Positions 1-64,000 of a stretch of 64,000 nucleotides of DNA are shown in pieces (position 1 is the first letter of the stretch; each line of letters starts with the position of its first letter). The notes beneath the pieces were generated by a model that had not been told where the DNA came from, searched no databases, and was given only the letters and a program-made list of their open reading frames with translations. The position numbers were made by a program, and so were the translations under genes. Source of the DNA: Cafeteria roenbergensis (lineage: Eukaryota; Sar; Bigyra; Bicosoecida; Cafeteriaceae); NCBI GenBank assembly GCA_008330645.1, contig VLTN01000065.1:124001-188000 (forward strand), written 5' to 3'.

Positions 1-1
1 C

Positions 2-565
2 CCCTCTGCTCGGCGAACGGCCGCGACAGCCAGGGCCAGGGCCGACCGCGAAGCTGGCGCCCGGTCGTCCCGGCGGCCAGCCGGTGGAAGCGCTTTGCCG
101 CCCTCCGACCTGGCAGCGCACAGGGCAGCGACGAGGCGCGCTGCCGCCGCCGCGAGCCGCGCGGGCGTGGCGGCCGACCGCGATGCCAGGCTTGCTCCCG
201 CCGCGGCCCGGCTTGTGCCGCGGAGCCGTCCAGGACCAGCCGCGGCCCTGCCGCCCGGGTACTCCAGCTCCGGGCGCGGGAGCGCTCGTGCTGCCCCTGG
301 CATCGGCCGGACTCTTGCTGGGGCGCCGCCCTCGCGCGGCGGCGGGGGCGCGAGCGCTTCGCACGCGGACCCTGGCGCTGGCCCGGTGCGGGTTGTCGGC
401 GGCACGCCGTTTCGCACGCGCCAGCTGTCGTGGGACGCCCCGCCCCCTGCCGGGGCGCAGGATGCCGCGACACGGGCGCGGGACGCGCGCGTGTTCGGGG
501 CGGCGGGGCGGCCGACTCCGTCTAGCTCCAGGTCCCGCCTGGGCGGTGGCCCCGCGCTGCGGTGA
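2..565 (+). CDS. possible C-terminal end of an unknown gene, cut by the window edge
   Basis: One plus-strand frame is open from the window edge to a TGA at 563-565, about 187 codons. The product is rich in Arg, Ala, Pro and Gly and shows no domain I recognise; the last 60 residues are Ser/Arg-rich and would be disordered. Third positions are G/C-rich like the real genes here, but in DNA of this composition open frames of this size arise by chance, and an overlapping frame (84-617) is also open. If real, the start lies outside the window. Treat it as unproven. Confidence 0.2.
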   Translation, partial: PSARRTAATARARADREAGARSSRRPAGGSALPPSDLAAHRAATRRAAAAASRAGVAADRDARLAPAAARLVPRSRPGPAAALPPGYSSSGRGSARAAPGIGRTLAGAPPSRGGGGASASHADPGAGPVRVVGGTPFRTRQLSWDAPPPAGAQDAATRARDARVFGAAGRPTPSSSRSRLGGGPALR

Positions 566-644
566 CGGGCCGCCCTGGGAGGCAGGCGAGGCGGCTTCTG
601 TCTGTGGTTGCGCATAAATCTGCGCGTGTGAACGCCGGAATGTC

Positions 645-680
645 CGAGTGTGTGTGTGTGTGTGAGTGTGTGCGTCTGAC
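645..680. repeat. (TG)n microsatellite
   Basis: A run of TG dinucleotides with a few interruptions (GAG, CGT) lies in otherwise complex sequence. The surrounding 566-892 stretch shows no supported gene; it is the 3' flank of the minus-strand gene that ends at 893. Confidence 0.8.
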
Positions 681-892
681 CTTGCGCGTGCGAGCGCGGG
701 AAGAGCATGCGTCGTCTAGCCAGGGGCCTGTGGCCGAAGCCTGTGCGCTCGGCAGGAGCATCGACCGAGGGGAGTGCGCGCCTCCGAACTGCGAAGCCAT
801 GCGCTGCTGTGGCGAGTGGAATGCGCTGCTCGCCCGCCGCGCCGGCCCCTGCAGCGGCCTGAGCGCGCCCACGCGCCCCCGCAAAGGCGCGG

Positions 893-1798
893 CTACGCCC
901 AGCCGTCCAGGCCCACAAACAGCTCGTCGTCGTCGTTGCCCTGGGCGTCGTCCTGGGCCTCGGCTCCCGGACGCGCAGCTGCAGCCGCCACCCCGCCGCC
1001 TGCCCTAGCCTTGAAACACCGCGCGGCCTCCGCCACGGTGATGGGCGGGCGGTAAAACGACGCCGTGGTCAGCAGCGACAGGGACGTGTCTGTCTCGTCG
1101 CGCACCTCTGCGCCTCCCTCCCCGGCCGAGGCGGTGGCGTCCTCCCCGAAGGAGCGGCCCAGAACACGTTCGCGGACGTCTGCTGCGCGCAGCTCCATCA
1201 CTTGCTGCTCCACCTTGAGCAGCTGGTCGCGCTCCGCGTAGTCCCGCCCCGCCTCCAGCTCTCGCGAGGCCGCCGCCTTCTCGGTCATCTTGCCGAGGCT
1301 CCCCAGCGCCGAGAGGTCGTCCTCCAGCTGTCGCTGCTTCCTCGCGTCGTCTGCAGCGGTGTTCTTGCCGCTGTCAAAAAAGTTCTCCGGCAGCGAGCTC
1401 ACGCCTGCTGCTCCTGCAGCGCCGGCTGCGGCAGCCGCGCCGCGGCTCTGAGCAGCCGGGCCGCTTTGGTCAGAGGCCGCCGCCTGGTCGCGAGCCAGCA
1501 CAGCATCGCCCGCGCGAGGCCCAGCTTGGGCAGCGGGGCGTGCGGGCAGCGCCTCTGCGGCGCGCCTCGGCGCGGGCTGCGACGGGCCGCTTGGCATATG
1601 CGCGGCGCGTGCGTCCGGCGCGGCGTCCGTGGGCCCCGACGCGGCACCAGGGCCGGCTTGCCGATCGGCGACTGCTGCGCGCTTGCGGCGGGCCGCGGTG
1701 CGGGCTGCGTCGCTGCCGATAGCCGGCCTGGGCCGCTTCGGGGCGCGGCCGCCAGTGCCCATGGCCGCTCGAAGCAGCCGCCTGGCTTCGGCATCCAT
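893..1798 (-). CDS. nuclear-type protein with ZNF830-like LPxxFFD motif, function unknown
   Basis: The frame gives about 301 residues from an ATG at 1798; a GTG four codons further upstream is not a likely start. The N-terminus (MDAEARRLLRAAM) is followed by a basic patch and a long Ala/Pro/Gly-rich linker. In the middle is SLPENFFDSGKN, like the LPxxFFDSG repeat of ZNF830/CCDC16, a spliceosome-associated protein. A charged helical stretch follows (KQRQLEDDLSALGSLGKMTE), then an acidic tail ending DDDELFVGLDGWA. The N-terminal C2H2 finger expected of ZNF830 is not visible in any overlapping frame, so this may be a divergent or finger-less relative, or an unrelated protein. It is divergent to the kinase gene that starts 200 bp away. 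Confidence 0.5.
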   Translation of the reverse strand: MDAEARRLLRAAMGTGGRAPKRPRPAIGSDAARTAARRKRAAVADRQAGPGAASGPTDAAPDARAAHMPSGPSQPAPRRAAEALPARPAAQAGPRAGDAVLARDQAAASDQSGPAAQSRGAAAAAGAAGAAGVSSLPENFFDSGKNTAADDARKQRQLEDDLSALGSLGKMTEKAAASRELEAGRDYAERDQLLKVEQQVMELRAADVRERVLGRSFGEDATASAGEGGAEVRDETDTSLSLLTTASFYRPPITVAEAARCFKARAGGGVAAAAARPGAEAQDDAQGNDDDELFVGLDGWA

Positions 1799-1998
1799 GC
1801 TGCAGCTCACCCCCCCTGCCCCGCAGACGAGCGGGCCGCCCGCGGATGCTGCAAGAGTGCGCAGTCATGCCGCTGTCGGGGTCATTTCGCTTCGGGCAAG
1901 CGGCGTTGCACTCGACGTGTCGGCGTGCAAGCAGAGTCACACGCGCGATCGACGAGAACTCGCGTCACTGGCTCGCCAGGCGGCCACAGCGCTGCCCA
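1799..1998. promoter_or_regulatory. putative shared promoter between divergent genes
   Basis: About 200 bp separate the start codon of the minus-strand gene (1798) from that of the RGS-kinase gene (1999). I see no TATA box or other known motif. The assignment rests only on the divergent layout. Confidence 0.3.
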
Positions 1999-4900
1999 AT
2001 GGAGACCCTTGACCGTGTGCGGGAAGGCGTCGGCACGGCTGTCGCCGCATGGGACAACCTGCGCGTGACGGCGTCCATGCCCGACGTCCGCGAGCCGCTC
2101 AAGCTGCTTGGCCAGGCATACGCGTCGCCGGGCAAGCTTGCGACCAACCCGGCCGGCCATGTCGTCGACCAAGCCGCTGACCTGGCGCTGCGCTCCCTCC
2201 CCAGGACGCTGGAGCAGGTGCTGGAAGACCCCACGTCGCTGTACTGCTACCACTGCTTCCTCGTTGCGTTCCAGGCCCGGGCGCGCCTCGAGTTCATTGA
2301 GGAGGCGCTTCGGTTTCGTTCCGAGAGTGGCGTTTCAGCAACGGAGCTCCGGCGTCGGTGAGCACGCGGCCCGCCCCACTCGCCAACCCCTGCTCGCCTT
2401 GCAGACGCTCAGCGCGGCCTCAAGCTGCCTGCCCGCTGCGTGGTTGCGTGGTTGCGCTGCTGCCGGGCAGCCGCTGCGCGCTGGGCCGCCGCCAGCGGCA
2501 AGCTCTCCTGGCGCCACGTGTGCGGCGTTTCTTGGCTCTCGCCGCGGGGAGGCCAAGGGGCGAGCACGCCTGTCGACGGCGCGGAATGCGCTGGGTGCCG
2601 CTTGCCGGGTCAGCAGCGCCCAAGCCCCGCCGCGCAAGGCCAGCAGCAGCCGCCGGCTTCCAAGCCCGCCTTCAGGCGCCAGCAGCAGCAACTGCTCTCG
2701 CGCCCGTTGAGCAACGTTTCGTTTTGGTTCCTCTGCTCCCGTGCTTCGTTTCGCGAACTCGCAACGCCGCGCTTTCGCAGCGCTGGAAACCTGTGCGAAC
2801 TGTTCGAGCCGAAAACGCTCTCCGGCCCCATCGAGGCCGAGTACAGCCTGCCACCGGCCGGCAGCCCACCAAGCACTCCCTCTTGCCCCGGCAAGAGCCG
2901 GTTGATTCGGCGCGCGGAACTTGGCCAGCAGGCCACGGCCAGCTGCCTGTCAAGCCGCGAGCAGCTCGCCGACGGATTGCCCAGGCCTCTTCGCACGGAG
3001 CGCCTCGGCCGCGACAGCACGCATGGAGGCATCGCGCGACCGGCGCTCTCAAGCTCGTTGCCAGGCGTCGCCTGCAGCCCGAGCCGTGCCGGCGTGGCTC
3101 GCCTGGGACGGCTTCCGTCGGCCTGCGCGTCTTCGCCCTCGCGGCCCATCGGCTGGCGCGGGCCGGCCTGGCCAGGTGGCTCAGTGCCAGGCTCGCCGTC
3201 GAGGCCGACGGGGGCGGCCTCACGTGCCCGCCCAGGCGGTGCCAGCCCCGCCACTCGTCGGAGTGCACGCGTCTCCTCGCTTGTGCTGGGCGGAAGGGCC
3301 AGCCTAGCCCGCAGCGGTAATCCCGGAGACGACTCAACAGCAAGCTTCGATGTCGCGGCCTCGGCAGCCATGCTGCTCACAGGCGGAACGGACGGGCGAT
3401 CCACTCCGGGCACCCCGCTGTCTCGCAGCCGCGGCGGTTTCTACCCTGGCCCGGACCGGAGCCGGAGCCTGGGAGGGGAGTCGCCTAAGCGACTCCCACC
3501 GGCTTTCCCCGACGGCACGGAGCCCGCCTGTTTGAATGGGACCCGCGGGTCCGAGCCCGGAAGTCCAAGTGCCAAACACAGGCGCGCTGGCAAACGCGTC
3601 GGGTCGCTCAGTCGCCTCGTGGGCTCCAGCGACATCGGAACCCGCAGCGACTCGTCCAAGTCCTCCGCAGCCGTGTATCAGCTTGTGCGGGCCTTCCACG
3701 CGGCAAAGCTGCGTCGACGCCCGGTCGCGGAAGTGTGGGCGTCCGTGCACGCCCTCATGGCAGAGCCGGGCATTCCCAGCGAGCTGTTTGACGAGCTCGT
3801 CGTCATCGTCGCCCTGGAGCTGCAGGAGCACACCATGGACGCGTTCATGAACAGCCCATTCTTCGAAGAGTTGTGGCTGATCAAGCTGGCGCTGCAGTTC
3901 CGCAGTGCGGCTGCAGGCGACTCGGGCAGCAACGCGCTTCGGCCAGATCTGACGGAGGAGGTGGCCCCAGGAGACTCGCTGGCCCTGTCCAGGAGCAGGC
4001 TCCCCGCCGGTGCGACGCCGCTCGTGAACGGGCGGCTCGAGTCTGGGAGCTTCAACTGGCTCGGCCGTGTCGGGCGCGGCGGCTATGGCGCCGTCTTTGC
4101 CGCGGCCCACAACGTCACTGGGGCGATCTACGCGATCAAGCGCATGAACAAGCGAGTTATCAAGCAGCGGCGCGCCGAACGACTGGTTTTGGAGGAGCGG
4201 GCCGTCCTTCAGCACGCCAGGTCTCGGTTCGTGACAGACCTCAAATTCGCCTTCCAGAGCGGCAGCGAGGTGTGCCTCGGGCTTGAGCTTGTCAGTGGTG
4301 GCGACGTCGATCAGCTTCTTGCTCGTCGGGGCAGGCTTTCCGAGCTTGCTGCCAAGCTCTTGGCCGTGGAGATCGTCGTTGGCCTCCGCGACTTGCACCT
4401 TCGAGGAATCATGCACCGCGACCTCAAGCCCGCCAACATTCTGCTTACGCCAGATGGTCACGTGAAACTTGCTGACCTGGGACTCGCATGCTTCGTGACC
4501 AATGGCACGATGGAGGCCGCCATCCGCTCGGCCGAGGCCCGCATGCCTGCGTCAGCGAGCATGGGCGGCCGCGTAGTCGTCGACGGCGTCATCTTTGAGC
4601 GACTGAAGCACGGCTTCGTCCGTGTCGCCGACCAGTACACTGCGAGGCCCTACGCGCGCGGCAGGGCCGGGACACCAGGCTACTGGGCCCCAGAGATGCT
4701 CGTCAGGGAGCCCCTCACAGGCAAGGCAGGCCGGTACGACGCTTGCGCCGACTGGTGGAGCTTTGGCTGCACTCTCTTCGCGCTGCTCACAGGTCGCAGC
4801 CCGTTTCATGTGAAGCATGGGGACACCAACGACGACAACTTCGCGACGCTGCACGGCGACGTCGACATCCCGACCGCTGATCTCTCACCGGAGCTGGCGC

Positions 4901-6366
4901 ACCTGCTCTCCCGCCTTCTGGAGCGGGACACGACCCGGCGGCTGGGGGCGGCCGGCGCTCGCGAGGTGATGGCGCACCCGTGGTTCCGCGACGTGTCGTG
5001 GCAAGCTGTGAGCTCCGGAAGGTCTCACGCGCACGAGTGGGCAAAGCACGCGCCGTGCGGCCCCGGCGCGCCTTCAAGTGACCGGCTTGAGCTGCCCTCG
5101 GGAGCTGAGCCCAACGCCCCCGCCGGCCCAGACGCAGGGCGGGGTGTTGATCCTGCCGAAGCGGGCGGCCTGGCTCGCCGTCCCCCAAATGCTGGAGAGC
5201 CCGACCCTCCTGGCGTTCCGAGAGTCACCAGCCCGCTGCTGCCGGCTCCTCGGGCTGGGCCGCGAGAGTGCTCCAATCACGCGGCCACGAGCCCACAGAG
5301 CCGAAAGGCCCCAGTGTTGGAGGTGACTCCTGGTTTCCGGGTGCGGCTACAGCATGCGGAGCACCCCAAGGACGCAAAGCGGGTCGAGGAAGCCCGCGCA
5401 GTGGTCCTGACCCCCGCAGACGAGGCCTTGTTCGCAGACTTTGCCTTCGAGCGGCCCGGCCTGTTTGCGAACGACATCGTCTGCAACTTCGGGCTCGTCG
5501 CCTTCAGGGAGAGCGTTAACGTGGCCAAGGCTGTGCGGGACGGCTTGGCCGGCCAGCCAGCGCTCGGCGGCCAGGGTCTGGAGGCCCTCCGTGCGAGCAT
5601 CGTGGGCGTAGGCGATGCGGCTGCAGCCACAACCGCAGCCCCCACCCCCGGCCCTGGCCCTGGCCCTGGGTACGGGGCCACACTCTTTGGAATGGGTGAG
5701 TTCTGGGCGACGGGGCCATCCGCGACTCTGCTCTCGCCCGCAACTTCAAGCTGCCACGGCGGCCGGGAAGTACGGACGCCAGCCCCTGACTTTCACTGGG
5801 GCGGCTCGCCGTCGGTATTCGACAAAGGCAACCGCGTCAGTCCGGTGTCGCGTGCACGGGAATCGTCCGCTGCTCGAGGAACCGAGCCGGCAGCCTGCAC
5901 TCCGGTAGCGGCCCGCTCGCTGGCCCGAACGTTGGAGTGCAGCCCGTCACTGAGCGTTGACACTGAGCCACGCGGCCCTGCGCCCCGGAGCTGCGGCAAT
6001 CCGGCGTGGGAGAGGGAGGCTGAAGTCGGCCTCGCCCTCACCCGCCTGGCTGCCCTGTGCAACCACGAGGCAGTAGCTCGGTCCGAAGCAGCACTTCTTG
6101 CGCAACTTGCTCGGGCGGCCGCGGACGGCGCTGCACGTGGCGACCGCTGCGAAACGTTGACTGCAGCGGGAGCTGCGGAAGTCCTCCGCGCTGCGACGGA
6201 GTGTTGCGAGTGCTCGTCGTTCCTGCATCGCTCGTGTGGCACCGTTGCTGTGTTGATGGAACTCCAGGGCCTGACGCAGCTGGCGGCCCGCCTTCTTGCG
6301 ATCGCCCGCGCGCCTGTGCAGGCGAAGGCCGAAGGCCCCGCTGCCGCGGAGTGCGCGGTCATGTGA
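1999..6366 (+). CDS. GRK-like protein: RGS domain plus AGC-family Ser/Thr kinase
   Basis: Exon 1 (1999-2357) ends at GTGAGC and holds the first RGS half (LEDPTSLYCYHCFLVAFQAR ... FIEEALRF). The second half is at about 3670-3890 (FDELVVIV ... MDAFMNSPFFEEL). The acceptor is unsettled: AGs at 3314, 3629 and 3647 all keep frame, the first adding a Ser/Arg-rich disordered stretch inside the RGS domain. The kinase domain follows: Gly-loop near 4069, AIK lysine at 4138, HRDLKPAN at 4414, DLG at 4474 (GRKs also have DLG rather than DFG), a roughly 60-residue activation-segment insert, then GTPGYWAPEM and DWWSFGCTLF. A Pro/Ala linker and an AGC-tail-like segment (FADFAFERP, about 5440) come next; the last 130 residues are unassigned. 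RGS-AGC is the GRK layout, so a role in phosphorylating receptors or G-protein-linked membrane targets is likely. Confidence 0.8.
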
Positions 6367-6751
6367 ATGCTGCCTGCTGTGTGCGAAATCGCCGGTGCTC
6401 TTCGTGTGTTGCTTCTGCCGCTTCGAGTTCGCATTTCTCAGGACCCCCAAAACAAATCTTCTAGGCGCGTGCACACACGAGGCGGTGCCCTGTGTTGCCC
6501 GCCTCGCCAAAGCGCGAATGTCGAAAACTGAGACGCAAACGGCGGCCGCACTCTGGCGGCTCAACATCCTTGACGAACACCTCAAGGCTGCTATCGCTTT
6601 GGCCACGAAATAATCAAGGCTGCCCGCTGCATCGTCCGAAGGGGGGAAGGGGGGGGCGGGGAGTGGCGTGGCGCGCTGCCAGGATCAATGCCTGCAGCAT
6701 CTGCCTCCGTCCTCCCTCGCTCTCGGCAAGCCTGCGATGCGCTGTACCTGA
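6367..6751. other. intergenic, no gene seen
   Basis: This lies between the convergent 3' ends of the kinase (+) and the EF-hand gene (-). It contains a G-rich run near 6640-6660 and a 31-codon reading frame (6519-6613) with no recognisable product. Confidence 0.5.
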
Positions 6752-7498
6752 CTACCTTGCCGGGCTCACACGTCGCCCCTGGGACTTGGCTGCCGTTGAG
6801 GGCGGCGCATGGGCTGGGCGCTCAGCCGCAGCTCGAGCGTCTCCCTTGACCAGCGCCGCAAAAAGCGCTTTGAAGCGGGCTGGGTCCATGAGGGGGTCGG
6901 CAGACCCGGCCCGGCGCTTGGCCGCCTGGACCCAAAACGACCGACCCAAGACCTGTCGCTGCATGGCAAGCTGTGCTTCCGCGGCCGGCAAAACGGCCTC
7001 GGAGACTGATTTAAACAGGCCAACGAATTTTAAGCGGTCGAGTGTCCCGCCTGGCTCGTGGCTGATCTTGCCGAGGATCCGTGCTGCAGCCTTGGTGGCT
7101 GCCTTCTTGCCATAAGCGTCCCGCAGGGCCGACCCCAGCTCCTTCTTGTCAATGGAGCCACTCCCGTCTTTGTCGTAGAGGTCGAACATGAACCCAACCA
7201 CCTGGTCTGGGTTGAGAGTGCAAAAATGCCACATCGCGAACACGAACTCGCGAAAGTCCAGCTGCCCGGACGTGTCCCTGTCCGCCACAGCAAAGGCGCG
7301 CTCGATGAAAGGCGTGCGCTCGAGGTCACACCGGGTCAGCAGCTCGAAGAGGGAGATCGTCGAGTTCCCGTCTGCGTCCATGCTGTCGTAGAAACGTGCC
7401 AAGTCGCCTGCCCTGGCTTCCACGCCGAGCTTCCTGACTGTGAAGGGGAATTCGCGGCTCAGCGCCTCGCCTCTCGACGAGGACGCCCCGCATCCCAT
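6752..7498 (-). CDS. EF-hand calcium sensor with N-myristoylation/palmitoylation signal
   Basis: The protein is 248 residues from the ATG at 7498. That start gives MGCGASSS: Gly2 for N-myristoylation and Cys3 for palmitoylation, as in membrane-tethered calcium sensors. The frame is open further upstream but that extension is low-complexity. Three canonical EF-hand loops are present: DADGNSTISLFE (41-52), DRDTSGQLDFRE (73-84) and DKDGSGSIDKKE (109-120). A fourth, around residue 150, is degenerate. The order resembles calcineurin B/CBL/NCS-type sensors; roughly 80 C-terminal residues beyond the hands are not recognised. Expected role: calcium-dependent recruitment of a partner to membranes, perhaps the ciliary membrane, but the partner is unknown. 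Confidence 0.8.
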   Translation of the reverse strand: MGCGASSSRGEALSREFPFTVRKLGVEARAGDLARFYDSMDADGNSTISLFELLTRCDLERTPFIERAFAVADRDTSGQLDFREFVFAMWHFCTLNPDQVVGFMFDLYDKDGSGSIDKKELGSALRDAYGKKAATKAAARILGKISHEPGGTLDRLKFVGLFKSVSEAVLPAAEAQLAMQRQVLGRSFWVQAAKRRAGSADPLMDPARFKALFAALVKGDARAAAERPAHAPPSTAAKSQGRRVSPAR

Positions 7499-8081
7499 TT
7501 TGGCCGTGGCTGCGCGTCTGGGCGTTTCGTGGGCAGACCACCAGCTCGATCGGTGCTCCGTGCGCCGCTGCTCCGGCAGAGTGGGCCGTGCGAGGCGTTG
7601 CTGCCGGCTTGGCGGTGCAGCTTCCGGTGGGCTTGGGTGGCAGGCGGGCGGCGCCGGTGTGTCTGGCCCGTGCGCTGGGTGCCGAAGGCTCGTCCCCTCG
7701 CCGCCCCGGCCCCCAAGCAGTTCGAGCTGGCCCTGAAAACCGCCAGGCCGGGCAGAGCCACGTGGTCTCATCACACAGGCGATGAAAGCTGACTCTCAGT
7801 TCTCTGCCGCAGTTGGAATCATAGTCGGCGGTGTTGAGCGCTTGCGGTTTCGGCAGAGCCCCCGCCGCCTCGCCCTTGGCCCAGTCGTTGCGATAGGCCC
7901 TTGCTGGCTGGGCGCACGCATTCGCTGCAGACGCCGACCAGCCCTCGCTCGTCGGCTCCGCGCCCACTCTACCGTCCGAAGGGGCGCCCGTGCGGCGTCG
8001 CGGAGCAGCAAGGGGCTGCTCTGAAGCGCGGCGCGCAGTGCAAGCGCGGCAGCAGGTCAGGTTTTGCAACGGCCGCCAGCA
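7499..8081. other. intergenic region between divergent EF-hand and dynein genes
   Basis: About 580 bp lie between the start codons at 7498 (-) and 8082 (+). Several overlapping frames are open on both strands but none gives a recognisable product. The region presumably holds both promoters; no specific motif was identified. Confidence 0.4.
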
Positions 8082-11000
8082 ATGGCGCTTCGCGGCCGGC
8101 ACCTCTGGATTGCCTCCCGCATCGAGGAAGCCTTTGCGCTACCGGAGGCTGATGCGAAGCAGTTTTGCCGCACTCACGTCGCGCGGCTGAACGAGTTCCT
8201 CCAGTCCTCGGACGACCGGCTGTTCGTTTTCTTCCAGCCTCCCATGAAGCAAGTGACGGTGAGTTCAAAGTCCCCAAGCCCACGTCACTGCTATGGGCGT
8301 TGAGTCTAGGTGCTCTCGCGACGCGGGGCCGCGGCTGTCCGATTGCGCGGGCAGCAGGCGCGCAGCGGCCAGGCACGACCACATGCTGCGCTGGGCACTC
8401 GGCCGCCGGGCGCCAGGAACGGAGTCTTCGAACGCTACCCGCCTCGCGACCGCTCGCCAATCGCAGGACATCGAGTGGGAGGTTACCTCGGACGTTCCCG
8501 AGCTGCTACTCACGGAGGGAGGTGAAGCGCCTCTCAAGGGCAAAGCCGTGTACTTTCTCAATGCACACACCGGCAAGCGCGCCATGGACTTGGACGCCGT
8601 GAGCACCGCACGCCTGGACTGCCCCCGCCCTCGGCTCCGTGCGGCCTTTGTGTCGGGCGGGCGGCGACGTGGCCCTGCCACTCGACCGCCAGTGCATCGG
8701 GTTTTGTCGCGTTTCCTCACGCCCTCCCACTGCAGACTGACGACGGCGCGGTTTTGACCGGCGAGATCGTCGATGACCCGATCCACAGCCTGCGCGCCCA
8801 CCTCGGGGGCGTCTTTGTCGACGGGCTCAAGGAGAAGAGCGACTGGGGCAAGGCCGAGAGCTCCACCGTGACGGAAATCAAGTCCGAGGTTGATGACTTC
8901 GTCGGGGTCCTGAGCGAAGCCGCAAGCTTTCGCGAGGGAGCCATTCGCCTGGCTCAGCCATCGGAGGAGCGCGACCTGGACGCCCTGCGCTCCCAGGCCG
9001 CGGCAAAGAAGTCTTCCGGGCGTGGCAGCCGCGGTCCCAACTTCGAGGCCGCCATTGTGGACGAGTTCGACGCGCTTGTCCGCCAGTGGTGCTCCCAGAT
9101 TGGGCACGTTCTGGAGGATTCGGGGCTCGCGGGGGGGGCCGACTCGGGCCCGCTCGACCTGCTCACGTGGTGGCGGCAGCGGATGCAGAAGCTGACTGCA
9201 ATCACTGACCAGATTAAGGGGAGGGCGGTGTCCTGCGTCATGGCGGTGCTTTCCTCGGTGTTGAGGTCCTCCGCGCAGGAGTACGTGCCCGACAGGCTGC
9301 CTGCCACCATGAGGGAGTGGAAGGACGTCAACATGAGCGTGACTGAGGCAGCGAACGAGGCCAAGGACAACGTCATGTACCTGTTCACGCTGCGCAAGTT
9401 CATCGAGCCGCTGTACGTGGGCAACCCAGTGACGGCCGTCGACGCATTGCCGGCCCTGCTCAACAGCGTGAAGATGATTCACTCCATTGCGCGGTACTTC
9501 AGCACCACGGAGCGCATGACCGACCTCTTCGTGCGCATCACGAACCAGATGATCGCAAACTGCCGTCGCTGGGTGCTGTCCCTGGACGAGGGTGCCTCCC
9601 GGGAGGACCTGTGGCGCAAGCCGCCGCGCCCTCTCGTGGAGCGATTCCAGGACTGCATCGATCTCAACAAGGCCTACCAGGAGACGTACCGCGCGGTGAA
9701 GGAAAAGGTGGACGCCGGCGCAAGGGGAAAGCGCTTTGACTTCAGCGAGCCAGCCATCTTCGGCCGCTTCGACCTGTTCTGCAGGCGGGCCCTGAAGCTG
9801 GCCCACATGTTCAGGACCATCGCCGAGTTCACCGAGATCGCGCAGCACAAGCTCGAGGGCTTCGAAGCCGTGGACGAGCGGTTCGCGCGCGTGGTGCAGG
9901 AGATCAAGCGGAAGCGCCACGACTTGCTTCAGTTCACCAACAATGCGTTCGACCGCGACTTTGTGGAGTTCAACGTGAACATCAACGAGGTGGAGAACAT
10001 GATGCAGCAGCACGTGAACAAGGCCTTCGAGCGGCCGCACACGATCGACGCCAGCTTGCAGCTGCTCCGCAAGTTTCGCGGCATCATGCGCCGGCCAGCC
10101 CTGGAGGCGGACCTGGCGGACAAGCTGCACGTCGTGTTTCAGGCGTATGGCACCGAGCTCGAGCACGTCCAGCGCGTGTACGAGGACAACCGCCACAACC
10201 CGCCCAAGCCGCGAAACCTGCCGCCCGTGGCGGGCAACATCACCTGGGCCCGCCACTTGTACCGGCGGACAGAGGAGCCAATGCGCGAGTTTGAGCGCGA
10301 CCAGTCGGTGCTGGCATCCAAGGAAGCGCGCAAGGTGATCAAGCAGTTCAACAGGCTTGCGCGCACGCTCGTGGCCTTTGAGTACCTGTGGTACCAGGCC
10401 TGGGTGGAGAGCATCGAGGCGGCCAAGGCTGGGCTGCAGGCCACGCTGATCATCCGCCACCCCGACGACGGCCGCCTGTATGTCAACTTTGACTCCGAAA
10501 TCTTGCAGCTGATTCGCGAGGCCAAGTGCCTGCATCGGATGGGCATCGACATCCCCGAGTCGGCCAAGATGGTGCTGCTGTCGGAGGAAAAGTTCAAGGC
10601 CTACTACAACGACCTCTCCTACATCCTTCGCGAGTACAGTCGGATCGTTGGCCGCATCATTCCGGTCATGCGAGCGCACCTCCAGCCCGCACTGGAGGAC
10701 TTGGAGTACCGCCTCCGCCCCGGGCTGGTGACGCTGACCTGGACGTCGATGAACATCGATGCCTACAAGGCCCACGTGCACGAGGGCCTGCGCCGGCTGG
10801 AAGAGCTGGTGACCAACGTCAACGACATCATCGAGAACCGCATCGAGACCAACCTCAAGATCGTCTCCCGCGCGCTCCTGGTTGAGCTTCCCGACACCAG
10901 CATCGCCCTCGACGACTTTGTGGACACGCAAAAGTCGCACGTGGTCACTCGCGTCGGCATTCTGCGTGCCAAGAACCTCGAGGTTGAGTCTGCTGTCAAT

Positions 11001-14000
11001 GACCTCATCGGCCTGATCCGCTCGCACGACTTGGATCCGCACATCGCGCCCCCGGACGAGCTTGAGCTCATCAAGGTGCCGGCTCACTACGACCAGTACA
11101 TGTATGCTGCGCTCCTCAACTGTGTCAAGACGTCGCTGAACCTCCTCAAGAAGCGCGTGTCTTCGCGAGCAGCAACCAAGACGTTTTACATGTTCAAGCC
11201 CTTCTTCGAGCTCGACGTGCAGCTGGCGGTCCCCAACGTCTGCCTGTCGCCCGGCCTCGATGCCGTTCAAACGGCCATCAACCAGGCGGCGCGCCTAGTG
11301 CTCGGCTGCACCCAGGAGCTCCTGGACTGGGGGCAGGACGCCGCGCTCAAGGCGTTTGCCAAGGGCGCCGGCATCGAGGGGCTTCTGCCAGCTTCGGCAA
11401 GGGCCGGCTCGGCATCCGAGTCCCCGCCCCGCAGGCGCAGCTCCTCCGCGGCGAGCAGCGCCCAGCGAGGCCGCCGGAGCATCGCGGAGCACCCGGAGCT
11501 TACCACCTTCTTCGACCGAATCACGACCGACATCGAGGTGGTCAGGGTTGTGCTTCTCCTCACTGGAAGCGTGCAGGGCACCCGCTCCCAGGTTCGGGAG
11601 TACCTGGAGTCGTTCAAGCAGTTCGAGTGGCTCTGGAAGAAGGACGCCGACGCCGACTACGAGGAGTTCGCTCGTGAAAACCCAGACATTGATGACTTCG
11701 ACCGGCGATTGCAGGAGCTGATGGCCGAGGAGCGCCGTGTAGACTCGCTCGCTCCTGTTACCAACATTGGCGCTCTGGCCCTCAAGTCGGGGGCGATCAA
11801 GGCGCAGCTCAAGGCCGAGGTGCGCCGATGGATGAAGCGCTACACGGCCCACCTTCACGCAATGGCGACGAAGCGCCTCACCGAGTTCAGCGAGTACTCC
11901 AAGGGAGCCATGACCTCCCTTTCGCGCGACGTGGACTCCCTGAACTCGCTCGCGGCCGTGATGGACGTGCTGCGCGAGATCCGCCACCGCCAGAGCGGCA
12001 TCGAGGGCGAGCTGTCCCCGATCAGCGACATGTACGCCATGTTCGAGCGGTACGGGACCGAAATCACCCAGGAGGAGCGTGACATGCTGTCGGTGCTGCG
12101 GCCGAACTGGGACAAGGTCATCCGCCGCTCCGACGTGGTGACGGACACGATTGCGACCCTGCAGGTGGGCTTCCGCGCGCAGCTCCTCAGCAACGTCAAA
12201 GAATTCAAGCTCGACGTTGCCAAGTTCCGAAGCGAGTTCGAGCGGGACGGGCCCATGGTGGAGGGCATCGAGCCCCAGGAGGCGATGGAGCGCCTAAAGC
12301 GGTTCGAGGACGAGTTCGCCATGCGCGACAGGAAGCGGGACCTCTACCAGAGCGGTGAGGACCTGTTTGCCCTTCCCATCACGTCCTACCCCGAGCTTGA
12401 CAAGACCAAGAAGGAGCTGTCCCTTCTGTCAAGGCTGTACGGGCTGTACAAGGACGTCAACGGCCGCATCAGCGACTGGCAGGGACTTCTCTGGGAAGAG
12501 CTCCGCCGAAAGGAGACGGTGGAGAACACCCAGGCTGAGATGGACGGCCTCAGCGGTCGCTGCACCAAAATGCCCGGCAGGCTGCGCTCCTGGCAGGCGT
12601 TCAAGGACCTCCAGAAGAAGATCGACGACTTCATGATGGTGCTGCCGCTCATCACGGCGCTCTCCAAGGAAACGATTCGCGACCGCCACTGGGACCGCAT
12701 CTCCGAGCTGACGGAGTCGGAGCTCAAGCCGTACGAGAACCACGAGTTCTGCCTCGCCGACTTGTTGGCAGCTCCGCTTGTGGAGGCGTTTGACCAAATC
12801 GAGGAGGTCACCGACGGGGCTGACAAGGAGGACAAGATCGACAAGAAGCTCAAGGAAGTCGAGGACCGCTGGGTGACAAGGGCCTTCGGCTTCCAGCCGT
12901 GGAAAGCAAGGCCGGTCAGCGTCATCACCGCTGAGAAGGGCGTGATCGATGAGCTGGACGAGGACCAGATGACCATCCAGACGCAGCTCACTTCGCGGCA
13001 CGTCAAGCCCTTCCAGGCGCGGGCCAAGGCCAAGCTGAAGGAGCTGAGCGATGCCAGCGACATCCTCACGCTCTGGAGCAAGGTGCAGCAGACCTGGTGC
13101 GCGCTTGAGAGCGTGTTCCTGGGCGGCGACATCGCCAAGCAGATGCCGATGATTGCCAAAAAGTTCCAAAAGGTGGACAAGGACTTTGTCAGCATCATGG
13201 CCAAGGCGGCCGAGGACAGGCTTGTGCTCAAGGCGTGCGGCAACGAGATGCTGAAGAGCCAGCTTCCGCTCATGAACGAGGAGCTCCAAATCTGCCAGAA
13301 CAGGCTCGACTCGTACCTTGAGAAGAAGCGGAGCTCCTTCCCGCGGTTTTACTTCGTGTCCGACCCGGTGCTTCTGCAGATCCTGTCCAAGGGCAGCGAC
13401 CTGGACGAGATCCAAAAGTACTACGAGAAGGTCTTTGCCGGAGTCTCCCGAGTGGAGCACGACCACGCCGACAAGGAGAAGATCATTGCGCTGAAGAACC
13501 AGTTCAAGGGCACCTGGGAAGAGCTCGACCTGCTCGACCCGGTCAAGGCGACGGGCAACATTGAGGACTGGCTGATGGACCTGCTGGTCGCCATGCAGCG
13601 GAGCCTCAAGAGCCAGTGCGAGGACATGTCCGCGGAGATCGGGGCAATGGAGTCCAAGGAGCAGGTGCGTGAGGGGCTGAGGGCGTTCGTTGACCAGCAA
13701 AACGGCCAGTTCTCGCTCTTGGGAATCCAGGTGCTGTGGACAATGGATGTGCAGCGCGCGCTCGAGAAGGCCAAGGCGTCGCGCAAGGACGCGCGCAAGA
13801 TCATGCGCGAAGCGGCGGCCAAGGCGACAGAGGTCGTTTCTCTGCAGTCCGGGTGGTGTCTCGAGGACCTGGGCACCAAAATGAACCGAACCAAGATTGA
13901 GACTCTCATCACAATCCAGGTGCATCAGAAGGACGTCCTCGACGAGCTGATCGAGAAGCGCGTCTACCGCCCGGACGACTTCGAGTGGCTCAAGCAGGCC

Positions 14001-17000
14001 CGCTTCTACTGGCAGGCCGACGAGGGAGATTTCGTCAACAGCGAGGGGCGGTCCCGTATCGTCGTCGCGGACGTGGGGTTCGACTACCAGTTCGAGTACC
14101 TGGGCGTCAAGGAGCGGCTCGTCATCACCCCGCTCACCGACCGATGCTACATCACTCTGTCCCAGGCCATGGGGATGTTCATGGGCGGAGCCCCAGCCGG
14201 GCCCGCCGGCACGGGCAAGACGGAGACGGTGAAGGACATGGGGTGCACGCTCGGGCTCTTCGTGGTGGTGACGAACTGCAGCGACCAGATGCGCTACACC
14301 GACTGCGCGAAAATCTTCAAGGGCCTCTGCCAGGCCGGCTTGTGGGGCTGCTTCGACGAGTTCAACCGCATCACCCTGCCCGTGCTTTCCGTGGTTGCGC
14401 AGCAGGTGCAGAGCATCAACGACGCGAAGCGCGCCAACGTGAAGGAGTTCGAGTTCCTCGGCGAGCCCGGGGTGCGGCTCAACCCCGTGTGCGGATACTT
14501 CATCACCATGAACCCTGGCTACGCCGGGCGGCAGGAGCTGCCGGAAAACCTCAAGGCCTTGTTCCGCGGCGTCGCGATGATGGTACCCGACCGCGAGATC
14601 ATCATCAAGGTCAAGCTCTGCGCCGTCGGCTACTCCAACTTCAAGCTGCTGGCCCGCAAGTTCTTCATCTGCTACACGCTCTGCGAGCAGCAGCTCTCGA
14701 AGCAGAAGCACTACGACTTTGGGCTGCGCAACATCCTCTCAGTGCTGCGCACGGCCGGGTCCACTAAGCGGCTCAGCCGCGACGTGAAGGAGGAAATCCT
14801 GCTCTACAGGACCTTGCGAGACATGAACATGTCCAAGCTCGTGGCGCAGGACGTGCCCCTGTTCCGCTCCATGCTTGAGGACCTGTTCCCGGCCATCAAG
14901 GCTCCCGCGAGGCAGTCCTTCCCAGAGCTGGAAGGCGCCATCGCCGAGGTGTGCGCGGAGAAGGGCCTCGTGAACCACCCGACGTGGCGAAACAAGGTCA
15001 TTCAGCTCCACGAAACCTGCCTTGTGCGCCACGGGATCATGCTGGTCGGTCCCACTGGCGGCGGCAAGTCGAGGATCTCGGCCGTGTTGCAGGCCGCGCT
15101 CTCCAAGGTCGACGGGACTGACTACCGGCTGCAGAGGCTCAACCCCAAGGCCGTTGCGGCTGCCGAGCTATACGGCCACACCGACGCCCGGTCGGGTGAC
15201 TGGGTGCAGGGCGTTTTCGCGGCGATCTGGGAGAAGTTCAACAACTCGGAGCTGCCGTACACGACCTGGATCGTGGAGGACGGCCCCGTGGACGCCATCT
15301 GGATCGAGGACCTGAACACAGTGCTGGACGACAACCGCATTCTGACGCTGTCCAACGGCGACCGGTTCAGCATGACGGACAACACGAAGATTATGTTCGA
15401 GAACGAGACGCTCAAGAATGCGAGTCCGGCCACGGTGTCTCGGGCGGGCATCATCTATGTGTCCGACACGGAGCTCGACTGGCTTCCGGTGTCAGAAGCC
15501 TGGATCAGCGGCCAGGACGCGCCGATGCGCGAGACGCTGCGCGACCTCTTTGCGCGCTACATCGGCAGCTGCACCCCGGAGGACCCCGGCCACATGTTCC
15601 GCTTCCTCACGAGAGAGTGCACGGAAGTGATGTACCTGTCTCGCGTTGGCCGCGTGAGCTCTGCAATGGAGCTGCTGACCTCGCTGCTGTCCCAGGTGGG
15701 CGGCACCATGCCCAGCGACAAGGCCTCCGCTGGCTTCGCGATGGCGCTGGAGCGGCTCTTCTGCTTCGCGCTCGCCTGGTCAGTGGGCGGGCTCCTCGAG
15801 CCGGCTGACCGCAAGCGCCTGCACAAGTTCATGGAGTCCCACGCCAAGCCAGGCGCGATGCCGGCCATGGACGGCGACCGGACCATCTTTGAGTCAAGGG
15901 TGGACACAAAGACGCTCGAGTGGTCGTCCTGGAAGCCTGACGCTTGGGAGTACCCCGACGACGAGGGCGGGCTCAACTTCAGCAACCTGCTGGTGCCAAC
16001 CATGGACAGCACGCGGTCGATCTTCCTGCTTCGAACCATCCAGGACCGGCGCATTCCCATTCTCATGGTGGGTGGCCCGGGAACGGCCAAGACGTCGACC
16101 GCGCTCATGTTTCTGGCGTCTCTGGACCCTGCCACGATGCTTTCGAAGCGCGTCAACTTCTCCAGCGCCACCACGCCGCGCATGTTCCAGGACAGCGTGG
16201 AGGCCTCCCTGGACAAGCGGGGCGGCCGGACGTTTGGCCCGGTGAACGGCAAGGACATGACCGTCTTCGTTGACGACATTTCCATGCCTGAGATCAACGA
16301 GTGGGGAGACCAGCCCACGAATGAGCTCACCCGGCAAATCATCGAGGACGGCGGCCTGTACTTCCTGGACAAGGACAAGCGCGGGGAGTTCAAGGTGTTC
16401 GAGGGAGTCCGCTACATCGCGGCGATGACGCACCCCGGCGGCGGCCGAAACGACATTCCCAACCGCCTGAAGCGCCAGTTCTTCGTCTTCAACCTGGTTC
16501 TTCCCGCAATGACCAGCATCAACGACCTGTACGGGCAGATGCTTGCCGGGCGATTCCCCGCCGACGAGTTTTCGCCAGACTGCATCGAAGGCGTCGTGGC
16601 GAACCTTACGTCCGGAACCATTGACCTCTGGAACCGAGTCAAGGCCAAGATGCTGCCCACGCCTGCCAAGTTCCACTACATCTTCAACATGCGCGAGCTG
16701 TCCCGCGTGTTCCAGGGCATCTTGCTCAGCCCCAAGGACACAACCCTGACCGGCGGGCAGCAAACCCCGTCCAAGGACCAGGGCATCAACCTGTTGAAGC
16801 TGTGGAAGCACGAGTGCGCGCGAGTGTTTGAAGACAAGCTGACCAACCTGGCCGACAAGGCTTGGTTCCACGCTTGCCTGGCAGACGTGACCAAGGCCGC
16901 CTTCGGCGAGGCGCAGGCCGCGGCAGTTGCGGAGGAGCAGCACTTCGTGGACTTCTTCCGCGATGACGTTTACGACGACGACGAAGTGCTCATTGCCGAG

Positions 17001-20000
17001 GCGCCCAAGGTGTACGAAAGCGGTGGCTCCCTCGACGCTATCCGGGACCGCGTGGAGATGTACATGGACAAGCACAACACGGAGCGGCCCTCGACGCAGC
17101 TGCACCTGGTGCTCTTCGAAGACGCGCTCAGGCATTTGCTCCGCATCTCCCGCATCATCCAGATGCCGCGCGGCTCAGCGCTCCTGGTTGGCGTGGGCGG
17201 CTCTGGAAAGCAGTCGTTGACAAAGCTGGCGGCCTTCATCGCGCGCCACACGCTGTTCCAGATCACCCTGACCAAGTCCTACAACGTCGCCTCGCTCATG
17301 GAGGACCTCAAGACCGTGTTCAACCTGGCTGGCCACCTCCGGAAGCAGGTCACGTTCCTGTTCACCGACGCGGAGATCAAGTCGGAGGACTTCCTCGAGT
17401 ACATCAACTCAGTCCTCATGACTGGCGAAGTCGCCGGGTTGTTTGCCAAGGATGAGATGCTGGGCATGACCGGGAACTTGCAGCCGTTCTTCGCCAAGGA
17501 GCGCCCTGGGGTGCCCGAAACTCAGGAGAACCTCAACCGATTCTTCATCGACAACGCGCGGGACAACCTGCACTTGGTGCTGTGCATGTCCCCAGTGAAC
17601 CCCAAGTTCCCGGTGCGTGCTCGGCGGTTCCCTGGCCTCATTTCAAGCACGACGATCGACTGGTTCCTTCCATGGCCCCAGGAGGCACTGGTCGCCGTGT
17701 CGCAGGGCCTGCTCGGAAAGTACGCCATGGAGGCCGAGCCCCGGGTGAAGGACCAGGTCATCAACCACATGGGTGCCGTGCACAGCATCGTTGTCGAGGC
17801 GTGCGAGGAGTACTACTCGGCCATGCGACGCAAGGTGTACCAGACGCCCAAGTCGTTCCTCTCGTTCATCGACAACTACAAGGACACGTACAAGCGCAAG
17901 CTGAAGGAGACCTCGCAGAAGGAGGCAAACGTCAGCCTGGGACTCAAGAAGCTGACGCAGGGGGAGGCAGACGTTGACAAGCTCAAGGGCGTCCTGGCCC
18001 TGGAGGAGGTCAAGCTGCAGCAGGCCAGCCAGCAGACCCGCGAGATGCTGGAGAGCCTCAAGCTCGACCAGGCCAAGGCCGACCGGAAGAGCGAGGAGGT
18101 GGCGAGCATCAAGGCAGACTGCGAAAGCGAAAAGAACCGCATCGAAATTGAGCGCGCCAGCTGCGAGAAGGACTTGGCAAAGGCGATTCCCATTGTGGAG
18201 AGGGCCGAGACCGCCATCGGCATGATCAAGCCGAGCGACATTGCCAACATGAAGGCGCTCAAGTCGAACCCGCCTGACATCCTCAGGGTGGTGATGGAGG
18301 GTGTCCTGGTTGTCCTGATGCGCCCTCTGGAGCTGGTGACGCTGGGGACGGCCAAGATCAAGGACAAGGACGGCAACAACGCCGAGTGGCAAGTGCCCGC
18401 GCCGTCGTGGGGCAACGCCGTGAGCCTGCTGTCGGACAGCCGGTTCCTGCAAATGATCCAAGAGTTTGACCGCGACGCGCTGTGCCACGAAACCGTGGAG
18501 CACATTGAAACGGTCGTGGAGGCGCCTTACTTTTCGCCGGAAACAGCAGGCAAGGCGTCCGGCGCCGCTCTTGGGCTCGCCACCTGGGTGGTGGCCATGC
18601 GCGACTACTTCTACGCCGTGCGCATCGTCAAGCCCAAGCAAGAGGCCCTCGCGATCGCCGAGGGCCAGCTCAGGGTTGCGCTCGCCAAGCTCCACGAGGC
18701 AGAGCGCCAGGAGCGCGAGGTGCAGGACAAGATCGCCGAGCTCAAGGCCTCGTTTGACAAGCAAATGGCGGCCAAGCGCGCGCTGGAGGACAACGCCACG
18801 GCGCTCCAGAACAAGTTGGAGCAAGCCAAGAACCTCATCGAGGGCCTCTCGGGCGAGCGCATCCGCTGGGGGAAGGACTCCAAGACGTTCGCCCAGCAGA
18901 AGGAGCGCCTCGTCGGCGACTGCGCACTGGCTTGCGCCTTCGTCTCGTACTGCGGCGCCTTCAACTCACACTACCGGGAGATGCTCATCCAGGGACGCTT
19001 CACCGCGGACCTGAAGACTCGGGCCATCCCCGTGTCTTCCAACCTCGACGTGATCTCCTTCCTGGTGGACCAGGGGACCATTGGCGACTGGAACATCGAC
19101 GGCCTCCCCACGGACCCGCTGTCGATCCAGAACGGCATTCTCGTCACCCGGTCCTCGCGGTACCCGCTCCTCATCGACCCCCAGGGACAAGCCTTCAAGT
19201 GGATCACGGCCATGCAGCAGCGGGCGGAAAACCTGCCGCCCTGGGAGCTCACGGCCCTGAACTCCACCAAGCTCAAGGACAACCTGGAGTTCTGCATGGG
19301 CGAGGGCAAGGCGATGGTGGTGACTGGGGTGGAGGAGGAGCTGGACCCGCTTCTGGACCCGATCCTTGAGAAGCAGATCATCTGGAAGGGCGACCGCGCC
19401 ATCGTCCGGATCGCCGACAACGAGGTGGACCTGGATTGGAAGAACTTCTCCATGTACTTCCTCACGCGGCTGCCGAACCCCCACTTCTCGCCCGAGCTGC
19501 AGGCCAAAACCACCGTGGTCGACTTCACGGTGACGATGAAGGGCCTCGAGGACCAGCTGCTCGGCATCGTCATCCAGCGCGAGCAGCGCGCCTTGGAGGA
19601 GCAGCTGGAGCAAGTGCTCGCGGAGGTGAACGCGAACCGCAAGAGCCTGCAAATGCTGGACCAGCAGCTCCTCGACAAGCTGTCCGGTGGCTCTGGCAAC
19701 CTCCTGGAGGAGGAGGGCCTGATCGAGATGCTGGCCGACACCAAGGCCAAGGCTGCCGAAGTGTCCGAGAAGCTGGAGCGCGCGGAGGACACCAAGCAGA
19801 CCATCGCGGAGCAGCGCGAGCAGTACCGGCCGGTCGCAATTCGCGGCTCGGTCCTGTACTTCTGCGTCGTCGACATGTCCTTGGTGAACGTCATGTACCA
19901 GACTTCGCTCGATCAGTTCGTGCAGCTCTTCCATCACGCCATCTCGGACGCGCACAAACACAAGCTCACCAACAAGCGCGTGCGCAACATCATCGACGAG

Positions 20001-22397
20001 ATGACGTACACTGTCTACCGCTACATCAACAAGGGGCTCTACGAGCGGCACAAGCTGCTCTTCGTGCTCATCGTGACGCTCAAGGTGCTGGTTCGCGAAG
20101 GCAGGCTGGAGCAGGCCGACGTCGGCCTGTTCCTTCGAGGCGGGGCCGCGCTTGACATCACGGCTGTGAAGCGCAGGCCCAAGTGGTGGAAGGACGAGGA
20201 GACGTGGCTGAACGCTGTGGAGCTGTCCTCGTCGCAGGCGTTCTTCAAGTCGCTGCTGGACAACATCGAGCGCTCCGAGGGCGCCTGGCGCGTCTGGCTC
20301 GACTCCAACGAGCCAGAGGTCGACCCTATCCCGGACTTTGACGGGCCCATCACGGACAACCGCGACACGGGACCGTGGCTCAAGCTGCTGCTCCTGCGCT
20401 CGTTGCGCAAGGACAGGACTCTGCTGGCAGTGCGGCAGTTCATCAGGAACATCGACTTCATGGGGTCCAAGTACACCGAGCCGGTGACCGACACCATCGA
20501 CGAGATCTACGAGTCCATGGACGCCAAGACGCCGGTCATCTTCCTGCTCTCAGTGGGCGCCGACCCGACCGAGTCCATCCAGCTCTTGTGCAAGCGCCAC
20601 AAGAACCACGTGTCCTGCATTTCCATGGGCGAAGGCCAGGAGCCGCGGGCCAAGAACGACATCCGCGCGGCCGCCGTGGGCGGATCCTGGGTGTTGCTGC
20701 AGAACTGCGAGCTCGGGCTGGGGCTCATGGACGAAATGGAGGACATCCTCAAGGCCATGGCGGACACGGTCCACCCCGACTTCCGCCTGTTCATCACGGC
20801 CCTGCCTCACCCCAAGTTCCCGCTTGGCCTCCTGCAAATGTCAACAAAGGTCACGAACGACCCGCCGACTGGGCTGCAGGCTGGCCTCAACCGCAGTTTC
20901 ACCGTGCTCGTCAGCCAGGACCGCCTGGAGCGGATCGACACGCCGTCGCAGGCCCCTCTCTGGCGCCGGCTCATCTTCTCCCTGTGCTTCCTGCATTCCA
21001 TCGTGCAAGAGCGGCGGAAGTTTGGCCCTCTCGGGTGGTGCATTCCGTACGAGTACAACAACGGCGACTTGCAGGCGTGCATCACGTTCCTGGAGCGACA
21101 CCTGTACGCGGGCACGATCAGCTGGCCAACGCTGCAGTACATGGTCGCGGAGGCGCAGTACGGCGGCAAGATCACGGACGACGAGGACCGCCGGCTCTTT
21201 GGCGCGTACACGAAGCTGTGGGTGTCTCGCGCCGCAGTGGAGGATGGCTTCACGTTCAACCCGGCTGCTCCAATCAACGCCATCCCGCGCGACTTCGTCT
21301 ACAGTGTGCTCGACTCCACTGAGATTGACGCGTACCGCAAGTACACGGCCAACCTGCCCGACGTGGACTCGCCGGAGCTCTTCGGGCTCCACCCCAACGC
21401 GGACTTGACGTTCCGCGCCAAGGAGGCCAGCGAGCTGCTTGCAACGCTCGGGGAGACGCAGCCCCGCGGCGCAGCGGTGTCCACTGCGGGGGGCGCCAAG
21501 GCAAAGAGCCTTGACGAGCTGGTGATGGAGCTGGCGTCCGACTTTGTCAAACAGGTCCCGGCCGACTACATCGAGGACGTGTACGTCGAGCAGATCCGCA
21601 AGCGCCTCGGCGGCATGCGCAAGCCAATGAACATCTTCCTCTTCCAGGAGATCCAGCGCTTCCAGGCTGTCATCGAGCGCGTGCGAAACATGCTCGAGCA
21701 AATGGTTCTGGCAATCAAGGGCGACGTCGTGATGACGAAAGAGCTCCAGGAGGCGATGGTGGACCTGAACGATGCCAAAGTGCCCAAGCCCTGGCTGTTC
21801 ACCCCCGGAGGTGACGAATTCTCGTGGCTCTTCCCGGGGCTTGGACAGTGGTTCAACTCCTTTGCGCTTCGCGACGCCCAATTCAGGGAGTGGCTCGAAG
21901 GCAGCGTTCCGCCGGCGTTCTGGATGACCGGCTTCTTCAACCCTCAGGGATTCCTCACCGCCATGAAGCAGCAGACGACGCGAGACAACGCCCGCAGCAA
22001 CTGGGCGCTTGATGACGTGGACTACAAGACCGAGGTCCTTGACATCGAGCGGCTGGAGCAAGTCGGATCGGCGCCTGACACGGGCGTGCTTGCGTACGGG
22101 CTGCTGATGGACGGCGCCCGATGGAACAAGAAACGCGGCTCGTTGGCCGAGTCCGAGCCCAAGGTGCTCATCGCGGAGCTGCCAATTCTGCACGTGACAG
22201 CCGTGACCTTCCCCAAGGACGGCGAGGGAAACCCTGTGAAGCCCGCTTCGGAAATGGCAAAGTACGAGTGTCCGCTCTACCGGTACCAAGCGCGCACTGC
22301 ACGCTACCTCGTGTTCAGCCCGCGGCTGGAGACAAAGGACCACCCCGCAGACCACTGGATTCTTCGCGGGGTGGCGGCTCTGTGCACTCGTGCGTGA
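8082..22397 (+). CDS. axonemal outer-arm dynein heavy chain, DNAH5/DNAH8 (gamma) type
   Basis: Three exons: 8082-8258, 8467-8598 and 8736-22397. All joins are phase 0 with GTGAG donors and CAG acceptors. The product is about 4656 residues, normal for an axonemal heavy chain. The N-terminal tail domains precede the motor. P-loops: AAA1 GPAGTGKT (about residue 1925), AAA2 GPTGGGKS (2208), AAA3 GGPGTAKT (2549), AAA4 GVGGSGKQ (2922). The stalk coiled coil and microtubule-binding region span roughly 3160-3500. AAA5/6 and the C-terminal domain follow. ISMGEGQE, WVLLQNC, NDPPTGLQAGLNRSF and VQERRKFGPLGWCIPYEYNN match the DNAH5/8 group, the gamma chain of Chlamydomonas. It powers flagellar beating by ATP-driven sliding of doublet microtubules. 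All four P-loops look intact. Confidence 0.95.
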
Positions 22398-22715
22398 GGT
22401 GTTCTGAGTGCCTGCTTGTTCGGTCAGGGTCAAGATTGAATTCCGCTTCGTCTCTCGCGCACGCCCACGTAGCGGCTCGGCATGCTCCGCCCCCTGCCTT
22501 GCGCCCCCACACCCGTCGCATGATGCAAGGCACATTGAGCAAAGGGCAGGCGTGCGGCGCATCCGTGACCGAACAGGATTTGAATCGGTGGCCCCGGCGC
22601 CCAGCGTTGGCCGATCGCGGCAACGCCACGCTGATCACACGGAAACACCCACCAGCCGCACAAAACGGAAGCACAGCAATCTGCCGCAGGCCCTGCAGCG
22701 CGCCGGACGCGTGCC
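22398..22715. other. intergenic, no gene seen
   Basis: This lies between the convergent 3' ends of the dynein and mS34 genes. It contains a tRNA B-box-like string on the minus strand (about 22571-22590) that does not fold as a tRNA; see the rejected list. Confidence 0.4.
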
Positions 22716-23729
22716 TCACGCGCGATCGGCGGCGGCCTCGGCAGCAGCGCGGCCTGCTGCCAGCCTCTCGTCGAACGCGGCGGAAGTGCCGGAGATGGCC
22801 CTGGCCCCTGTGTGGACAGTCGCCACCTTCTCGCTGCCTGGCGCCTTGCTTGCTTCGCGGGCGGGCGCAAAGTAGGCCACCTCCCAAGCGTCCTGCACGT
22901 CCTGCGGCATCGCCTTGAGCTCCTGCGGCACGACGACCTCATTCCGGGCCGAATCCCACAACAACACCCACTCGCGCTTGAGGGCGGACCGGATGCGCTC
23001 GGGGGCCTCATCTGCAGCAGCACGGCCTGCGACGCGTGCCATCGAGAGCAGGGGGTGGGGGGGGGAGCGGTGGGCGAGTGGCGGGAGCACGCTGAGCCCA
23101 TTGCCGCCGACCCTGGCACGACGGAAGCCGCGCCCGGAGACGAAGCATGGCCCGGCCGCGCCAGCAAAATGAGCCACAGATCGGGTTCCGTGCGCTCACA
23201 GGCCCGCCCAGACCGCAGCGCGGCTGCGTCGAGACCCAGCCGGCGCACTCACCTCGGAAGCGCATGACGCCGCTGATCTCGCCCCGCATGCCATCCTGCG
23301 AGCAAGTGTGCGAGAAGCGAAGGGTGCCGCAAACGCGCCACGCATGTGATTTCCCAGCGGCAGCGCTCGGGCGGGGCGGGAGGAAGGGGAGGGCGAGTGC
23401 AGTGCGAGCGTGGGAGGCGGGCCGGAGCGGAGGCCGTACCGCGGCCGCAGCAGCCCCGACCGCTCCCCGCTGCGATCGCCTTCGCGCCACCACGGCCCGT
23501 TCAGCACCCCCCTGGGGGAAGGGGGAAAGCACTCGCCAGGCGGCGAGATTGCCTGCGGCGGCCAAGGCGATCAGCGTGCGCTGCTGCTCACGCGAGGGTT
23601 GGGCTGGACCTCGGTCACCCGCAAAAACGTGCCGGGGTGCTTCAGCCAGCACTTGCGCGTCACGTGGCTCTCCACGCCGTAGTTGGTCATGCGGAACACC
23701 ACATCGAACAGGGTCTTCCCGCGCGCCAT
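22716..23729 (-). CDS. mitochondrial small ribosomal subunit protein mS34 (MRPS34-like)
   Basis: Exon 1 (23729-23592) encodes MARGKTLFDVVFRMTNYGV followed by HVTRKCWLKHPGTFLRVTEV, matching the mS34 pattern FGVGR.VTRK.W....YW.IT.V.P. Exon 2 ends at 23253 and holds GKSHAWRVCGTLRF and GVMRFR, the counterpart of GKAWGILTFKGK. Exon 3 (23011-22716) begins at a CTGCAG acceptor in phase 1 and continues RIRSALKREWVLL, the counterpart of VMYHDWRLVP. The 5' end of exon 2 is unsettled: the acceptor with the best pyrimidine tract (near 23366) breaks frame, while one near 23479 keeps frame but adds an Ala/Pro-rich stretch of about 38 residues. mS34 sits in the mitoribosomal small subunit; an N-terminal targeting peptide is not obvious. 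Confidence 0.7.
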
Positions 23730-23928
23730 GGCGCCTGGAATGCCGCGGTGGGGGACGGCGAAGGCTTCGCGACTGCCCGCCGCCCGACTCGGCAGAGCTG
23801 TCCGCCCACAAGCCCGTCGGCGGAGCCCAGTTTTCCGGGAACCCACTCCGGCGCTTCCTCCTCCGGGCGCGGGCACGACGAGGCACGCGATGCGCGCCGG
23901 CACGACGCCTCCCCCGAAGGGCTCGAAG

Positions 23929-24867
23929 ATGTCGTGGTCCCTTGCGGATCACGCCAGCGGAATAGCCATGGTTGCGCTGGTCGTGGCCGGCGTGGCCGCC
24001 GGCATTTTGCTGCAAGGTGAGCCCGCGCGGCCGTCCCCGCGCGCAGGCGTCCTGCCGAGCTCGCGGACTTTGGCGTGGGGGGGCACGGGAAGGGCGGTTC
24101 TGCGAATCAGCACGCGTTCTCGTCAATCAAAACCACAGCCACACACACAAATATAGTGCCGTCGCCGTGTCCCCCACTCGTGTGCCGCAGCGTCCTACTC
24201 CGCGTCGGAGCTGGTGTTCTTCCGCACGGCGTCAGCTGGGCCTGCCATGGCGTTCAAGGTCGCGGGCTCGCTTCCTGTGTGGGTGGCGCTCGGCGGGTGG
24301 CTCTGGATTTCAGGGCGCCCTGGGGAGGCAGCCCGCGCCGTCCTTCCCGTCGCCATCGTGTTCCTGGGGTCCATTCCGGTGTTCCGCTGCCCGTCGCACT
24401 GGAGCGACATCAGCGGGCACGCATTCCTCTACATGCTTGCCATCACGCCCTTCGCGCTGGTGCGCCGCCCCGACGTGCTGGTGCAGGGCTTGGGCTGGCT
24501 CCTCGCGGCAACGCTGGCCTTTATGGCTGTCTGCACCGCAGCAGTGTTCCATTCACCGAAGGAAATGATTGCGGGGACCCTAGTGGGGACGGTCCCCGTC
24601 CTCGTCGTGGCGGTGGTTGCGTCGTTGGCGGGACAGGTGCTGGGTTGCGGCAGCGGGTCGCTCTGGCCGCACGCGATTCTGGCAGCGCTGGCAGCAGTTG
24701 CCAACCTGCTCATCGTGACGGCCATGCCCGTGACATGCGCGGAGGTCACCCTTGGTCCGGGCGGGCACCTCGTGTTCGATGCCGTCGTCGCCGTCAGCAG
24801 CATCGTCACCGCCGTTCTCGCGGACGCGTTCCGCCGCCCAGCCGCGCGTCAGCCCAAGAAGGACTAG
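23929..24867 (+). CDS. FIT-family protein (FITM2/Scs3-like), ER lipid-droplet biogenesis
   Basis: Exon 1 (23929-24016) ends AAG|GTGAGC in phase 1. Exon 2 (24191-24867) starts after TGCCGCAG and continues in frame. The product is about 254 residues, close to mammalian FITM2 (262), with roughly six hydrophobic segments. The two family signatures are present: HWSDISGHAFLYM (family: DISGHSF) and AVFHSPKEMIAGTLVGT (family: YFH......G.L.G), each with the conserved histidine. FIT proteins are ER enzymes related to PAP2 phosphatases that cleave fatty acyl-CoA at the diphosphate and are needed for normal lipid-droplet budding. The C-terminus is RRPAARQPKKD, a basic cytosolic tail. A generic PAP2 phosphatase is the alternative, but the PAP2 SR.....H...D motif is absent. 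Confidence 0.75.
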
Positions 24868-25091
24868 GAGCGCCACGGTGCAGCCAGGCGATTGTGGGCG
24901 AGCGGCAGGCGGGTGCTCGACGTGCGTGGCAGGGCGTCGGGAGGCTCCAGGCTGAAGGCCGCCTGGCGCGCTCGCGGACTGGCCGAGCAAGAGGCGTTCG
25001 CAGCGCCACACGGCGGCGCATGCACACGCACAAACGCACACACGCTCGCAAACTCACACCCACCCACCCACAGGCTGGCGCCACCTTGCGG

Positions 25092-27563
25092 CTACTCGCT
25101 TTGCAGCTTGGGCCGCTTCGCGGCGCTCTCGGGCTCGCGGCCCGGAGCGCCTGACGCCTTGCCGGTGGGCGCGGCAGCCGCAGCCTTGGCATGGGCGGGG
25201 GCAATCCTGCCAGTTGCGTCCTCGTCGCAGAGCTCGGCCGGAGACGGGAAGTCTTCGGGGTCGATGTCGAACGGCTGCGCCTGGCCAGCGGCCCGCGCCC
25301 TCGAGAGCGCCGTGGCGGTGGGGCCGTTGCAGAGGGCTTGTGTGATCTTGGCGTCCATAGGGTCGAACAGGTGCCGCCAGTACCAGAGGCCGGGCAGGGT
25401 CGCGTCGAGGCCGAGAGGGAGCCCCGGCCGGCGCTGGACGTCGCGGCAGGTGACGGGGGGCCAGCGCCTGATTGTCCGCCCGACTGCCTCCGCGTCGGCG
25501 CCGGGCCAGACGTCGGCGATGGAAGGTGCCTCGCCCGACTTGGGCGGGTCGGCCCACGGGTCCTCGGGGGGCGGGAGCGACGCTTCCGATGCAGCCCCCG
25601 ATGCAGCCCCCGGTGCAGCCGACGGCGCCGCGCCGTCCGGCGAGGGCAGCACCACCGAGAGGGCCGGCGCGTCGCCGGAGGCCTCCGGGTCGCGCATCGT
25701 CCACCAGAACCCGCAGCCCTGCTCCCGCAGGGCGGCCTCGGCCGCGGACCGATCCAGCTCCGGCATGCCCAGGACCGCCTCGGAGGGGTCCGCGCACGTC
25801 ACCTGCGTCGGCAGGACCGACTGGACCGTGGCGCCGCCCTCCTTGCCCCAGCCGCTAGGGGTGCCCCGCACGGCGAGCAGCGGCCAGCCGGCGTCCACGC
25901 GCGCCCGCAGCGCCGCAAGGACGTGCCGCAGAGTGGCAAGCTGCGACGCAATGACCGGGGGCGGCGCGGGGTTGGCGCCCCGGCTGTGCGGCAGGTGGTA
26001 GAACCGGCGCATGGTGCCGAGCGTGCGCAGCTTCCGCTTCAGGCCCGAGATGAGGCGCCGCTCCCGGTTCATCACGGCGCGAGCGCCGGCCGGCGGGCGG
26101 TCCAGGGCGCGCCGCAGGTCGTGGTTTGTCGCCAGGAGGCCGAAGAGGATCTTGAACACGTGGTTGCGCGCCTCCTTGAGCTGGCAGCCGTGGCGGGCGC
26201 ACAGCTCGACGTACTCCGACGCAAGCGTCAAGGCGTCGGGCCCTGCGCGACGGAGGGCCTCGCCGGCCGCGGGGCCGACGGGCACGGCTCGCAGGAAGCG
26301 GTTCGAGGCCTCGATGGCCTCTGCTGCGACGGGCTTGATGCCGACTGATCGGATGAACTTGGCGGTCTCGCTCTCTGGGGAGCCGTCGGCGGCCCCGCCG
26401 GCAGCAGCAGCATCGGCACCGTCGTCGGCACCGCCATCGCTCCCTGCACCGTCGTCGTCGCCGCCGCCGTCGTCGTCGTCGCCGTCGTCGCCGTCACCGC
26501 TGGCTGCAGCCGGCCGCTTCCGGCTCACGGGCTGCACGTGGCTCTTCTGGATGGAGCGGTGCTCCCGCAGCAGCACAAGGTGGTGCTGGCGGGCCTCCTC
26601 CCAGGGGCGCGGCTCGATTGCCCGCCACAGGTCGTGGGGCGGAAGCAGGGCGGCCTCCTGGGGAGTGAGCGCGCGGCCGAACATGGCCGGGTCCTCCAGC
26701 AGCGCCTCCGACGCCATGCACGCGTGCGCGCCCGTGGACCGCATGCAGAGCTCAGCGTCGAAGCGGGTGGCCACTCCGCCGTTGGCGATGACGGGCACTC
26801 GCACCGCCCTGCGCACCGCCGCGATGGAGTCCCAGTCGCAGTTGGCCGTCGCGGGGCCCTTCTCCTGCCGCGTCCGGCCGTGGACCGTCAGCACCTGGCA
26901 GCCCGCCGCCACCATGCGGCGTGCCAGGCGCACCGTGTCCGCGATGGACGGGAGTACGCGGATCTTGCACGTCACGGGCAGCCGCACGGCGGCGGACAGG
27001 GCCTGAACCACTGCCACGGCGGTGTCCGCGTCGTCCAGCACGAAGGCGCCGTACCCGCCACGCTTGGCGCAGTGCTGCGGGCAGCCGAAGTTCAGGTCCA
27101 GCGCGTCCACGTCGGCGCCGAAGTTGCGCTCGATGACGCGGCCGGCCGTGGCCACCATGGCAGGCTTGTTCCCGGCGATCTGCACGAACAGCGGCCGGTC
27201 CTGCCCGTCGCGCGTTGTCGACAGGATCTTGTCCGTGTAAGAGACCTCGCGCGCGGGGCTGGCCAGCAGCGTGGAGCTCATCATCGGCGAGTAAGCGAGC
27301 TGCACGCCGTGCGCGCGCACCTGCAGCCGAAAAGCGAGGTCGCTGCCGCAAACCATGGGCGCCGACACGTACCGCGGCCGCCCAAGGCTGTCCCAGAACG
27401 CGCGGCCTCGCTCCTCGGCGGGCGCCAGGTCTGCGTCAGAAGGGTCGGCCGGCACCGGGCGCAGCGCCGCAACCACACTCTCCACGCTCGTCGCGTGGTG
27501 GGCGAGGCGCGCCTCGCTGGCGCTATCAGCGCCGCCGACGGGGGCCGCAGCAGCCGCAGCCAT
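25092..27563 (-). CDS. tRNA-dihydrouridine synthase, DUS1 type, with long C-terminal extension
   Basis: The product is 823 residues from the ATG at 27563 ([11 protein letters not shown]). The frame stays open to 27848, which would add an Arg/Ala/Ser-rich leader that could act as a mitochondrial signal, so the start is not certain. The Dus barrel is clear: [31 protein letters not shown], then [19 protein letters not shown] with the catalytic Cys near residue 160. [21 protein letters not shown] and VIANGGV (FMN/phosphate binding) follow. The set matches DUS1, which makes dihydrouridine 16/17 in the D-loop of cytosolic tRNAs. The C-terminal half holds an Asp/Gly-rich acidic stretch (about 26400-26510), a helical region, and a conserved-looking end ([20 protein letters not shown]) before a basic tail. 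Confidence 0.9.
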
Positions 27564-27892
27564 GGTCCTCAGAGGAGGCGCTGGCGAGAAGCCGCGCGCA
27601 GCAAGCACGGGAAGTCTTGCGCGAATTCGCTTGCACAGGAAAGCCACCCTTCTCTGGGCGAGGCTCGCGCCCGCGGACGCCGGCACGGCCGCCGGGGTGC
27701 GCTGCTCCGCCCCGCTGGCAGCGGCAAGCGGGTGCTCGCGCGAGCTGGCCGGCGCGGCGGCGAGCGAAGCTGGGAGCGCGCCGCAGCTCTGCCCGAGTTC
27801 TGCAACTCGCGACGCCAGCCTTGCGCGAGTTCCGCTGCGGGGCCACATCAGCCGGGGCCGGCAAGAAAGGGGCGCCGAGCGAGTCGGGGCGG

Positions 27893-28165
27893 ATGTCTCG
27901 TGCTGGGTCGCAGCGCCTCTCTGGGCTGCAGCGAGACGTGCTTGCGCTGTACAGGGAGTGCCTCCGAGCGGCCAGGGCCAAGCCCTCCGCTGACGCCCGC
28001 CAAGCGGGCCACGAGTACGTGCGCGCCAAGTTCCGGGAGCATGCTTCCATTCGCCGGGCGGACTTCATGCGAATCGAGTTCCTGATTCGCCAGGGGCGAA
28101 AGCAATTAGACATGTTCGGAAGGCCTGACGTTGACGGCTTCGCCGTGTCCACCGTCAGGAGGTGA
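27893..28165 (+). CDS. SDHAF1: succinate dehydrogenase assembly factor SDHAF1 (LYR protein)
   Basis: This is a 90-residue single-exon gene. [20 protein letters not shown] contains the LYR motif. [20 protein letters not shown] and [13 protein letters not shown] match human SDHAF1 ([33 protein letters not shown]) almost position by position. SDHAF1 is a mitochondrial matrix chaperone that recruits the Fe-S transfer machinery through its LYR motif to mature SDHB of complex II. The start follows from length and the N-terminus [14 protein letters not shown], like human MSRHSRLQR. It is divergent from DUS1, with 330 bp between start codons. Confidence 0.9.
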
Positions 28166-28601
28166 CGGGGCCGGCCAGCCTCTGCAGTGCGCCGCGGCTC
28201 ACGCCGGGAGCGTGCTCTTGCGTGTCCATCGTGTGTGGGTGGTGCACTTGCGTGCGCTGCAGCGGGCGCTGGTGCAGCGCCCAAAGCCGCGCCGGACGCA
28301 CGAATGCGCTGCAACGCGAACCAATGTTGTTGCTATGGCACCAGGGACTGTGTCGCCGGCCGCCTGGCGGTGGTGCACGGAGCGCTGCCCTTCGCCTGCG
28401 ACTGCACCACGCGAGTGGCGAGAGGAGGATGCGTGCACAGGGCGGTGCGGGCCGAGCGCAGCGACACGCGAGCAGCGGGCGGCGGGAGGGGCGCGCAGGG
28501 CAAATTTTGATGGCACCTACGCAACCGCACGGAGCCTTGCACGCGCAGCACGAGCGCCATGCCAAGGGCGGGCGTCAGGGAGGATGCAATGCAGGGGGTG
28601 C
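28166..28601. other. intergenic, no gene seen
   Basis: This is the space between the convergent ends of SDHAF1 (+) and the RME-8 homologue (-). Open frames here are chance products of composition; no motif was recognised. Confidence 0.5.
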
Positions 28602-31600
28602 TCAGTCGAGCAAGCCAGCGAAGGGGTCGTCGTCGGCGGGGGGCGCCGGGGCCGGAACCGGCGCGGGGGCAGGTGCCCGGGCGGAAGCCGGGGACGGCCC
28701 GGTGGACATGCCGGCGAACATATCGCCGCCAGCCCCCGAAGCCGCCGCCGGCGTGGGCGCGGGCGCGGGCGCGGGCATCGGGGTCGGTCCGCTGCTGAAG
28801 ACGTCGCCGAAGGGGTCGTCAGAGGGCGCGCGGGCCCGGGCCGGCGCTGGGGCCGGCGCAGGGGCGGGCGCGGGGGCGCCGCCAAGGCCCGCGAAGGGGT
28901 CGTCGGAGTGCGCCGCTGCCGCCGCCGCGGGAGCAGGGGCCGGGGCGCTGCTGCTGCCCATCATGTCGGCGAAGGGGTCGTGGGCCGCCGCGGCGGGCGC
29001 AGGGGCGCGGCGCGCCACCGGGGAGCCGGGCTCCGCCGGAGCAGGGGCCTGGAAGCCGCCGAAGCCCGAGGGGCGCTCGACCGGCGCCGGGGCAGGGGCC
29101 TGGAAGCCGCCCATTGAGGGGCCCCTGTAGGAGGGGTCGCGGGAGGGCACCGGGGGCGGCACCGTGTCGTCCGTCAGCATGAGGGCCGCGGCAGAGGCGC
29201 CGGCCGGCGGGGCGCGGCCCGAGGCGGCCGCCGCCGCTGCCGCCGGCGTGGGCCCGCCGTGCTCGGGCGCGTTCTTGATGAGGCGGGACGGCCCGGTGTC
29301 GACGTCGGAGAGGAAGTAGTCGGCGCGGCCGGAGCGAGAGAGGAACATGTCGTGCTTCTGGTGCTTGTAGCGGCTCCACTCGGGGCCGTGCTCCGCCAGC
29401 TTGGCGCTGCAGGCGGCGCCGTGGATGGGGTCGGCCTCCATGAGCTTCAGGATGGTGACGGCGTGCACCTTGGCGCCAGACGCGTCGACGAGGTGGTCGA
29501 TCTTCTCCTTCTCCAGGATGCCCACGAGGTAGGCGATGGTGCCGCAGCCCATGGCAGCCGCGATGAGGGAGTGGTCGGGGGTGGCCCCGGCGGCGTCCGC
29601 CTCCAGCATCTTCTTGACCGCCTCGAGGGTGAAGGCGGTGTCGCGGTGCGGGGGCGTCACTGAGGCCATGAGCGTCTCAACGGCGCGCTGCTTGGAGAGC
29701 TGGATGACGCAGGTGTTGTTGGACGCCACCACCTCGATGACGCGGACGCACTGCACGCCGATGTTGTAGCGGGCCTTGTTGGAGCCGGCCTGGCGGATGA
29801 ACTTGACCAGCTTGGGGATGAACCCCAGGGTGGCGACGTGGTCGCAGAAGGAGGGCCGGTTGCGCAGCAGGCACACCACAGCGTGCGTGACCTGCGTCAT
29901 GACGTCCTCGCCGCGAACCACCATGGCCTGCCCGCCCGAGCCGCCCACCTGCAGGCCGCCCGCAGCCGCCTCCGTCTTGGCCTCCGCCTCGGCCGCCCTG
30001 ACGGCCCGGGCGACGGCCTCGGGGTCCTCGGACGTGAGGCCGATCAGGGCGTCGCACTCCGACTGCAGGCGGTTCAGGCAGGCCTCCAGGAAGCCCTTGG
30101 GGTCGCGCAGCGGGTAGGTGGGCTCCTTGACGAAGAGGCGGACGAAGATGCCGCCCACGCAGAGCTCGCCCTTGATGGGGGTGTACTTGATGGAGAAGGA
30201 GGAGGGCATGGCCCAGGGGCAGCCGTTGAAGCCGCCAGCGGCCTGCGCGCGCTCGGCCTTGGTCCGGCGGCCCTTGAGGCCCTTCTCGAGCTCCAGCAGC
30301 GTGGCGCGCAGCTCGTGGCGGCAGACCACGTCCCAGATGAGCTCAGGCGTCTCGTGGTCGCCGTCGAAGAAGCGGACGGCCTGGCCGAGCCCGCCGCCGC
30401 CGCCCGCGCCCTGCGCGCCGACGCCGGCGCCCGCGGAGCCCACGGTGGGCCCGCCGGCGAGCGTGGCGCCGGACACGGACTCCTTGATGGCGCGCGCCAT
30501 GGCCGGGGGCACGAGCTGCGTGAGGTTCATCATGTTGGGCGGGCCCTCGGTGGAGTTGGAGCACATGGCCGAGAGCAGGGCGCCGGCCTCCTCGCGGGCC
30601 TGGCGCGGCACGGTGAGGCGCGGCGCGTCGTGGATCGACGGCCCGCCGGGCTGGCCCGGCGCGGGGCCGGACGCGGTGCCGCCTGCAAAGAGGATGAGGA
30701 TGTCGACGATGGCGCCGACGCGGCGCAGCTCGGCCACGGCGCAGGAGTGGGTGAGCATGGTGCGGAGCACGGGGCCGACGCCCACGGGGTCGTTGGGCAG
30801 CTCGCGCAGCAGCGGGGGGATCTGGTGGAGCTCTGCCGTGGATCGGCAGAAGGCCTCCGAGGTGGACGCGGCGGCGATGACGGTCATGACGAGCTCCCGC
30901 AGAGGGGCGTCGCTGGCCGCGGCGCTGCTGCGGGCGCCGCCGGCTCCGGCGCTCCGGCCGGTCCCTGCCGCGCCCCTGGCGCTGGAGCCGGCTGCGCGGT
31001 GGCGCACCGCCTCGTCAGTCACGCCCCCGTCGTCGGCGTTGAGCGCGGCGTAGAGCGAGGGCAGGAAGGGCCGGCCGTTGCCCGCGATCTCGTCGTCGAC
31101 GCCCGAGACGCCCACGACGAGCAGGTGCAGGGCGCGCAGAGCGAGGCGCACGTGGCGCATGGCCATCTCCATGGGCACGCCCTGGGCGTCGCGGATGGAG
31201 GACACGATCTTCTCGTCCAGCCCTTCGGCGTCCGAGCCAGTCAGCGGCTCGCCCTTGGCGTCCAGGCCGGGGAGGCTGACGCGGGGCGTGGCGCTGGAGT
31301 AGGCGATGTGCCGCATGATGGCGATGGCCAGGCGGAACGGGGACTCGAGGGACATCTTGGGGTCGGCCACGAAGTGGCGCACGTACAGGCCCTCGATGCA
31401 GAGCTCGTCGGACACGGTCGTGTACCGGAAGGCGGCGGCGGCCTCCATGTTGGCGTTGCCGGTGGCGTCCAGCTCCTCGATGCGGGCCTTGACGAAGGCG
31501 GCCAGCTCCTTGCGCATGTCGCTGTTCCACATCACCGTGGGGGACTCCTCGTGCCCGACGAGGGAGGCCAGGAGCGCGTCTGGCTTGGTGCGGCCCAGGC

Positions 31601-34600
31601 GCAACGCGAGCACGGGGGTGAGGAGGGCGCCCATGGCGGCGCGGACACGGGCGTTGTCGGGGCTGGACTGCTTGTCGCCGAGGTAGCCGCCGAGGCGGCC
31701 GATGGCGCGCACCGCCATCTTGGCGTGCAGGTTGGCGGCCTTCTGCGCGTTGTCCGTTGCGGCGGCCTCGCTGGTCTCGCGCTCGAGCGTGACGTCGAAG
31801 CGGAAGAGCAGCGGGATGAGGCGCCAGATGACGCCGGCGTCGACCAGGGCGTTCTGCACGGCAGCGGAGGAGGAGAGGCGGGAGATGGCGTCCAGCGCGT
31901 ACTTCATGGCGGCGGGGGCGCGGTGGAAGCGCAGCGCGCTGACCATTGCCGGCGCCCAGGAGGCCACGTCCGCCTCGAAGCGGGCGCGGCCGTCGGGCAT
32001 GGCCGCCAGGCCGGAGAGCGTGTGCAGCACGTTCTCGAGCACGCGGAGGCCCAGCTTGGGCCCCGAGTCGGGAGGCGGGAGGTCCACGGCGCCGGCCTCC
32101 TCGCGCGGGTCGAGCTCGCGGGTGGCCCTGCCGAGGAGGCGCAGGAGCGTCTCGACGCCGTTCTCGCGGATGAGCTCGTCGCTGTTGCGGGGGCTGGTCA
32201 GGCAGGTGAGGTAGATGAGGCGGGTGAGCGCCTCGGTCATGCGGCCGGCGCCCTCGGTGGTGAGCGGGTCCGTCGGGTTGATCTCCTCGAGGCCCTGCAT
32301 GATGGCCGGGTAGCCGGCGTACTTGTACTCCTTGATGACGGAGGCGCAGCGCTTGAACAGGATGCACTGGCAGCGCACCACCAGCAGCAGAGCGAGCGGG
32401 TCGGGCCCGCCGGCGGCAACCTCCGGACGGGTCGCTGTGAGGGCCTCGTACGCGGCCTGAATCTTCTCGAAGGTGTCGCGGCCCGCCGGGTTCTTGTCGG
32501 GATGGAACTTCATGGCGAGCTTGCGGTAGGCCTTGCGGATGGTCTTCTCGTCCGCGTCCGCCGTCACGCCGAGCTGCGCGTACGCGCTGTCGAGGCTGAC
32601 GGCCTCCTGGCCCTCCTTGGACATCTCCTCGCGCCACGTGTCCAGCAGCGCCCTGAGCAGCAGGACCGGGTCCTCGATGGGCCAGTCGGGGAAGCGCACC
32701 TCGTCGGTGAGGTTGCCGAGGTAGAAGTTGGCGCACCACATCTCCTTGTCCAGGGCCTCGTACGTGACGCGCGGGATGGGGCAGTAGTCGTACACGGTGG
32801 CGGGGTTGGCGTGCAGGCGGGCGGGGAGCTCGCCGATGTGCTGCCCGACCATGTCCAGCACGTGCGCGCGCATCTCGTACTTCCACACCACCTCGGGGGT
32901 GTCCACGTTGGAGAGGAACGCCTCGGCAAAGGCCTTGGGCCCGCGGTTCTCGAGCACGCAGATCATGGACTCGGGTAGCAGGGAGCCCAGGATGGAGCGG
33001 CGCGCCAGCGTGGTCTCGCGGCCGAGGGAGGCCGCCTCCGAGAAGAAGCTCTGGCGGAGGTGCGAGATGTAGAGCAGCTGCGCGATCTTCTCGAAGTTCG
33101 ACCCGCCGTAGCCGAGCGCGAAGAAGAAGATCCCGGTGGTGTAGAGCTTGACGGTGGCCGCGGGGTTGAAGGCCACGATGTCGCAGATGAGGTCGGTGCA
33201 CGTGTCCACGATGTCCGGGTCGCCGGTGAGGAGCGCCTGGGCGATGTGGGGCATGCAGCGGGCGCTGGAGAGCACGCGCTTGGCCATGGGGACGGGCCGC
33301 ACGGGCACGCCCTCGCCGTCAACGGAGGGCCGCAGCCGCACCAGGCGGAGCAGCAGCTTGGCGCAGAGCAGGCCGCGCTCGGTGGGGGTGAGGTCGGGGT
33401 CTCCCGGAGAGAGGGCGAGCCACATGAGCGCGCGCAGGGAGTCGAGGCGCACCCACTCGCGCATGCCTGCGGCCCACACGAGGCTGCTGCGCTTGAGGCG
33501 GCGCTGCTGGCCGAGCACCTGCATGTCCTGGAGGGAGAAGGGGCCCTGCTCCGGCTTCTCGCCCTCGGCGAGGTCGCGCGGGTCGGCGCGGTAGTGCCAC
33601 ACCTTGGCGGTGGTCTTGCGGGGCATGCCGCCGCTGTGCGGGGAGCCGGCCGACGCTGCGCCGCCGTCGGCCGCGGTGCGAAGGGCGTCCGCCTCGGCCG
33701 TGGTGGCGTCTCGGAGCAGGAGCCCGGCGCCCACCTTGAGCTGCGGCGTGACTCTGCGGTCGACGTCCATGGTGTGGGCCGTGGTCATGAGGTCCACGAC
33801 GAGCTCGATGCAGTCGCCGTTGATCATCTTCTCGCAGTTGATGGGGTGCAGGGAGAGCGCCTGCGCGAGCAGCAGGAGGCGGTCGCGCACGGCGTTGTGG
33901 GCCTCCTCGCTGATGAGCCACATGATGTAGTCGGTGTCCTCGAACGGCCCGATGGCCTTCCAGTGCTGCTCGTAGACGAGGGCCATTCCCCGCAGGCACA
34001 TGCCCCGCAGAGAGGGGGCCCTCTCGCGCAGCACGCGGCGGTAGAGCGCGTCGAAGAAGTTGCTCGGGTCGCGCAGGTCGGCCACGGCGCGGCGGCCGCC
34101 CTTGAGGAAGACCCGGAGGTACTGGTCGCCCACGCGCAGCTCCTCCCGCAGCGAGGGGTACGTGACCTCGAACTCGGAGTAGTTCCAGGCGAACTGCATC
34201 TTGGGCTTGACCGGGCCCTTGGCGCCGCCTTCGGATGCGCCGTCGTCGCTGGCCCCCGCGCCCGGCGTGCCCGCAGCCTCGGCGGCCGAGGAAGCTGCTG
34301 CCGCTGCGGCGGCAGCGGTGTCGGCGCTGCTTGCGGTGGCAGCGCGGTCGCGCGCCGCCGCCGAGCGGTTGGAGATGGTGCCCTCGGCCTCCTCCTCCAC
34401 TGTGCCCCCGAGCTCGATCTCGCGCTCGATCTCGCGGACCTCGGCCTCGAGCGCGGCGCGCAGCTCCCCGCGGGTCTGCGCGTTCCAGATGAGGTCGGGA
34501 AGGTCGTGGTCCTGCATGATCATGTGGAAGAAGATGGGAAAGTTCTCCACGCCTCCGTCCTGCTTCATCTTGCCCGACACGATCTCCGCCTCCGCCGCCA

Positions 34601-37049
34601 GAGCTGCCTGGGCGGCGCGCTCGGCCTCCTCGGCCTCGCGGCGCTTCTGCTCCACGGAGCGGCGGCCAAAGAAGGGCACGCGGCGGCGCCCGTCCTTGGC
34701 CTCGGCGAGCTTCTCGAGGCGGCGCTTCACCTTGTTGAGTGCCGAGTTGTCGGCCGCCTCCAGGCGGTGGCGCAGGCGGGAGGCGAGGCCGGGGCGAGAG
34801 CCGGCGGAGGTCGCAGCGCCGGGCGCCGCGGTCCCAGCAGCGGCCGAGGAGGCGCCCCCGCCGTCGATGAGGCTCGCCTCGAGGGCCTCCATGGCAAGGA
34901 GCTCGTTCGCCGACAGCTTGGGAGACTCGAGGTAGACGAGCAGCCCGGGGGGGAGCATGTGGCGGAAGAGCGTTCGGGCCGTGGGGTTCCCGGCGCACCA
35001 GACCTCGACGAGGTAGCGGGAGACGAAGCGCTGGTCGGGGCTGGCCGCGAAGATGGAGTTGAAGTAGTGGCGGAGAAGGATGCCCGTGGAGAGCGAGGCG
35101 CGCTGCATCAGGCGGCACGTGTCAACGTCGGCCTGGTGGATGATGCCGCGCATGAGCATGGCGGCGCACTCGATGACCGTGGGGACCTTGAGGCGGAACA
35201 GGGCCAGCAGAGCCATGTAGCGCGCGGCCACCAGCTGCATCAGGTGCTCGCCCACCTCGCTGGGCGTGGTGTCTGCGGCCGACACCAGCACCGCGTCCAG
35301 GAGCCTCACCAGCTCCAGCAGCACCAGGGTGCCCGAGGAGCCCAGGGCGGCGGCCGCGCCGGAGGTGTAGTGGTCCAGCATGTCTGCCAGCGCCTCGCGC
35401 ATGTCCTCGCGCAGAAGCACGCGCCGGGCGTTCACCTCCCCGTCGCCGTCGGGCCGCGCGGGGGGGCGGGAGTTGCGGCAGAGGCGGCGGAGGAGGGCCA
35501 GCGCGGCCGTCGACACGGTCGGGTCCCCGTGGCGCAGGCACTCGAGAACGAGCGGCACGATCTCGGCAGCCGTGCCCAGCGCCTTCCAGGCGGCGTGGGC
35601 GCCCGCAATGCGGTACAGCGCGCCAAGGCACGCCGCAGTCTCGCTGGCAGGGCGAGAGTCGCCGGCCTTGGCCCCTGCGGCGGCGCGGCCGAGGAGGGCG
35701 CTCAGAGCCTGCCCGAACTTGCCTCTTCCCGTGTCGCTGGCGATGCCGAGCGGCTCCACGCAGGCGTTGAACACCTCGGCGGCACGGATCAGGCCCGAGT
35801 CGCTGCCGCCCGCGCCAGTCATGACGGCGCGGCCCGCGGATTCCAGGTGCGCCAGCATGAACCGCTCCACGACGGGGTCGAGCTCGCCTGGGCCCGCCGG
35901 GTGGGGCGGGGCCATGGCATGGGCGAGGCCAGAGGAAGGGATCGCCCCGGCTGCGGCAGCGGCTGACGCGCCACGAGAGCTGCCGCGGGCCGTGTGGGCG
36001 GGGCCGGTGACGCGCAGGGGCGGCTGCACCATGGCGTCCGCGGCGTTGATGGGCACTGGCAGCGCAACCGCCAGCGGCTGGCCGCCGGAGACCCGGAGGC
36101 AGTCGATGAGCCCGGCGACGAGGCCGTCGCGACGCGGGGAGATGTAGGTGCGGTGGGACCCGTCCCGGTACTGGATCGTGACGTGCTGGGGCTCCGCCTC
36201 GTGGCGCACCACGGCCAGGATGGCGCCGTACTTGCGCGAGGACACCACTTGGTAGGAGGCGCTGTCGCGCTCCGTGAGGCGGGTGTCCGTTAGAACGAGG
36301 CGGCGGGACCGCGGTGTGGGGTGCCGGGAGGTGAGCTTGGTCACATGAAACTCGGCGATGGTCGAGGCGCCGTCGTTGCCGTGCTTCACCCGGGCCGTGC
36401 GGTAGTCGGTCACGCTGACCGTGGAACCGCCGACGGCGCCAGTGCGGCCCAGCTTCGTTGCCAGGGCGCTGGCAGCCGCCATGAAGCCAGCCACGTCGCG
36501 CAGGGCGAACAGGTGGCCCCGTCCGTGCGCCTCCACCACAACGGCCGAAGCGTCGTCGGCCACAGTTTGGATCGACTGAATCTCGCGCATGGACCACACG
36601 GAGAGCTCCTCGCCCTCGGGGCTGATCTGCGCAATGCCGTACGACCGGACCTCCAGCGTGCAGCTGACGCGAGCTGCCGCCCGCGTCACCTTCAGGCCAG
36701 GAAACGGAGTGGACGCTCCGGAGCGCCGGCCAAAGGCGATTCGGGCCAAGTCCGTGAGCAGGTCGCTGCGGCGCTCGCAGCCGAACTGGAGCACTTCATT
36801 GCGTCGCCCGTTGCGGACAGTGACACGGAACTCGGTGTCGGACGAGACTGACGGGCCGAACTCCACTAGGTCCGAATCGTACCGCCACAGGTTGGTGATC
36901 GTCCAGTTGGACGGGTCCACGTTAATCAGCGCGCCCTCCAGCAGGGCAAACAGGCGGTGGTACTTGCCGCGCCAGCTGGAGTGCTTCGTCACGATGTACC
37001 GCGCGAGCACACCCGCCGCGGGGCACGGGCTCCCCTTCTCGAGCGACAT
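28602..37049 (-). CDS. RME-8 / DNAJC13 / GRV2 endosomal J-domain protein
   Basis: The product is a single-exon protein of 2815 residues, longer than human DNAJC13 (2243) or plant GRV2. The N-terminal PH-like region reads LARYIVTKHSSWRGKYHRLF, as in RME-8. IWN-type repeats recur (LIWNAQTRGELRAAL, VVWKYEMRAHVL, VMWNSDMRKELAAF, LIWDVVCRHELRATL). A GYF-like segment (EQGPFSLQDM ... GMREWVRLDSL) precedes the J domain, whose HPD is near residue 1516 (FHPDKNPAG). RME-8 activates Hsc70 on early endosomes to remodel clathrin and retromer coats. Unusual: the last roughly 130 residues are Ala/Pro-rich with four DPF motifs (DPFADMM, DPFAGLGG, DPFGDVF, DPFAGLLD), the last overlapping a clathrin-box-like LLD end. 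Confidence 0.95.
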   Translation of the reverse strand: MSLEKGSPCPAAGVLARYIVTKHSSWRGKYHRLFALLEGALINVDPSNWTITNLWRYDSDLVEFGPSVSSDTEFRVTVRNGRRNEVLQFGCERRSDLLTDLARIAFGRRSGASTPFPGLKVTRAAARVSCTLEVRSYGIAQISPEGEELSVWSMREIQSIQTVADDASAVVVEAHGRGHLFALRDVAGFMAAASALATKLGRTGAVGGSTVSVTDYRTARVKHGNDGASTIAEFHVTKLTSRHPTPRSRRLVLTDTRLTERDSASYQVVSSRKYGAILAVVRHEAEPQHVTIQYRDGSHRTYISPRRDGLVAGLIDCLRVSGGQPLAVALPVPINAADAMVQPPLRVTGPAHTARGSSRGASAAAAAGAIPSSGLAHAMAPPHPAGPGELDPVVERFMLAHLESAGRAVMTGAGGSDSGLIRAAEVFNACVEPLGIASDTGRGKFGQALSALLGRAAAGAKAGDSRPASETAACLGALYRIAGAHAAWKALGTAAEIVPLVLECLRHGDPTVSTAALALLRRLCRNSRPPARPDGDGEVNARRVLLREDMREALADMLDHYTSGAAAALGSSGTLVLLELVRLLDAVLVSAADTTPSEVGEHLMQLVAARYMALLALFRLKVPTVIECAAMLMRGIIHQADVDTCRLMQRASLSTGILLRHYFNSIFAASPDQRFVSRYLVEVWCAGNPTARTLFRHMLPPGLLVYLESPKLSANELLAMEALEASLIDGGGASSAAAGTAAPGAATSAGSRPGLASRLRHRLEAADNSALNKVKRRLEKLAEAKDGRRRVPFFGRRSVEQKRREAEEAERAAQAALAAEAEIVSGKMKQDGGVENFPIFFHMIMQDHDLPDLIWNAQTRGELRAALEAEVREIEREIELGGTVEEEAEGTISNRSAAARDRAATASSADTAAAAAAAASSAAEAAGTPGAGASDDGASEGGAKGPVKPKMQFAWNYSEFEVTYPSLREELRVGDQYLRVFLKGGRRAVADLRDPSNFFDALYRRVLRERAPSLRGMCLRGMALVYEQHWKAIGPFEDTDYIMWLISEEAHNAVRDRLLLLAQALSLHPINCEKMINGDCIELVVDLMTTAHTMDVDRRVTPQLKVGAGLLLRDATTAEADALRTAADGGAASAGSPHSGGMPRKTTAKVWHYRADPRDLAEGEKPEQGPFSLQDMQVLGQQRRLKRSSLVWAAGMREWVRLDSLRALMWLALSPGDPDLTPTERGLLCAKLLLRLVRLRPSVDGEGVPVRPVPMAKRVLSSARCMPHIAQALLTGDPDIVDTCTDLICDIVAFNPAATVKLYTTGIFFFALGYGGSNFEKIAQLLYISHLRQSFFSEAASLGRETTLARRSILGSLLPESMICVLENRGPKAFAEAFLSNVDTPEVVWKYEMRAHVLDMVGQHIGELPARLHANPATVYDYCPIPRVTYEALDKEMWCANFYLGNLTDEVRFPDWPIEDPVLLLRALLDTWREEMSKEGQEAVSLDSAYAQLGVTADADEKTIRKAYRKLAMKFHPDKNPAGRDTFEKIQAAYEALTATRPEVAAGGPDPLALLLVVRCQCILFKRCASVIKEYKYAGYPAIMQGLEEINPTDPLTTEGAGRMTEALTRLIYLTCLTSPRNSDELIRENGVETLLRLLGRATRELDPREEAGAVDLPPPDSGPKLGLRVLENVLHTLSGLAAMPDGRARFEADVASWAPAMVSALRFHRAPAAMKYALDAISRLSSSAAVQNALVDAGVIWRLIPLLFRFDVTLERETSEAAATDNAQKAANLHAKMAVRAIGRLGGYLGDKQSSPDNARVRAAMGALLTPVLALRLGRTKPDALLASLVGHEESPTVMWNSDMRKELAAFVKARIEELDATGNANMEAAAAFRYTTVSDELCIEGLYVRHFVADPKMSLESPFRLAIAIMRHIAYSSATPRVSLPGLDAKGEPLTGSDAEGLDEKIVSSIRDAQGVPMEMAMRHVRLALRALHLLVVGVSGVDDEIAGNGRPFLPSLYAALNADDGGVTDEAVRHRAAGSSARGAAGTGRSAGAGGARSSAAASDAPLRELVMTVIAAASTSEAFCRSTAELHQIPPLLRELPNDPVGVGPVLRTMLTHSCAVAELRRVGAIVDILILFAGGTASGPAPGQPGGPSIHDAPRLTVPRQAREEAGALLSAMCSNSTEGPPNMMNLTQLVPPAMARAIKESVSGATLAGGPTVGSAGAGVGAQGAGGGGGLGQAVRFFDGDHETPELIWDVVCRHELRATLLELEKGLKGRRTKAERAQAAGGFNGCPWAMPSSFSIKYTPIKGELCVGGIFVRLFVKEPTYPLRDPKGFLEACLNRLQSECDALIGLTSEDPEAVARAVRAAEAEAKTEAAAGGLQVGGSGGQAMVVRGEDVMTQVTHAVVCLLRNRPSFCDHVATLGFIPKLVKFIRQAGSNKARYNIGVQCVRVIEVVASNNTCVIQLSKQRAVETLMASVTPPHRDTAFTLEAVKKMLEADAAGATPDHSLIAAAMGCGTIAYLVGILEKEKIDHLVDASGAKVHAVTILKLMEADPIHGAACSAKLAEHGPEWSRYKHQKHDMFLSRSGRADYFLSDVDTGPSRLIKNAPEHGGPTPAAAAAAASGRAPPAGASAAALMLTDDTVPPPVPSRDPSYRGPSMGGFQAPAPAPVERPSGFGGFQAPAPAEPGSPVARRAPAPAAAAHDPFADMMGSSSAPAPAPAAAAAAHSDDPFAGLGGAPAPAPAPAPAPARARAPSDDPFGDVFSSGPTPMPAPAPAPTPAAASGAGGDMFAGMSTGPSPASARAPAPAPVPAPAPPADDDPFAGLLD

Positions 37050-38027
37050 GGCAAGCCCAACTGGTGCTCACGCCGCGCACCTGGCTTGCGTGCAGCCTGC
37101 GGGGCACCGAGGGGGCAGAGATCAAGCGCGCGGCGCCGAGGCTGTTTGGGAGGGCGGGCTAGGGGCGAGCCGGGCGCGACGGGGCGGCCTTTGCGAGCGG
37201 GCCGGGAGGCTGGGAACGATCTGCCTGCAGGTTGCTGGGACGACTCCCCAGCACTCCAGGGGACAGGATTGCGCGCGCGGCGCCGTGGTGCTGTTGCTGC
37301 GTCGCCGCCCAACCCAGCGGCGCGTGCACTGCTCCAACGCGCGCGTGCAAGCAGCGCCCCGCGGGCTCGCTGTCGGCAACAACGCCCTGTGCAAGTTGAC
37401 CTCAGGCGACAAAACTCTCGCGGCCGCCGCCGCAAACGTCGGCCAGGACCCGCCACGGATGGACCCGCTGGGGCACGCGATCCGCGGACTGCACTCACCC
37501 CGCTTCGGCTGCCCACGCCACTTCGCGCGGATCTCTGTGGCCGAGCAGCGTGATTCGCGCATTCGCGGCGAACTCGTCGGGCCTTGCTGCGCCCCGGCAG
37601 AGCTCTTGACGTCCCGAGTCTCGCGATCAAGCCCAGCCCCCGACCGCCCCCCGCTGCGCCTCGCAACCTTGCCCCCGGCTTGCTGGCACGCCCGTAGGCG
37701 GCCACGCGAGGATGGGAGCACCCTGCGGTGCGTCGTCTTGCCCGGGTGCGAGTGCGTTCGTGTTGCTTGATGCATCAGCAGTAGCCCAAGGCTGGCGATT
37801 TCCAACTCGAGACACACGAATCTGACGCCGTCACCCGCGACAAGAAGCGCGGCTTCAGCTTGCCAATTGCCTACGCACGCACAACACCACACCAGTTGCA
37901 CAAAGAATTCGCTGGTCCTGAATCACAGGGCGCTCCAATCGCAGCACGCCTGCCAGCGAGCAGCTCCCGCCGGAGTGCGCCGCGCCGCCACGGCACACGA
38001 AACGCTGGGCCCGGCCAAGCTTGCGAT
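37050..38027. other. intergenic, no gene seen
   Basis: About 980 bp lie between the RME-8 start and the 3' end of VMA21, both on the minus strand. It presumably includes the RME-8 promoter. All open frames overlap one another and none resembles a known protein. GC falls somewhat near 37750-37950. Confidence 0.5.
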
Positions 38028-38581
38028 CTAGATGCTCTTCAGCTTGTCGCGGGCACCGCCGTCTCGCAGGCTCTGTGTGTCTGGCTGGACCAGCGCCTCG
38101 CCTGGCCCGGCACTGGAGGCATCGGCAACAGCAGCTTGTCGCCCCGGCGCCTCGGAGGGAACGTCGAAGTACGCGAAGACGGCGTACCCCAGAGCGATGC
38201 ACTGTGCGACTGCTGCTGCAATGACAGCCCTGCGAGCACGCCGGGGCGGGGATCGGCGACGCAAGCAGAGGGGCGCTCGCAAGTTGAGAATCACTCGAAG
38301 CGAATTTGCGCGGGACTCGGAGCCGACCCCACAGCGCGCACGTCTCCCGGTGGCGGAGGCAGCCTGGGGGGGGCACGTGCCCTAGCGACCGCTGCACTGC
38401 CAACTTACGCGACCAGGTCATCGTCTAGCGCCCAGCGTGCGCCGAAAAATGTGCCCAAAGGAAGCAACACCATCAGAACCGCAACAGCGAAGAAAACGCC
38501 CAGCACCGCTGGGCGGCCAGCCGCGGCTGCATCATGAGGTGTGCTCGGAGCCTTGCCCAGGTCAGCGGCCAGCTCCGGCAT
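38028..38581 (-). CDS. VMA21-like V-ATPase assembly chaperone
   Basis: Exon 1 (38581-38409) gives MPELAADLGKAPST and a first membrane segment, VLGVFFAVAVLMVLLPLGTF. It ends at GTAAGT in phase 2. Exon 2 (38229-38028) starts after TCGCAG, restores the frame and supplies a second membrane segment, AVIAAAVAQCIALGYAVFAY. Size (about 124 residues), two close membrane helices and the FF..A.LM..P.G pattern of the first helix match VMA21, the small ER protein that guides assembly of the V-ATPase Vo sector. The C-terminus DKLKSI has lysines at -3 and -5, a KxKxx-type ER retrieval signal; yeast VMA21 uses a dilysine signal there. An upstream ATG (38791) would add a long leader unlike the family. Confidence 0.65.
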
Positions 38582-39726
38582 GGGTCTCGAGTGCGCTCGG
38601 CGCGGTGCCCTTGGCCCGCCAGGCGAGCAGAGCCGGGACAACTGGCATCGCCGCAGTGGCCGCTCGCCTTCAACCCATTGCGCGAGACGCCAGACGCCTG
38701 GGGAAAGTGGCATGCGGTCCACCTTTTCGCTGACTGCGTTGAGGTCCCTGTGTTTTTTGCCGCCCCGCACCAATCTTGCGGCCAATGCCATGGCAGTCCT
38801 GCAAACCCCCTCTCAGTCTTACGTGCGGCCAAACTGGCTGTGCAGAGTATGCCTGCTGTGCCCACTTTGCGTTCCACGAGTGTCCCGTTGGCAGTGGTGG
38901 GTGACGAGTGTTGACAGCGTCCTGAGAATTTGCGCCCTGATTCTAGAGGTGTGCACGATACCACAGTGTTCTGAGCAGGGGCGCACTGTCGGCCAAAAGG
39001 TGTTATTTCTGACGTGAGATCCCCAGAAGTGCACTTTGAGGCTCAAGGCGGGTTGGATGGCATTTCTGCACACCCAGTCCACATTGCCAGCGTTAGTAAT
39101 GTTATTGAGGGGCGAGACGGCTACGGGGCGGTTTGTTAAAAGCCTACGAGATTCACTCCCTGCAGAACCGCCCTCTTCCGCGAGGTCGCCTTGGCCTGTC
39201 ACGGCTCAGCCCCCATCGAACCAATTAGCCGACTTCCAACGGCTTGCCACACGCTTCAACACACACGACACGGTCCGCTGTTGGCGCCGCTGTCCAGGCA
39301 GCGTTAGTATCTCTGCTGAAGCCTCACGCTGTTTGAGGTGTCGGCCTCGCCCCTGCCACCAGCAACCAAACCCGACCCCGACAAGCCCGCGAAACCAGGC
39401 TTGTGGGAGGCAGACTGGGCGGCAGCTGGGGCGAGGGGTGTGTTTGGGTCTGTTCGCGACTGCAGCCGCAACGAGGGCCAGCTGGCCGTCTCGGAAAGCC
39501 TTGCGGCAGCAATTACGATGACAGGTGGCAATGCCCGGGCCGTCAAAGGGCCTCCCGCGGAGCTCCGATCCGCTCGGCGTGATTTCGATCGCTCGCGGCT
39601 CTGCCTGCAGGCCTAGGGTTGGCATTGCGCATACTTGCGGTGCCCCAGCTCGCACCTGGACAGGTGACCGCTGGTCGTTGCGCTGGCCAAGGCGGCCAGA
39701 TCAAGCGTCAGAACTCCACGGCCGAC
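38582..39726. other. intergenic; contains a lower-GC stretch
   Basis: No gene was recognised. From about 38730 to 39300 the composition drops: the line at 39001-39060 has 31 G/C in 60, against 45 of 60 in the coding line at 40441-40500. Frames here are short and stop-rich. Confidence 0.5.
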
Positions 39727-41179
39727 ATGAGCGTTGCCGGGTCGGAGTCGGCCCAGTCGCAGGCTGCGGACGCAATCCACTCGCTGCACTCTCGCGTCCA
39801 AGCCCAGGCTGCAGCCGCCTCGAGCTTGCGGGAAGCGCTCGGAGCTATGGGAAGAGAGATCCAGTCTCTTCGTTCGTCGGCCGCCCAGGCCAGGGCAGCC
39901 CAGGCCGAGTGCGAAGACTTGGAGATGGTGAGCCGGTTGAACCAGGGCAGCGAACTCGCGCGGCGACCCAGCCCTCTCCCCGACCCATGCGCGAGCCACG
40001 GTGAGGTGTGCCGCCAACGCCGTACCCTTTCTTGAACCTTCCGGCTCGCAGCGGCTCGGGGCGTCCCAGCAGCGGGAGGAGGCGCTCCATGGCCAAGTGG
40101 CCGAGCTCACCGCGCAGCTTGAGCGCACCAAGGCGGCCGAGGCGCGCCGGGCTGCATCGGCGACTTCGCATGTTGGCACCGTACTGGCCCTTGCAGAGTC
40201 GCTTGCCTGCCTTCGCGAGACGGCACGGGCGGTGAAGGACGCGTCAGCTGCAGCCGACCTGCAAGACGCGCTGGCGCCGCTCGCTGCAGCAGCCAGGCGG
40301 CCGGTGCCTCCCGTCCCGACGCCGCTCCGTTCGCTTGCGGAGGCGGCGGCTGCCAGTCGCGTGACCGATGCCGCGTGGGAGGACGCTGTGGCCGCAGCTC
40401 GCGGGCCAGACGCCGCTGCTGCCCTCGTCGCCTGGGAGGCGGAGGCGGCTTCGGCCGCGACGGAGATCGCGAGAGCCTTGCGCCCAGCCGTGACCTCGGC
40501 ACTGGATTCGGCCACGGCAGGTGCAGACGCAGTGCGCCAGCGCGCCCAGGAGGCGGAGAAGCGAGCCGCGGACGCAGAGCACGACCTCCGAGCGGCTCGC
40601 GACCGCTGCTCGCGTGCCGAGGCCGCGGCGGAACTGGCAACGTCTCAGCTGCAGGCCGCCCAGCGCTCAGGTGCCACCCGCGCGGCAGAGCTCGAAGCCT
40701 CCGTCGCAAAGCTGCGGGAGAGGGACGCGCGACTCATGGCCGCATTGCGGGAGGCGGCCGACGCTCAAGATGCCGCAACCGCGGAGGCCGACCTCCAGCG
40801 CAGGCGCGCAATCACCGCAGAGAACGAAATGCAAGCCGCCATGGTTGCGCTGCTTCGGGCGCAAAACGCACGGGCGGAGGAGTCACTCGAGGCGGCCAAG
40901 CACTCGGGATCGGACTCAACTGCTGCTCTGGTTGCCGAGTTGCGCGCCGCTCAAAAGGCGCTGGCTGCGATGCCGAGCGCGAAGAAGGGCCACGCGGAAG
41001 CAGGCGACTCCCCGTCGTCCGCCGCTCGGCCTCAAGCTGAAATCGCCTCGCTCAGGCGAGAAGTCGCCCACCAAAACGAGGAGCTTCGCACCCTTCGGAG
41101 GCGCCTTCAAGACTTGCAAACGGTAGATGTGTACACTGGGACCATGTCCCGTCTCCTCGCGTCTGCTGCCAGCGACTGA
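39727..41179 (+). CDS. coiled-coil protein, function unknown
   Basis: Exon 1 (39727-39927) encodes MSVAGSESAQSQAADAIHSL and ends at GTGAGC in phase 0. Exon 2 most likely starts at 40052 after CTCGCAG (a CCCAG at 40070 is also in phase) and runs to the TGA at 41177. The product is about 442 residues, nearly all Ala/Glu/Arg/Gln-rich heptads predicted to form long coiled coils, interrupted by a Pro-containing hinge near 40300-40340. The C-terminal segment is another leucine-rich coil (LRREVAHQNEELRTLRRRLQ) followed by a short tail, VDVYTGTMSRLLASAASD, that could be a small capping domain. I cannot tell whether it is centrosomal, ciliary or Golgi. Coding bias is strong in both exons. Confidence 0.65.
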
Positions 41180-43603
41180 GCGCCAACTCGGCGCACCTTG
41201 TTGGTTGCCGGGAACCCTGATCTGCAGGCGTGCTGGCTGGCCTGCCGCGCATCGGCTCCGCCGACGTGCAGGCGGCTGGACGTCTACGAGCACTCGGCAA
41301 GCCTGATCGCATCGCCTGCATGAATGCCAACATTCCATCTTGCGTGCCATTTGCTTGCGTGTCATTGATTTTGTTGCCTCGAAAGCTGCTATGCACGGTA
41401 CTGATGGGTCTCCAGATACAGCCACTGCTTCACCCGAGCTGCCAGGCATGCCGCAAAACGCTTGAGGGTCAAGGTGTCGGGAGGTGCAGGGCTGATCGCG
41501 TGACAGCTACTCCCTGCTTTCACACACGTGAGGCGGTGCACGGTTCCATGCGATGACAGCTGCACGGCTGATGAGACCGCCCTGCAAATCTTGGGCCGCT
41601 CGCGTGCCCCTTGGTAGCAGGTCGGAAGTAACTAACGAACCAACACACAATGGATGAGCTGAGTTTCCATGCAAAAGGGCGAGCCGCTTCAGGGACAGAA
41701 TGCGAGGCACGCACGCAAAGTCCAAGCAAGCCAGAAAGCACGTCATCACACCAGTTTGCTGGCATACTCCGCAGGCCAGTCAGGCTGGGTGTGCTGTGGT
41801 GGCCGGAAGTCAAGATGAGTATGCAGTGGGCTTAAAAGATGCCGCCGGCTTGAGGGAACCACTGTGGTTCCTGTGCCAGATATGCAGGTCCTGGCTTCGG
41901 AAGCAGATGTTGAACATCCATAGGTGCACAAGCTGACAGCTTCTGACGTCGCAGCCAGCGAGCAGCAGTTCCTGAAGAAGGCCTCCACGATGCCCAGCGC
42001 TCCCACCCGAGTCGATTCTATTCCTCATGCTGCATGTCGAAGCCGTGAAAGCGGAACAGCTCGGCATGGTTAGCAACCTGAAGGCTTATGCTCAGTCTTC
42101 AAGCACACATCAGAGCTACGCGTGCCAAAAGGGCAGCCATTTTTGCACATTGGCACCCCAAAGCAGACTACCGGTGGCAAAGCGCCATACATCGATCCTG
42201 AGCGACACATGAATGCTCGCTCCCACGCACGACCAGGCCGGACTGGTTGTGAGGATCCGCCCTCGAAAGAGACACAGCTCGTTCCTGTCATTTGCAAGAC
42301 TATGACCGAGCGTTTTGGAGACTTTCCCTGGGGGATGGGACCGAAGCAGTGTTTGCTCGACTCCAAGTTGCTCAAGCAGTGAAAACAGGGCAACGTCGCT
42401 GCCGATGGCCCTGGGGCAATGCGCTGAAGCCAATTCTTTGTGCAGCTTTGGGGGAGGGGAGCCGACACCACGACCTTCAAGCGCATGTGGTAGTGGTCGG
42501 CATCGTCATGGTCTTGACAAATTCGCTGGTATTGCTGTTCGGTCCTCGGTGCCCGCACAGACCCATTGGGAGCACGTCCATCGGCATTTATCAGAGAGAT
42601 CTCATGGCGTTGAACGCAATGCGGTTCCAAACGCAAGCAGGATCCCGGCAACCGACGCTCATCAGCTCGTTATTTCACTTGCGAGTGCCTGATGGTGAGA
42701 CCATTTGCCAACAGGTTCACCATCGAGGGTCTTCCGCTCGTTCTTGCCAGTTGTGACATTGTCAAATCGCAGCGAGAAGCTTTTGATCAAGGTCGGGCAT
42801 CTGATGGTTCGTTCACACATGTGGGGCTGCGCCTCCAGGCTTGTCAACGATCGCACCACCTTTGCTGCGGCACTTGGATCTGGCCACCGGTGTCAAATAG
42901 TGCCCTGGGTGCAGTGCGCGAAGTAGGATCCCAGCGTTGCGGTGGATCCCTCAAAGCAGTCTCACGGGCTCAGCAACGGGTTGTCGGTGTTGCGCGTGGT
43001 GGCGGGCTAACTTTCACGAAGCGGGCATTGCCACCTGGATTCCACACAGCTTTCGTGACGCTCGAACGAGCTGCGGCCCGGCAAAGCAGGCCTCTCTCCG
43101 AGACTGCGTTTGCAGTCACAGTTGTTCATAGTCCAGCACAGCTTTTCGGCTCCGGAAGTGCAAGGTCGCGACTGGTGCCGACGCGTTGGCTTCTCCTGTG
43201 GTCTGTGGATTTTCGCCGAAGCTTTCTCCACCACCCAGCAAGGACGTAGACGTTGAGCTGCTGTGTTTGTGTGCGCCATGCAGGCGGCAGCGTGGAGCGC
43301 TGCAGAGGTCAAGCACCTGATTTTTCGGCAGGCTTTTTTTCTCTTGCCTCGCTTGGAACCGACATCTGGCCAGGTGGCCCAAGCGCTGGCGGATATCAGT
43401 TGTCGGGCGATCGCGGGAGGCATAGCGGAGCCTCCTGCCAGAGTAAGCACCTTGGACACACACTCACGCACGCATTTCATAGTCGCGGCTTTGCTTGGCT
43501 GAGCAGCCGATGCAGCAGACAAAACCAGTCCTCGGACGACAGCCAGTCGCAAATCGCTCACGGGGAGCAGCCCATACACCATGCAGTGTTCCTTGGCACC
43601 GGG
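41180..43603. other. gene-poor, lower-GC region of about 2.4 kb
   Basis: The composition is clearly unlike the flanking genes (for example 31 G/C of 60 at 42481-42540). No complete gene is evident. Two traces may be relics: a plus-strand frame ending FLCQICRSWLRKQMLNIHRC (about 41860-41930), which has a C-x2-C...H-x-C zinc-finger-like spacing, and a 193-codon minus-strand frame at 42070-42651 with five Cys in its last 40 residues. Neither resembles a protein I know. No terminal inverted repeat, poly-A tail or tRNA gene was seen. The GC recovers inside the CCCH gene at 43604. Confidence 0.5.
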
Positions 43604-44050
43604 TCACGGTCGGTCCGGCGAGGCCATGGGGACAAGAGTGAAGTACTTGGGTCGCAGCTCGGGGGCGAGTCCGCCGCCTGCGGCCAGCATCTGGGAGATG
43701 AGCGGGGATACGTGCGCCATAGGGTCGTGTGCCATCGACCTGGGCATGTCAGCAAGCATGGCGTCGTCCGGGATGGCTGGTTCGTCGTGCAGGAACCGGC
43801 ATCTCGCGCCGTACTCGCAGCGACCTTCGACCCAGAAGCTCCGGCAGCGCTCCGTCTTGTGCTTGGGGTGGCGAGCCACAGGCCTGAGCTCCACTAGCCC
43901 GTGGGCAAACTGGCACTTCTCTCCGTACCTGCACGCCCCCGTCTGGGTGAATGTCCGGCACATTTCCGTCTTGAACAGCGCATGCTGGCCACCCCCCGAA
44001 CGGCCGGATCTTCCTGACCTGGCGCCCATGCGCCCTCCAGAAGCGGCCAT
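43604..44050 (-). CDS. tandem CCCH zinc-finger protein, TIS11/TTP type
   Basis: The product is 148 residues from the ATG at 44050; the frame is open further upstream (ATG at 44416), but that leader is not conserved-looking. Two fingers have the exact C-x8-C-x5-C-x3-H spacing: [20 protein letters not shown] and [20 protein letters not shown]. Each has the lead-in typical of the family (FKTEMC, HKTERC), with 18 residues between fingers (GLVELRP...HPKHK). TIS11-type proteins bind AU-rich elements in 3' UTRs and promote mRNA decay. The C-terminal 60 residues carry no known NOT1-binding motif that I can identify. Confidence 0.85.
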
Positions 44051-44645
44051 CAGTGTTTTGGCGAAGAGGGGCACTTCCTGGCCCCGGCGGAGCTTGGGGC
44101 CGCTCGGTGCGCCTTGATCTCGACAGCCGCCTTGAGCCGTGCAGGGTTTGCTGCTGGCGCTCTGCCCGCTCGCCGTCGACCGCCCCGCGCGCCCCCGGCC
44201 CACCGGCTGGGCGCAGGGCTGCCTTCTTTGAGGCGCAGTTCGCCCCCCAGCTCGAAGGCAGCGCGGCCCGAGAGTGAGGCGGCCTTCCCTGAGGCTGCAC
44301 ATGCGCCGCGGGCTTGGCCTGGCGTCGTTGGCTTTGCGTTCATGCCCCAGCGTCGTCGGCCGTGCGCCCAATCCAGGCCAGGCCTCTTGAATCCTCGCGA
44401 ACTTTTCGGTTACCATGCCTGGGGCGCTTGATTCGTCGCTTTCAGAGGTCGGGCCGTGGTGGGCTTGCGGATGCCTTGCGCTTGCTCGCGGGAGCCTGCG
44501 CATTTCTCGCTCCCCAGGCCCCATGCCTCGCCGTTCCCGGCTTCGACTTATTGCATGATGCGCGATTAGCTCGAACCTCTTGCTGGGATCGCATTTTGGG
44601 CCGCCCTGCCGCTGTTCGCAGGCCCTCGTTGCCGCTCGTGCCCGC
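44051..44645. promoter_or_regulatory. divergent intergenic region (CCCH gene / p400-like gene)
   Basis: About 600 bp lie between start codons at 44050 (-) and 44646 (+). It would contain 5' UTRs and both promoters. Part may be coding if the CCCH gene starts at 44416. No specific element was recognised. Confidence 0.35.
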
Positions 44646-46321
44646 ATGTCCGCCCTGGCTCCGCCCCCGGCAGCAATGTCAGGCAGCGGGGCCTCCCACG
44701 CAACGGGGCACGTTACCCCGATTGTGGCCGGCGACCCGGCCCGAGGCTACAGCGCGTCTAGCGCTGGTGGCACTCCACGGGCCGTGCAGACGCCGAGCGC
44801 TGCTGCTCTCGAGACGCTTCGCGGCTGCAGCGCCCTGGCCTCGCCCGCGGAGCGCGTGGAGGCAGTGTCTGGAGCCGTCTCTGTGCTCCTGCGCCGCCGT
44901 AAGGCCCTCGCTGACGCCCTGCGCGAGAAGCAGCGCGGGGCACCGGGCCGCCGCCTGTACGTCCGACTGCCGGAGCCACCCCGCCGCAAGACTCACTGGG
45001 ACTTTTTGTTGGAGGAGGCGCTCTGGGCTGCCACGGACTTTTCCTCCGAGCGCCGCTGGCGGGCGCACACGCTGAAAACTCTGGCAACGGCCGCTGCCGC
45101 TGCCGCCAGGCTTCGCTTGCGCCGGCGTGCCCTCGCCCGCCGCGCAGCTGCCGCCCGCACCGCGGCACCCAGCGCAGCCGCGCCGGAGTCCCTCTCTGCC
45201 TCCGACGAGGCCGCCCGCCGTCGTGTGGCGCGCGCGGCATCCGCCGCCGTGGCCGCGGCGTGGCGGGCAGCGTCGAGGCTTGCCCGCTCTGGCCACGCCG
45301 GGTCGGGTGCCGCCCTCCTGCGGGCGGGCGCGCTGGCCGAGGGCACGTGGTCGCTGCCCCGCGGCTGCAAGCCGCAGTCCACGCAGCCGGCGCCGGACGC
45401 CGCTCTGGCCGATTCCGGCGGCTCTGCAAGCATAGGCTCTGCAGGCATCGGCTCTGCAAGCAGCGGCTCTACCGAGGAAGACGACGCTCTTCGGTCGACG
45501 ATGGCGCTGCTGCTCGGCCGGCCGCCGGAGGGGCTGTCGGAGGCCCCTCCGCTGGCCGACGGCCAGGCGGCCTCGCACTCCTCCGTGTCAGCCGCTCTCT
45601 GCGACGCCAAGACGCGCGCTGCGCTGCGTCGCGCGGAGATGGTGGCGGACGCCGCGGTGTTCCGCGGACCAGCCTCCTCCTCCTCCTCCTCCTCCTCTGG
45701 CAAGGCCGTGTCCAACAGCGGCGGCAAGGTGAGGCCAGCCGACGCCGAGTCTGCCGAGGCACTGGCGCCCGGATCGGTTTCGACGGCGTCCTCCTCGGCG
45801 GCCGATGCCTCGTCCGGGGGCGCGGGTACCCCCGTCGCCGCCCCCGCTCCGCGCGAGGAGGCTCGTGTCGTGATCACTCGCTGCGTGGACCGCCTCCTCG
45901 GCCGGGCTGCGGCCGTGTCGGAGGCCGTGTTCGGGCCCAATCAGCACCCGCACCTGCCCCCATCGGCCTCCAGGATGACAGCTCCCCTCGACCCCCACCT
46001 CGGCCGCTCCCTTCGGCCGGGTGAGCGGTTTCGCACGGCGAGGGAGGCGTCCATCAGGCTGGGAGCCATCTTCGCGAGCGACGCCGCATCTCTCCCGGCG
46101 CCCATCCGACGGCGCGTAAGGCCGTACCAGCTGGCCGCGGCCCGCTGGCTGCACGGAATCGCGCTGTCGCGGACGGAGCACGGCCACGCTCCCGGCGCCA
46201 TCGTGGCCGACGACCGCGGCACTGGAAAGCGACTCACGGCCTTGGCCACGTGGGCCCTCGTTTCCGCTCGTGCGGCAGGGCTGGCCCAGCCTCCGCCCGC
46301 ACTCGCTCCAGACTCCTCGTC

Positions 46322-46357
<36 letters not shown>

Positions 46358-46977
46358 CGCCACCGTCGCAGCGACGCCGCCCGCCCAGCGTTGGTCTTCG
46401 GACCACACGGGGTCGCGCGTCCTCGCCCCGCCTCCACCGACGCCCTCCACCCCGGCAGAGCCAGCGGCAGCGGCGGACGGCATGGGGTGGCCCGGTCTCG
46501 GCGAGGGCCGCGGCATGCTGGTGGTGACCCCCCCCACGCTGGTGCACCGCTGGTCGGCCGAGGCCGCCCGCTGGTTCCCGTCGGCGCGCCTTCTCGTGCT
46601 TGGCGCGTCGGTGGTGCCCGCGCTCCTTCACACGGACATCGTCGTCGCCACGCCGTTCCAGCTGCGGCGCGCTGCCGTCGACCCGACCGCGCACCCGCTC
46701 CCTGACGGCTCGTCAATCGTCCACCACCTCTGGGCGATGGTGGTGGCCGACGTCACGCTGGGCGAGGTGCCCAGCCAGCCCGGCAGCCTCGGAGGAGCCA
46801 TGCCGGTGTCTCGACCCCCGGTGATGGCCGCGCTGGTGGACTTGCTGCCGGAGATGGAAGCCGCAGCCGAAGCCAGCAAGGCCGCCGCCATGATTGCGTC
46901 TGACGCGATCCTTGAAGGGGCGGCGGGCGGCGGAGCGCAGGCCGACGCGCCGGCGGCGGACACCACAGCAGCCACCA

Positions 46978-47039
<62 letters not shown>

Positions 47040-50000
47040 TCGGCCAACGGGGCGTTCGGCGCCGCGCGTTCCAGCCAGCCGCCCGCCCCCGCCGGCGCCG
47101 CCCCCGGCTGCAGTCTGCTGCCTTGGCCGGTGCTCACGCGGCTGCCCGCCGTTCGCCGCCTCGTCATCGCGAACCGCCTCCTACCGGTAGAGCCGCGGGC
47201 CGCCATGTCCCTGGCCCGGTTCGTCCTCGGGCAGGCGCTCCCCTCGCCCGCCGCCCTCCTCGTCTGGCTCGGTGCCGATGCTCGGCCGCGCAAGCTCTCC
47301 ACCGAGGCGGTCGCGCGCCTCTCAGCCGAGAACGGCGGGGCGCCAGTGGCAGAGCCGGCTGCCGCGGAGGAGGCCACCTCCTTCGTGCTGGACGCAGAGC
47401 TGGAGGACGCCGCCGCCGCAGGCCGGCTGAGCGACGAGGACGGGCCCGTGCTCCGCGACGCCATGCTGCCGCTCTGCATCCGCCGCCAGCTCCTGGACCC
47501 GGGGGTGGCCGCGCAGCTGCCCCCCGTCACGGTATCGGTCATCGGCTGCGAGCCCACGCGGCTGCAGCGGGCGGCGCGCGACGTGACGCTCGCGTCGGAC
47601 GCCACCACTGCGGCCGTGCTCTCCGCCGGCCCCATGGACGGCTCCCCCGCCGGCATCCTCGCCGTGCTCGCGCGGCTCCACGCTGCGGCCCAGCATGCCG
47701 CGGCGCGGCCGGGCTGCGCCGCGGCTGGCGCCGGCGGCCTCGCCCTCAACACGGCGCGGCTGGAGGACGGCGCCTCGTCCGGCCGCCCCTGGTGGCGCAG
47801 CGTGGTGTCGGAGGGCGGCATCGCCGCTGCAGTGGCCCTCACGGACCGCGGCGCCGTGGGAGCAACCCCGCTCGCCGGTGTGCTGGCCGGCGCGCCGTCG
47901 GCCAGCGCCACTGCTGCCTACGGCGGGGCGGCGGGCTGGGGCGTCGACGGCGCTGCATGCGGCCAGGCCTCCGCGCTCAGCCGTCGCGCCTTCGGGCCCT
48001 CCACCGCCCTCAGCCTCGACGCGGCGTCCGTCGCACCCGTGCGCGCCCTCGCTGCCGTGGCCTCGCTGCTGGCAGGCACGGACGCCGCCGTCGCCGCCCC
48101 GGGCACCGCCACCGGCGCGGGCGGCTGGGCCGGGGTCGCTCTGGCCGCCGCGGCCACCGTCGCATCGCTGCGCGGGCGGGCCGGCGGCTCTGCCGGGTGG
48201 TGCCCCGGCGCCGGAGCGGCCTTCTCGGCCCAGAGCACCGGCGCCGGCGCGTCCCACGCAGCGTCGCTGGCGCACGCCCTTGCGCCCCGGCAGCTCGGCG
48301 CGTCGCTCCTGCCCTCGCGCCACGCGACGGCGGTGGCGGCTGGCCGCCGGGGCGGCATAGCGGGCTTTGGCGACGGCTCGCGCCACCTGGTGCTGTCCGC
48401 CGCCGAGGGGCTCGCCGCCGGGTGGGCGCAGGGCTGCGGCTGGCCGGGCGCCGGCAGCGACGCCTGCCCCAGCGCGGGGGAGGCGCTCTGGGCGCTGTCG
48501 GACCCCGTCGCGGACCTCGTGGCGGCCCAGGACACTGGCTCTGCCGGCGTTGCGCTGGCAGCGGCGCGCGCGGGGCAGCCGCTGGCACGGGCGGCAGCGA
48601 CGGTGCGGGCGGCGCTCGCCATCGCAGCAGGCCCACCCCGCTCCGGCTGGATCTGGGAGCCCGCGCTGGTTCGGAGGCGGTGGGGGGCACCGGTGCACGC
48701 TGGCAGCGCCGCGCCCTCGCCCGTGCGGCGTCACGGCGGCCTCCTCCTCCGCTTGACGGCGGAGCGACGCGCGGCTGCTCCCGCCCCCACCCAGCGCCCG
48801 CCCGCCTCGGTCACCCGCCTCGGCTCCCTGGTGGGCGCCGTGCCGCTGGCGGCGTGGCCGAGCCTGGCCCTGGCCCGGGCCCTGGGCGAGGGCGTGCGCC
48901 CCTGGTGCGCCCCGCCGGACCCGCTCTCCGGCGGCGGCGCCCGCCCGGCGGCGCTCCTCCCCGCGGAGGCGGACCAGTGGGCGCGCGCGGCGGCGCCGCC
49001 GCAGCGGGTCGCAGGGGCGCTGGCCGGCCTGCGCGTCGCCCCGCCCGCCGCGCTGGTGGCCGCGCTGAGCGACGGCATGCCCGTCGACGCCTCGCCGTGG
49101 GGCCGCGACGACACGCCCTCCAGAGACCCCGACTGCCGGGCCGACGCTCTGGCCGCGGCCTCCTCCAAGCTGGCCACCCTGCGCCACCTTCTGGCGGAGG
49201 CGCACTCCCTCGGCCAGCGTGTCCTCGTCCTGGCCTCGGCGGAGCACGCCGCCGACGCCGCGCAGGCCATGTGCGCCGCCGCGGGTGAGCCCGCCCTCCG
49301 CCTCGACGGCAGGGCCGCGTGGGCGGCTTCCACCACCTCCGGCCCGCTCAGCGAGACGGCCGCCGTTCGGGCGGTGCGGGCCGCGGGCGCCGCGCCGGGG
49401 CTGCTGAACCCGGCGGCCGTTGCCCGGTTCAACGCAGACCCCGCCGTCCGCGTCGGCCTCGCCTGTGTGTCCGGGGTCCACGAGCGCGGTCCCCTCCCCG
49501 GGGAGGCCGCCACGGCGCCCGCGACGGCCGCGCCCTCTGTCCCTGGAATGGCCGCCGGCAGCCTCGCCGGGTCGCCGCTGCCCGGCGACGGCGTCAACTC
49601 GGGCCCCGTGCCCTTCGGCGCCGACGTCGTCGTGCTGTTCGACGTCTGCGTTGACCCGCGCGCCGCCGCCAGCCTGCGCGAGCTCCTCGCCCGGCTGGCT
49701 GTGTCCGCGGGCGGCGGGGCTGGCATGCGCGTGGTCCAGCTCGCCACCCGCGCCACGATCGAAGAAGGCTTGCTGCGAGCCGCTGCGCGAGCCGTCCGCG
49801 CGTCGGCAGGCGCGGCAGCGCAGTCGGGCCAGGCTGTCACCAGCGGCGGCGCGGACGCCCCTCCGATGCACGCCGGCGACGAGCCCGTGTCCGCGCTCAC
49901 AAGGGGGCTGGGCCTGTCGCTGGTGGGGCTCTCTGCAGCCCTGCTGCGCACCGTCGATTTCCGCGCCCTGGCCATGGGCGAGCTCAGGGCCCCCTCCGCG

Positions 50001-53000
50001 GGCCCCACCGCCGCCGGGGCCCTCGTGGCGGCATCGATGGGCTCCTCCGCCGCGAGCGCCGCGGCGGCCGGCCGCGAACTCTCCTCCCTCAACCGCATCG
50101 CCGCCGCTGACTACCACGCCACGCTGGCAGCGGCCATGTCCGGGGGCGCCCCGTCGCTGCCCCTGTCGGTGGCGCGCCTCCTCGCCGAGCTGGTCGACGT
50201 CCCCGCCGCAGCAGCAGGCCCGGCCTCCTGGCTGGCCTCCGCGCTCGGCGCAAAGGCCACCGCTGCGCTCGAGTCCGCGCCCCTCACAGCGCCCTTCTCC
50301 GCGGCAGCAGCAGCCACCGCCGCTCTCGCAGCAGCCGAGTCGACGCCCCGAGCGGGCGCCAAGCGGGCCGGTCGGCGCGCCTCGGCCGGCAGCAAGCAGA
50401 AGCCAGCAGCAGCAGCGGCTGCGGCGGCAGCGGCGGCGGCGGCGGCAGCAGCAGCAGCGGCAGCAGCAGCCGCGGCGGCAGCGTCATCAGCCGGGGGTGC
50501 AGCGTCCGGAAGGGCGGCCGCGCTCTCGGAGCTGTCGCAGCTGGCGCAGGGCGGTGCGGGCCCTGCCGTGGCGGCCATGGCCCGCTTCGCCCGGGCGCTC
50601 GCCGCCGCGCCGCTCCTCGCAGCCATGTGCCGCAGGGCGCGGTTTCGCCGAGGCGCGGAGGCGGCCGGCCTGCCTCTCGGCGCCGCCACCAGCCTCTTCC
50701 CCGAGACGGGCGCCTCCATCCCGTGCCGCGTGCGGCCGGCTCTGCTGGACCTCCGCCGCTCTGCCCTGGCCTCAGCCCCGCGGGCGTGCTGTGACTCGCC
50801 GGGGGTGGGGCCGGGCGCCGCGTCGGCCAACCTCTCGCTCACATACCCGCGTCACGCCGCAGCCATCGGCTCGTCGCGCGCAGTGGCCGCCTCTGCCGTG
50901 GAGGCGCTCGCCTGGGAGCAGAGCTGGGCCGGGGCGCTCCACTTCTCCATGGCGGCCGCTCCGCCCGACCCCGCCCACGGCACCCTGCACTGCGCACCGG
51001 CGGCCATGGACGACCCGTCCTCGGCGGGCGCGCTGCGCCAGCTGCTGGCCCACCAGGAGCACCAGGCGCTCGACCGCCAGTCCAAGTCGGTCGGCTCCAG
51101 CTCCGCCGGCGCGCTGTCCGTCACTGACGCCGCCAGGCGCGCCGCCGTGGCGCGGCTCTTCGCCAAGCGGGCCCGCACGGGGGACGCGCTGCGCCGGCCC
51201 GACGGCCTGGACCGGGCGTTTGCCGGGTCCGGCGCCTGGGCGGACGAGCGATGCATCGGCCACATCGTGCCCGACGCCACCGCTGTCAAGTGCACGGCCG
51301 ACCTGGCGGCCGCAAACGCGCAGAGCGGATCCGTGATCAACATTCCGGCCGCGCAGCTGGCGGTGGACGAGGCGCGCGCCCTCGCGATGGACGCGGCCGG
51401 CTCCCGTGCCCTGGCCGCCTCCGGCTCCGCCGACGCCGTGAACGTGGCCCGCGCCATGGCGCGAAACGCCCAGCTGGCCATGACCACGCGCGAGGCGGCA
51501 GTGCGGGCGGCCCGCCTGGCGGTCGAGGCCCGCGGCGCCGACAGCGCCGCCACTCTGATGCTCGCCATGGAGGCGGCGGGCGGCCGCCGCGGGGGCCGCA
51601 CCGCCGCCCCGCAGGCGAGCTCTGCCGGCGTGGGCGGCACGCTGATGCTCTGCCAGGGCCTGGACTGGTCGGGCGCCACGAACACAAAGAGCGCCGTGGC
51701 GGCAGAGCTGAGCGTGGCGGCAGCGGCGGAGGACCCGGGATGGACGGAGCCCGAGGGGCTGGCGGCGCAGGGGGCGTCTCGCTCCCGCGGCGCGGTGGGC
51801 AGTGCGCTTGGCCGCGGCTCTGCCGGCGCGGCAGCGTTCCTGCGAGCGCGTCTGCGGCGCCGGGCGCGGGCCGGTCGCGACAGCGTCACCGACCCGCACG
51901 CCCCCCTCGTGATCGCGCCGCCGCCGTCGCATTCGTCCCAGAGCCGCCTCGACTCGCCGTGGCAGCCGTGGGAGGACGTGCTTCTGGAGCGCCTGGTGCA
52001 CGAGCTGGGCGCGCACTGGGACCTGATCCGGGATGTCCTGGCCGGGCACCCGGAGGCAAAGTCCCAGACCATCGTGCGAAGCAACCGCCAGTGCTACGAC
52101 CGCCACAGGCGCACTCTCGCCGCGGCGTCCGACCGGTACGACGCCGCGCTGCTCAGCCGATGGGCGCAGCAGAGCGTGCCGCTGACAGGCGCAGCGGGCC
52201 GCATGGGCGGCTCGGCGGGCCACGGCATCGCCGCCGCGGGCGGCTGGCACGCCTTCCGAGGCGGCGCGGACTGGCGCGCTGCCGCCGCCACCAGCGCCGA
52301 CGGCCTGCCCGGCAGAGCTCGCGGCGACGTCCTTTCGGCAGGGGCGCCGCCCGGGCCCGCCGCGGCGTCGGCTGCGTCCAACGCCGCCTCTTCCACCGCC
52401 GCCGCCGACGCCGCCGCCGCAGCCGCCGCGCTCTCGGCCATGTCTGCGCTGCCAGTGGTCGCGGCAGACGTGGACGACGCCCGCGCGGCGGGAACCGGGC
52501 CCCGGTGGCAGAGCGCCGCTTCCATCTGGGACACGGCTCGGGCGGCGGCCGGAGAGGCGGCAGGCGGTGCGCGTCGCGCCGCGGTCGAGGGCTGGAGGGG
52601 CCCCGGCGCCATGCCGTCGTCGCTGCCAACGCAGTGGTCGCGCCTCTTCACCAGCCTGCGGCTCATTCTGCGCTCGCAAGCCGCCAACGCCGAGGCGGAG
52701 GCGGAGGCGACGCTTCGCCCCGCGCGGCCCTGGCCCCCCAGCGAGGAGTACTTTGGCCGCCTCAAGACCCCCGCCGACTCGCTCCTGCGCCGCGCCCGCA
52801 AGGCGCTGGCCGACCGCCCTATGCCCAAGCTCGCAATCTTCCACGCCGCGCCCTCGGCCCCGCGCCCGCCCCCCCACGACAGCCAGAGGCGCCTCGTGCC
52901 GGAGGCCTTCCGCGCCGCGTCGCTGGCGGGCGGCCCGGCCCCCAAGCCGGCCGTGCCCATGTCGCAGCCCATGGCCCCCGACGCCGCGCTGCGGGAGGCC

Positions 53001-53741
53001 GGCATCGAGCCGGGCCCCAAGCACTCCCGGCGCTCGGTCAAGTACTACCGCACGACTGCGCCGTACCTGCTCCGCGTCGAGAGCGAGCGGGCCAGGCAGC
53101 GCCTCGAGGCGCCCGGCGCGGGCAGGCACGCCGCGGGGGCGGCCATGGGCATGCCGCACCCTGGCATGCCGGCGCAGGGCCGCCACGCGTCGCAGGCCGC
53201 GTCGCGCATGGCCACGCCGCACGGCGGCGCCGCCACGCCTGGGCTCCCCTCCCTCTCAACCCCCGTGGCGCTGGCCCGCGGCTCCAGCTCCGGGTCCGTC
53301 GCCTCGTCCAGGAAGCGCCAGTCCTCGCGATCCGGCTCTGCCGGCAGGAGCGCCGGCCCCTCCGCCAAGCGCCGCGCTGCGGGCGATGTGTCTGCGACCA
53401 CCCCGCTCCCGCCCCAGGCCGGCACGCCTGTGGAGACCCCGGCGGCGGCGGGGCCCTCGCTGGACCCCGCGGCGTCTGCGGACGGCTCGCTGCCCGGCGG
53501 CTCCCCAGACGACATGGCGGCCGCAGTGGCGCAGTACGAGACGCAGCCCGAGCACGTGCGGCGGCAGATCGACCTCATCATGGACGATGCGTCGCTCACG
53601 GACGAGGAGAAGGTGGCCCGGATCCAGCCCTTCTTCTCGGCCGAGGAAACCACGGTGGCCACGCCCGTGCCGGACAGCGCGGGCGGCAGCCGCAAGGGGC
53701 GCGCCAAGGGCAAGGCCAAGGGCAAGGGTGGCCGCAAGTGA
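44646..53741 (+). CDS. p400/Domino/Eaf1-like scaffold: HSA, eroded SNF2 domain, SANT
   Basis: The product is a single-exon protein of 3031 residues. The HSA domain starts near residue 115 ([18 protein letters not shown]), as in p400, SRCAP and Eaf1; HSA binds actin and Arp4. A SNF2-like region follows. [18 protein letters not shown] and [20 protein letters not shown] (about 515-535) align with RPYQ..G..WL and [26 protein letters not shown], then [15 protein letters not shown] and [17 protein letters not shown] ... RLDGRA ... RFNADP align with later SNF2 parts. GKT is GKR, the DEAH box reads DVTL and the helicase-C QxxxRxxR is missing. A SANT/Myb domain near 2440 ([20 protein letters not shown]) completes the p400/Eaf1 order. 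The tail is basic. Likely role: scaffold of a NuA4/TIP60-type acetyltransferase complex with little or no ATPase activity. Confidence 0.8.
46315..46365 (+). repeat. coding Ser-codon microsatellite (TCC/TCG)n
   Basis: A run of TCC/TCG codons encodes a polyserine stretch inside the SNF2-like region of the p400-like protein, between the P-loop and the PPTLVHRW segment. Confidence 0.85.
46980..47040 (+). repeat. coding (TCG)n microsatellite, about 20 units
   Basis: An almost pure TCG run encodes polyserine in the p400-like protein. One strand also reads as Arg or Val/Asp repeats, which explains Asp- and Arg-rich phantom frames here. The length is likely to vary between individuals. Confidence 0.95.
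50402..50490 (+). repeat. coding polyalanine repeat (GCA/GCG/GCC)n
   Basis: About 28 consecutive alanine codons, mixed GCA, GCG, GCC and GCT, lie in the p400-like protein after the helicase-C-like region. Codon mixing suggests an older and more stable repeat than the pure TCG run. Confidence 0.9.
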
Positions 53742-54232
53742 TGCGCGTCGCGGGTGCAGCTCGGGCGCAGCTGCGCCCCCGCACGGCCGCGCCTCGCCTG
53801 GCTTCGCCCGGCCTCGCCTCGCCTCGCCTTGTCTGGCCTCGCCTCGCCTGGCTTCGCGCGGCCTCGGCGCGGCTTGAGTGCGCGCGCTCCGCGTCCGTGA
53901 ACGTGAATCGGCATCGCGCTGCCCGCCAGCCCGCCCGGCCGAGTCTCGGCCGCACGCGCACTGGCTGGCACACATAGACAATCGCGCAGCCGCCACTACA
54001 AGGCGCCGCGCGCGCCCTGCAAACCCGCGGCGGCGATCGCCAGCCTTGGTGCCTGCGTGTGTGCGGCAGTTTCGGTGGCCTTCGTGCGTGCGGCGGTTTC
54101 GGGGGCATGCGTGAGGGCGCCCTTTTTGTGTTGAGTGAGGCGAGCAGGTGCGGCGGGGGCGGAGCGAGGTGCGCTGGTTCGCGGGCTGCGCCTGCACTGC
54201 GCGAGCACGGCCCGGCGCGCGTCTGGCCGCGC
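53742..54232. repeat. intergenic with 50-bp duplicated GC-rich unit
   Basis: Between the convergent p400-like (+) and FkbM (-) genes, a unit CCTCGCCTGGCTTCGC plus flank occurs at about 53792 and again at about 53842, 50 bp apart, within a run of CCTCG/GCCTCG words. A second pair of similar words (TGCGGCAGTTTCGG and TGCGGCGGTTTCGG) lies at about 54060-54100. No gene was seen. Confidence 0.6.
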
Positions 54233-55537
54233 TCACTTGCGCACAGCCATGAGGTTCCACACGCGGGACTTGTCGGCTCCCTTGATCTTGTGGGCGGGGG
54301 CGAACACCGGCTTGAGGCCGTGCTTCTTGAGGATGGCCACGGCGGTGTCGCGGTGCTTCTCGCTCTCCACCTCCATGGCCACCTGGTCCACGCGCTTCCA
54401 GTCCGCGTCGCTCAGGCCAGCCAGCACCTGCAGCTCCGCGCCCTCGACGTCCACCTTGAGGAGGCCGATGCGGCCGCCGGAGGAGGCGCCGACGCCGGCG
54501 GCCTCGAGCTCGTCCGAGAGCCGGGCAGTGGGGGCGGTCACGGTCTGGGTGCGCTGCATGCCATGCAGCCACTGGCGGCCCAGGAAGAGCGCCAGCGGGC
54601 GGAGCACGGCCAGCCACCCCGGCGCGATCTGGGGGCCCAGCAGCGCCAGCTCCTTCTCCATCTTCTCGTGGCGGTCGGCGTCGAAGTCGGCATCGAGCGT
54701 GGACCACAGGCTCATGTAGGGGTGGAACTGGAACTCGATGGAGCCCTTCTCCGTGCTGCAGGCCACGCGGTGGGCCACGAGCTCGGACACGCCGGCCTCC
54801 ACGCCCGCGGCGATGGAGCCCTCGTTCACGCGCTTGCAGTTCTCGCTGAGCACGTCGAAGATGGCAGGCATCGGCTCGAAGCTGTGGACGCGAGCGTTGC
54901 GGCCGCAGCGGTCCCATGCGTACAGAGCGAACATGCCGATGTTGCCTCCCACGTCCACCACGGTCATGCCGGGCTTGAACTCGAGCTCAATCTTCTCGCC
55001 GTCCTCCGACTCGATCGAGCCGTAGGTGTGGTCCTCGAAAATCTCCTTCACCAGCCAGTCGGTCTCCATCTTGTGGTAGCTGCGCACCTTGAGGCCGTTC
55101 TTGAGCAGCATGTCTGCGAGGAAGGGGCGCGCAAGGGCGATGGAGCCGGGCGGAAAGGGCCTTGGCCAGCAGCGGCGAGGCGCGACAACAAAAAGCACTC
55201 TGCAGAGCATGTGCGGACCGCAACGAGCCCCGTCTCAGCGCCGTTTGCGGCCCGACCGGGGCCCGGCCCAGGGCGGGCTGAGCGCGCGCAGCGTGGCAGG
55301 GCGCACGGAGCACCCCGCGGCAGTGGGTGCCGCGGGTGCCAGCACGTTGGCGGCCCTGGGGGGGCGGCCGCGCGCGCGACGAGAGCGCAACTTCAACGTG
55401 ATGGCGCTGGTCGCACCTTCTGCCGAGGGAGGCGGACTGAAGTACAGGAAGTACACGACAACCGCGGCCATCCCGCCAAGCACAACCGCCACCGCAGCTC
55501 CTGCCAGCAGCAGGGGGCTCTCCATCAGCTGCTCCAT
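54233..55537 (-). CDS. FkbM-family methyltransferase with N-terminal membrane anchor
   Basis: Exon 1 (55537-55417) encodes MEQLMESPLLLAGAAVAVVL and the rest of a single membrane segment, then PPPSAE, ending GAAG|GTGCGA in phase 1. Exon 2 (55113-54233) follows a good acceptor (CCCCTTCCTCGCAG) and completes GAC-ATG. The product is about 333 residues. The SAM-binding motif reads VVDVGGNIGMFALYAW. HSFEPMPAIFDVL and IGLLKVDVEGAELQVLAG are typical of FkbM (Methyltransf_21). The family O-methylates sugars, lipids or small molecules. The N-terminal anchor predicts a type II or ER/Golgi membrane protein facing the lumen, so a glycan or lipid substrate is a reasonable inference. The alternative, one exon starting at 55210, lacks the anchor and reads through the acceptor. 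Confidence 0.8.
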
Positions 55538-55892
55538 GGCTGGGCTCCAACTGTGCGAGATCGCCAACAAGCCCCCAACTCTCGACCAGCAGGCAGAGCA
55601 AGTCGTGCTCGAATCCAGCCCAGAGTTCGCTCGCGCCTCCAGTTCGCAGTTGCCGACCCGCACTGAGCGGCCGACTCGGTGGCCAGCTGCGCACACCGCG
55701 GCAGTGGCCGACCCCCGGGGGAGGAAATTGCCCCCACGGAGGCGCAGCTGTCCTAGGGGCATTGCGTGTGGCGCTCGTCGCCTGCCCCGCCGCCGAGTAG
55801 TTTCTCCGGGCCAGTTCCGCGCGGCACACCCGCGAGCGCGCGGCCGGGCCTCGGGTGCGGGCGCCGGAAGCCCGCCGCACAGGTGACCCGCG
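55538..55892. promoter_or_regulatory. putative shared promoter, FkbM and WDR44-like genes
   Basis: About 355 bp separate the start codons at 55537 (-) and 55893 (+). No core promoter motif was recognised; the assignment rests on the divergent layout. Confidence 0.3.
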
Positions 55893-57464
55893 ATGTCGGG
55901 CGCGTTTCTGCAGGACCCGAGCGGGGCGCTTCCGTTCGTGGCCCAGCGGCTGATCCTGGAGCACGACGGCGAGCGCATTCCGAGCTCGGCGGCCACTTGG
56001 AGCCACGACGGCGTGCTGCTTGCGGTCGGGGGTGGAAACGGCGCCCTGGGCTGCGTCTCGGTGTGGCGGCGGCGCGCCGGGGGCTGCGCCGGGAGCGCCA
56101 TGGTGCCGGCGCCAGTGCTGCACTTGGGCGGCTTCTGCGGCAGCGTGACCTGCGTTGCGTGGATCGGCCACCGGTGGCTCGCGGCTGGCGCGACGGACGG
56201 CCAGGTGCGTGTGTGGGCGCTCGACGAGGGCTCCTCGGCCGAGCCTGCCCGGGCCCGGACGCTCGCCAGCGTGAGTCACCCTGACGCCGTGACTGCCGTT
56301 TGCTCCGCCGGCCGCGGGTCAGTCGAGGCCAAGCTCGCCCCAGCGGGCGCCGCCGCCGGCGTTGCCGGCCGCCAGTCGCGCATGTCCGCCCCGCTGCCGC
56401 CGCGCCGGGTCTCGGGGTCGCCAGCCTCGCATCGCACGGGCGGCGCTGCGTCTGTCGACGGGTCCGCTCGCGCCGACACCCCAGCGTCCGTGACGGCGCC
56501 CCCGCCGCCCCGATCCCGCGCGTCGGAGCCCACCGCCCTCGAGGACGCCGCCCCCAGCGCTGGCGGCGTCGGCGGCTCGTCCGCCGCCCAGCTGGGCCCC
56601 GCCAGCGAGACTGCGAGTGCCGCCGGGCTGGGGTCGCCACCGCTGCTCTCAGCGGCGCCGCCGTCGAGGATGCCCTCCCCCGTGGTGGGCGACCCGGGCA
56701 CGTGGTCGCTGCCCCGCACCATGGTCACGGCCTGCTGCGACGGCCGCGTGCGCTCCTGGGGCGGGCCCTGCCGCCTCGACTCGGTGGCCCGCCTCCGCGC
56801 CACGCCGCTCAGCCTCGCCTGGTCTCGCCGGAACGACGCTCTGTGCGTCGGCGAGCCGGCCGGCGAGGTCCAGATGCTGCAGCTCGAGGCGGGCGGCGGG
56901 GGGCTCTCCTTCGTCACCAGGGCCGAGTGCCGAAACCGCAGGGGGCCCTTCCGCCTCGGGGCCCCCGTCGTCGGGGCCCACTTCCACCCCCGCGGCAGAG
57001 CCATCCTGGTGACGACGCTCGACGGCCGGAGCCGCGTGCTGGTGACGGAGGACGCCACGGCGCTCAGGCCGGTGCTGAAGCTGCGAGGGGGCGGCGGCAC
57101 CACACTGCGGTGCGCGGCGCAGTTCAGCCCCGCGGGGGGGCTGGTCGCCGGCGGGACGGAGGCGGGTGCGCTGGTGCTGTGGCGCGCTGCCCCGGAAGGG
57201 TGCGACCCGGCGCTGGTGGAGGCGCTGGTGCCCCGGTCTGCGCGCTCGCCGGCTGTGACGCCCGTCGCGCCGCCGCCCTCCCGCAGCCCCGCCCGCGCCG
57301 TCGTGAAGGCGGACCCCTTCGGCAGGCTGTCGCTGGGGAGCGCCTCCATCGCCGCGGTGGCCTGGTGCCCGGGGGCGGGCCGGCAGCTGGAGGACGGCTC
57401 CCACCTGCTGGCGGCCTCCGACGTGCGCGGCGTGGTCTTCGTCGTGGGGCTGCCCGCCGCGTAG
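55893..57464 (+). CDS. WD40-repeat protein, WDR44-like
   Basis: The product is 523 residues in one exon, starting MSGAFLQDPSGALPF at the ATG after a short leader. WD-type blades: SHDGVLLAVGGGNGALGCVS, VTCVAWIGHRWLAAGATDGQ followed by VRVWAL, SHPDAVTAVC, and later FSPAGGLVAGGTEAGALVLW. The segment LSFVTRAECRNRRGPFRLG ... GRAILVTTLDGRSRVL ... LRPVLKLRG matches the WDR44 / yeast Dgr2 region LKFTTQIDVRNSRG...KILVTSNDSRIRLYDL. In animals WDR44 binds Rab11 and acts in recycling and ciliary membrane traffic. A long Ala/Ser/Pro-rich loop (about residues 140-270) interrupts the propeller. The N-terminal Rab-binding part of WDR44 is absent, so the cargo role is not shown. Confidence 0.75.
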   Translation: MSGAFLQDPSGALPFVAQRLILEHDGERIPSSAATWSHDGVLLAVGGGNGALGCVSVWRRRAGGCAGSAMVPAPVLHLGGFCGSVTCVAWIGHRWLAAGATDGQVRVWALDEGSSAEPARARTLASVSHPDAVTAVCSAGRGSVEAKLAPAGAAAGVAGRQSRMSAPLPPRRVSGSPASHRTGGAASVDGSARADTPASVTAPPPPRSRASEPTALEDAAPSAGGVGGSSAAQLGPASETASAAGLGSPPLLSAAPPSRMPSPVVGDPGTWSLPRTMVTACCDGRVRSWGGPCRLDSVARLRATPLSLAWSRRNDALCVGEPAGEVQMLQLEAGGGGLSFVTRAECRNRRGPFRLGAPVVGAHFHPRGRAILVTTLDGRSRVLVTEDATALRPVLKLRGGGGTTLRCAAQFSPAGGLVAGGTEAGALVLWRAAPEGCDPALVEALVPRSARSPAVTPVAPPPSRSPARAVVKADPFGRLSLGSASIAAVAWCPGAGRQLEDGSHLLAASDVRGVVFVVGLPAA

Positions 57465-57544
57465 CCGCTGCGCGCGCGTGGCCCGGCTTCGGGCGCGCGG
57501 TGGGGAGTCACTGACGGCCCGAGTGCGGGAGGGGGTGCCGCCGC

Positions 57545-57689
57545 GGCTTGCAGCTGCCGCTGTGGCTTGCAGCTGCCGCTGTGGCTTGCAGCTGCCGCTG
57601 TGGCTTGCAGCTGCCGCTGTGGCTTGCAGCTGCCGCTGTGGCTTGCAGCTGCCGCTGTGGCTTGCAGCTGCCGCTGTGGCTTGCAGCTG
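57545..57689. repeat. 19-bp tandem repeat, seven full units plus a partial
   Basis: The unit GGCTTGCAGCTGCCGCTGT is repeated head to tail without visible change; an eighth copy breaks off after 12 bases. Each unit contains the palindrome GCAGCTGC (an E-box CAGCTG). Nineteen is not a multiple of three, so the array is not a coding repeat, although all frames stay open through it. It starts 80 bp after the WDR44-like stop codon. Confidence 0.95.
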
Positions 57690-57874
57690 GATTTGTTGCC
57701 GGGCTCGCGCTGCAGCCGAGGCGGGGTGCCGGCAAGCGACAGGCATTGCGTGCCCGCGCCCGGCCAGGCGAGGGCGACGGAGTCACTTACGCACCAATGC
57801 GGGTACTCGGCGGTGCGCGCTGTGGAAGCGGGCCAGCACACAATGCATGCAAACAATCACACCATCACGCGCGC

Positions 57875-58045
57875 AGCCCCAGCGCCCTCGCCAGCGCCAG
57901 CGCCGGCAGCCCCAGCGCCATCGCCAGCGCCATCGCCAGCGCCAGCGCCAGCGCCAGCCCCAGCGCCCTCGCCAGCGCCAGCGCCGGCAGCCCCAGCGCC
58001 ATCGCCAGCGCCATCGCCAGCGCCAGCGCCAGCCCCAGCGCCAGC
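57875..58045. repeat. 81-bp higher-order repeat of (CCAGCG)-type hexamers
   Basis: Hexamers such as CCAGCG, CCATCG and CCCTCG build an 81-bp unit that starts at 57875 and again at 57956 with near identity, then trails off. The array ends only a few bases from the DOLPP1-like stop codon (58048-58050), so on the minus strand it would be the start of that gene's 3' UTR. Confidence 0.9.
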
Positions 58046-58047
58046 AG

Positions 58048-58623
58048 TCACAGCGACCACGTGCCTTCGAGCCTCAGAGCAGGCTGGCCGGAGCAATCTG
58101 CCACGGCGTCGCGGACACGCGCCAGCGCCGCCACCAGCCAGTCGAGCCCAGCCGATGCCGCCTGCAGCTCAGGCACGTCGCCCCACACGACGCATGCTGT
58201 GATGATGGCAAGGGAGCAGCCCTCGATGGCGCCCGCGAAGGTCTGACCCCAGGTGTGATACCTGCGGCTCACGCGATCGCGGCACTCCATGGCCGCAACC
58301 GGCAGCACAGTGACGAGCGCCCCGGCAGCCACGGCGTCGGCCAGCTGGCTGCCGCCGGGGCCGCACGCTTCGGCGATGACCCTGACGCCCCACATGCCTG
58401 CAAAACAGGCAATCAGGGCCAGCTCGCCCGCATGGGACGACGGCATGCCGTAGCCCTCCTTGGAGCTACCCCGGGGACGAGGCAGACCAGAGCATCGCTT
58501 CAGCGCGGACAGGACACCCACGTTGATGACTGCCATGGCCGCGATTGCGACAGCGGGCCGGCCAGGCGAGGTCGTGGCAGCGAAAGCGACGCTCAGCGCC
58601 ACAAAGTGCTTGACCCAGCCCAT
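58048..58623 (-). CDS. dolichyl-pyrophosphate phosphatase (DOLPP1/CAX4-like, PAP2 family)
   Basis: The product is 191 residues from MGWVKHFVALSVAF at 58623; an upstream ATG at 58761 adds an Arg/Pro-rich leader. The PAP2 motifs are in order: LKRCSGLPRPRGSS (C1), EGYGMPSSHAGELA (C2) and DRVSRRYHTWGQTFAGAIEG (C3, with the catalytic His). EYGMPSSHSQF and SRVYLLYHTWSQVLYGG in human DOLPP1 align directly. The enzyme hydrolyses dolichyl-PP to dolichyl-P in the ER after oligosaccharide transfer, recycling the N-glycosylation carrier. Four to five hydrophobic helices are visible. The C-terminal 35 residues (after VVWGDVPELQ) are not conserved. Confidence 0.85.
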   Translation of the reverse strand: MGWVKHFVALSVAFAATTSPGRPAVAIAAMAVINVGVLSALKRCSGLPRPRGSSKEGYGMPSSHAGELALIACFAGMWGVRVIAEACGPGGSQLADAVAAGALVTVLPVAAMECRDRVSRRYHTWGQTFAGAIEGCSLAIITACVVWGDVPELQAASAGLDWLVAALARVRDAVADCSGQPALRLEGTWSL

Positions 58624-58949
58624 GGGCGGCTGCGGACGACGACCTCGGCGCCCGGGCCTGCGTGCCCCGTCGGGGCTTCCGGCGCGCAGGGGTGGGGTGG
58701 GGCGCGTCGCGTGTGTTGCGCTTTGCGTGGGGGCTCTGCCGAGGCCGGACAAATTGACCATTGTTCGGGGCAGTTCTCGCTGGGGCGCTCACGCCCGCGC
58801 GGGGGCTGTCCCAGGAGACCGGGCCGTGCCCGCCACTTGGGGCAGCGCAACGGCCGCGGCGGGCAGCGGGGCCCGCCCCGCGCGAGGAGGACGCGGAGGC
58901 GGAGGCGCGCGCGCAGGCGAGGCTCAGGCTCTGCGGGCTGGCGGCACGC
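58624..58949. other. intergenic, no gene seen
   Basis: About 325 bp lie between the DOLPP1-like start and the 3' end of glutaryl-CoA dehydrogenase, both minus strand. It probably holds the DOLPP1 promoter; GC is high and no motif stands out. Confidence 0.4.
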
Positions 58950-60800
58950 TCAGCCGCGCTTGGCAGCGCCCGGGACGAAGGAGGGGATCCCGGTGATGGC
59001 GCGGCCCAAGATGAGCGCGTGGATGTCGTGGGTTCCCTCGTAGGTGTTCACGGCCTCGAGGTTCATGGAGTGGCGGATGACGTGGTACTCGTCGGAGATG
59101 CCGTTGCCGCCCATCATGTCGCGGGCCTCGCGCGCGATGGCGAGGGCCTTGCCGCAGTTGTTGCGCTTCACCAGGGAGATCATGTCGGCGGGGTCGCACG
59201 TGGGGTCAGACTCCTTGATGCGGGCGACCTGGAGGGCCCCGAGGAGGCCCAGGGAGGTCTCCGTCGCCATGTCCGCGAGCTTCTTCTGGATGAGCTGGTT
59301 GGCGGCCAAGGGCGCGCCGAACTGCTGGCGCTCCATGGTGTACTCGCGAGCCGCGTGGAAGCAGAACTCGGCGGCGCCCATGGCGCCGAAGGCGATGCCG
59401 AGGCGGGCGCTGTTGAGGCAGGCGAAGGGGCCCTTGAGGCCCTTGACGCCGGGAAGAACGGCGTCGGCCGGGAGGACGACGTCCTCGAGGAAGATCATGC
59501 CGGTGGGGGAGGAGCGGAGGGAGAACTTGCCCTCGATGCGGGGCGTGCTGAAGCCCTCGGCGCCCTTGGCGCCGCGCTCCACGAGGAAGCCGCGAACGTC
59601 GCCCTCCTCGTCGCGGGCCCACACGATGGCGACGTCCGCAACGGGGCTGTTGGTGATCCAGTTCTTGGAGCCGTTGAGCACCCAGGAGCCGTCGGCGAGC
59701 TTGCGCGCGCGGGTGGCCATGCCAGCGGGGTCGGACCCGTGGTCGGGCTCGGTCAGCCCGAAGCAGCCGATGGTCTTTCCGGAGGCCAGGCGCGGCAGCC
59801 ACTTGGCCTTCTGCTCCTCCGACCCGAACTTATAGATGGGCAGCATCACGAGCGACGACTGCACGCTCATGGCGCTGCGGTAGCTCGAGTCCACGCGCTC
59901 CACCTCGCGAGCGATGAGGCCGTACGTGGTGATGGACGCCCCGGCGCAATCGTAGCCCTGGATGAAGGGGCCAAGGAAGCCCATGCTCCCGAAGCCCTCC
60001 ATGATGGACCGCTCGAACGTCTCGTGGCGGTTCGCCTCGATGATGCCGGGCATGAGCTCCTCCTGGCAAAAGCTGCGGGCTTGCTCCTGCGACAGCGCAT
60101 AGGGCGAGGAGGCCAAGGCGCAAAAGAGGGTCACAACTCGGAGAACAAACGCACAGGCCAGGCCACGCACGCCCGCCGGCGTCGCAAACGCTGGCGCCGC
60201 GATGGGGGGCGGGGCGCTCGGCTCTGGGCCAGCTCGCGCAGCCGCAGCGCCAGCAGCAGAAGAGCAGCGGGCGCGCACGAGGCCGATCGCCCGCCTCAGC
60301 GCCGGCCTTGCCGCGCAGCGGCACACACGGGACGCGGGCCTGCCTTGGGAACAGACTGGGCGCGTGCGCGCCAGCCCGCGGGGCGGGATGCTGCCGCGGG
60401 CGGCTCGTGCGCACGCTGACGCAAGCGCTGGGCACAGCTGCGCAGGCAGCGCCTCTGCTCAGGCGCCGGCCCGCCAGCGGCAAGCCGGCGCAATGCGGTG
60501 CCAGCCGCCCGCCCGCACCGCGTGGGCGCACTGGGGGCCACGCCCGGAGGCGCTGGGCGGGGAGGAACGGCGCGCGCCGCGGCGCGCGCGCCGGGTCGCG
60601 GCGCCGGGCGCAGTGTTCGGGCATGCGCGACCGCCAGCCGGCCTCACCATGACCATGGTCTCCTCCTCAGTCAGCGACTTGAGCGCGAGGAGCGGGTCCT
60701 CGAACTTCATGGCGAGGGTGGCCATGCTGCGGCCCGCGGGGACGGCCGTTGCGGCGGCGGGCCTTGCGGCCGCGGCGGCGCGGGCGGCGCGGGCGAGCAT
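58950..60800 (-). CDS. GCDH: glutaryl-CoA dehydrogenase, mitochondrial
   Basis: Exon 1 (60800-60648) encodes [20 protein letters not shown], a good mitochondrial targeting peptide, then [19 protein letters not shown], and ends at GTGAGG in phase 0. Exon 2 (60086-58950) starts after GCTGTCGCAG. The product is about 429 residues (human 438). Identity to human GCDH is striking: [86 protein letters not shown], and [20 protein letters not shown], which contains the catalytic Glu. The flavoprotein converts glutaryl-CoA to crotonyl-CoA in lysine, hydroxylysine and tryptophan breakdown and passes electrons to ETF. The intron is 561 bp, the longest well-supported one here. Confidence 0.95.
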
Positions 60801-60952
60801 TGTTGCTGTGCCTCCGAGGGGCGCCGGAAGCAGCAGAGTCGGCCCCGCTGCTTTGCTGGGCAGAGCCCGCCGATTGGAAGAAAAGTCAGCGGCGCGCCCG
60901 CCGGTGCGCGCGCGCCACGGGCCTGCACTTCACGACCTGGACCGAGGGCGCG
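60801..60952. promoter_or_regulatory. putative bidirectional promoter, GCDH and ZPR1
   Basis: Only 152 bp separate the GCDH start codon (60800, -) from the ZPR1 start codon (60953, +). No TATA box was seen. Confidence 0.35.
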
Positions 60953-62821
60953 ATGGCAACCGGGGAAGATGACATGTACAAGGACATCGGGGAGCAGGCC
61001 GAGGCGGTCGCCGTGTCTGGCGCCCCCGAGCACGAGGAGGGCGCTGCCGCGTCCGCCGCCGCCGCGGCCGCGGCTGGCGGCGCGGACAGCGACAGCGACG
61101 ACGAGGAGGAGCGGTCCGCCAAGGCTGCTGCGGCGGGCGTGCACGTTGTCGAGGGGTCGCTCTGCATGAGCTGCGGGGAGACTGGCACCACTCGGTTGAT
61201 GCCTACGCGCATCCCGTTCTTCCGCGAGATCATCATCTGCGCCTTTTCGTGCCCGGAGTGCGGCTTCCGCTCCTCCGAGGTGATGACGTCCCAGACGCAG
61301 GAGCGGGGCTGCATCTTCTCGCTCAAGGTCAGCAGCGAGGCCGAGCTGCAGCGGCAGCTCCTCAAGAGCGACAAGGCCACCGTGCGGGTGCCGTCGCTCG
61401 ACCTCGAGATCCCGTCCACCACCATGAGCGGCATCTTCACCACGGTGGAGGGCGTGCTCACCAACGTGGCCGACGACCTCGCCAAGGACCAGGTGGTGCG
61501 CCGCGCGATGGACCCGGAGAGCGCCGGCCGCATCGACGCCTTCATCGCCCGGGTGCGCCAGTGCCTCGACGCGGACCCCGCCGTGCTGCCCTTCGTGCTG
61601 GAGCTGGACGACCCGTCGGGCAACTCCTTCCTGGAGAACCCGCTGGCGCCCGCCCGCGACCCCGCCCTGTCCGCCCGCTTCTACCGCCGCACCAGGGAGC
61701 AGAACGAGTTCTGCGGCCTCAACCCCGACGCGGGGGTCACCGTCGACGACGACGCGTCGGCGGAGGGCGCCGGCAGCAGCGGCGGCGCCGACACGTCGAC
61801 CCTGGTCGGGTCGTCGGCCGTGACCTCCTCGACTCGCGACGCGGCGCCGGGCAAGGCGGGCGCCACCATCGCGTCCAACGCCACGGACCGGGCCCGCGCC
61901 ACGCCTTTGGACGTGACGCTGGCGTCGCAGGTGGAGTCCGACGTGCACAAGTTCAACACCCCGTGCAGCAACTGCGGCGGCGAGGCGCAGACGCGCATGT
62001 GCCTCACCAACATCCCGCACTTCAAGGAGGTCATCCTCATGGCCCTCGTGTGCCCCCACTGCGGCTTCAAGGACGTCGAGATCAAGGGCGGAGGCGCGGT
62101 GCCCGAGAGGGGCACATTCCACACGCTGCGCGTGACGCCGGAGACCGCGGCCGAGGACATGCGGCGCGACGTCCTCAAGAGCGACACGGCGGGCGTCAGC
62201 ATCGCCGAGCTGGACCTGGAGATGGAGCCCGGCTCCCTGGGCGGCATGTACACCACCGTGGAGGGGCTGCTGGACACGATGAGGGAGCGCATCGTGGCGG
62301 CCAACCCCATGGCGCACGCGGTCGGCGACTCCGCCGCCGACGCTGCCGCAACGCCGGCCCGCTTCCGCGCCTTCCTGGCCGCGTTTGAGAGCGTGTGCAA
62401 GGGCGAGATCGCCTTTACCCTGGTGATGAAGGACCCCATGGCGAACTCCTGGGTGTACTCTCCCTGGGACGACGAGGACGCCGACAAGGCCGCCTCCCTC
62501 GCTGCGACCGCCGGCTTCCGGGGCGCCCACCTCGGCTCTGCGCTGGACACGCACGCCGCTGCGGCTGCGGAGACGGCGGACAAGCCAGACGCCGCCGCTG
62601 CGGCAGCTGGCGGCGACGCGAAGCCGACGGGCGTGGAGGCGAGCGCCGCAGCCACTGGCCGCGACCCGCGCCTCACCTTGGAGTGGTACACTCGCAGCAA
62701 GGAGGAGGACGGCGAGCTCGGCATCGCCGACATGGATGTGGCCAGCTTCCCCTCCGGCGGCCCGGACGGCCAGCACGGCAAGTCGCGCGACGATGGCGAC
62801 TCACCCGCCGCTGCCGAGTGA
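60953..62821 (+). CDS. ZPR1: ZPR1 zinc-finger protein
   Basis: The product is 622 residues in one exon, starting MATGEDDMYKDIGEQAEAVA after a G-rich leader. It has the duplicated ZPR1 layout. Module 1 has CMSC then 29 residues to CPEC, with TRLMPTRIPFFREIIICAF, LKSDKATVRVPSLDLEIP and GIFTTVEGVL. Module 2 has CSNC ... CPHCGFKDVEIK, LKSDTAGVSIAELDLEME and GMYTTVEGLLDTMRE. ZPR1 is a conserved chaperone that helps fold translation factor eEF1A and moves to the nucleus in dividing cells. An Ala/Ser/Thr-rich linker of about 75 residues separates the modules, and a low-complexity insert with an acidic tail closes the protein; it is longer than human ZPR1 (459). Confidence 0.95.
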   Translation: MATGEDDMYKDIGEQAEAVAVSGAPEHEEGAAASAAAAAAAGGADSDSDDEEERSAKAAAAGVHVVEGSLCMSCGETGTTRLMPTRIPFFREIIICAFSCPECGFRSSEVMTSQTQERGCIFSLKVSSEAELQRQLLKSDKATVRVPSLDLEIPSTTMSGIFTTVEGVLTNVADDLAKDQVVRRAMDPESAGRIDAFIARVRQCLDADPAVLPFVLELDDPSGNSFLENPLAPARDPALSARFYRRTREQNEFCGLNPDAGVTVDDDASAEGAGSSGGADTSTLVGSSAVTSSTRDAAPGKAGATIASNATDRARATPLDVTLASQVESDVHKFNTPCSNCGGEAQTRMCLTNIPHFKEVILMALVCPHCGFKDVEIKGGGAVPERGTFHTLRVTPETAAEDMRRDVLKSDTAGVSIAELDLEMEPGSLGGMYTTVEGLLDTMRERIVAANPMAHAVGDSAADAAATPARFRAFLAAFESVCKGEIAFTLVMKDPMANSWVYSPWDDEDADKAASLAATAGFRGAHLGSALDTHAAAAAETADKPDAAAAAAGGDAKPTGVEASAAATGRDPRLTLEWYTRSKEEDGELGIADMDVASFPSGGPDGQHGKSRDDGDSPAAAE

Positions 62822-63253
62822 GCCCAGCCCCCCTACCCTAGGCAGATGCGCCTCCTGTGCAGGGCCGAGCAAGACCTGCACTGCCCGCTGTGTGCGTTGC
62901 GTTGCGCCTGCTTCAAGAGCTTGTTGCGACCGATTGGATTGGTTGCAACCCAACATCGCGATTGCGGCTCGCCGCCCCCCGGCCTCGCCCCCCCCCCGCT
63001 GCAGTGCCCCGAGCCTCGCACACACGCCAGGCGAGCGCGCTTCCCCTTAGGGCCGCGAAGCCTGCGGATGGAGCGAGCTCACGAACGATGATCCCCTTGA
63101 GCTCTGCCCAACCAAATCAGCAAGCTGTCGGCGATCGCAATCGACGCCGGGCAAGGCTCCGGGTCGGGCCTCCACTCGACCAGGCCCGGTCAGTGACGCC
63201 TACGTGCCTTTGCATTGCTCGCCCCTGTGCGCGGCAGTCAGCGGTGCGGAGCC
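62822..63253. other. intergenic, no gene seen
   Basis: About 430 bp follow the ZPR1 stop codon up to the next start. It includes a stretch of lower GC near 62900-62970 and C-runs at 62990-63000. It must hold the ZPR1 3' UTR and the promoter of the next gene. Confidence 0.4.
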
Positions 63254-64000
63254 ATGGCGCTGGTCGCCTTGCTCGTTGCTCTCGCGATCGCGTGCGCCTC
63301 AGCCAAGACGGCCACGCTGGCGCCCGGAGGCGCCCTGCGGGAGGTCCCGTTCTTCAGGATCAAGCACGTCACTCGCCCAATGGTGAGCGCGTGCTGTCGC
63401 GCTTCGCGTCGAGCTCGTGGTGCGAGCGCATCAGATTCCAGCGAGATGCCCTCCCTCGCCCCGACTGTCGCGCGTGGCTGCAGGTCGTCGTGTACTATGA
63501 CTCGGACCTGGCCGACCCGCGCGAGGTTTCAATGGCGCTCCAGGTCGCAGTGGCTGCCAGCAAGCGTGTCCCCAGCTTCTCCTTCTTCAAGTGCGACACT
63601 GCGGCCGGCAGCAACTCGGATCAAGCCGAGGAGTCAATGCTGCGCGGAGGCGTGTTCATCTTTTCGCGCACCCCGCACGACGGTATCGGTGAGCGTGTGC
63701 CACGAACGCCGGGCGACAGCACAGAGGCACGCCTCCGCGTGGCTGCCTCGTCGATGGCGTGAAGGACGCAAGCCCGAAATGCCCCGCGCTCCTCGCCAGC
63801 TTTGCACGCGCCAGTCGCGCCTGCCGGTCCGCCTCCCGTCCGCAGACGAGTTCCTTCTGCCTCTCGAGGTGGACCATCTGGTGCGCTACTTGCACCTGCG
63901 CGGCGTGGTGGGCAACCCCGCGGACATCGTCCCCTTCACGGGCGAGGCGGACCTGGCCGCGCTGCTCGACCCCAGAGGCCCGCGCCCCCGGGCCGTGCTC
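63254..64000 (+). CDS. secreted/ER thioredoxin-fold-like protein, 3' end outside the window
   Basis: Three exons can be joined: 63254-63382, 63484-63688 and 63846 to the window edge. Donors are GTGAGC, acceptors CTGCAG and CCGCAG, and phases agree (0, then 1). The N-terminus MALVALLVALAIACASAKT is a signal peptide. Exon 2 gives VVVYYDSDLADPREVSMALQ ... RVPSFSFFKCDTA ... RGGVFIFSRTP. Exon 3 gives DEFLLPLEVDHLVRYLHLRG ... VPFTGEADLAALLD. The beta-strand pattern with a cysteine-bearing strand and repeated ending motifs resembles tandem thioredoxin-like domains as in PDI or calsequestrin-type proteins, but no CxxC is present in the visible part. The assignment is tentative. Confidence 0.5.
   Translation, partial: MALVALLVALAIACASAKTATLAPGGALREVPFFRIKHVTRPMVSACCRASRRARGASASDSSEMPSLAPTVARGCRSSCTMTRTWPTRARFQWRSRSQWLPASVSPASPSSSATLRPAATRIKPRSQCCAEACSSFRAPRTTVSVSVCHERRATAQRHASAWLPRRWREGRKPEMPRAPRQLCTRQSRLPVRLPSADEFLLPLEVDHLVRYLHLRGVVGNPADIVPFTGEADLAALLDPRGPRPRAVL

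What the first reader, a model, noticed from the sequence alone, without database searches (positions are those of the whole stretch)
44646..53741. p400/Eaf1-type protein with a SNF2 motor that has lost its catalytic residues
The order HSA, SNF2-like, SANT is that of p400/Domino. The SNF2 region can still be followed (RPYQ, Walker-A-like [13 protein letters not shown], helicase-C-like RLDGRA...RFNADP), yet GKT is GKR, the DEAH position reads DVTL, the TGTPLQN motif is unreadable and the helicase-C arginines are missing. Fungal Eaf1 has HSA and SANT with no ATPase; animal p400 has an active one. This protein looks like the step between: a pseudo-ATPase kept as a fold. It could mean that NuA4-type scaffolds lost remodelling activity more than once.
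Basis: partly seen in the sequence, partly recalled or inferred. Interest (0 to 1): 0.8.

Follow-up and report, generated by a model that had tools for sequence, protein, structure and literature searches.

The report
p400-like chromatin scaffold with decayed motor
A eukaryote, probably a single-celled one, carries a large chromatin-complex scaffold protein that keeps the shape of an ATP-driven motor between its two docking domains but seems to have lost the residues that burn ATP, which may show how such scaffolds turn from machines into pure platforms.

Summary
The finding holds. ORF 44580-53741 (+; first ATG 44646, 3031 aa) has no stop where 28-32 are expected. It encodes HSA (Pfam E 2.9e-10), the start of an SNF2 domain (4.6e-6) and a weak SANT/Myb domain (5e-4) in p400/Domino/PIE1 order. 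In the PDB the HSA part matches human p400, the SANT part fungal EAF1 weakly (E 0.0067). Profile comparison finds both motor lobes (96% and 94%; 0 of 60 shuffles as good), though with only four eukaryotic references lobe 1 drops to 7%. AlphaFold models, built on SNF2-rich alignments, match SNF2 structures.

The catalytic motifs are decayed: GKT is GKR, DEAH is DVTL, TGTPLQN is ANRLLPV, motif V is split, DRCHRIGQ is ELLARLAVS. No other frame holds intact motifs, and none of 2507 single in-frame GT-AG splices creates one. Human p400 also has altered motifs, so decay is a matter of degree.

Best reading: an intact NuA4-type platform with a pseudo-ATPase. Inactivity, species, relatives and any 'step towards Eaf1' are untested.

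The parts
44646..53741 (+). whole protein, 3031 aa from the first ATG (ORF opens at 44580)
   Evidence: single ORF without stops, 28-32 expected by composition; third-position GC 0.88
44970..45101 (+). HSA domain
   Evidence: Pfam HSA E 2.9e-10, 3.5e-11 as a piece; human p400 E 7.2e-7
46116..46244 (+). SNF2 lobe 1, Q motif and Walker A (GTGKR at 46218-46232: Lys kept, Thr replaced by Arg)
   Evidence: Pfam SNF2 E 4.6e-6; block test 5 of 500 shuffles; alignment
46515..46601 (+). SNF2 motif Ia, well kept
   Evidence: block test, 0 of 500 shuffles reach it
46635..46769 (+). SNF2 motifs Ib and II; D at 46749 kept, followed by VTL instead of EAH
   Evidence: alignment and codons; no hit in the block test; no GT-AG splice makes DE there, one GC-AG case does but removes conserved core
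47151..47231 (+). SNF2 motif III region; TGTPLQN position reads ANRLLPV (LLLTGTPLQN against 47160-47189)
   Evidence: alignment to SRCAP, SWR1, p400 and L001; placed elsewhere in some larger alignments
47451..47582 (+). end of lobe 1 (IRR...QLPP...LQR, matching LRR...KQMP...RQR)
   Evidence: alignment; weak alone: hhalign 1.6% to 9.5% for residues 850-1012
47712..49139 (+). long insertion between the lobes; limits set by eye
   Evidence: about 500 aa separate the aligned lobes, against about 540 in p400, 1150 in SRCAP and 270 in SWR1; no Pfam match in 47649-49049
49158..49322 (+). SNF2 lobe 2, motif IV to RLDG
   Evidence: 0 of 500 shuffles; lobe 2 as a whole: hhalign 63% with 4 eukaryotic sequences, 94% with 40
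49413..49499 (+). lobe 2, RFNADP and first half of a disrupted motif V
   Evidence: alignment; block G weak, 42 of 500 shuffles reach it
49617..49793 (+). lobe 2, GADVVV to IEEGLL including decayed motif VI (ELLARLAVS)
   Evidence: 0 of 500 shuffles; alignment
51957..52103 (+). SANT/Myb domain
   Evidence: Pfam Myb 5e-4 whole, 1.1e-5 as a piece; fungal EAF1 E 0.0067

Best explanation
This is an apparently intact p400/Domino/PIE1-type platform subunit whose SNF2 motor has become a pseudo-ATPase. Inferred working: the HSA helix binds the actin/Arp4/SWC4 module, the SANT domain binds TRRAP/Tra1, and the two RecA-like lobes with their long insertion stay as a structural scaffold, perhaps binding RuvBL proteins, DNA or nucleosomes, without the ATP cycle that drives H2A.Z exchange. 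Shown: the domains, their order, both lobes, and the altered catalytic residues. Inferred: partners, complex and inactivity.
For: Domains and order. Best PDB sequence match for HSA is p400 and for SANT is EAF1. Both lobes are found specifically: lobe 1 96%, E 2.1e-9; lobe 2 94%, E 1.6e-7; four other segments of the protein and the wrong-lobe pairs give 0.45% or less, and 0 of 60 shuffles reach the score. AlphaFold cores reach pLDDT of about 85-95 (pTM 0.62 and 0.69), and Foldseek hits are entries of SNF2 proteins, with the human P400 subcomplex first for lobe 2. Catalytic residues are changed at five motifs in one continuous frame. No stops where 28-32 are expected, so this is not an old pseudogene. 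[quoted passage not shown]
Against: Conserved columns are not lost preferentially in the catalytic motifs: 20 of 46 invariant motif columns are kept against 64 of 197 elsewhere (Fisher p 0.17). The whole motor has diverged, and that count credits split motifs. Human p400 has altered motifs III, V and VI yet is credited in print with H2A.Z exchange, so motif reading alone cannot prove inactivity. The Walker A Lys, the Asp of motif II and one Arg may remain. Motifs Ib-II and III are not found by the block test. With four eukaryotic references only, lobe 1 gives 7% and lobe 2 63%. The SANT match is weak. The structure models and the larger profiles used sequences chosen to keep eight anchors aligned, so they are not fully independent.
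Confidence: 0.7

Rival explanations
1. A divergent but still active p400-type ATPase: like human p400, it tolerates altered motifs, with Lys of Walker A and Asp of motif II doing the essential work.
For: Human p400 reads IDSPLHN, STHSRTTG and WCDRIGR, and papers credit p400/TIP60 with H2A.Z exchange (passages). Walker A Lys, motif II Asp and one motif VI Arg position are kept here.
Against: Human p400 keeps GKT and DE; this protein also loses the Walker A Thr (to Arg) and the motif II Glu, and motif V is split by about 40 residues.
Confidence: 0.15
2. A decaying gene: the motor (or the whole gene) is under relaxed constraint on the way to loss.
For: Long poly-Ser and poly-Ala tracts; conserved columns are kept at similar, low rates in and out of motifs.
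Against: 3053 codons without a stop against 28-32 expected, third-position GC above second in 37 of 41 blocks of 75 codons, and HSA and both lobes remain detectable.
Confidence: 0.08
3. Artefact of reading: unspliced introns or sequence errors hide intact motifs.
For: Motif II and motif V lie next to long inserts, no transcript is available, and I recognised no split gene in the ORFs scanned from which to learn an intron rule.
Against: None of 2507 single in-frame GT-AG deletions (20-1500 bases) in 46100-50000 creates one of the patterns tested within 8 residues of its junction, and an open check for DE at motif II gave only one GC-AG case that removes conserved core. Motifs I, III and VI sit in unbroken homologous sequence. 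No intact motif in six frames.
Confidence: 0.05
4. A decayed remodeller of another HSA group (SWR1, INO80 or SWI/SNF) and not p400/PIE1. This concerns the group only and is compatible with a dead motor.
For: Lobe 2 matches SRCAP and INO80 structures almost as well as p400; the SANT match is weak.
Against: The HSA part matched only p400 at E<=1 among PDB chains; a SANT after the motor fits p400/PIE1/Eaf1.
Confidence: 0.1

Closest known systems
Human p400 (EP400) / Drosophila Domino A
   Same: HSA, SNF2 with long insertion, SANT in this order; best PDB match for HSA, and the human P400 subcomplex is the top fold match for lobe 2; human p400 also has altered motifs III, V and VI
   Different: human p400 keeps GKT and DE; here GKR and DV, with motif III replaced and motif V split
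Plant PIE1
   Same: HSA-ATPase-SANT architecture outside animals (passages of PMC4358907)
   Different: not compared by sequence here; PIE1 is described there as necessary for H2A.Z incorporation
Fungal Eaf1 and plant AtEAF1
   Same: HSA and SANT without a working motor; SANT here matches EAF1 best, weakly
   Different: Eaf1 is described as lacking the ATPase domain; this protein still has both lobes
SRCAP / SWR1
   Same: SNF2 motor with long insertion between the lobes; both lobes align
   Different: their catalytic motifs are canonical (SRCAP reads DEAQ)

Membership tests
p400/Domino/PIE1 platform | HSA before the motor | tested here: met
p400/Domino/PIE1 platform | two-lobed SNF2 domain | tested here: met
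   Pfam finds only the start of lobe 1
p400/Domino/PIE1 platform | long insertion between the lobes as in the INO80 group | tested here: inconclusive
   about 500 aa between the aligned lobes, in the range of p400, SWR1 and SRCAP; length only, and the protein has other low-complexity inserts
p400/Domino/PIE1 platform | SANT after the motor | tested here: met
   weak: Myb piece 1.1e-5, 25.9 bits against a cut-off of 24.4; EAF1 0.0067
p400/Domino/PIE1 platform | phylogenetic placement with p400/PIE1 | not testable with these tools
   no collection of eukaryotic genomes; scans of viral and prokaryote contigs gave only SWR1-type HSA loci
active SNF2 ATPase | Walker A GKT/S | tested here: not met
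   GKR
active SNF2 ATPase | DExx box | tested here: not met
   DVTL; MAFFT can align an EA 40 residues after the D across a gap
active SNF2 ATPase | motif VI arginines (DRxHRxGQ) | tested here: not met
   ELLARLAVS, at most one Arg in register
active SNF2 ATPase | ATP hydrolysis | not testable with these tools
   needs protein
Eaf1 (NuA4 platform) | HSA and SANT with no SNF2 domain | tested here: not met
   both lobes present

The most novel reading that the evidence does not exclude
This protein is a living intermediate that shows Eaf1-type platforms can arise by decay of the motor in an HSA-SNF2-SANT ancestor, and the human p400 motor is part-way along the same path; the usual story, in which p400 arose by putting a SWR1 motor into an Eaf1-like protein, would then be reversed.
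Probability: 0.3. Interest if true: 0.8.

Novelty: new variant of a known kind. Interest (0 to 1): 0.6.

Why it matters
The origin of the two NuA4 platform types is usually told as a fusion (Eaf1 plus Swr1 gives p400; passages). A protein with a fold-preserving but catalytically broken motor between HSA and SANT makes the opposite direction, loss of the motor, directly testable by trees and biochemistry. It also draws attention to the altered motifs of human p400 itself.

Tried and rejected
A search for relatives of the protein in viral contigs found none (2 stretches matched a pattern, none confirmed). The HSA profile found one locus in viral contigs (1 of 34 pattern matches; L107, same contig as L001) and one in prokaryote genome contigs (1 of 5; L108, a 36% GC contig filed under a bacterial MAG); both look to me like SWR1-type eukaryotic genes, not p400. 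A dynein search to find related contigs gave nothing. Rfam and tRNA scans were empty. Lobe HMMs run on the whole protein gave only weak scores (-4.3 to 11.3 bits); the first version of that script failed in part because of a wrong option. Larger MAFFT alignments moved motif III (with 23 sequences, with 8 and 20) and, for lobe 2, the RLDG box. I then kept only sequences that preserved eight anchor pairs (for lobe 1 the start had 5 of 8 anchors right and 25 of 45 offered were kept; for lobe 2 the start had 8 of 8 and 37 of 45 were kept), so the structure inputs lean towards my alignment.

Taxon: a GC of about 70% and intron-poor genes would fit the bicosoecid Cafeteria (GC ~70%, 1.67-1.89 introns per gene; passages of PMC6972860), but nothing here tests this and I do not claim it. 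Ten paper searches (one search was about the taxon, one search returned nothing) listed no title or abstract start on a motor-dead p400 homologue. The library is open-access only. I opened six papers: passages of PMC11995519, PMC6972860, PMC9236257, PMC7239659 and PMC7047200, and passages plus one section of PMC4358907; none of what I saw describes such a protein.

Full report
Observation. The ORF at 44580-53741 (+) is open for 3053 codons; the first ATG is at 44646. From its composition 28 to 32 stops would be expected. Third-position GC is 0.88 overall and above the second position in 37 of 41 blocks of 75 codons. Pfam finds HSA at residues 131-174 (E 2.9e-10), SNF2 at 516-674 (E 4.6e-6, first 84 of 290 profile positions) and Myb/SANT at 2460-2508 (E 5e-4, below cut-off); pieces score 3.5e-11, 1.6e-6 and 1.1e-5. 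Pfam does not find the helicase C lobe, and pieces holding motif III to the end of lobe 1, or lobe 2, gave no SNF2 or helicase family.

Is the motor real? phmmer against the PDB with the region between HSA and SANT gave six hits at E<=10, three of them SNF2-type proteins, none significant alone (E 0.21 to 1.1), but each with collinear pieces at the Q motif/Walker A, motif Ia and motif IV. A block test with four eukaryotic sequences gave low scores (-4 to 6 bits) and these counts of 500 shuffles reaching the real one: Ia, IV and VI none; Q-I 5; V 42; LRR 2, but its best hit is in the wrong place; III 46, best hit elsewhere; Ib-II no hit at all. Profile-profile comparison with alignments that do not contain this protein (28 and 40 sequences) gave 96% (E 2.1e-9) for lobe 1 and 94% (E 1.6e-7) for lobe 2. 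With four eukaryotic sequences alone it gave 7% (E 0.005) and 63% (E 7e-5). Most of the lobe 1 signal lies in its first part (residues 503-680, 96%); the second part (676-1012) gave 7% (E 0.005). Insert, post-motor, C-terminal and N-terminal segments and wrong-lobe pairs stayed at 0.45% or less. 0 of 60 shuffles reached the score for lobe 1, its second part, and lobe 2; 1 of 60 did for the segment 850-1012. The profile sequences were those kept plus SRCAP, SWR1 and p400.

Fold. AlphaFold on lobe 1 (26 sequences) gave mean pLDDT 66, pTM 0.62; on lobe 2 (38 sequences) 74 and 0.69. The cores are high, the motif III stretch intermediate (about 69-84) and the poly-Ser and other inserts low. Foldseek against the PDB: for lobe 1, 22 matches at E<=0.001, all entries that by title hold SNF2 proteins (CSB, Mot1, ALC1, SRCAP, ISWI, BRM, TIP60/p400, Rad54). 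For lobe 2, 59 such matches, of which the 50 best rows were seen; the first is a chain of the human P400 subcomplex (E 3.4e-6), then SRCAP and INO80. TM-scores by query length are modest (0.20-0.36 and 0.37-0.50 in the rows seen), as I would expect with long disordered inserts. The input alignments were rich in SNF2 proteins and picked to keep my anchors, so this supports but does not independently prove the fold.

What is lost. In the alignment with SRCAP, SWR1, L001 and human p400: Walker A ADEMGLGKT is ADDRGTGKR; the D of DEAH is kept and followed by VTL (an EA 40 residues further on is aligned by MAFFT across a gap; codons); LLLTGTPLQN is [16 protein letters not shown] is broken and about 40 residues are inserted around GDGVN before GAD; QDRCHRIGQ is [10 protein letters not shown]. 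Of 46 motif columns invariant in SRCAP, SWR1 and L001, 20 are kept; of 197 other invariant columns, 64 (Fisher p 0.17). Human p400 keeps 28 of 46 and 127 of 197. So the motifs, which should be the best conserved part, are not conserved detectably better than the rest. Hydrophobic positions outside the motifs are kept above composition (40 of 59 and 20 of 34, Ala not counted, against about 25%), though alignment optimises this.

Hidden motifs? The patterns GxGKT, DEAH/DEGH, TGTP, SGTP, LTAT, HRxGQ and RxxRxGQ occur in none of six frames over 45.8-49.9 kb. None of 2507 single in-frame GT-AG deletions gives GxGKT/S, DExH-like, TGTP/SGTP or HRxGQ-like patterns within 8 residues of its junction. 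An open check for DE at motif II gave one GC-AG case that deletes conserved core. Two-intron combinations, and GC-AG or other non-canonical sites away from motif II, were not tested.

What it is. The HSA piece matches only human p400 at E<=1 among PDB chains (the chain was a shorter chimera, and full-length p400 entries were not listed, which I cannot explain). The SANT piece matches fungal EAF1 at E 0.0067. HSA-SNF2-SANT is the architecture of p400, Domino A and PIE1 (passages of PMC11995519, PMC7239659 and PMC4358907). In the human complex HSA carries the ARP module, the motor and insertion sit with the hexameric AAA-ATPase, and SANT binds TRRAP (passages); in yeast Eaf1 binds Tra1 through SANT (passage of PMC7047200).

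How it most likely works. As a NuA4-type platform in which the motor fold is structural. Support from outside: Domino A's ATPase activity is dispensable for H4K12 acetylation, and inserting the Domino ATPase between HSA and SANT of yeast Eaf1 is reported not to affect its function (passages of PMC7239659). Against: p400 with altered motifs still counts as active in print, so residue loss alone is not proof.

Limits. No whole genome is held, no p400-type relative was found, and the taxon is unknown. The evolutionary reading is therefore a hypothesis.

Noticed in passing
window 43607-44647 (-): A CCCH zinc-finger protein ORF (Pfam zf-CCCH E 2.8e-16) starts head to head with the p400-like gene; the two first ATGs overlap by two bases, so at least one gene probably starts further in.
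   Followed up: partly
window 8526-22397 (+): A 4623-codon single-ORF dynein heavy chain with Pfam matches from DHC_N1 to Dynein_C, including an axonemal DYH2-5-8 coiled-coil, which suggests a flagellated, intron-poor eukaryote.
   Followed up: partly
window 28602-37067 (-), 25092-28064 (-), 2440-6366 (+), 54233-55234 (-), 55887-57464 (+), 58950-60458 (-), 60683-62821 (+): Neighbour genes, each recognised within one ORF (completeness not tested): RME-8/DNAJC13, Dus, protein kinase, FkbM methyltransferase, WD40 protein, acyl-CoA dehydrogenase, ZPR1.
   Followed up: partly
human p400 (not in the window): Human p400 has diverged motifs III (IDSPLHN), V (STHSRTTG) and VI (WCDRIGR), which I did not find discussed in the passages read.
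   Followed up: partly
L001/L027/L107 (IMG/VR, one contig) and L108 (bacterial MAG record): SWR1-type genes that look eukaryotic, filed as a viral contig and as a Rhodobiaceae MAG contig, probably contamination.
   Followed up: no
window 46314-46358 and 46980-47042: Poly-serine tracts from TCC/TCG repeats inside the motor region, in stretches of low model confidence between motifs.
   Followed up: no
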